Numbered from the stretch's first letter, positions 1-32,102 are shown. The stretch: 32,102 bases of DNA from an uncultured Caulobacterales bacterium (GCA_937924355.1 CALDSY010000223.1:1-32102), one strand, 5' to 3'. The notes: a model not told the origin generated them from the letters alone. Translations and numbers: made by a program.

Positions 1-44
1 AATATCAGCAGCGCCGTTAATCCGATTGCATATTTTATTGCCAT
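1..44 (-). CDS. Start of a gene downstream of gspN (partial)
   Basis: An ATG at 44-42 lies inside the last codons of gspN and opens a frame that stays open to the window edge. It reads MAIKYAIGLTALLI, a short lysine-containing start followed by a hydrophobic stretch, as in a signal peptide or membrane anchor. The 3-bp-offset overlap with the gspN stop resembles the other overlaps in this operon, and a purine-rich GGAG/AGGG stretch precedes the ATG. Only 14 codons are visible, so no product can be named. It may be a further secretion-linked envelope protein. It could also be a chance frame. Confidence 0.4.
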   Translation of the reverse strand, partial: MAIKYAIGLTALLI

Positions 45-742
45 TTGCCCTGCTCCGTTAGCTTATAGACGCCACCGGTTTTATGAAAGCCACTGGCGGT
101 CAGGGACGGCGCTGCGAAGCGTTCAAACGACGCGGCCACCTTGGCCGTTATATCAGCCCGGTAGCTACCCTCCAGTCCGATTATCACTTTCGCTGTTATT
201 TCTGCAGCTTGGTCTTTGCCCGAAAGATCCACGATAATGCGCCCTTCCTCATCACAACTAACCGGTCCCTCTAGGGCCGGACCTTGCCAGCGAAACGTGG
301 CGGCGTTTTGTGATAAGAAATCCGTCCAGGCTGTGCCGGTAGCATAGTCGCAGCGCTGCATGATCTTCATATCCGGGACGTCCAGTTTAAAATTACCGTT
401 GACCGCCCCAACTCGCGGATCCCGTAATGCCAGAGCTTTCATGGTGCCCTCAAGCTGGAGCGCCCGTAACCCTGACGGTCCGGCCTCAGCCCGAATCGTA
501 AGCCCGTTAGGTCCGCCCCAGACATGGACTGGATTATTTCCACTAAGCAATCGGCCGGGTGATGTTTCGACCTCCAGAACGCCTGCATCGGTGCCCGTCA
601 TATACCCTTTCCAGATCGTGCCCCCATATTGCGGGGTTTTCCCGCCAATATCCATTTTTGGGCCCACAAGAGATAAAGGTAATTGCGAGATGACCGCTCC
701 GGCCATGACGATAATGGCCGCAAAAATCCAGCGTTTGCGCAC
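35..742 (-). CDS. gspN: Type II secretion system protein N (GspN)
   Basis: Bitopic inner-membrane accessory protein of the T2SS, 235 aa. An N-terminal membrane segment (about residues 5-25) is followed by a periplasmic beta-rich domain with Gly/Trp-rich motifs such as the YGGTIWKGY stretch near residue 39, as in other GspN proteins. It is the last recognisable T2SS gene. Its GTG start shares one base with the gspM stop (TAGTG), pointing to translational coupling. The family is poorly conserved and absent from many T2SS loci, so the call rests on position as much as on sequence. The two cysteines (near residues 131 and 163) could form a periplasmic disulfide. Confidence 0.75.
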   Translation of the reverse strand: MRKRWIFAAIIVMAGAVISQLPLSLVGPKMDIGGKTPQYGGTIWKGYMTGTDAGVLEVETSPGRLLSGNNPVHVWGGPNGLTIRAEAGPSGLRALQLEGTMKALALRDPRVGAVNGNFKLDVPDMKIMQRCDYATGTAWTDFLSQNAATFRWQGPALEGPVSCDEEGRIIVDLSGKDQAAEITAKVIIGLEGSYRADITAKVAASFERFAAPSLTASGFHKTGGVYKLTEQGKWQ

Positions 743-1197
743 TAGCTCGGCCGGAATGTCAGAACGACGCTCACCTTGCCGTCCTTTTTACGCGTAAACT
801 GCGCAGAGCTGACGGTGGCGGCGTATTTGGATGTGGTATCAACAATGAATTTGTAAACCTGTTGAGACGAGCTTTCCTCAAACCAGACTTTCATGGCCCC
901 GTCGGCCTCTGGGTTCAGGCGGGTCATTTCCAGGCTATTGGCCTGTGCGGTCTGGAACAAACTATTGCGGTCCATTTTTAAGGTACCGGAACCCGTCGAC
1001 TTGCCGGATAGCAGGCCCTTATGTTTTTGAATCAGGGCTAAATCGGATTGCGCATTGACCTGCGCCCGCTCTGCCTTGGTCTTGTTTTCCATTATGGGCC
1101 GAACCAAGAGAAAAACCACAGCTAGCATTAAAACAAGTCCAAGGGCGGTTCCCACAAGCCAGCGTTCTCGAACGTCAAGATTATTCCAGTAATTCAT
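742..1197 (-). CDS. gspM: Type II secretion system protein M (GspM)
   Basis: Inner-membrane assembly-platform protein of 151 aa that partners GspL. It has a short cytoplasmic start containing RERW, one membrane segment (about residues 13-33), then a coiled stretch (KTKAERAQVNAQSDLALIQ) and a small periplasmic ferredoxin-like domain. The NxRER(W) motif before the helix is typical of GspM. The ATG overlaps the gspL stop by four bases (ATGA). Length fits the family. Confidence 0.88.
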   Translation of the reverse strand: MNYWNNLDVRERWLVGTALGLVLMLAVVFLLVRPIMENKTKAERAQVNAQSDLALIQKHKGLLSGKSTGSGTLKMDRNSLFQTAQANSLEMTRLNPEADGAMKVWFEESSSQQVYKFIVDTTSKYAATVSSAQFTRKKDGKVSVVLTFRPS

Positions 1198-2243
1198 CGA
1201 CCGCCCCCCATGGAAAATTCCACTTCGCCAATCAATTGACCTTTTTGATCCCGAACGGAGCCCGGTTTGAATACCGCGGGACCTCCGGTATAGACTTTCT
1301 CTAACTGGCTGGCCGTTTCGAAACTCGGGTAGACCATCTTAACAATCAAAGCTCCGCGACTTTCATTAAACCGCAGGGACTCTACATAGACTTTATCAAT
1401 GCCTTTCAGGCCCTCGAAAAACAGGGCATTCAAAGTGATAAAGTCGGCGCTACTATCTCCACCGGATTTAACCTGCCGCTCGATGACGCGGCGCAAATTG
1501 GGCGGGGCTTTGCGGCCTGTCGCTTCGGTATAGATACGTGACGTCTCGGCCCGCATGTCAGAGGCCTGCGCGTTAATCGCCCGAGCATCCGCCCATTGCC
1601 AGCCCAACCAGCCGAAAAATGAAAGCAGAAGCGTCGCGGCCAAGGCGGCCAGATGCCGCGTACCGAAACTGCCCCGTTTTCGCCGGGTGTAACCACCGCT
1701 GGCATAGTTGAGCACATTGCCAAATTGCATTTGCGGTACCAGCGCCAGAGGGTTGTCGCCCTCGGTTACGGCGTCTAGGGAATATCCCATGGGGCCAGGA
1801 TGTATGGACCGGTGCCAGCTCGTCAGCACATCTTTGTCCGAGCTAAATGCCTCATACTCAGCAATGATCCGGCTCGGAACAATTCCGAAAGCATCGAGGC
1901 GCTCCATGAGACCTACCATGAGGGCCGAATTTATCACGCCAATGCGCTGATCATCCCCTTGCCCCAGAACGATATGTTGTTCATCCAGCGGGGCCGCCAG
2001 TTTTTCTTCGATGGCAAACCCGGCCGCAGAAAGGCGTTCAGAAAGTTTCATTTCAGGTAATGCATGCGGGAAAACCCGGAACCAAGTGCCCGGACAAACA
2101 ACATAACACTGACCATGATCCAGACGGGCGAGCGCCTTGCGTTCATCCTCATCCGCAGCCCAGCCCTGCACGTCAGCCGAGCGGTAATAGGCCCAGGCAT
2201 CGTCCAGATCTTCCGGCAACCATATGATTAGGGGCTCGCTCAT
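1194..2243 (-). CDS. gspL: Type II secretion system protein L (GspL)
   Basis: Inner-membrane assembly-platform protein of 349 aa that links the GspE ATPase to the pseudopilus platform. The cytoplasmic actin-like domain spans roughly residues 1-190, a basic stretch (TRRKR near 186-190) precedes a membrane segment at about 198-216, and the rest is a periplasmic ferredoxin-like domain. Sequence conservation in this family is low; topology and position between gspK and gspM support the call. The start ATG abuts the gspK stop (TAAATG). The cytoplasmic domain is on the short side, and the actin-like motifs are hard to see by eye. Confidence 0.85.
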   Translation of the reverse strand: MSEPLIIWLPEDLDDAWAYYRSADVQGWAADEDERKALARLDHGQCYVVCPGTWFRVFPHALPEMKLSERLSAAGFAIEEKLAAPLDEQHIVLGQGDDQRIGVINSALMVGLMERLDAFGIVPSRIIAEYEAFSSDKDVLTSWHRSIHPGPMGYSLDAVTEGDNPLALVPQMQFGNVLNYASGGYTRRKRGSFGTRHLAALAATLLLSFFGWLGWQWADARAINAQASDMRAETSRIYTEATGRKAPPNLRRVIERQVKSGGDSSADFITLNALFFEGLKGIDKVYVESLRFNESRGALIVKMVYPSFETASQLEKVYTGGPAVFKPGSVRDQKGQLIGEVEFSMGGGR

Positions 2244-3290
2244 TTACGGTGTTTGCTCCTGTCCGGCGTCTATGTCTTCGAGTGTTGGACGTTTGCCTTC
2301 CGTCCCGTAGTGGCGATATGTCCGCGTCAAGCCATCCGAGTCAACTTTAAACTCGAGCAGGACCGAACGTTGCGCATTGCCAAATGTGGCATCCACTTCA
2401 ATCCACAAATATTCCGGTTCGTAGGTAAACAGATCGGACCGGACTCGCTCTAGCCCATCCACACCCGTCTCTCCAAGCTCGTCTTCGATATTTGTGTATC
2501 CGTCAACCGGACGGCTTTGTAAAAGCTGCACCGCCAGGTTTTCCTGATCCGCGCCGAGCAGCGCTGAGAGCAATGGGATGTGTTCGGGCTGCAAGGTATT
2601 GATATTGACCGTGCCAGACCGGTTGGCGTCACCCGCGCAAATAAACGGGTATAGTGTTTTGAAAATCTTTTCATTCATGCCGCGGACGGCTCTGAGTTCC
2701 TCAATGGAGTGAACTGGGAGGTTGGGCGTGCGGTAAGCCGGATCCAGCGCCAAATAGGTATAGTCCTCGGCGCCGTTATCGGAAATCTGTGTATCCGGGT
2801 CCTGCCAGTCCTGAATGGCGGCTGTCAGAGACTCGCTCTCATAATTGGTCATGCCCAAATTCTGCAGCAGATTGTTTAAAGCTTCGGAAAAGGCCGCGCT
2901 TTTATCTTCGCTTTCACCAGTATCCTCTTCGGAAGCGCCCAGGATGACGAGATTACTGAGCGGTAGGCATTGAGTGCCGTCCATGATAGTCAAAGCGAGA
3001 AAACCACCGTCGATTTCCAGACCTGCTTGCAATGGGCGTCGGAGCGCCAGATTTTTTTCAATTCTCGACAATGGCAGGAAGTTTTCTGTTATATAGCTTT
3101 GGGCAAAATCTTCGGCCGCTTTGAGATTCCATTCTGCCTGCGCGTGAGCTTTCATATTGCCCGACCGAATAATGGCGACCCTTACCTCCTGCGATATATT
3201 CACGGCAACGGCCGACATTAAACTCATAATGAGCAGCGTCGTTAGCAGGACGGCGCCTTTATCCTTTTTGCCTGTCTTGGACCGGGTCAT
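2244..3290 (-). CDS. gspK: Minor pseudopilin GspK
   Basis: Large minor pseudopilin of 348 aa at the tip of the T2SS pseudopilus. A basic leader ends at Gly12, and the prepilin peptidase is expected to cut before AVLLTTLLIM. As in other GspK proteins the hydrophobic helix lacks the Glu at mature position 5 found in the other pseudopilins. A large globular domain follows, with helix-hairpin-helix-like pieces such as SIEELRAVRGM and TVNINTL, which are typical of GspK. The ATG overlaps the gspJ stop by four bases. Confidence 0.92.
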   Translation of the reverse strand: MTRSKTGKKDKGAVLLTTLLIMSLMSAVAVNISQEVRVAIIRSGNMKAHAQAEWNLKAAEDFAQSYITENFLPLSRIEKNLALRRPLQAGLEIDGGFLALTIMDGTQCLPLSNLVILGASEEDTGESEDKSAAFSEALNNLLQNLGMTNYESESLTAAIQDWQDPDTQISDNGAEDYTYLALDPAYRTPNLPVHSIEELRAVRGMNEKIFKTLYPFICAGDANRSGTVNINTLQPEHIPLLSALLGADQENLAVQLLQSRPVDGYTNIEDELGETGVDGLERVRSDLFTYEPEYLWIEVDATFGNAQRSVLLEFKVDSDGLTRTYRHYGTEGKRPTLEDIDAGQEQTP

Positions 3291-3892
3291 GTAGGATCCA
3301 ACTCAAACTTTTGTTCCATCTCCAGTCCGCCCGCAAAAGTTATGGTCATGACAAAGAGATCATAAGGAATTTCCGTTTGATCAAATGGGACGAACATTTG
3401 GCTAAATGTCAGGCGTTCCTGCTCGAAGCTCACCGAGATGTTTTCAATATTCTCTAGCAATACGCGTTCGCGCAAGGGCGACAAAGGCGCCGGATTGTCG
3501 ACGCCAAAACTCCGGCGAATGAGCTTCTCATCCTCAAACACATAGGCCACGCGCTGCACAGCGCCGCGCTTTTCGAGACCGCCTGGATTTTCCCGGCCGC
3601 CTCGGGTGAACGTCAGCAATGTGTCCACGCCGCCTGAAATCAGATAAGGATCCTGGGTCCCGTAAGGGTCGCGCCCGGGACGCAGAATAATATTGTCTAT
3701 ATCCGAGCGCATTAAAGCTCGGGCCGTCTCCAATTCAGTAATCTCGGCGACGGCCTCATCGATTTGCGACTTGGTTTTAAGCGCCGCAACCATCGCCGTT
3801 GTTGCCCCCGCCGTAAGGAGTGAAAATATAAACAACGCGACCAGCATTTCGACCAGCGTAAAGCCGTTATCTTTTCTAGATCGATGGATCAT
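3287..3892 (-). CDS. gspJ: Minor pseudopilin GspJ
   Basis: Minor pseudopilin of 201 aa that forms the tip complex with GspI and GspK. The type III leader MIHRSRKDNG is followed by FTLVEMLVALFIFSLL with the conserved Glu at mature position 5. The rest is a soluble beta-rich domain. Length matches GspJ. The ATG overlaps the gspI stop in the operon's usual four-base way. Confidence 0.92.
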   Translation of the reverse strand: MIHRSRKDNGFTLVEMLVALFIFSLLTAGATTAMVAALKTKSQIDEAVAEITELETARALMRSDIDNIILRPGRDPYGTQDPYLISGGVDTLLTFTRGGRENPGGLEKRGAVQRVAYVFEDEKLIRRSFGVDNPAPLSPLRERVLLENIENISVSFEQERLTFSQMFVPFDQTEIPYDLFVMTITFAGGLEMEQKFELDPT

Positions 3893-4251
3893 GTCTCACC
3901 GCCTTTGCGGTACGCCGTTCGTTCTATTAGAACGCCGTCCTTGCCCGCATGGCGAACCCGGACTGTGATCCTAAAAAAGTTTTCCATCTCTGTGGAGGTG
4001 ATGTCACGGCTCCACTCAAATTCTCGGCCAAGACTGGTTTCCTGGCCTTGCGAGCTACCGATTTCCAATCTTTGTTCGCGTCGGGCTTCAACGATGACAT
4101 TATCCGCCACCACGCCGGCGACAAACCGGTCCTCCAGAATATTGACGGTCCGGACACTTTGCGTATTCATATTGATCAGGCCGATAATGCCGACACTGAA
4201 GATCATCAGTGCGGCGATGACCTCTATGAGAGTGAAACCGGAATCCTTCAC
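3889..4251 (-). CDS. gspI: Minor pseudopilin GspI
   Basis: Small minor pseudopilin of 120 aa. The very short leader MKDSG precedes FTLIEVIAALMIFSVG, with Glu5 in the mature protein. GspI starts pseudopilus tip assembly with GspJ and GspK. The ADNVIVEARRE segment after the helix resembles the A-N-x-x-E/A region conserved in GspI. The start overlaps the gspH stop. Confidence 0.92.
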   Translation of the reverse strand: MKDSGFTLIEVIAALMIFSVGIIGLINMNTQSVRTVNILEDRFVAGVVADNVIVEARREQRLEIGSSQGQETSLGREFEWSRDITSTEMENFFRITVRVRHAGKDGVLIERTAYRKGGET

Positions 4252-4715
4252 TGGTCTTCCTCCAGCGAGATACGACCATCGCCTTGGCTCGAGAAGATCA
4301 TGGTGAAATCACCCTCTTCGAGCCAAAGAGAAAACGGCGTGGAGAGACCAATAGGTTCGAAAATCACCAACGGGACATGTTCTTCCGGGATATCGATTTC
4401 AACATCATCCTTGTAGAAGGAAACCGTCATGTCCTCGGGCCATTCGGTTTCGGTCTTTACCGCCCAAGCGCCGTCCGCAAATTCATAAAAATAAAAGGCG
4501 TCTTCGCTAAGGCCGAACGCCTGCGGCTGACCTTTTACAATACTGTCTTCGGAGGCTTGAATGAGCGCGCGGTGCATATCCTGCCCTCTTGTTTTACCTG
4601 GCGCCTGACCTCGGGGAGCCGAAAGCAAAACAACACCGGTCATCAACGAAATGATCAGCAAGACCGCCATCATTTCGATGAGTGAAAACCCGAGTTCTTT
4701 TTGTCGGGTCGTCAT
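4248..4715 (-). CDS. gspH: Minor pseudopilin GspH
   Basis: Minor pseudopilin of 155 aa with leader MTTRQKELG and mature FSLIEMMAVLLIISLMTG, including Glu5. GspH connects the tip complex to the GspG shaft. The soluble part holds the beta-rich domain with a conserved-looking VIFEPIGLSTPF stretch near the C-terminus, similar to the FxPxGxSTPF motif of GspH. It starts five bases after the gspG stop. Confidence 0.92.
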   Translation of the reverse strand: MTTRQKELGFSLIEMMAVLLIISLMTGVVLLSAPRGQAPGKTRGQDMHRALIQASEDSIVKGQPQAFGLSEDAFYFYEFADGAWAVKTETEWPEDMTVSFYKDDVEIDIPEEHVPLVIFEPIGLSTPFSLWLEEGDFTMIFSSQGDGRISLEEDQ

Positions 4716-4720
4716 GAAAT

Positions 4721-5161
4721 CTATTCGGTATCAGCGTCCCAGAAGCTGATATCAGTATCCTCTTCTTCGCCGCCGGGTTCACCGTCTCGACCATAGGTCA
4801 AAAGTTCAAACGGGTTTTCCTCGCCCGGATAAATATAGACATATGGATTGCCCCAAGGATCAGCCGGGAGTTTTGTCAGATAGGGGCCATTGTAGCGGGA
4901 TCCCGCGTCAACGGCATCGGGCAGTTCTACCAAAGCCTGCAAGCCAAATTCTTCGGGCGGATAATCAAACATATCGGTTTTATAAAGTTCTAGCGCCTGC
5001 CGGATTGTCGACAGGTCAGACTGAACCCGGGTTTTAACACCGCGGTCTGTGACGCCGCCCAGAGCCAGAACGGCCGCGCCCATCAAAAGGCCGATAATCA
5101 CAAGAACCGCCATCATTTCAACCAGGGTAAACCCGTCGTCGTTTTTGCGTTCATTGTCCAT
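4721..5161 (-). CDS. gspG: Major pseudopilin GspG
   Basis: Main shaft subunit of the pseudopilus, 146 aa. Leader MDNERKNDDG precedes FTLVEMMAVLVIIGLL with Glu5. Family landmarks follow: the D-x-x-TIRQALELYKTDMFDYP region, the LPADPWGNPYVY loop and a GRDGEPGGEEEDTDI tail, which corresponds to the calcium-binding C-terminal loop of GspG. The tail is longer and more acidic than usual (FWDADTE after the DI). It sits in the canonical position between gspF and gspH. Confidence 0.96.
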   Translation of the reverse strand: MDNERKNDDGFTLVEMMAVLVIIGLLMGAAVLALGGVTDRGVKTRVQSDLSTIRQALELYKTDMFDYPPEEFGLQALVELPDAVDAGSRYNGPYLTKLPADPWGNPYVYIYPGEENPFELLTYGRDGEPGGEEEDTDISFWDADTE

Positions 5162-5175
5162 TCGTTGTCTCCATA

Positions 5176-6375
5176 CTAAATAGATACCATCTGCAACATT
5201 GGCATATACATGGCAAATATAACAATCAGTACCACAAAGCTCAGCAAAATAATAATCATCGGATTAAGGATGTTCAGGAACACGGTGGTGAATCGATTGA
5301 AGTCACCTTCTAGATACTCAGCGGATTTGGTGAACATCTTGCCGATATCGCCGCTGGCCTCCCCGCCTGACACCATTTGAATAACCAAAGGCGGAAACGT
5401 CCCGCTTTGTTTGAGACTTGTGCTAATCGGCGAGCCCTCACGCACCTTCACAGCCGCCTCGGTAACGGCCTTGCGCATGGTCGAATTGCGCAAAGTATGG
5501 AGCGATGTTTCCATAGAAGACAAAGCCGGCGTTCCGCTATCGAGGAGCCCAGCCATGGTGCGAGCAAAGCGGGCCGCATTAATGCTGCGCACCAGATTCC
5601 CAATGAGAGGCAAGCGCAATAAAAAGGCGCTCCAGCGTAAATTCATTTCTTCATTCTTTAAAAGGCGTCCAATTCCATAAATGACGGCGCCAATACCAAT
5701 GGCCAGAAAGATACCATAGGATTTGATGAACTCGGATGTGCCGATCACAAATCTTGTCAGGGGCGGGAGCTCCTGATCCATGGTCTGGAACTGATCCACC
5801 AATGTGGGCACCAGAAACACCATGAGCAGGATAATCACAATCACGGCCACGATTGACAAAATTATCGGATAGGCCACGGCGCCAATGATTTTATTTCTAA
5901 CTTCTTGGGATGCTTCAAGATCGATAGATAACCGTTCTAGGACGGCACCTAATTGTCCCGACGCTTCGCCGGACCCGACCATAGCAGAATAAAGATCGGT
6001 GAACGTTCGAGGGTGAGCGGCCATGGCATCGGAAAGCCGGCTGCCTTCCATAACCCGGGAACGGACATCCATCAGAATGCTGCGCATAGGCGATTTTTCA
6101 AAATTCAAGGCAACCACCTTCAGCGCCTCTTCCACCGGGGTAGCGGCATCAATCAGAATGGCCAGCTGCCGGGTGGCCTGGGTCAAATCCCTGTGTGAGA
6201 CCTTGCGACCAAATGTGGTTTCCTTGGCTTGCTTGTTTTTGACTTGTTTGAGATCGACAGGCGTCAGATCACGGGATCGCAAAATGTCTCGGGCTTCACG
6301 AGCGGTTGACGCGGCAACAGACCCGGTTAGGCGGTTTCCAGTACGATCAAATGCGGAATAGTCGAAAGTCTCCAC
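5176..6375 (-). CDS. gspF: T2SS inner-membrane platform protein GspF
   Basis: Polytopic core of the T2SS assembly platform, 399 aa, a normal length. Two T2SSF domains (about residues 70-195 and 272-395) are separated by membrane segments near 170-192 and 218-236, with a third at the C-terminus (IIILLSFVVLIVIFAMYMPML). The SGEASGQLG and SGGEASGDIG motifs of the two repeats are clear. Translation probably begins at GTG, about nine bases after AGGGG and just behind the gspE stop; there is no in-frame ATG nearby. Confidence 0.95.
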   Translation of the reverse strand: METFDYSAFDRTGNRLTGSVAASTAREARDILRSRDLTPVDLKQVKNKQAKETTFGRKVSHRDLTQATRQLAILIDAATPVEEALKVVALNFEKSPMRSILMDVRSRVMEGSRLSDAMAAHPRTFTDLYSAMVGSGEASGQLGAVLERLSIDLEASQEVRNKIIGAVAYPIILSIVAVIVIILLMVFLVPTLVDQFQTMDQELPPLTRFVIGTSEFIKSYGIFLAIGIGAVIYGIGRLLKNEEMNLRWSAFLLRLPLIGNLVRSINAARFARTMAGLLDSGTPALSSMETSLHTLRNSTMRKAVTEAAVKVREGSPISTSLKQSGTFPPLVIQMVSGGEASGDIGKMFTKSAEYLEGDFNRFTTVFLNILNPMIIILLSFVVLIVIFAMYMPMLQMVSI

Positions 6376-6384
6376 ACCACGCCC

Positions 6385-7890
6385 CTAGATTTCGATATCG
6401 GCGTCGGTCTTGGCACGGCAAACCCGCAAGACCTCTTCAGCGGATGTCAAACCGGACAGCACATGACCAAGCCCGCTTTGGAGTAGATTTTTGCGGCGCT
6501 GAAAGGCGTGGTTCGCCATATCGACTTCACGGCTGCCGTCATGGATCATGCCGCGCAGCGTATCGTCCATAACCACGGTTTCGTAGAGCCCCAGACGACC
6601 AACATAGCCGATCTGATGACATTGAGCACAGCCAACAGCTTTGAAGAAACGTAAATCTTTTTGCGGCTTTAGCCCCAAATCCATGACTTCCCGATCTACA
6701 GGCTCATAAGCGACTTTGCAATGCGGACATAGACGTCTTACCAGACGCTGCGCCACAATTGCTGTAACAGTGGAGGCCAGAAGAAACGGTTCGATGCCCA
6801 TATCGCGAAGGCGCGTAATGGCGGCCACGGCAGAATTGGTGTGGACCGTTGATAAAACCAAGTGGCCGGTCAAAGAGGCCTGCACAGCAATTTCCGCCGT
6901 TTCCGGGTCTCTGATTTCGCCGACCATAACCACATCCGGGTCTTGCCGCAATATGGCCCGCAGACCCGCCGCGAAACTCATCCCGACCTGGTTATTGACC
7001 TGTGTTTGTCCGATGCCGTCCAGAGCATATTCCACCGGGTCTTCAACTGTGAGGATATTGCGGCTGCCATCATTGAGCTGAGTCAGCGACGCGTAAAGCG
7101 ACGTCGTTTTACCCGATCCCGTGGGTCCCGTAACAAGGATAATGCCATTGGGCCTTTTGAGGGCCTTGGTGAAGGCTTCTAATTCCGTGTCGTCCATACC
7201 CAAATCGGACAGGTTCATCAGTGAACTGGTTTTCTCCAGAAGTCGCATCACCAAACGTTCGCCGTATTGGGACGGCAAGGTCGAGACGCGAACATCCACG
7301 GCCCGTTGTCCTAGATTCAGTGAAAAACGGCCGTCTTGCGGGATACGTTTTTTGGCAATGTCCAAACGCGCCATAACCTTGACCCGGCTAACCAGAACAG
7401 AGGCCAGACGCGGCGACAATGACAATGTATCGCGCAGAGCACCGTCAATCCGGAAACGGACGGCAAGACGGTTTTCATAAGGTTCAATATGGATATCCGA
7501 GGCTCGGGTCTTGATGGCTTCTTGCAGGATACCATTGATCAGTTTGATGACCGGCGCATCGTCATCACTGTCGAGCAAATCAGACGTGCGCGGGAGATTA
7601 TCTGCCAAAGAGTTCAGATCTGTGCCGTTCCCTAGAGCGGTTTCCGCCGTTTCAGTTAAATCCCCTTGCGCATAGATCCGAGCCATCAGACCTTCAAATT
7701 CAGCGGCGTCCATTGGTTCGCGCTGTACAGGCTGCCCGACCACACGGCGGGCCTCGAGAATAGCATCCAGCGGCGCATCTTTGAGCGTTGCTAGAACTGC
7801 CTTTCCGTCCTGCTCCAGCGCGATCACGCCGTATCGACGCGCGAAACTATAGGAGAGACGCGGAACGGTTATTGGATCGGCTTCGCTCAT
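6385..7890 (-). CDS. gspE: T2SS ATPase GspE
   Basis: Hexameric cytoplasmic ATPase that powers pseudopilus assembly, 501 aa. It shows the N-terminal GspE domain, Walker A GPTGSGKT (255-262), the Asp-box and Walker B region VVMVGEIRD (about 320-328), the His box TGHLVLSTVHTN (about 341-352) and a zinc-binding tetracysteine module (C388, C391, C421, C424). All of these features separate GspE from the Tad-type ATPase found elsewhere in this window. The ATG overlaps the gspD stop by four bases. Confidence 0.97.
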   Translation of the reverse strand: MSEADPITVPRLSYSFARRYGVIALEQDGKAVLATLKDAPLDAILEARRVVGQPVQREPMDAAEFEGLMARIYAQGDLTETAETALGNGTDLNSLADNLPRTSDLLDSDDDAPVIKLINGILQEAIKTRASDIHIEPYENRLAVRFRIDGALRDTLSLSPRLASVLVSRVKVMARLDIAKKRIPQDGRFSLNLGQRAVDVRVSTLPSQYGERLVMRLLEKTSSLMNLSDLGMDDTELEAFTKALKRPNGIILVTGPTGSGKTTSLYASLTQLNDGSRNILTVEDPVEYALDGIGQTQVNNQVGMSFAAGLRAILRQDPDVVMVGEIRDPETAEIAVQASLTGHLVLSTVHTNSAVAAITRLRDMGIEPFLLASTVTAIVAQRLVRRLCPHCKVAYEPVDREVMDLGLKPQKDLRFFKAVGCAQCHQIGYVGRLGLYETVVMDDTLRGMIHDGSREVDMANHAFQRRKNLLQSGLGHVLSGLTSAEEVLRVCRAKTDADIEI

Positions 7891-9761
7891 CGAGGATTAA
7901 CGAACTCGTCAATTTTAGAATATTCACGGCCTGATTGCAGCAGGTCTTCGCGGCGCATTTGGTCAAGACGACGCCGTGTCAATGGCTCGGAATCTGCCTG
8001 ACTGCGGATGATCGTCGGGCGCAGGAAAACCATCAAATTGGTTTTGATACGGCTCTTCCCTTTGGAGCGGAAGGCATTCCCCACAACAGGCAGATCACCC
8101 AGAATTGGAACTTTAGAAATATTCAGCTGTTCGTCGTCCTGGATCAAGCCGCCCAAAACGATGATCTCGCCGTCATTGGCTAGCACGGTCGTATCGATTT
8201 CCCGCTTATTTGTAATAAAGTCATTGGCAATAGATGTAATGGCTCCGGCGATAGATGAGACTTCGGATGTAATCTTCATTCGAACAACATCGCCCTCGCT
8301 GATCTGAGGTAGAACCGTCAACTTGATACCCACGTCGATACGTTCAAAAGTCCGGAACGGATTGAGGTTATCCGAGCCCAGGCTCTCACCAGTTGTAATG
8401 GGGATTTGCTGGCCGACGATGAAACTGGCCTCTTCATTATCCAGTGTTGTGACAAAGGGCGTCGAAAGAATATTCGAGTCATCATCATTTTCGATGGCGT
8501 TCAAAATTACCGAAAATAGCGTATTCCCGCTAATGCCAGCCCCGCCGACTCCGATACCGTCAATCCCGACCAGCGAGTTGACCGCGGCAGTTTCTAGGCC
8601 GCTGGTATCTACGCCCAATTGAGGTCCAGCTAGCGCGCCGGCCAAAGTCAGTAGATTTGGCGCTTGCCGGGAGAAATTGGTCCCAATGAACGGAATAGAA
8701 CTGCCGTCAACGCCGCCGAGCGCCCATTGCACGCCCAGTTCGCTAGCCGCGCTATCGCTGATTTCTACAATCAAAGCTTCGACCGTGACTTGCGGCCGGC
8801 GCACATCAAGACGGCGGATAATCTGCTCAAGAGCTTGTTGTGTTTCCCCAGACGCTGAAATTACGATGGAATTACTTCCCCGCTCATAAACAACGCTCGG
8901 CGCAGGCTGACCTTCCCTTGTGTAGGATGGCAGCAAGTTCTGGATGACCTCGTTTAGCTCTTCCCCATTGGCATAGCGGAGTGGCAGAACGCTGACAGCC
9001 CCGCGCGGGGTCAGATTGTTGGGGTTATCCATTTGCTGTAGGATTGGCAGAAGACGCCGAACTTCCGACGGCGATCCCTCTAAAATCAGACTATTTGTGC
9101 CGGGAACAGCAATGGCTCGAAACGCCGGACGCGCGCCGCCTAATGCCTTGAGTGTATCCTGAGCGTCCACAGCCGTAATATACTGAAAATTGACGGACTC
9201 GGTGACCAAACCGTTCGTGTCCATGGCGGCCACAATCTGGCGGGCCTTATAAAGGTTTTCCGGGAAATCTGTGATAACAAGAATATTGCCGCCGGCATTG
9301 GCCGTCAAAATACCTTGGGAATGCATAACCGGCTTGATCAACTTGGCTGCATCGGCGGAGTCTGCATGCTGAAGTTTGATAACGGTTGTTGCGAATTGAC
9401 CATTGTAACCCGTGCCGCTGACAAATGGCGCACTTTGTGCCGCGCCTTGCATAAGGGTTACAGAGTATTCGCCGGTGGGCGTTCGGATGACCGTATAGCC
9501 ATGAACCCGCATAACATTTTTGAAGACTTCAAAGACTTCTTTCGGGGTTAGCTTTTCTTCGGATGAAATCGTCACATTGCCTTGAACCCGCGGGTCAACA
9601 AGAAATGTTTTCCCGGTGACCATAGACACATTGTTTATGAATGCCCTGATATCGGCCTGTTGCATCGTAATTTGATGCTCTGCGGCGCCCTGGGCATAAA
9701 CAGGTACCGAGAGGCCTGTTGTCAAAGCCAGCGTCGCAAGTGTGATGGCGATTTTTTTCAT
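7887..9761 (-). CDS. gspD: T2SS outer-membrane secretin GspD
   Basis: Outer-membrane channel of the T2SS, 624 aa. A signal peptide (likely cut after VYA, residue 23) is followed by the N0 domain and N1-N3 repeats, then the secretin domain with VPILGDLPVVGNAFRSK and the beta-signal FLRPTII. A Gly-rich segment (GIDGIGVGGAGISGN) lies in the periplasmic gate/cap region. After the secretin core there is a charged tail (RRRLDQMRREDLL and onward) that could act as a pilotin-binding S-domain; no pilotin gene is visible. The ATG overlaps the gspC stop (ATGA). Confidence 0.96.
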   Translation of the reverse strand: MKKIAITLATLALTTGLSVPVYAQGAAEHQITMQQADIRAFINNVSMVTGKTFLVDPRVQGNVTISSEEKLTPKEVFEVFKNVMRVHGYTVIRTPTGEYSVTLMQGAAQSAPFVSGTGYNGQFATTVIKLQHADSADAAKLIKPVMHSQGILTANAGGNILVITDFPENLYKARQIVAAMDTNGLVTESVNFQYITAVDAQDTLKALGGARPAFRAIAVPGTNSLILEGSPSEVRRLLPILQQMDNPNNLTPRGAVSVLPLRYANGEELNEVIQNLLPSYTREGQPAPSVVYERGSNSIVISASGETQQALEQIIRRLDVRRPQVTVEALIVEISDSAASELGVQWALGGVDGSSIPFIGTNFSRQAPNLLTLAGALAGPQLGVDTSGLETAAVNSLVGIDGIGVGGAGISGNTLFSVILNAIENDDDSNILSTPFVTTLDNEEASFIVGQQIPITTGESLGSDNLNPFRTFERIDVGIKLTVLPQISEGDVVRMKITSEVSSIAGAITSIANDFITNKREIDTTVLANDGEIIVLGGLIQDDEQLNISKVPILGDLPVVGNAFRSKGKSRIKTNLMVFLRPTIIRSQADSEPLTRRRLDQMRREDLLQSGREYSKIDEFVNPR

Positions 9762-10603
9762 GATGGCACTCTTATACGAATTGTCATTTTGCGACCGCGG
9801 CGCATAATTTGAGCGGTGGGATTACCTTGGGAAATAGCGCTGACCACGGTTGATCCCAAGTCAATGCCGGGGCTGGTCAAGTCTTGCGAACCAATCCGAG
9901 TGACGATGTCACCATTTCGGAAGCCCAGAGGTTTGATGTCAAAGCCCGGTTGCGGTTCGATTTTATAACCAATCAGACGGTTATTCTCATTTTTGTGGGG
10001 TGTGATGGAGACCCGCTTGAGAAGCTCGGCTGGGTTTCCGTTGAAACCGGATTTGGAAATAGGCCGAGAGATATTTGTCTGGCCTGACTTTGTCAGCCCT
10101 GTTTCATCCCGTTCCAGTGTCAGTTTCTCCCGATTGCCATCCCTTTGAAGGATAACATAAGTGTGGTGAATGGATTCCAGCGTTACGCCGCTCGAAATCT
10201 CATCCCCGGCTCCATAAGTTTGTTGTTTACGATCCGCGCCTTCGATAATCGCCTGCTCCGGGGCCGTTGTGCCCTTGAGTTTGAGATTGAGCGTAGTGTC
10301 GGCGACGTCCGCATCCGGGTCAAAAAACTCCTGCGGTAAAGCCTCATCCGGTACGTAATCCCTGTGGAATGGGTCAAAATTATAATCAAGGCGTGGTGTA
10401 TTTGAACTTTGGCCCTTTGAACTTTGGCCTTGCCCCGCAGCTGTCGCGGTTGCCGCAGCGGGCGGCGCGATCCAGCTGCTTTGCGGATTTAGCCAGATCA
10501 TAACCGCTTTAACGATGAAGAAACACGCAAGCAGAACAAACACGCCTGTCGCGAGTTTGATCAACATCTGCGGAAATTGACCTAAGCGGGCCATAATTGG
10601 CAA
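9758..10603 (-). CDS. gspC: T2SS protein GspC
   Basis: Inner-membrane protein that couples the platform to the secretin and helps choose substrates. One membrane segment (about residues 15-37), a Pro/Ala/Gly/Gln/Ser-rich linker, the homology region (LKLKGTTAPEQAIIEG onward) and a C-terminal PDZ-like domain (GFDIKPLGFRNGDIVTRIGSQDL) are all visible. The first possible start is TTG at 10603, five bases after AAGGAG. The next is ATG at 10594, 14 bases from that Shine-Dalgarno, so the TTG may be the real start. It is the first gene of the T2SS operon. Confidence 0.93.
   Translation of the reverse strand: MPIMARLGQFPQMLIKLATGVFVLLACFFIVKAVMIWLNPQSSWIAPPAAATATAAGQGQSSKGQSSNTPRLDYNFDPFHRDYVPDEALPQEFFDPDADVADTTLNLKLKGTTAPEQAIIEGADRKQQTYGAGDEISSGVTLESIHHTYVILQRDGNREKLTLERDETGLTKSGQTNISRPISKSGFNGNPAELLKRVSITPHKNENNRLIGYKIEPQPGFDIKPLGFRNGDIVTRIGSQDLTSPGIDLGSTVVSAISQGNPTAQIMRRGRKMTIRIRVPS
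10401..10430. repeat. Two-copy 15-bp tandem repeat in the gspC linker
   Basis: TTTGAACTTTGGCCC is followed directly by TTTGAACTTTGGCCT. The repeat is in frame and encodes GQSSK-GQSSN in the periplasmic linker of GspC, just after the membrane segment. It looks like a recent slippage duplication in a flexible spacer. Confidence 0.85.
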
Positions 10604-10731
10604 TTAAACTCCTTTTGCCAAATCTAAAGTCTTTCTATGACTCTGTCGTTGGATTGTAAACTAACTGGGTTCACACAAACGGGTTAAAAATTAGACATTT
10701 ACAAATCATAAAAAATACACATTTCGTTTAC

Positions 10732-10737
10732 TATAAT
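10732..10737 (+). promoter_or_regulatory. Possible -10 element of the Nudix gene
   Basis: A perfect TATAAT lies 20 bases before the Nudix ATG in an AT-rich intergenic stretch. No good -35 hexamer stands 16-18 bases upstream, so the promoter call is weak. The same 153-base gap must also hold the promoter for gspC on the other strand, which I could not locate with confidence. Confidence 0.35.
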
Positions 10738-10756
10738 GCACTGAAACGGCCAAAAT

Positions 10757-11314
10757 ATGACAAAAGTCACACCTAATCCCTGGACAACGCTCAGTTCTCG
10801 CCATGTTTTCGAGAATAATTGGATCAAATTAACAGATCACAAAGTCATCACCCCAGGCGGGACCAATGGCACATATGGGGCTATTCACTTCAAAAACCAA
10901 GCTGTGGGTGTGGTTCCTTATGAAGATGGCCAAATATGGCTGGTTGGCCAAACACGCTATGTGCTCGATCAATATAGTTGGGAAATTCCAGAGGGCGGCT
11001 GTCCCGACGGTGAAAATCCGGAAGATTGCGCCTTGCGAGAGCTCCATGAAGAAACCGGATTGGTCGCAAATGACCTAAAACCGATCCTGCAGATGCATTT
11101 ATCCAATTCCGTGTCTGATGAATGGGCGATTGTCTATTTGGCGACAGGATTAACTCAAACTGAAGCCGCGCCCGAGGTAACCGAGGACATCAGTGTCGCG
11201 AAAGTAACTCTGGAAGAATTTTATGCCCGGGTCGAATCCGGGGAAATCACTGACAGCCTGAGCGTGGCGGCCGCTTATAAGCTAATGTTGATGAAAGCGC
11301 AGGGCCGGCTTTAA
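10757..11314 (+). CDS. Nudix hydrolase, ADP-ribose pyrophosphatase-like
   Basis: A 185-aa Nudix enzyme that hydrolyses a nucleoside diphosphate linked to another moiety. The complete Nudix box GX5EX7REXXEEXGX lies at residues 80-102 (with CALRELHEETGL). The upstream VGQTRY...SWEIPEGG layout is that of the ADP-ribose/GDP-mannose pyrophosphatase branch (NudF-type), so a nucleotide-sugar or ADP-ribose substrate is likely, though it cannot be fixed by eye. It stands alone between two minus-strand operons. Its stop codon overlaps the phoU stop in tail-to-tail fashion. Confidence 0.88.
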   Translation: MTKVTPNPWTTLSSRHVFENNWIKLTDHKVITPGGTNGTYGAIHFKNQAVGVVPYEDGQIWLVGQTRYVLDQYSWEIPEGGCPDGENPEDCALRELHEETGLVANDLKPILQMHLSNSVSDEWAIVYLATGLTQTEAAPEVTEDISVAKVTLEEFYARVESGEITDSLSVAAAYKLMLMKAQGRL

Positions 11315-12039
11315 TCCTCATCATCTTCATCGTCTTCGAGAAGGTAGCGCGTCGTACTGGTCCGGTCGCTTTTGGGACGCTTCTCACGGATGGACTCGGC
11401 CGTCACCACGTAATGGGTAGCAGAAGCGATCCGAGTCGCATGATCGCCCATACGTTCCAGGTTTTTGGCGAAAAAGGTCATTTGCGTCGCGCCGTTAATA
11501 TTGCTGTTATCGGCCATCATGCCGGTCAGCACGGTTTCAAAAACCGCATTGCAATAATCATCAATGGCTTCATCGCCGAACCAGACGTCGAGGGCCAGAT
11601 CGGTGTCCCGGTCCTCATAGGCTTTCATCGCCATGGCCACATTCGCCGAAACCTGTTTGCCCATTTTGTTGATCTTCTTGGTTCCCTTGACCTTGTCATC
11701 CGTAATAATGACGCCGATCCGCATAGCGCAGTTTTTGGCCAAATCGCCGATGCGTTCCAACTCCCGCGCCACTTTCAGCGCAGCAATAGTCTCACGCAAA
11801 TCTACCGCGTAGGGGTGACGGAGCGCCAAGATCGACATGACACGTTCCTCGATATCATCATTAATGGCGTCAACCTGTTTGTCGTTCAGATGCACCCGGT
11901 TGGCCAATTGGTCGTCCCGGGATTTCAAGGCTTTGACACAAGAATTAACCTGATCCACGACCAAATGCCCCATACGAAAAAGCTCGGTTCGTAGGCCTTT
12001 CATATCCTCATCAAAAGAACTGACAATGTGTTCGCTCAT
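11311..12039 (-). CDS. phoU: Phosphate signalling protein PhoU
   Basis: Cytoplasmic all-helical regulator of 242 aa that connects Pst transporter activity to the PhoR kinase and restrains Pho signalling in phosphate-rich cells. Two PhoU repeats with the metal-binding E-R-I-G-D motifs are visible: ARELERIGDLAKNCA near residues 90-104 and KNLERMGDHATRIA near 192-205. An acidic tail (LLEDDEDDED) ends the protein and is unusual compared with E. coli PhoU. The gene follows pstB by four bases and is last in the operon. Confidence 0.96.
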   Translation of the reverse strand: MSEHIVSSFDEDMKGLRTELFRMGHLVVDQVNSCVKALKSRDDQLANRVHLNDKQVDAINDDIEERVMSILALRHPYAVDLRETIAALKVARELERIGDLAKNCAMRIGVIITDDKVKGTKKINKMGKQVSANVAMAMKAYEDRDTDLALDVWFGDEAIDDYCNAVFETVLTGMMADNSNINGATQMTFFAKNLERMGDHATRIASATHYVVTAESIREKRPKSDRTSTTRYLLEDDEDDED

Positions 12040-12043
12040 AAGT

Positions 12044-12811
12044 CTATCCTATCCGACCCGTGATATAATCCTGGGTCCGACTGTCCTTGGGATTGGTAAA
12101 TATATTACTCGTCTGATCATACTCTATCAGATTGCCCATGTGGAAAAAAGCTGTCCGGTCAGAGATCCGGGCCGCTTGCGCCATGGAATGGGTCACAATG
12201 ACGATACAGAACTTCTTTGACAGCTCGTCGATGAGCTCTTCCAGCTTGGCGGTCGCAATGGGGTCAAGAGCGGAAGCCGGTTCGTCCATCAGGATCACCT
12301 CCGGGCTGACCGCAATCGCGCGGGCAATTACCAAGCGCTGCTGCTGCCCTCCGGACAAGCCTGTCCCCGAGTCCTTAAGCCGGTCTTTGACCTCGGCCCA
12401 GAGACCCGCTTTGGTCAAACTACTTTCAACGATTTCGTCCAGCTCAGTTTTATTGGCGGCCAGACCATGAATACGCGGGCCGTAAGCCACATTGTCATAA
12501 ATGGATTTGGGGAATGGGTTGGGCTTTTGGAAAACCATACCAACCCGGGCCCGCAGCAATACGGGGTCCAGATGGGGTGAATAGATATCTTCACCGTCCA
12601 TTTTGACGATACCACTGACCGTACAGCCCGGAATGGTATCATTCATCCGGTTGAACACCCGAAGAAAGGAAGACTTACCGCAGCCTGACGGACCAATGAA
12701 AGCGGTCACGCCTTGATCCTCGATTTCAATATCGATGCCGTGGAGGGCTTCTTTGCCGGAGTATGAAACCCGGACGTCTCGGCATGAAAACTTTATTTTT
12801 GATTGCGACAT
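12044..12811 (-). CDS. pstB: Phosphate ABC transporter ATPase PstB
   Basis: ATP-binding subunit of the PstSCAB importer, 255 aa. Walker [10 protein letters not shown] (40-48), ABC signature LSGGQQQR (152-159), Walker [10 protein letters not shown] (172-180) and the switch histidine in [11 protein letters not shown] are intact. NRMND after Walker A is typical of PstB. The frame stays open upstream to 12868, but that would overlap the end of pstA. The ATG at 12811 with a GAGAG Shine-Dalgarno gives the normal N-terminus (MSQSKIKF). Confidence 0.97.
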
Positions 12812-12821
12812 GCGATCTCTC

Positions 12822-14117
12822 TTACCAACGTTTCTCGAGGCGGTTGCGCAACCAGATCGCGAAACCATTAATCAGTAGCAGCACCAATAGCAGAACAATA
12901 ATACCTGCGGATGTTTTTTCCACCCAGGCACGCTCAGCGTTTCCGGCCCACATGAAGATCTGTACCGGCAAGACTGTAGCGGAGTCTGTTATGCCGTTTG
13001 GAATTTCCGTGTTGAAGTTGACCATCCCGATCATCAGCAAAGGCGCGGTTTCGCCGAGGGCTTGCGCCATAGCAATGATAGACCCTGTCAATATACCCGG
13101 CCCCGCCTGTGGGACCTTGTGATGAAACACGGCCTGAATATGTGAAGCGCCAATACTGAGCGCGCCGTCGCGGATCGATTGCGGAACCGCCATCAGGGTG
13201 GCCCTCGTTGCAATAATAACGGTGGGCAAGGCCCTTAAACCCAAGACAAGGCCGCCGACGATGGGCGCGGACCGGGGCATACCGATAAAATTGATGAATA
13301 TGGCCAGGCCAAGTACACCGAAAATAATCGACGGCACCGCGGCCAGATTATTGATGTTGATCTCGATGAAGTCGACAAAACGGTTCTTGGGCGCAAATTC
13401 ATCTAGCCAGATCGCCGCGCCAATTCCAATTGGGATCGCCAAACAGGCGGTCACCAGGAGGGTCATCAATGAGCCAATAAAGGACCCGCCAATACCGGCA
13501 AGTTCCGCATCCCGGCTGTCAGTATTGGTGAAGAACCCCGTGTTAAAACGGGACTTGATTTCTCCGGTTTCCACCAAGGCATCCACCCAAGTGATTTGCT
13601 GATCAGAAATTTTTCGGCGGTCCTCTGAAACATCGCGGGAGATATTCCCCTTGAGCAGCTGATCAACATCATCAGAAGTTGGCACGCGGATGGTCAGGGT
13701 CTGCCCCACAAGATCCGGATTATTATAAACCATTTGACGGATAAGGTTGGGGGCACCGGACGAAGAAATCACATCAAATAATTGTCGTTTGGCTTTGCGA
13801 TCTGTCACATCAGGGAAACGTTCATATAACGAGTTTTGGATAATCCGCCGATAATTACTCTTACGCAGTTCGTCCGGATCTCTGACTCCGCTGGGATCAA
13901 GAACTGACTCGGTCAATTCCACGTCCATCGTCATGTCATGTTGAATGAAAGCGTTCAGGCCGTTACCCAGCACAGTGGAAAGCAACCAAAACAATGCCAT
14001 GACAGCAATACCAATCGCCAACAATCCAAAGGCTTTGAAACGGCGCTCTTTTGCGTGACGTTTTTTGAGCCGCTTTAACGCGAATTCAGACGCATGAATG
14101 GAGTCAGATGTCGGCAT
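12822..14117 (-). CDS. pstA: Phosphate ABC transporter permease PstA, N-terminally extended
   Basis: Membrane permease of the phosphate importer, 431 aa. The C-terminal half carries the binding-protein-dependent permease domain with the EAA-like loop ([29 protein letters not shown]). A first membrane helix (about residues 30-52) is followed by a periplasmic domain of roughly 150-170 residues before the permease core. This matches the DUF3333-type extension seen in alphaproteobacterial PstA, whereas E. coli PstA is about 296 aa. The ATG shares one base with the pstC stop (TGATG). Confidence 0.95.
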
Positions 14118-15334
14118 CAGTCATACCTCGCGCGGTACCGTCTTACGATGATCAACGCGATAAAATTCAAGACAAGGGTAATGATGAAAAGCATAAGACC
14201 CAGCGCGAAAGCGGCCAGTGTTTTGGCGCTGTCGAATTCCTGATCACCGGTCAAAAGCGCAACTATTTGTACGGTCACTGTCGTGACAGCCTCGAATGGG
14301 TTGCCTGTCAAATTCGCGGCCCGACCAGCGGCCAGGACCACAATCATAGTCTCGCCAATGGCCCGGCTGACCGCCAAAAGTAAGGCGCCAATAATGCCCG
14401 GCAAGGCACCGGCAAACACAACCTTGGTCATGGTTTCTGATTTGGTCGCGCCCAGTGCGTATGATCCGTCTCGCATGGTTTGCGGCACCGCATTGATGAC
14501 GTCATCGGAAAGGGAGGACACGAAGGGTATGATCATAATGCCCATGACCAAGCCGGCTGTGATGGCGCTTTGAGTGGGAACTGAATACCCCATGGTCTCT
14601 GCCAGAGCGCGTATAGCCGGCCCGACGGTGAGGAGCGCAAAGAAGCCATAAACAACGGTCGGCACACCGGCCAGAATTTCAATGACGGGCTTGACGATTT
14701 TGCGCGTGCGATGTCCCGCATATTCGGAAAGGTATATGGCAATCATCAATCCAATGGGCGCGGACACGGCAATCGCGATAGCCATGATAAGAAAAGTGCC
14801 GGTGAATACGGGAACCGCGCCAAAGGCCCCGGATTGCCCGACCTGATCTTCGCGCATGGCGGTTTGCGGCGACCATTGCGTGCCGGTGATAAAATCAAGA
14901 AAAGGGACTTCCTCGAAGAAACGAAGGCTCTCAAACAATAGCGAAAGAACAATCCCGATGGTGGTGAAGACCGCAATCAGTGAGCAAACAACGAGTAATG
15001 TCTTGATGAAATACTCGACATAAGTGCGGGCCCGGAAATCTTTTTGAATACGGCCAGACGCTAGGAAGCTGCCAATCACGGCCACAACCAGCATAGCCAT
15101 GAGGGTTATGGGTAAGCCCAGCCCGGTCAAAAGCCCGGCAATCATCACCAAAAAAGCGCCCAAGCCAGATATTATGCCAGAAAACCAACCGTGATAACCC
15201 GGCTGCGAATGGAACCCAAGTCCAGCTCCCTTGCCAATACTGGCGATTTGGGCGCGGGCCTTACGGCGCGCAAAAACGAAAGAAGCCGCCGTTAAGGCAG
15301 CGACAACGAGCGCCAATATCAGGACCGTATTCAC
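14117..15334 (-). CDS. pstC: Phosphate ABC transporter permease PstC
   Basis: Second permease of the Pst importer, 405 aa. Extra N-terminal membrane helices (about residues 3-22 and 52-90) precede the standard permease domain, which has the EAA loop VPQTMRDGSYALGATKSET and the SRAIGETMIVVLAAG helix typical of PstC. This longer form is common in alphaproteobacteria. Translation starts at GTG, eight bases behind AGGA, just after the stem-loop that separates it from pstS. Confidence 0.95.
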   Translation of the reverse strand: MNTVLILALVVAALTAASFVFARRKARAQIASIGKGAGLGFHSQPGYHGWFSGIISGLGAFLVMIAGLLTGLGLPITLMAMLVVAVIGSFLASGRIQKDFRARTYVEYFIKTLLVVCSLIAVFTTIGIVLSLLFESLRFFEEVPFLDFITGTQWSPQTAMREDQVGQSGAFGAVPVFTGTFLIMAIAIAVSAPIGLMIAIYLSEYAGHRTRKIVKPVIEILAGVPTVVYGFFALLTVGPAIRALAETMGYSVPTQSAITAGLVMGIMIIPFVSSLSDDVINAVPQTMRDGSYALGATKSETMTKVVFAGALPGIIGALLLAVSRAIGETMIVVLAAGRAANLTGNPFEAVTTVTVQIVALLTGDQEFDSAKTLAAFALGLMLFIITLVLNFIALIIVRRYRARYD

Positions 15335-15355
15335 CTAATGATTCCTAACTGTGTT

Positions 15356-15378
15356 TCAGGCGGCATTTAGCCGCCTGA
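15356..15378 (-). other. Perfect stem-loop between pstS and pstC
   Basis: TCAGGCGGC and GCCGCCTGA form a nine-base-pair stem with a five-base loop between the pstS stop and the pstC GTG. On the transcribed (minus) strand no U-run follows, so it is not a classical terminator. An intercistronic hairpin here could protect the pstS mRNA end, allowing much more binding protein than permease to be made. Confidence 0.65.
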
Positions 15379-15398
15379 TTTTTATCTAATCAAGTCGC

Positions 15399-16499
15399 TT
15401 ATTGCGAATATGGGGTCAGGTTTTCCACAGCCGCGCGGTATTTCGCCCGTTCAGCGTCCGGCAGCGGCACCAAACCGATTTCTTCAAGATAACCACCAGG
15501 GCCCCAAGCCTCATCCGCGGTAAATTCAAGCGCGAAATCCCGTATGCCAGGATTGTCCGCCACATGGGCTTTCTTGATGTAGAAAAACAAAGACCGCGAA
15601 ATGGCATAGTCGCCGGCTGCGATGTTCTCAAATGTTGGTTCGATTCCATCGACATTGGCGCCTTTGATCTTGTCGCCGTTTTGATCAAGGAATGAGAAGC
15701 CGAAAATACCCAGAGCGGTCGGCGTATTGACCAGTGTGTTGACAATGGCATTGTCATTTTCACCAGCATCGATCCATTTTCCGTCTTCGCGGATATTATG
15801 AGAGACCTTCTTGAAGGCGCTTTTGTCTTGAGCGCGCAAGTCCTTGAGGCAGGCAAACTTTTTCGCGCCGCCTTCCATGGCGACTTCGACAAAGGCGTCG
15901 CGCGTACCCGAAGTGGGCGGCGGGCCATAAGCTTCGATGGTTGCCGCTGGGAGGCTCGCATCAATATCGGACCATTTCTTGTATGGGTTCGCTTTCAGTG
16001 TGCAATCCGTATCACTTGTCGGCACCTCTTTGGCAAAGGCCTGAAAGATCTGCTTGCTCGACAGATCCATCTGTGTGCCGTCCAGGGCATTGGCCAGAAC
16101 GATACCATCAAACCCGACCTTGACCTCGATGATGTCGCTGACACCATTGGATCCGCATTTGTCAAATTCGCTCTTTTTTTGACGGCGAGATGAATTGGTC
16201 ATATTGGGCGTTGTGGCACCAGTGCCCTCACAGAAAAGCTTGTGACCCCCGCCCGAACCGGTGGATTCCACAACCACGTTTTGACCTGTCTTGTTCTTAT
16301 ATTCCTGCGCCACCTTCGTGGAAAACGGATAAACGGTCGAAGACCCGACAACGCGGATTTCGGCCTTTTCAGCTCTTTTCGTTGCTGTTTTTGTCGTTTC
16401 GGATTTTGTGCTCGCTTTGGCCGGTACTTTGTCACCGCCTTTGCAACCGGCGATTACCAAAGCGGTCGCAGCCAGTCCTGTCATCAATATATTTTTCAT
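15399..16499 (-). CDS. pstS: Periplasmic phosphate-binding lipoprotein PstS
   Basis: High-affinity phosphate receptor of 366 aa that delivers phosphate to PstCA. It carries a lipobox (VIAGC, Cys19), so the mature protein is probably lipid-anchored, then a Lys/Thr/Ala-rich linker to about residue 47. The phosphate-binding motifs VGSSTVYPFS and STGSGGG follow, with GPPTSGTRDAF later. Four cysteines remain in the mature domain and could form two disulfides. Many gammaproteobacterial PstS proteins are soluble, so the lipobox is worth noting. AAGGGA precedes the ATG. Confidence 0.95.
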   Translation of the reverse strand: MKNILMTGLAATALVIAGCKGGDKVPAKASTKSETTKTATKRAEKAEIRVVGSSTVYPFSTKVAQEYKNKTGQNVVVESTGSGGGHKLFCEGTGATTPNMTNSSRRQKKSEFDKCGSNGVSDIIEVKVGFDGIVLANALDGTQMDLSSKQIFQAFAKEVPTSDTDCTLKANPYKKWSDIDASLPAATIEAYGPPPTSGTRDAFVEVAMEGGAKKFACLKDLRAQDKSAFKKVSHNIREDGKWIDAGENDNAIVNTLVNTPTALGIFGFSFLDQNGDKIKGANVDGIEPTFENIAAGDYAISRSLFFYIKKAHVADNPGIRDFALEFTADEAWGPGGYLEEIGLVPLPDAERAKYRAAVENLTPYSQ

Positions 16500-16528
16500 G
16501 GCATTCCCTTCATTCCTAAATGTGTGAT

Positions 16529-16544
16529 GGGGGCCGAAGCCCCC
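16529..16544 (-). other. TTCG-tetraloop hairpin between oprP and pstS
   Basis: On the minus strand GGGGGC-TTCG-GCCCCC forms a perfect six-pair GC stem closed by the very stable UUCG tetraloop, seven bases after the porin stop codon. There is no U-run behind it, so it is more likely an RNA processing or stability element than a full terminator. Confidence 0.7.
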
Positions 16545-16550
16545 AATTGC

Positions 16551-17732
16551 TTAAAAGTCAAATTGCGCGCGTAAATTAAATCCGCTGACATCTTCTTCCG
16601 TCACGCCGGCCACAACCAGGTCCGCGAACGCAGAGTCCAGACCAGATGTGCTGGTTCCAAGATTAGCATTGGCGTCAAAATAGTTCACACCTATTCGAGC
16701 GTTCTTGACTGGCCACCAATCAAGACCAATGACGAAGGTATCTAGGTCGCCACCATTGATAGAGGTATCTTCCAAATTCAGCGTGTCATACCGAGCAAAA
16801 ACCGAGACTGCACCCATACCACCATCCGTGATAGGATTGTCGACCTTTGGACGATTAAACTTGCCGCCTTTGTAGGTTTTTTTACCACCAAAGAACGCGC
16901 CTGCTTCAACATATAGGCCATCAAAGCTGGGGTCGCTTGTGCAGGTTTCGCAATCCGCATTGGTGACACCATATTCGCCCGCTGCCCAGAACTGACCCAT
17001 AATACCGGCCGCTTCAACACCCAAGAAAGTGTCTTTATCAGCGATCCGACCAGTGCTGATTATGCGACTTGGAATATGGGAAACTGGACGTTGCCGATAG
17101 CGAAGGTCGCTCTGGGTATCGCCGGTGTTCCGGATACGGGCCGATGCACCCAGGTGAACAATAATATCGTCATTTTTGACGGGATTGTATGTCCCACGGG
17201 CCGAAGCCGCTGAACCTTCTTCGTCTGAGGCGGTTGATAAATTGTCACCGAAGACACCGGCGTTTATTGTATAATTTTCGCCGCTGGTCCCAACAGCTAG
17301 ACCAATACGTCGGTTGAACTCGAAGGCATCCGTAAACATGGAACGCTCAAGTGCTGTTATAAAGCGGGAAGAGGTTAGCTCATCCAGCGAGTTGTGGGTC
17401 TTAAATTGGCCCAGCTTGACATTGAACTTTTTGCCGCCCGGATTCCACTGAAGATAGACGTCTTCTACATTGACGTCTTCACTGCTGTTTGTGTTCAGCT
17501 CGACTTTATACTTCACATCGTCGCCAAATTTACCAGAAACCCCCAGACGTAGTCGGCGGAGTTCCGTCGCATTCCAATCTGTATCCGCTGTCTCCGCGTC
17601 AACAATGGACCAATCCATCATGACCCGACCGCTGACTTTTGCGGTCATTTCTTGCGCCTGTGCCGTGTCTGCCCCAACAATCGCCAGCGCCAGTATAGTT
17701 GACGCCGCTGCCCTCTCTAAATATTTTTGCAT
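16551..17732 (-). CDS. oprP: OprP/OprO-type phosphate-selective porin
   Basis: Outer-membrane porin of 393 aa with a signal peptide (cut expected after AQA, residue 26). The rest consists of alternating beta strands and ends in the outer-membrane signal LRAQFDF with terminal Phe. Features of the OprP/OprO family include DVYLQWNPGGKKFNVKLGQFKTHNSLDELTSS near residues 92-125 and the WWPVKNARIGVNYF strand near the end. It is first in a porin-pst-phoU operon, which supports phosphate or polyphosphate as cargo. The ion selectivity itself is inferred. Its symbol follows the Pseudomonas family; close orthology is not certain. AGAGGG precedes the ATG. Confidence 0.88.
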   Translation of the reverse strand: MQKYLERAAASTILALAIVGADTAQAQEMTAKVSGRVMMDWSIVDAETADTDWNATELRRLRLGVSGKFGDDVKYKVELNTNSSEDVNVEDVYLQWNPGGKKFNVKLGQFKTHNSLDELTSSRFITALERSMFTDAFEFNRRIGLAVGTSGENYTINAGVFGDNLSTASDEEGSAASARGTYNPVKNDDIIVHLGASARIRNTGDTQSDLRYRQRPVSHIPSRIISTGRIADKDTFLGVEAAGIMGQFWAAGEYGVTNADCETCTSDPSFDGLYVEAGAFFGGKKTYKGGKFNRPKVDNPITDGGMGAVSVFARYDTLNLEDTSINGGDLDTFVIGLDWWPVKNARIGVNYFDANANLGTSTSGLDSAFADLVVAGVTEEDVSGFNLRAQFDF

Positions 17733-17753
17733 TTTTTCCCTCTAAACGCATCG

Positions 17754-17797
17754 GAATCGTTGTGATTCCACTTCATTTACGAGGCGGCGTATGACTC
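17754..17797. promoter_or_regulatory. Cluster of three GANTC sites upstream of oprP
   Basis: GAATC (17754-17758), GATTC (17764-17768) and GACTC (17793-17797) lie within 44 bases directly in front of the porin gene. GANTC is the target of the CcrM methyltransferase in alphaproteobacteria, and promoters with such clusters can respond to methylation state. The motif is seen; the regulation is inferred. Confidence 0.4.
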
Positions 17798-17847
17798 TGT
17801 ATTGTGACAGCTATTTTGATATTTGATGATGTTTTTGACTACTTTTC

Positions 17848-17865
17848 GTGACGGTTTTATGACAC
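17848..17865 (-). promoter_or_regulatory. Pho box upstream of the oprP-pst operon
   Basis: On the minus strand GTGTCATAAAACCGTCAC matches the PhoB box layout of two TGTCA-type repeats 11 bases apart. It lies about 115 bases before the porin ATG and points toward it. This fits PhoB activation of the porin-pst-phoU operon under phosphate limitation. No convincing -10 follows at the ideal distance, so the transcription start is uncertain. Confidence 0.75.
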
Positions 17866-17882
17866 GCAGTGGCGTCGCGACA

Positions 17883-17902
17883 CGGCGCATAATTCTGCGC
17901 CG
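17883..17902. other. Inverted repeat between small ORF and Pho box
   Basis: CGGCGCA and TGCGCCG form a seven-pair stem with a six-base loop, 25 bases beyond the stop of the 47-aa gene. No U-run follows on either strand. It could end transcription of the small gene weakly, or insulate it from the porin promoter. Confidence 0.4.
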
Positions 17903-17927
17903 CTATCCCACCAAAAAGTAAGGGGGC

Positions 17928-18071
17928 TTAGGCTAAAATAAATGCCATAATGACCAAAGCCGTGGAAATTCCAGCAATAATCAAAGATTTGCTGTTGAAC
18001 TCCGTCCGATATGGAAACGGCTTTTTGCGCTCATGTATGGAGCCTGATATCATCGATTTATAAACAATCAT
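17928..18071 (-). CDS. Small single-span membrane protein, 47 aa
   Basis: This short gene fits the intergenic region well. The N-terminal half is polar and basic (SIHERKKPFPYRTEF), and the C-terminal 19 residues form one membrane helix (SLIIAGISTALVIMAFILA). AGGA stands seven bases before the ATG, and a TTGACA/TTATAT promoter with 18-base spacing lies further upstream. The layout (polar start, C-terminal helix) recalls small respiratory or transporter accessory subunits, such as alphaproteobacterial cytochrome oxidase subunit IV, but I see no diagnostic motif. It lies between two phosphate-regulated-looking promoters. Function unknown. Confidence 0.55.
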   Translation of the reverse strand: MIVYKSMISGSIHERKKPFPYRTEFNSKSLIIAGISTALVIMAFILA

Positions 18072-18098
18072 GCCTTTTTCCTAAGGTATATGACATTA

Positions 18099-18128
18099 AT
18101 ATAACATGAACTGTCATAAAAGTGTCAA
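18099..18128 (-). promoter_or_regulatory. Promoter-like hexamers for the 47-aa gene
   Basis: On the minus strand TTGACA (18128-18123) and TTATAT (18104-18099) are separated by 18 bases. This would give a leader of about 20 bases before the small-gene ATG. The -35 hexamer lies inside the Pho box of the opposite strand, so PhoB binding could affect both genes. Confidence 0.45.
18111..18128 (+). promoter_or_regulatory. Pho box upstream of the flavoprotein operon
   Basis: CTGTCATAAAAGTGTCAA carries two TGTCA repeats exactly 11 bases apart and is a near-perfect PhoB box. It points toward the plus-strand flavoprotein gene, whose ATG is 50 bases away. A weak -10-like CATTAA lies ten bases behind the box, the spacing seen in PhoB-activated promoters. 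This suggests phosphate control of the downstream run. Confidence 0.65.
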
Positions 18129-18129
18129 A

Positions 18130-18144
18130 TTAATTACACATTAA
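18130..18144 (+). promoter_or_regulatory. CtrA-type site TTAA-N7-TTAA
   Basis: TTAATTACACATTAA fits the full consensus for the CtrA cell-cycle regulator of alphaproteobacteria. It begins two bases after the Pho box and covers the expected -10/start region of the flavoprotein promoter, where CtrA binding would usually repress. AT-rich DNA makes chance matches possible. Confidence 0.45.
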
Positions 18145-18177
18145 TTTCATCATTCCCTTTTTCTGTATTCAAGATAT

Positions 18178-19359
18178 ATGCCGGGCATGCATTTTGACGT
18201 CATAATAATAGGTGCCGGCGCGGCAGGCATGATGTGCGCAGCGGTGGCCGGCAAGAGAGACCGGTCAGTCCTGCTGATTGATCACGCGGACAAACCTGGC
18301 GAGAAAATCCGGATATCCGGCGGCGGACGCTGTAACTTTACGAACATCCATTGCGGGCCGGATAATTTCATTTCGGAAAACCCCCATTTCTGCAAATCCG
18401 CGCTCTCTCGCTACTCACCTTACGACTTTATTGATCTGGTCGAGGATTACGGGATCGCCTGGCATGAAAAGACTTTGGGACAATTATTCTGCGATGGGCG
18501 GTCTCAGCAAATCATCGACCTTCTGCTCAACGAGTGTGAGAAAGCGGGAAATGAACTTTGGCTCGGCACAGAGGTTATCGACGTCAGAAAAAGTGAAACC
18601 GATTTTGTCGTGACGACAAACCGTCAATCACTGACATGCGAAACCCTGGTTATTGCCACGGGCGGTCCTTCTATTCCCAAAATGGGCGCAACGCGGTTTG
18701 GCTATAAGCTGGCGGAACAGTTTGGCATCAATGTCATCGAACCGGTCCCTGCCCTCGTGCCATTGACATTTACGGATGACTTAAAAGCGCCTTTGAAAAC
18801 CCTCTCCGGGGTGAGTATTACATCCCGGGTCCACAATGACCGAACAAGTTTTGACGAAGACCTACTGTTTACCCATCGCGGTCTTTCGGGCCCCTCTATT
18901 CTACAGATATCATCCTATTGGGAACCCGGAGAACATATCACGATTGATATGGAACCCAACGTGGATATCTTGGAGGCTCTCAAAACGGCCCGCACCGAAA
19001 AGCCACGCCAACACATCAAAACGATTATCACGGCCCGGATCGCTGAGCGCCTGGCGGAACATATCTGCAAGGACGTTAAAAAAGCCCGCATTGCCGACAT
19101 GAGTGACCCTGAGTTGATCAATATTGCGCTGCAGATAAATGGCTGGCAAGTAAAGCCTGCCGGCACAGAAGGCTTTCGTACCGCCGAGGTGACCAAAGGC
19201 GGCGTGGATACAAACGAACTGTCGTCCAAAACCATGCAATGCCAGAAGATCCCCGGACTATATTTCATTGGCGAAGTCGTCGACGTCACCGGGCACCTTG
19301 GCGGACATAACTTCCAATGGGCCTGGGCCAGCGGATACGCCGCCGGACAAGCCGTCTAA
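18178..19359 (+). CDS. BaiN/HI0933-family NAD(P)/FAD-dependent oxidoreductase
   Basis: Flavoprotein of 393 aa of the HI0933/YhiN/BaiN family. An N-terminal FAD-binding Rossmann motif (GAGAAG, residues 12-17), the family signature SGGGRCNFTN (47-56), ATGGPSIPKMGATRFGY in the middle and a C-terminal GEVVDVTGHLGGHNFQWAWASG flavin-contact motif are all present. The physiological substrate of most members is unknown; BaiN of Clostridium reduces bile-acid intermediates, but that role should not be transferred here. It is the first gene of a plus-strand run leading into 5-oxoprolinase genes. No strong Shine-Dalgarno precedes the chosen ATG; ATG at 18187 is an alternative. Confidence 0.93.
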   Translation: MPGMHFDVIIIGAGAAGMMCAAVAGKRDRSVLLIDHADKPGEKIRISGGGRCNFTNIHCGPDNFISENPHFCKSALSRYSPYDFIDLVEDYGIAWHEKTLGQLFCDGRSQQIIDLLLNECEKAGNELWLGTEVIDVRKSETDFVVTTNRQSLTCETLVIATGGPSIPKMGATRFGYKLAEQFGINVIEPVPALVPLTFTDDLKAPLKTLSGVSITSRVHNDRTSFDEDLLFTHRGLSGPSILQISSYWEPGEHITIDMEPNVDILEALKTARTEKPRQHIKTIITARIAERLAEHICKDVKKARIADMSDPELINIALQINGWQVKPAGTEGFRTAEVTKGGVDTNELSSKTMQCQKIPGLYFIGEVVDVTGHLGGHNFQWAWASGYAAGQAV

Positions 19360-19402
19360 AAACAAGTTTTCAACCCGTCGAAATTCCTTTAGGTCACTGC
19401 AC

Positions 19403-20182
19403 ATGAGACGCATCGATTTGAACGCGGATACAGGCGAGGCAGATAAGCCGGACTGGCAGGCCACCGAAGCCGCGGTTATGCAATATATTTCATCGGCAAA
19501 TATTGCTTGCGGCGGTCACGCCGGTGATGCCCAGTCCATGGCTCGGACGGTGAACCTTGCAAAGAAACATGGCGTCAATATCGGCGCCCATCCCGCCTAT
19601 CCCGACAGAGAAAATTTCGGACGCAAATCATTGCGGCTCGGCGAGGAAATCTCTCGTCGTGACCTACAATCCGCCCTGCTCGAACAAATCACAACCCTAT
19701 GCGAAATCGCGGCTAATCAGGGGCAAGCGGTTCGCTATGTCAAAGCCCACGGAGCGCTTTATAATGACGCCGTGTTCGACCAAGAGAAAGCCATGCTAAT
19801 CGCCGAGACCGTCGCGGCGCTGGATAGCTCTCTATGGCTTATGGGGGCCCCCAATTCCCATCTTACCAAAGCCGCGGATCACCATGGCCTGACCTTTATC
19901 GCCGAAGGCTTTGTGGATCGCCGCTATACGGATGATGGCCATCTGCAGAGCCGCAAAGAGGCTGGCGCTGTCCTGGCCCAGCAAAAAGACCGAGAGGATC
20001 AAGCCATCGCCCTTCTGGCAAATGAAGCGATACAGACCGCCCAAGGAAACCAATTACGGCTCTTTGTGGATACGCTCTGTCTTCACAGCGATAGCGCGGG
20101 GGCCGATGAAACAGCCCGGCGTATTCGCCAGGCTTTGCTAAACAAGGGCGCGAAAATCGAGGCCTTCACCCGTGAGCACTAA
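19403..20182 (+). CDS. pxpA: 5-oxoprolinase subunit A (LamB/YcsF family)
   Basis: Subunit of the ATP-dependent prokaryotic 5-oxoprolinase PxpABC, which opens pyroglutamate to glutamate, about 259 aa. DLNADTGE at the N-terminus, SANIACGGHAGD, GAHPAYPDRENFGRKS, VRYVKAHGALYN and the EGFVDRRYTDDGHLQSR motif define the family. The frame runs upstream into the flavoprotein gene, but ATG 19403 with an AGGT Shine-Dalgarno gives the normal start. The usual ACGFHAGDP motif here reads ACGGHAGDA, a small deviation near the active site. The end overlaps pxpB by 11 bases. Confidence 0.95.
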   Translation: MRRIDLNADTGEADKPDWQATEAAVMQYISSANIACGGHAGDAQSMARTVNLAKKHGVNIGAHPAYPDRENFGRKSLRLGEEISRRDLQSALLEQITTLCEIAANQGQAVRYVKAHGALYNDAVFDQEKAMLIAETVAALDSSLWLMGAPNSHLTKAADHHGLTFIAEGFVDRRYTDDGHLQSRKEAGAVLAQQKDREDQAIALLANEAIQTAQGNQLRLFVDTLCLHSDSAGADETARRIRQALLNKGAKIEAFTREH

Positions 20183-20852
20183 GGCGTATGAAATTATACC
20201 CTTTGGCGACTCTGGATATCTGGTTAAGTTCCCCATCGACACCTATTCCGATGTTGTCACACAGCAAATTCACTCTGTGATCGGCCAGCTTAGAGCGCAG
20301 TCCAACTGGGAGGAACTCGTCCCCGGTTATAATAGTCTCTTAGCCTATTTCTGCCCTGATAAATTCTCCCCGGCCAAAGCGCAATCTGCCTTGCACCAAG
20401 CTCTGAAATTATCCGCAGATCACAAACCCGTTGATCAGAAAATCATCGACATTCCAGTCTGCTATGGAGGTGATTTCGGACCTGACATGCAGGCGATTGA
20501 GCAAAGCAGCGGGCTAAGTGAAGCAGAGATTATTTCCCTTCATAGCCAACAAATTTATACCGTGTGTATGATGGGCTTTGTTCCAGGCTTTACCTTCCTG
20601 TCAGCGGCCCCTGAACAGCTGCATCACAACCGGCATGAGACTCCGCGAACCGTGGTGCCGGCCGGATCGGTCGGAATCGCAGGCTGGCAGACAGGCATAT
20701 ACGGCATTGAGAGCCCGGGCGGCTGGCAGCTCATTGGTCGGACACCTTATGCGATCTTTGACCCGGATCGCAAAAACCCCTTTTTACTGGAAGCGGGAAA
20801 TCAGGTCAGGTTCGTTTCTATATCTGCGCGCGCGTTTGAGACGGTCAAATGA
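20172..20852 (+). CDS. pxpB: 5-oxoprolinase subunit B (KipI family)
   Basis: Subunit B of 5-oxoprolinase, 226 aa, homologous to KipI and to the first half of urea amidolyase/allophanate hydrolase-type carboxyltransferase domains. GFVPGFTFLSAAP, RTVVPAGSVGIAGWQTGIY and SPGGWQLIGRTP are family signatures. It starts at GTG inside the end of pxpA, with GAGG nine bases before. No in-frame ATG lies near. It is tightly coupled to pxpA and pxpC. Confidence 0.95.
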   Translation: MSTKAYEIIPFGDSGYLVKFPIDTYSDVVTQQIHSVIGQLRAQSNWEELVPGYNSLLAYFCPDKFSPAKAQSALHQALKLSADHKPVDQKIIDIPVCYGGDFGPDMQAIEQSSGLSEAEIISLHSQQIYTVCMMGFVPGFTFLSAAPEQLHHNRHETPRTVVPAGSVGIAGWQTGIYGIESPGGWQLIGRTPYAIFDPDRKNPFLLEAGNQVRFVSISARAFETVK

Positions 20853-21781
20853 TTGAAATCCGCCAGCCCGGAACGCGGGTCACTATTCAAGATGCCGGAC
20901 GGCCCGGTTATCGTCATTTAGGCATCCCTAAAAGCGGTGCCGCTGACAAGCTAAGTTTTGCGCTCGCAAATTTTATGGTGGGCAATCCTTGGAACACCCC
21001 GGCCCTGGAGTGTGTTCTTGGAGGGCAGCATTTCAAATTTCATAAAGACCTGACGGTGGCCATCGCCGGCGCAGAGATGTGGGCACAAGTGAATGGACAA
21101 AACGTCGAGAATTTTTCCAGCTTCAAGGTACGAGCGGGAGACATTCTAACGTTTAGTTTCGCCCGTATCGGATGCCGCGCCTATCTGGCTCTACCCGGCG
21201 GGGTGGAGGGCTCAGAGTTTTTAGGAAGTGTCTCCACCTATCTTCAGGCCGGGCTCGGCGGCCTGCAAGGCCGGGCCCTACAGGCTCGGGACACCCTCAA
21301 ATCGCCAGATGTGAAACCTCAGGCCCGTACCATCCCCAAGGGCTATAAGCCTTTAATGTCAAATCATGTGGTCTTGAGAGCGGTAGAAGGACCAGAGTTT
21401 TATGATTTGTCCCTGGACAGCCAAAGACATTTGTTCGTCAATCCGTTTCGGGCGACACAAAATACCAATCGCATGGGAGCCCGATTAAAGGGAAATTTGG
21501 TCCAACCAAAGGTCGCTCATAGTATGACCAGCTCGCCCCTTTTGCCCGGCACATTGCAATGCCCGCCCGACGGACAACCTATTTTAGCGATGGCTGACGG
21601 TCACTGTACAGGCGGATATTATCGAGGATTGCAGGTCATAAGAGCTGATTTATGGCAAATGGGACAAATCAAACCCGGCACGCGAATTAGCTTCCGGCGT
21701 TCAATCGGTGAAGATGCACATGAAGTTCTGTCCCGGCGCAATGTGTTTTACGGATCACTCATGGAAGGCTTTTCTTTTTAA
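20849..21781 (+). CDS. pxpC: 5-oxoprolinase subunit C (KipA family)
   Basis: Subunit C of 5-oxoprolinase, 310 aa. The N-terminal IEIRQPGTRVTIQDAGRPGYRHLGIPKSGAAD segment, AYLALPGGVEG, and the late RMGARLKG and ADGHCTGGYYR motifs identify the AHS2/KipA family. With PxpA and PxpB it forms the cytoplasmic enzyme that recycles 5-oxoproline. The ATG overlaps the pxpB stop (ATGA). Its stop shares one base with the next gene (TAATG), so the two are probably co-translated. Confidence 0.95.
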   Translation: MIEIRQPGTRVTIQDAGRPGYRHLGIPKSGAADKLSFALANFMVGNPWNTPALECVLGGQHFKFHKDLTVAIAGAEMWAQVNGQNVENFSSFKVRAGDILTFSFARIGCRAYLALPGGVEGSEFLGSVSTYLQAGLGGLQGRALQARDTLKSPDVKPQARTIPKGYKPLMSNHVVLRAVEGPEFYDLSLDSQRHLFVNPFRATQNTNRMGARLKGNLVQPKVAHSMTSSPLLPGTLQCPPDGQPILAMADGHCTGGYYRGLQVIRADLWQMGQIKPGTRISFRRSIGEDAHEVLSRRNVFYGSLMEGFSF

Positions 21782-23520
21782 TGGAGACCCAGCCCTATAT
21801 TTTGCTGGATGATCAACTGTCAGGTCAGGCCCGGCTATATGTAAACCCAATTGAGATCATCACCGCCCGCACCCCTGCCGAGCTCTTCAAAGCTATGGAT
21901 AAAATTCAGGAGAAGCTCGATACCGGATATTACGTAGCTGGCTATTTTTCCTATGAAGCCGGTTATGCATTAGAGTCCAAATTATTACCTAAGCTTAAGC
22001 CCTCGGATACGCCTTTGCTTTTGATGGGCGTCTTTGAAACCTGGTCGCCTGACTATCCCGACGTGCCGTGCGAGGCCGTTCCGCGCCTAGATCTGCAACC
22101 GGAGTGGCAAGAAGCCGACTATCTGGAACGGTTTGAAAAAGTCATCGCTTATATTCAGGCGGGCGATGTCTATCAGATCAATCTGACATTCCCTTTGAGA
22201 TCAGAATATTCCGGCTCGGAACTTTGTCTATATGACACGTTGCGCGCTCGCCAACCGGTTCGATATGGCGGCGTAATCAGCCTGGGTCAGGGCCCGGACA
22301 TCGTGACCTTTTCGCCGGAATTGTTTTTTGACAAGCAAGGCCAAGACATTTCCATGCGCCCTATGAAAGGGACCGTCAAACGACTTCGAGACCCAGCCGA
22401 AGATCAGGCCCTTAAAGAAGCCATGCGGCACGACGCCAAATCTCAGGCTGAAAACCTGATGATCGTTGACCTGCTTAGAAATGATCTTTCGCGGCTGGCA
22501 GAGAAAGGCTCCGTCAAAGTCCCCCATCTCTTCTCTTTGGAAACCTATCCGACCCTGCATCAGATGACCTCGACTGTAACGGGACGGCTCAGCAAAGACG
22601 TCCAGGTCGCTGATCTTTTCAAAAGCCTGTTTCCTTGCGGATCTGTGACCGGCGCGCCAAAAATCCGGGCCATGGAAATCATCCATGAACTGGAAGACGG
22701 GCCGCGGGGACCTTACTGCGGCGGGATTGGCTTTCTTGATCCCAATGGAGACGCCTGTTTCAACGTGGCCATCCGAACGGCGATCATCGAAAACCAACAG
22801 CTCCGTTATCATGTGGGCAGCGGTGTTGTTCTGGATAGCCAGGGAGCAGACGAATACGACGAATGCCTGCTCAAGGCCAAAGTCCTGTCAGATATTCCAA
22901 GTCTGGTTGAAACCTTTCGCTATGAACCCGACAACGGCATTATTCGCAAGAAACACCATTTCGCACGATTGGCGGCTAGCGCAAGGACCTTGGGTTATCA
23001 TTATGACGAACTGGGCTTTCAAACAGCGCTCAACAAAATCTCAGGGGATGGGCCTCTGAAATGCCGCCTGATCTTGAGCGAGAACGGATCCATCTCGACA
23101 GAGTTTGAAGAACTTATTGATCTTGCACTCCCGATCAAACTCTCCCTTTCCAAACACCCCTTATCGCTGGGCGTTCAAGAGTATAGGCATAAGGTCTTGG
23201 CTCGGGATTTTTATGACGGGGAGCGCGCGCGTCTTTCCGCACTGACGGATTGCACCGAAGCAATATTTGTCAATGCCGACAATCAAGTTTGTGAAGGCAG
23301 CTTCACCAGCCTGTTTATTCGAAAAAACGGCCAGCTCATCACACCTGCCCTGTCTTGCGGGCTATTACCGGGCGTCTTGCGCGCGGCTCTGATCGAAACA
23401 GGTGAGGCCCGTCAAGCTTTACTCACCCTCAAAGACATCCAATCGGCCGATGAAATCTATGTCGGAAATTCCCTGCGCGGCTTGATGCCCGCTGCGTTTA
23501 TTGACTTTAATCTGCATTAA
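21781..23520 (+). CDS. pabBC: Fused aminodeoxychorismate synthase I / lyase (PabB-PabC)
   Basis: Bifunctional enzyme of 579 aa for p-aminobenzoate, the folate precursor. Residues 1-370 form the chorismate-binding PabB part (MRPMKGTVKR at 192-201, ENLMIVDLLRNDLSR, GSVTGAPKIRAMEI, YCGGIGFLD and the C-terminal DEYDECLLKAK). Residues 375-579 form a class IV PLP-dependent lyase with the probable Schiff-base Lys471 in YRHKVLARDFYDGERARL and the EGSFTSLF and LPGVLR motifs. Such fusions are known in alphaproteobacteria. The PabA glutaminase subunit is not in the window. It is directly coupled to pxpC, an unusual neighbour. Confidence 0.92.
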   Translation: METQPYILLDDQLSGQARLYVNPIEIITARTPAELFKAMDKIQEKLDTGYYVAGYFSYEAGYALESKLLPKLKPSDTPLLLMGVFETWSPDYPDVPCEAVPRLDLQPEWQEADYLERFEKVIAYIQAGDVYQINLTFPLRSEYSGSELCLYDTLRARQPVRYGGVISLGQGPDIVTFSPELFFDKQGQDISMRPMKGTVKRLRDPAEDQALKEAMRHDAKSQAENLMIVDLLRNDLSRLAEKGSVKVPHLFSLETYPTLHQMTSTVTGRLSKDVQVADLFKSLFPCGSVTGAPKIRAMEIIHELEDGPRGPYCGGIGFLDPNGDACFNVAIRTAIIENQQLRYHVGSGVVLDSQGADEYDECLLKAKVLSDIPSLVETFRYEPDNGIIRKKHHFARLAASARTLGYHYDELGFQTALNKISGDGPLKCRLILSENGSISTEFEELIDLALPIKLSLSKHPLSLGVQEYRHKVLARDFYDGERARLSALTDCTEAIFVNADNQVCEGSFTSLFIRKNGQLITPALSCGLLPGVLRAALIETGEARQALLTLKDIQSADEIYVGNSLRGLMPAAFIDFNLH

Positions 23521-23534
23521 ATTTCCGCCCGCCA

Positions 23535-23563
23535 TTGCACGGGAACCGTCATCAACCTATAGG
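23535..23563 (+). promoter_or_regulatory. Sigma70-like promoter of the three-gene cassette
   Basis: TTGCAC (23535-23540) and TATAGG (23558-23563) are separated by exactly 17 bases in the 71-base gap after pabBC. A start near 23570 would leave a leader of about 22 bases with GGGAGG just before the ATG. This suggests the cassette is transcribed on its own as well as by read-through. Confidence 0.45.
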
Positions 23564-23591
23564 TTTTAAAACACGTAGTCGGGAGGACCTC

Positions 23592-24767
23592 ATGGCCAAG
23601 CTAAGTACACTTCAATATCTGGATAAAGCCCTGTCCGGGCTTCGTGAACTGGGCCTATTAAAAGGCGTCAGTGATCCTGTTCCTGTGGTAACACTTTTGG
23701 ATCAAATTTCAGATCTGGACGAAGCCAAGGTTACGGCCATTGCCCGCACGCTCAACCAGGCGTCTTATTTTAACGAGGTCGTGCGCGAACATGTATCCGG
23801 GATAAAAGTAGCGGAACGCTATGAAGGGATCACCACTGCGTTTAATTCAATTCGCGATGACACAAAAGCTCTGGTCGATCAGTATGCCGATGGCAAAATC
23901 AACACGATGGAAAAGGTCTCTAATCTCTGGATGAAGATGCGACGAGGCACGATTGCGGACCGCTTTGAGAAGATCAAAAATCTCTATGTGGACGTGACCG
24001 AGGAAACCTCCAATCAAATCGAACGCGAACAGCTTATATTAGAAGCCTATATGGATTTCCGAGGAGCCATGAAAAACGCCGAAGTCTTGTCTTTTGATGT
24101 TCTGAAAAAAGCTGAAAGCGAACTCGAACAGGCTAAAACTGATGTGAATTCTGCCGTGGCGACCGTGGATGCCTTTACCGGTGAAGACAAAACCGAACGG
24201 GCCACGTTAGAGCTCGACCGGGATGAAAAACTGCGCCGACTGCAAACAGCGGATAAACGTTATCAAATCTCCAAAGACCTGTCAGACAATCTGACCGTAG
24301 GATATAATACCTCTGAGGTTGTGATGGCGCGCCTCGTGCAAACTAAAAACGCCAAAGAACGTGTTTACGCCCAGAGCATTTCGTTCTTCAGTACCAATGA
24401 AGTGGTCCTGACGGCCCTCTCGGCGACGCTCACCGGAATGCACGGCCTGCACGAAAGCACGCAAACCTTGGAAGCCATGAAAAAAGGTATGAATGAGAGC
24501 CTCGAAGTTCTCGCTGAAATCGGCGACAAGGTTCAAGAGGCCGCGATTAGGTCCGGTTACGGGCCAACCGTATCAGCGGCGGCGGTCAAAAAACTGCTGG
24601 ATGCGGTTGTCTCCTACCAGGAGCGCAGTCATGATATTATTAATGAAATGCGCCGCATGGCCACCGATAACTCCAAGGAAATCCGGGTCATAGTCGAAGA
24701 CGGCAAACGTCGCCTGGCCAAGCTGGCCGAGACGGGCGCATCGCAAACTCTGATGATCGAGTCTTAA
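23592..24767 (+). CDS. TelA-like helical protein, cassette gene 1
   Basis: Soluble, almost entirely helical protein of 391 aa without signal peptide or membrane segment. The C-terminal part (about residues 265-385 of the chosen start) reads like the conserved end of TelA/KlaA toxic-anion-resistance proteins: a VVLTALSATLTGMHGL-type helix, then LEVLAEIGDKVQEAA, a short loop and a final helix pair with EMRRMATDNSKEI. The similarity is judged by eye and is distant. The middle carries coiled-coil stretches (ELEQAKTDVNSAV; LELDRDEKLRRLQ). The start at ATG 23592 is set by an excellent GGGAGG five bases before; the frame is open further upstream. It is followed by a membrane protein and a coiled-coil protein. 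Function unknown. Confidence 0.7.
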   Translation: MAKLSTLQYLDKALSGLRELGLLKGVSDPVPVVTLLDQISDLDEAKVTAIARTLNQASYFNEVVREHVSGIKVAERYEGITTAFNSIRDDTKALVDQYADGKINTMEKVSNLWMKMRRGTIADRFEKIKNLYVDVTEETSNQIEREQLILEAYMDFRGAMKNAEVLSFDVLKKAESELEQAKTDVNSAVATVDAFTGEDKTERATLELDRDEKLRRLQTADKRYQISKDLSDNLTVGYNTSEVVMARLVQTKNAKERVYAQSISFFSTNEVVLTALSATLTGMHGLHESTQTLEAMKKGMNESLEVLAEIGDKVQEAAIRSGYGPTVSAAAVKKLLDAVVSYQERSHDIINEMRRMATDNSKEIRVIVEDGKRRLAKLAETGASQTLMIES

Positions 24768-24812
24768 GGCTTTCAGCTTGCGCGAATTTGCAGCGACACT
24801 TAAGAGTTAATC

Positions 24813-25799
24813 ATGGTCAACACAGGCGATATACACAAAGCCGAGGAAAATCTTGAAAAGGCGAAATTGGACCTGTCTTCAGGTGACCAAAAGCTCGACG
24901 ATGTAATGTTGGCCATGGATGTAGTGGACACACTGCGTCACGAACAGCATATGATCGAGAAAGAGCTTATGGGCGATGAACGCCGTGAGGCTCTGGTCGC
25001 TCGGCTTCGCGACATATATCAAGCCCAGGGCATAGAGGTCACGGACGAAGTCCTGATGGACGGGGTCATGGCGCTTGAGGAGCAACGCTTTGTGTTCGAG
25101 CCGCCCAAGAAAACTTTCGGGCTGCGTCTTGCAAAGATGTATATCAACCGGGCGCGTTGGATGCCCCTTTTGACGATGTTCCTTCTGGTCATCGGCGGCG
25201 CCTGGGGCATTAATCATCTTGCCTTTGAACGCCCAGCAAAAATCCGAAACCAGCAGGTGGAAACCCTGTTGAATAAAACCCTCCCCGAGAAGCTGTCCGA
25301 TGAACGGGATCAGGCACTAGCGATCGCGGCCAATGACGACATGAAAGCCAAAGTCGACGGTTTGTACGGTCTTGCGACAGACGCGCTGGACACCAAAGAT
25401 GCCGGAAAAGTCGAGGCCTATTTGAAAGAGCTGACATTTTTGAAGAATGATCTGGGCGCCAGCTATGAGATACGTGTGGTTTCTCGCCCCAATGAGTTTA
25501 GCGGCATTTTCCGGGTCAATGAGCAAAACAATAATGTCAAAAATTACTACCTGATTGTTGAAGCCATAAATGCGGCCGGGGAAGTGGTAAACGTGCCAAT
25601 CTCCAGCGAGGAAGACCGGAAAAGCGACCGCGTCTCGATTTGGGGTGTTCGGGTCCCCGAAGCCGTCTTTAACCGGGTGGCCGCGGACAAGCGGGATGAT
25701 CAGATTATTCAGGATAGTATGGTTGGCGTGAAAAAGCGCGGCGTGCTGGAACCGGATTATAAAGTCAAAACATCCGGCGGAAAGATTCTGGAGTGGTGA
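24813..25799 (+). CDS. Single-span membrane protein (DUF6384-like), cassette gene 2
   Basis: Protein of 328 aa with a helical cytoplasmic half and one membrane segment at about residues 116-134 (WMPLLTMFLLVIGGAWGI), followed by a periplasmic half. The early motif LDDVMLAMDVVDTLRH (28-43) and the GIEVTDEVLMDGVMALEEQRF segment (73-93) look strongly conserved. I recall them from the DUF6384 family, but could not check this. The C-terminal domain (about 230-328) looks beta-rich and ends in KILEW. It follows gene 1 by 45 bases and precedes gene 3 by one base. It is probably the membrane anchor of the cassette. No enzyme motif is seen. Confidence 0.75.
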   Translation: MVNTGDIHKAEENLEKAKLDLSSGDQKLDDVMLAMDVVDTLRHEQHMIEKELMGDERREALVARLRDIYQAQGIEVTDEVLMDGVMALEEQRFVFEPPKKTFGLRLAKMYINRARWMPLLTMFLLVIGGAWGINHLAFERPAKIRNQQVETLLNKTLPEKLSDERDQALAIAANDDMKAKVDGLYGLATDALDTKDAGKVEAYLKELTFLKNDLGASYEIRVVSRPNEFSGIFRVNEQNNNVKNYYLIVEAINAAGEVVNVPISSEEDRKSDRVSIWGVRVPEAVFNRVAADKRDDQIIQDSMVGVKKRGVLEPDYKVKTSGGKILEW

Positions 25800-25800
25800 T

Positions 25801-27276
25801 ATGAAGAGCGGACTTCAAACCCTCCACGAGATTGACAAGGCTATTGCAAGAGCCCGGAACGCTGTGTCCGAGGCCTCGCGCATCCCCAAGAAAAATGCAG
25901 AAGTCCTCATGGATTTACGCCGCCAGCAAACGACCGCCTATGACAGTATTGCCCGCGAACGCCTCAGACTATTGGAAGACGGAGATGGCGGAGAGCTGGG
26001 TTATATCGACCGACAGGCAGAGAAGCTTCTAGATGATCATGTGCGGGCCCAGGAGAGCCTCGGTAAGCAATTGGATAAATCTGTTGTTGCCATTGAAAAA
26101 TACGAGGAAGAACGCCGCAAGGTAGAGGCTGAAGTCAACAAAGCTGTAGACGCTTATGACAAAGCCGCCGCGGTCGCTGAAAAAGAAATCCTACTGGACC
26201 CGGCCTATCAAGAAGCGCTGGACAATGTAGAAAAAGCCGAAAGCATGGTGATCCGGTCCTCGGAGAAACTCGAAATTGCCCGCCAAAACGAAAAGGAAAA
26301 AGGCAAACCTTATCGTAGCGACCCGTTTTTTAATTACCTCCGCAAACGCGGCTATGGCACCAAAGATGCCAAGGGTTGGTTTCTAACTAAAATGCTCGAC
26401 GGCTGGGTCGCACGAATGGTCAAATACCGAGAAATTGCGGAGAATTATCAACGCCTGACGGCGATCCCGGAACGGCTCGAAAGCCATGTCCAGTCTTTGG
26501 AAGAGCACGTCTATGAGGTTCGGGAGAACCTGGAGGCCCTCGAAGCCGATATTTTAAAACGCAAAGGCGTAACGGCGCTTCATAAAAAATCACTCGACAG
26601 TCAGGCAAAGGTCGACAAGGTTGACGAAAAAATCGCCGCTGCCGAACGAGAATATGAAACGCTGCGGGCAAAGCATCAGCAAATGGCGGCGGGTGAAACC
26701 GGTCCCTATAATGACGCCATCAATATTGTGTCAGAGGGGCTTCGGCGGATCAAATACTCAGATCTCCGGCGACTGGCAGCGCAGACCACGTCACGCGAAG
26801 ATGATGACGCGATCGAAGCTATCAGAGAATTGGCGCGCGCGGCAGATGAGCTGGAAGATGATCATAAGGATGCCAAAAAGCTGATCAAAAAATATGAGCG
26901 GACCTTGCGGGATCTCGAAGATGTTCGGCGTCAATTTAAGAACCGCCGCTATGATGCGCCGTCTTCTGTTTTCGATAATGATCTGGTGGGGGCCATCCTG
27001 ATCCAGGTTCTATCGGGCGCTATGAGCGGCGATAATCTTTGGCGACAAATCGAACGGGCACAGAGAACAATTCGCCGGTATTCGGACAATGATTTTGGCG
27101 GCGTTGACTGGACCGAAGGTTTAAGATTGCCAAGGGCGTCGCGACAAACTCGGCGTAGTCCCCGCATTCGAACGTCTATTCCAAGGACCCCCCGGACAAG
27201 CCTACCGAGAAGACCCACGATCCGGCGTTCCTCAGGGCGAAGTTCCGGCGGTTTCCGGACGGGCGGCGGTTTCTAG
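25801..27276 (+). CDS. Coiled-coil protein with Arg/Ser/Gly-rich tail, cassette gene 3
   Basis: Cytoplasmic protein of 491 aa, predicted to be mostly long coiled coils (about residues 60-170, 230-300 and 335-380). A compact, probably conserved core lies at about 175-230 (DPFFNYLRKRGYG ... DGWVARMVKYREIAENYQRL). A second one with FDNDLVGAILIQVLSGAMSGDNLWRQI lies near 390-425. The last 50 residues are low-complexity and very basic (repeats of RRSPR, IPRTPR, LPRR, RRSSGRSSGG), ending in GGGF. GGAG stands seven bases before the ATG, and the stop of gene 2 is one base away. The last 45 bases overlap tadD on the other strand. I do not recognise the family. Confidence 0.78.
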   Translation: MKSGLQTLHEIDKAIARARNAVSEASRIPKKNAEVLMDLRRQQTTAYDSIARERLRLLEDGDGGELGYIDRQAEKLLDDHVRAQESLGKQLDKSVVAIEKYEEERRKVEAEVNKAVDAYDKAAAVAEKEILLDPAYQEALDNVEKAESMVIRSSEKLEIARQNEKEKGKPYRSDPFFNYLRKRGYGTKDAKGWFLTKMLDGWVARMVKYREIAENYQRLTAIPERLESHVQSLEEHVYEVRENLEALEADILKRKGVTALHKKSLDSQAKVDKVDEKIAAAEREYETLRAKHQQMAAGETGPYNDAINIVSEGLRRIKYSDLRRLAAQTTSREDDDAIEAIRELARAADELEDDHKDAKKLIKKYERTLRDLEDVRRQFKNRRYDAPSSVFDNDLVGAILIQVLSGAMSGDNLWRQIERAQRTIRRYSDNDFGGVDWTEGLRLPRASRQTRRSPRIRTSIPRTPRTSLPRRPTIRRSSGRSSGGFRTGGGF

Positions 27277-28143
27277 CGCCTCTAATTTGTCCAGATTGGC
27301 CTGTGCCTTGGCATGGTAAATTGGACTGATATCCAGCGCTCTTAAAAACAAGCGGCGGGCCATATTGGTTTTTTGACGCGACATGGCAACATAGCCCGCA
27401 TCATTTAGAATATCAGCAGATCGGACTTCATCAATGTCGTCCAAAGCCGCCTGCAAATCTCCCTCAAGAATAAAAACCATCCGCAGATTGTTTTCATAAA
27501 CTTTGTTTCCCGGCGTCAAGGCGATGGCTTGCTCAAACTTGTCTTGGGCTTCTTCGAGACGATCCTGCAGCAAAAGCGACATACCCATATTATTGATAGT
27601 TCCCGCGCGCCATTTTCCGGATTTCATGGCTTCTATATAAGACGCCAAAGCGTCCATCCATTCACCTTGTTTGTCATGATAGTGCCCTTTGGCATTCCAC
27701 AGACGTGGATCATTGGGGCTCAGGACCATTCCATTATTGATGGCGTTCACAGAGTTTTCGTAACGCGCCGTGTAAATCCCGGATAATATTTTCCCGATTT
27801 TAAAGCTACGTTCCCCGGATAGATCCTCTGTCCAGGAGTGATCCCAGAAAATGCGCGCAGCCTGTTGATACTCGCCGAGCGCCAGAAAAACTTTCCCCTG
27901 CCCCAATAGGGCGTCCTTGCGCTGTGGGTCATAAGCCAAGACTTTTTTATACCCGTTCAAGGCATCCAAATAATTCTCGTTTTTGAAATCCGATTGGGCG
28001 GCGGCAAAAACCTCTTCGACGTCAAACGGGTCTGACTTAATGGTTTGGACAGGCTCGATACTAACCGGCGTAATGTCGACTTCGGGTGTGGAGGCACAGC
28101 CCATCAACATAACCGATAGTCCAATGACGAGTCCGGTTCTCAT
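27232..28143 (-). CDS. tadD: Tad pilus TPR lipoprotein TadD
   Basis: Lipoprotein of 303 aa with lipobox LMGC (Cys16) and a chain of TPR motifs from about residue 45 to 290 (for example ENYLDALNGYKKVLAYDP, DRLEEAQDKFEQAIALTP and ARRLFLRALDISP). TadD helps assemble the Tad secretin and pilus. It is the last gene of the tadZABCD run, and its ATG overlaps the tadC stop by four bases. The 3' end is antisense to the tail of the coiled-coil gene. Confidence 0.9.
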   Translation of the reverse strand: MRTGLVIGLSVMLMGCASTPEVDITPVSIEPVQTIKSDPFDVEEVFAAAQSDFKNENYLDALNGYKKVLAYDPQRKDALLGQGKVFLALGEYQQAARIFWDHSWTEDLSGERSFKIGKILSGIYTARYENSVNAINNGMVLSPNDPRLWNAKGHYHDKQGEWMDALASYIEAMKSGKWRAGTINNMGMSLLLQDRLEEAQDKFEQAIALTPGNKVYENNLRMVFILEGDLQAALDDIDEVRSADILNDAGYVAMSRQKTNMARRLFLRALDISPIYHAKAQANLDKLEALETAARPETAGTSP

Positions 28144-29069
28144 AAGGCCAGCCCTTCGGAGAGCCTCAGAATAGCTGGCGTTAGGAGGATAGCCATAATC
28201 GCGGGAAAAATGAAAAATATCAGCGGAACAGTCATTTTTGCCGGCAAAGCCATAGCCTTTTCTTCGGCTCGCATTTGACGCTTATTGCGCATTTCATCAG
28301 AAAAAGTCCGCAGCGAACCGCCAAGGCTTGAGCCCATTTCTTCGGACTGCCGGATCATCACCGCCAGGGCGCGAGCTTCCTCCATATTGACGCGATTAGC
28401 AAAATTCATCATGCCGACATTACGCTCGCGTCCGGCGCGCAGTTCCATATTCAACAGGTCCAGATTGATTTTAAGGGCCGGATAACGATGGCCGATTTCA
28501 TCCGCCACTCTTATCAAGGCAGCGTTCATTCCCAGACCGGCTTCGATACAGGCAACCAATAGATCCATCATATCCGGAAAGCCGTTTCGATTTTGCTGAG
28601 TTCTGCGGCTTTCTTTCCATCGGACAAACAAAATGGGGGCAAGCGCACCCAAAGCGATCAACACAATACTGATCATCCCGGCCTGCATGGGCTCGAAGGC
28701 CGGTGCAAAATAGGCCATGCCGAGCATGAAGATCATTTGCGGCCCAACAATCGCCAATAAGCGGATAGCATAGTAAGTCTTTACGCTGGACGAACCATAA
28801 TAACCGGCCCTAGCGAGTTGCGCCCGGATTTTGGATATTTCTTCTTCACCCGGAAGTGTCAGGTGATTGGCGAAGTTATCAAATGCCTTATTGCCTCGCA
28901 GGATTGTGCCCGTATCTTGATCGTTCCAACTGCCGTCCAGCCGGGCTTTAATTAGCTTTTGATCCGCGAGGGCTTCCCGGATCGCCATAAATATTAGAAC
29001 AAAAGCGATGGCCGTAAAAACCAGCGAAATGCCCAATATTAATCCATTTGATGAGAAACCGGACAACAT
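28140..29069 (-). CDS. tadC: Tad pilus inner-membrane protein TadC
   Basis: Polytopic platform protein of 309 aa of the T2SSF family. One N-terminal helix (about residues 8-30), two more around 105-150 and a C-terminal pair (TVPLIFFIFPAIMAILLTPAIL) frame a T2SSF domain at about 170-295. That domain contains DLLVACIEAGLGMNAALIRVADEI and EEMGSSLGGSLRTFSDEMRNKRQMRAEEKA, which are typical of TadC. It pairs with TadB beneath the pilus. It begins two bases after the tadB stop. Confidence 0.94.
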   Translation of the reverse strand: MLSGFSSNGLILGISLVFTAIAFVLIFMAIREALADQKLIKARLDGSWNDQDTGTILRGNKAFDNFANHLTLPGEEEISKIRAQLARAGYYGSSSVKTYYAIRLLAIVGPQMIFMLGMAYFAPAFEPMQAGMISIVLIALGALAPILFVRWKESRRTQQNRNGFPDMMDLLVACIEAGLGMNAALIRVADEIGHRYPALKINLDLLNMELRAGRERNVGMMNFANRVNMEEARALAVMIRQSEEMGSSLGGSLRTFSDEMRNKRQMRAEEKAMALPAKMTVPLIFFIFPAIMAILLTPAILRLSEGLAL

Positions 29070-29071
29070 GA

Positions 29072-30034
29072 CTATACCTTGAAGTTAATCATTTTGCGAA
29101 TGACCATATTGCCGATGAACATCCAGATGATGATACCGCAGAACACATAATTCAAAATCGGATTATCGGAAACTTCGCCAAAGAAGTCCGGGGCCAGCAT
29201 CTGAATGACGAAATATAGACCTATGGGGGCGGCATTCAAAATAAGGGCGGAGGCCCGTCCTTCGGCCGAAGACGCCTTGATTTTTAACCGTAGGCGCTGA
29301 CGCGCCCGGATGGTTGATGCATTGCCTTCTAAAAGTTCCGCCAGATTGCCGCCGGTTTTTTCCTGAAGACGAACCATGGCCGCAAAGAGATCAAAATCTT
29401 CCTGACCGATCCGGTCCGCCATGCGCTGAATGGCGGTACTGACCGTTCCGCCAAAACCCAATTCATCAGAGGCCATACCAAATTCTGAACCGATAGGATC
29501 AGGCAGCTCCCGGCCCGCCAATGACAATGCAACCGGCACAGGATGTCCGGCCCTTAGGGACCGGATAATAACGTCAAGGGCCTCCGGCAATTGCCGGGAC
29601 GCTTTGCGTTGTCGCCGCTTCACAAAGAACCTTAATATCAAGAGTGGTAATAGTGTGCCCAATAAGAAGAGCAAAGAAATCGTGATAGCAGAACGCCCAT
29701 ACATCAGACCGGCCGCGGACAATGAAACGGCCAGCAAGATCATGGCAACGTAAACCAAATGGGCCCGTAAATTGAGCCCGGATTGCGTCACCATTTTACC
29801 GACCCGATAATTTAGGCTGTTAAAATAGCCATCATCGGTCAGGCCTCTATCGTGGCGCATTTTAGCCAGTAACTCATCGGCCGTTTCGACGCGGTCTTTT
29901 AGCTTTTCATGCAAGTTATTGTGGGCGCGGCGGCGTTTAATCTCGCGCCCAGCCCCCACTAGAGCACTTAGGGCCAGGAACACACTGGCAAAGACCAGAC
30001 AAAAAAGGACCAGCGCTTTTGGATCATTCATCAT
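29072..30034 (-). CDS. tadB: Tad pilus inner-membrane protein TadB
   Basis: Platform protein of 320 aa with an N-terminal helix (LVLFCLVFASVFLALSALVG), two helices around 95-135 and a C-terminal helix. Its T2SSF domain (about 155-280) has PEALDVIIRSLRAGHPVPVALSLAGRELPDPIGSEF and LQEKTGGNLAELLEGNASTIRARQRLRLKIKASSAEGRASA, classic TadB landmarks. The start lies in the end of tadA with two adjacent ATGs (30034 and 30031), giving an 11-base overlap and likely coupling. Confidence 0.94.
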   Translation of the reverse strand: MMNDPKALVLFCLVFASVFLALSALVGAGREIKRRRAHNNLHEKLKDRVETADELLAKMRHDRGLTDDGYFNSLNYRVGKMVTQSGLNLRAHLVYVAMILLAVSLSAAGLMYGRSAITISLLFLLGTLLPLLILRFFVKRRQRKASRQLPEALDVIIRSLRAGHPVPVALSLAGRELPDPIGSEFGMASDELGFGGTVSTAIQRMADRIGQEDFDLFAAMVRLQEKTGGNLAELLEGNASTIRARQRLRLKIKASSAEGRASALILNAAPIGLYFVIQMLAPDFFGEVSDNPILNYVFCGIIIWMFIGNMVIRKMINFKV

Positions 30035-31529
30035 GTCCGATCCGCTCCGCTATGGTTTCCTCATAAATGCGTCCAATTGGAAGTACTTTGGGCTCGAATA
30101 TGCCTTCGGGTATCGGAATGTTCCGGGTTGTGATTTCGTGCAGGCATTTCGGCCGAATGCCGGTCGCTCTGAACTCGCCTATCACCTCGTTTTCGGGGCC
30201 CGTCCCGGTCCGAGTGTAATTGAACAATTCCTGCATCTGAATGACCGCGCCTTCCATTCCGGTGATTTCGGCCACAGAGGTAATCTTTCGCTGACCATCA
30301 GAGAGCCTTTGAGCTTGGACAATGATCCCAATGGCGCTGGCGATCTGGCCCGCCACAGCTTCTGGCGTAATCTTCATATCCCCCATGGCAACCATTTGCT
30401 CCAGACGCGTGATCGCGTCTCTGGGCGTGTTGGCGTGAAGGGTCGCCATTGACCCCTCGTGACCTGTATTCATGGCTTGCAGCATGTCAAAGGCTTCTTC
30501 GCCCCGCACCTCGCCCAAGACGACGCGATCAGGTCGCATCCGCAGGGCGTTTTTGACCAATTCGCGCTGACGGATTTCGCCTTTACCTTCGATATTTGGC
30601 GGTCGCGTTTCCATGCGCGCCACATGGGGTTGTTGCAATTGCAGCTCGGCCGCATCTTCGATCGTAATCAAGCGTTCCTTATGACTGATCGATTGCGACA
30701 GCGCGTTTAACAGGGTCGTCTTACCGGAACCGGTTCCGCCAGAGATCAGTATCGTTACCCGAGCACGGCACGCTGCAGCAAGGAACTGCGCGACGCCGTC
30801 TGGTACGGCGTCAAACTCCACGAGCTTGTCCAGTGTAAATGGCTTCTTGGAAAATTTCCGAATGGAAACCAACGGGCCATCGACGGCCAAGGGCGGTATG
30901 GCCACATTCACCCGGCTACCATCCAGCAATCTGGCATCGGCCAAAGGCTGGCTCTCATCTACGCGCCGGCCCACAGTCGCCACGATCCGGTTGATAATCC
31001 GCATTAGGTGTTCTTCGCTGGCGAAATAGACATTGGACAGCTCCAACTCTCCGCCCCGTTCCACATAAACCTGTTTGTGCGTATTGATCAGAATGTCCGA
31101 CACGCTGTCATCCTGCAACAAGACTTCGAGAGGACCTAACCCGACCATTTCGTTGATGATACCGGACACCAATTCGTTGAATTGGTCACGATTTAGCGTG
31201 CGGTTTTCCTTGGCGATTAGATCACGAATGACGACACTGACATGGCGCCGCATTTCGCTTTCGCTCAGGCCTTCCAGCGTGCTGAGATCGATTTCGTCCA
31301 ATAATTTGCCATGCAGATAAATTTGCGATTCCAGCGCCTGCGCCCGGTCTTCCGGAGACGAGAACGCCTCGTTTTTGCGGCGGTCCTTCTTTGCAAGAGC
31401 TGGTGTGTCTTTGACGCTTTCGATCAAACTTTCAGGACCATCTGCAACAGTTTCGGCACCATCATGCCCCTGTTTGTCCCGCACATAATTGGGCGATTCC
31501 GCCCCTAATATTTTTGAAAAACGTCCCAT
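30024..31529 (-). CDS. tadA: Tad pilus ATPase TadA (CpaF)
   Basis: Cytoplasmic secretion ATPase of 501 aa that drives extension and probably retraction of Flp/Tad pili. Walker [10 protein letters not shown] (264-272), the Asp box around [11 protein letters not shown] (288-298), Walker [12 protein letters not shown] (335-345) and the His box [12 protein letters not shown] (356-367) are intact. An N-terminal low-complexity region of about 60 residues precedes the conserved part. Unlike GspE it has no tetracysteine zinc module. AGGGG precedes the ATG in the gap after tadZ. Confidence 0.96.
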
Positions 31530-31587
31530 CTCACGCCCCTAACAGAATACCCTGAAATTCAAGTTGAAATTCAGCCCTAATAAAGAC

Positions 31588-32102
31588 TTAAGCCGCCTTG
31601 ATTTCAGACGTGACGGGCAACACCCAATCATCCAAAATCAATTTAATATCTTTGGCGACTTTTGAACTGGAATAGCTGTGTCCAACCGGTTCGCCGCGAT
31701 TAAGCGCATCGCGCACAAGATTGCCTTGATGGGTAATCGTGCGAATGGGTGTGTTGAGAAAGAGCTTTTGTGCATCAGTCAGATTAATCGCATTTCTGAA
31801 GGCTTTCTTTTCATACTTGTTCATGATGATTTCAAATCCGCCTAGAAAGTCCACAGACTTAACGAGGGCTGCGTATTTTTCCCGGGTCATATGCAGGCTC
31901 GGAATATTCAGATCACACACCATGGCGATCTTGTCGGCCGCACCCAGTGAGGCATGAGTCCAGGGTGTCCAAATCCGCGGAATATCAAGAACCAGAGTTT
32001 TGTATTGCCGAGAAATCAAATCCATGAATTTTACGACCATATCCGGATTGACCCGTTGATTGCCATCAACCGTTGACGGCAAAGCCAGAACATCAAATCC
32101 AT
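31588..32102 (-). CDS. tadZ: Tad pilus localisation protein TadZ/CpaE (partial, C-terminal part)
   Basis: C-terminal 170 residues of a CpaE/TadZ-type ParA/MinD-like ATPase that places the Tad apparatus at the cell pole. The frame is open to the window edge (GFDVLALPSTVDGNQ...), so the N-terminal receiver-like domain and Walker A lie outside. TLVLDIPRIWTPWTHASLGAADKIAMVCDLNIPSLH matches the late MinD-like region, in which CpaE has V-D-x-P and T-D-x-x-x-x-x-L/A-R-x variants. Its position directly upstream of tadA is the usual one. Confidence 0.9.
   Translation of the reverse strand, partial: GFDVLALPSTVDGNQRVNPDMVVKFMDLISRQYKTLVLDIPRIWTPWTHASLGAADKIAMVCDLNIPSLHMTREKYAALVKSVDFLGGFEIIMNKYEKKAFRNAINLTDAQKLFLNTPIRTITHQGNLVRDALNRGEPVGHSYSSSKVAKDIKLILDDWVLPVTSEIKAA

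Follow-up and report, generated by a model that had tools for sequence, protein, structure and literature searches.

Three consecutive genes in the 32,102-nucleotide stretch of DNA analyzed here (the window), designated g1, g2, and g3, are conserved as an obligate unit, far beyond chance, and the third of them encodes a conserved C-terminal peptide that is a new finding. No characterized homolog of g1, g2, or g3 was found in searches of Pfam, NCBIfam, PHROGs, PADLOC, and fold databases, and DUF6384, the domain of unknown function to which g2 belongs, is unmentioned in the literature searched (5.39 million papers, open-license only). For these reasons, we rate the trio as an undescribed system, a label that here signifies that none of its components can be placed in a family of known function; the statement in the initial annotation that no role is known for this arrangement holds. 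Our preferred reading, to which we assign a probability of roughly 40%, is a membrane-tethered scaffold module at the inner membrane, in which g2 would gather g1 and g3 and which, more tentatively, may have an envelope-protecting job.

Table 1. Features of the g1-g2-g3 module, in coordinates of the window.
Feature	Position	Strand	Description
Shine-Dalgarno GGGAGGA of g1	23581..23587	+	read directly
g1	23592..24767	+	391 aa, helical, cytosolic, in no known family
g2	24813..25799	+	328 aa, DUF6384 (PF19911), single transmembrane span, structure model with pLDDT 86
g2 N-terminal motif LDDVMLAMDVVDTLRH	24894..24941	+	residues 28-43; cytosolic side; proposed partner-docking site
g2 transmembrane span	25167..25223	+	residues 119-137; N-in/C-out by charge bias
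g2 C-terminal beta domain	25458..25796	+	residues 216-328; probably periplasmic
g3	25801..27276	+	491 aa, coiled-coil, conserved central region, disordered-looking basic Gly/Ser tail
g3 C-terminal peptide FRTGGGF-COOH	27253..27273	+	family motif at the extreme C-terminus

Organization and inheritance of the trio

The initial annotation had described a cassette of three consecutive genes with gaps of 45 bases (g1-g2) and 1 base (g2-g3); direct reading of the plus strand confirms the positions of the genes and both gaps. The start codon of g1 is the ATG at 23592, an assignment supported by the Shine-Dalgarno sequence that precedes it. A longer open reading frame beginning at TTG 23535 was rejected because the homologs start at ATG. 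The pabB gene ends 71 bp before the start of g1 on the same strand, and transcriptional read-through from pabB into g1 is therefore possible. The claim that g1 has its own promoter-like sequence was not supported: the promoter scan found nothing above its threshold before g1, the sole candidate (TTGCAC-17-TATAGG, 23535-23563) agreed with the consensus at 7 of 12 positions and fell under that threshold, and none of the motifs tested was common to the relatives. EcfG, RpoE, and RpoH promoter motifs were unenriched upstream of 51 copies of the module.

At its other end, the module meets a convergent TPR lipoprotein-like gene (27232-28143, minus strand) that shares 45 bp, in antisense, with the 3′ end of g3, such that the stop codon of each gene falls within the coding sequence of the other; a tad/Flp-type cluster (28140-31529) adjoins this gene. 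Elsewhere in the window, positions 35-10603 and 12822-17732 are taken up by genes for type II secretion, in a cluster, and for phosphate transport; these are ordinary and apparently unrelated to the module.

Do the three genes constitute one system, with one of the three partners anchored in a membrane, as had been claimed? Co-occurrence, gene order, translational coupling in numerous relatives, and correlated divergence strongly support this proposal, and the neighborhood survey did not find the homologs to be mostly alone or with other partners. The DUF6384 model scored above its cut-off in 40 of 299 genomes of the order. Two of these 40 carry fragments only: one (G417) is decayed, with g3 and a piece of g2 remaining, and the other (G666) is interrupted by a contig end. 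The g1 profile was detected in 38 of the 299 genomes, and these are identical to the 38 that have a full-length g2. A single-protein search for g3 in 150 genomes of the order returned 14, all of them g2-positive and none without g2. At all 41 independent intact loci (including L047, where a contig end cuts g3), the genes are arranged as g1-g2-g3 on one strand, and the genes flanking the module differ between genera. The g1-g2 junction is an overlap of -4 (ATGA) in 11 of 40 cases, and the g2-g3 gap lies between -7 and 9 in 32 of 40. The pairwise divergences of g1, g2, and g3 across 50 modules are correlated (r of 0.87-0.91), a level that no permutation reached. From these data, we infer a putative physical g1-g2-g3 complex; genes that serve one pathway without contact between their products would be expected to co-occur and to diverge at equal rates as well.

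Variant loci were also encountered. In two genomes from a different family, g2 and g3 are separated by an additional gene of about 204 aa (L056:8516-9130 and L052:7512-8312); its HYHTWDH/YYHD sequences recall HD-domain hydrolases, and it has no Pfam match. The locus L074:6360-8196 is a decaying copy in which g1 is gone, g2 is reduced to its C-terminal 99 residues, and g3 is open.

The three proteins

The best-conserved member of the trio is g1, with a mean identity of 72% among chromosomal copies. It falls into no Pfam or NCBIfam family above the curated cut-offs. The initial annotation called this protein helical, in agreement with a structure model that is all-helical at moderate confidence (pLDDT 68, pTM 0.55). 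When the model was compared to the PDB using Foldseek, only generic long-helix proteins were returned, with no match at E < 0.001. Residues 262-283 form a conserved, moderately hydrophobic stretch.

By contrast with its partners, g2 has a family: residues 24-328 align to positions 4-308 of the 308-position PF19911 model (E = 8.6e-109; 363.8 bits against a curated cut-off of 25), making it a full-length member of DUF6384. Pfam assigns this family no function and has no family entry for g1 or g3, the constant partners of DUF6384, or for the peptide at the C-terminus of g3. The single span and the conserved motif that had been attributed to g2 were both recovered, the former as a hydrophobic segment and the latter with a core that is conserved across 41 homologs. 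In the structure model, N-terminal helices (the LDDxMLAMDxVDTLRH region) are followed by the span, a three-helix segment, and the C-terminal beta domain, which is better conserved than the rest of g2 when the most distant copies are considered. Lys and Arg residues together number 4.5 before the span vs. 3.1 after it, and acidic residues 0.6 vs. 3.3. This charge bias favors an N-in/C-out topology in 40 of 51 homologs, although the Lys+Arg difference (4.5 vs. 3.1) is not decisive; the helical domains are probably cytosolic and the beta domain probably periplasmic. A fold search of the PDB matched g2 to generic three-helix bundles only and the beta domain to nothing. The one significant match in BFVD was G4KKD0, a 440-aa protein that is unnamed there and has the same length as g191 of the Yersinia phage phiR1-37.

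The description of g3 as a coiled-coil protein with a basic Ser/Gly-rich tail proved accurate. The protein has no Pfam or NCBIfam family above the curated cut-offs, and its conserved central region reads KGxPYxxDPLFxYL...DxWVAxxxxY...NYxRL. Beyond it lies the Gly/Ser-rich tail, mostly basic and disordered-looking. In 48 of 51 g3 copies, the extreme C-terminus conforms to [FW]-x-[TS]-[GSD]-[GDRK]-x-[FLI], compared to 0.02 expected in shuffled tails, for a pattern that was drawn up after the tails had been inspected; no other open reading frame among the 644 of the module loci has it. Most alphaproteobacterial copies carry the peptide as FKTGGGF; those of Pseudomonas and phage have an FSTSDSF-like version. 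Because this terminal motif is kept while the surrounding tail changes, it is best read as a putative docking peptide.

Chromosomes, megaplasmids, and phages

The module is rare beyond the order: it was found in 3 of 385 genomes class-wide, a count that includes the window's own genome and one weak match below the cut-off, in 4 of 397 phylum-wide, the window's own genome counted, and in none of 14 control genomes. In the window's genus, it directly follows pabB in four of the five genomes examined. Using tblastn, we located it on megaplasmids from rhizobia, Methylorubrum, and Pseudomonas that range in size from 323 kb to 1.39 Mb; the presence of g1, g2, and g3 was verified for at least nine of these. 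Carriers include Methylorubrum extorquens AM1, on its megaplasmid, and Pseudomonas sp. Leaf58. In one genome of another order (G755), two copies are present (L076 and L077); L077 has a g1 nearly identical to one found in the window's order, and the flanks of these two copies are shared, which may reflect contig contamination or recent transfer.

The module is also complete in the jumbo phage phiR1-37, where the homologs of g1 (g190; E = 4.3e-134), g2 (g191; E = 2.5e-35), and g3 (g192; E = 9.2e-9) follow one another as they do in bacteria. The phage version differs in its larger g2 homolog (440 aa) and in a Ser-rich g3 tail that ends in FSSSDSF. These phage genes are annotated as hypothetical and are unmarked as structural; the phage transcriptomics study PMC4848604 makes no statement on them, PHROGs gave nothing informative for the module proteins, and scans of IMG/VR returned phiR1-37 itself only. 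Another phage, Dfl-JY45, encodes g2 and g3; g1 is undetectable in the whole record, and the conserved N-terminal subdomain of its g2, including the motif region, is degenerate. This single case fits an arrangement in which the N-terminal region of g2 would bind g1.

In a tree of g1, the members of the window's family group together in a single clade, and the phage sequence is placed, on long branches, with those from Pseudomonas plasmids. Overall, the module seems to have been passed on mainly by vertical descent, to which losses and occasional transfer have added. A fixed trio without a characterized homolog, chromosomal g1 copies at about 72% identity, and a peptide kept from bacteria to phage together point to an undescribed and specific molecular machine. 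DUF6384 hereby gains two constant partners and a concrete, if putative, docking motif, and three hypothetical genes of phiR1-37 gain a cellular counterpart.

A possible role at the inner membrane and its alternatives

We propose that the trio may be a self-contained inner-membrane module. Anchored in the inner membrane, g2 would expose its helical segments and the LDDxMLAMDxVDTLRH region to the cytosol and its small beta domain to the periplasm, and it would recruit the soluble, helical g1 and the coiled-coil g3 to the membrane. The F-x-[T/S]-x-x-x-F peptide at the C-terminus of g3, borne on a flexible basic tail, would dock into a pocket on one of the other two proteins, g1 or g2. No catalytic domain is recognizable in the assembly, which could work as a scaffold or coat whose job would be to guard the inner membrane or to signal its damage; it would resemble Psp and TelA in purpose, not in ancestry. 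In a lytic jumbo phage, it could preserve the host membrane through a long infection or exclude competitors. Envelope protection is a best guess that we advance tentatively, because it would be the most economical job for a module from which bacteria, megaplasmids, and a lytic giant phage all benefit. The most specific version of the idea, namely a membrane-coating machine (helical subunit, single-span anchor, and coiled-coil filament with a docking peptide) by which bacteria, megaplasmids, and giant phages would all guard the inner membrane, is possible but doubtful. The missing envelope-stress promoter motif upstream of the module counts against a protective role; module neighbors without a shared theme and the middling g1 model (pLDDT 68) likewise count against an envelope scaffold.

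The initial annotation had termed g1 TelA-like and had pointed to the link of TelA relatives with envelope stress and with toxic-anion or phage-type resistance; neither sequence nor profile tests support such an inherited role. The resemblance to TelA/KlaB (PF05816) consists of a soluble, all-helical protein of similar length, and both kinds of gene occur on IncP-type plasmids. However, no match of g1 to PF05816 was listed at E values up to 1, and hhalign against TelA profiles gave probabilities of 0.1-0.3, compared to 100 for a control pairing plasmid and chromosomal TelA. The gene partners also differ. In 24 of 120 genomes of the order, TelA has a gene of its own, and the PF05816 model finds none in the window's genome. 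We thus regard a divergent TelA/KlaB toxic-anion-resistance operon as very improbable. The PspA/Vipp1 (Psp) system shares the layout of a soluble helical protein with a membrane partner, and possibly an envelope role, but no match to PF04012 (PspA/IM30) was listed for g1, g2, or g3, and a PspA gene distinct from the trio is present on a different contig of the window's genome. Profile-profile probabilities against PspA were 0.6 for g1 and 10 for g3, on a scale where PspA's own control reached only 14.8. In the excerpted text of the Psp survey PMC11237479, no passage describing the trio was found; the literature on TelA and stress likewise yielded no statement on the module genes. Could g1 itself instead enter the membrane, as an alpha-pore-forming or coat-type protein whose insertion is controlled by g2 and g3, yielding a perforating or remodeling switch? 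Chains of tripartite alpha-pore-forming toxins (AhlB, SmhB, and XaxA) do rank high in Foldseek, with probabilities of up to 1.00, and the stretch at residues 262-283 would suit such a protein. Yet the toxin chains reach TM-scores of at most 0.46 (query) and no E value below 0.001, for a g1 model of limited confidence, and the ranking places chemoreceptors and axonemal coiled coils just as high, so the likeness is probably that of generic long helices. A switch of this kind seems quite improbable.

The main rival to the envelope scaffold is defense against phages or plasmids, or superinfection exclusion, in which infection would be sensed at the membrane and then blocked or answered by cell killing; the phage copy would keep out competing phages. 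The patchy presence of the module in the order and class, the decayed copy in G417, the occurrence of the module on megaplasmids and in a jumbo phage, the proximity of the P. aeruginosa PA83 copy to type IV CRISPR genes, and the combination of membrane and coiled-coil proteins all comport with this explanation. Against it, PADLOC had no match for g1 or g2 and only weak coiled-coil matches for g3 (best E = 2.5e-5), and the 146 flanking genes contained five defense-model families with one member each and no clear island. Within families of the order, the module is mostly inherited vertically, and four genomes from the window's genus keep it stably at one site; g1, moreover, is not fast-evolving but very strongly conserved. 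On balance, defense appears unlikely. It is improbable that the trio is instead a membrane-tethered, cytoskeleton-like filament that organizes large replicons or cell morphology and is unrelated to stress: the module is chromosomal in the order and missing from most of its genomes, and no common morphology or replication genes are found nearby, even though g3 is filament-like and all plasmid copies reside on very large plasmids, with the one phage genome measuring 262 kb.

The surroundings of the module were also inspected on the Pseudomonas megaplasmids. A fourth module gene after g3 was considered and discarded, as the two genes compared at that position are unrelated. On three of these plasmids (L083, L112, and L113), a dCTP deaminase (dcd) gene occurs shortly after the module, and two genes beside chromosomal copies of the module also belong to the dCTP-deaminase family; phiR1-37 is described in an excerpt of PMC12697855 as a deoxyuridine-DNA phage.
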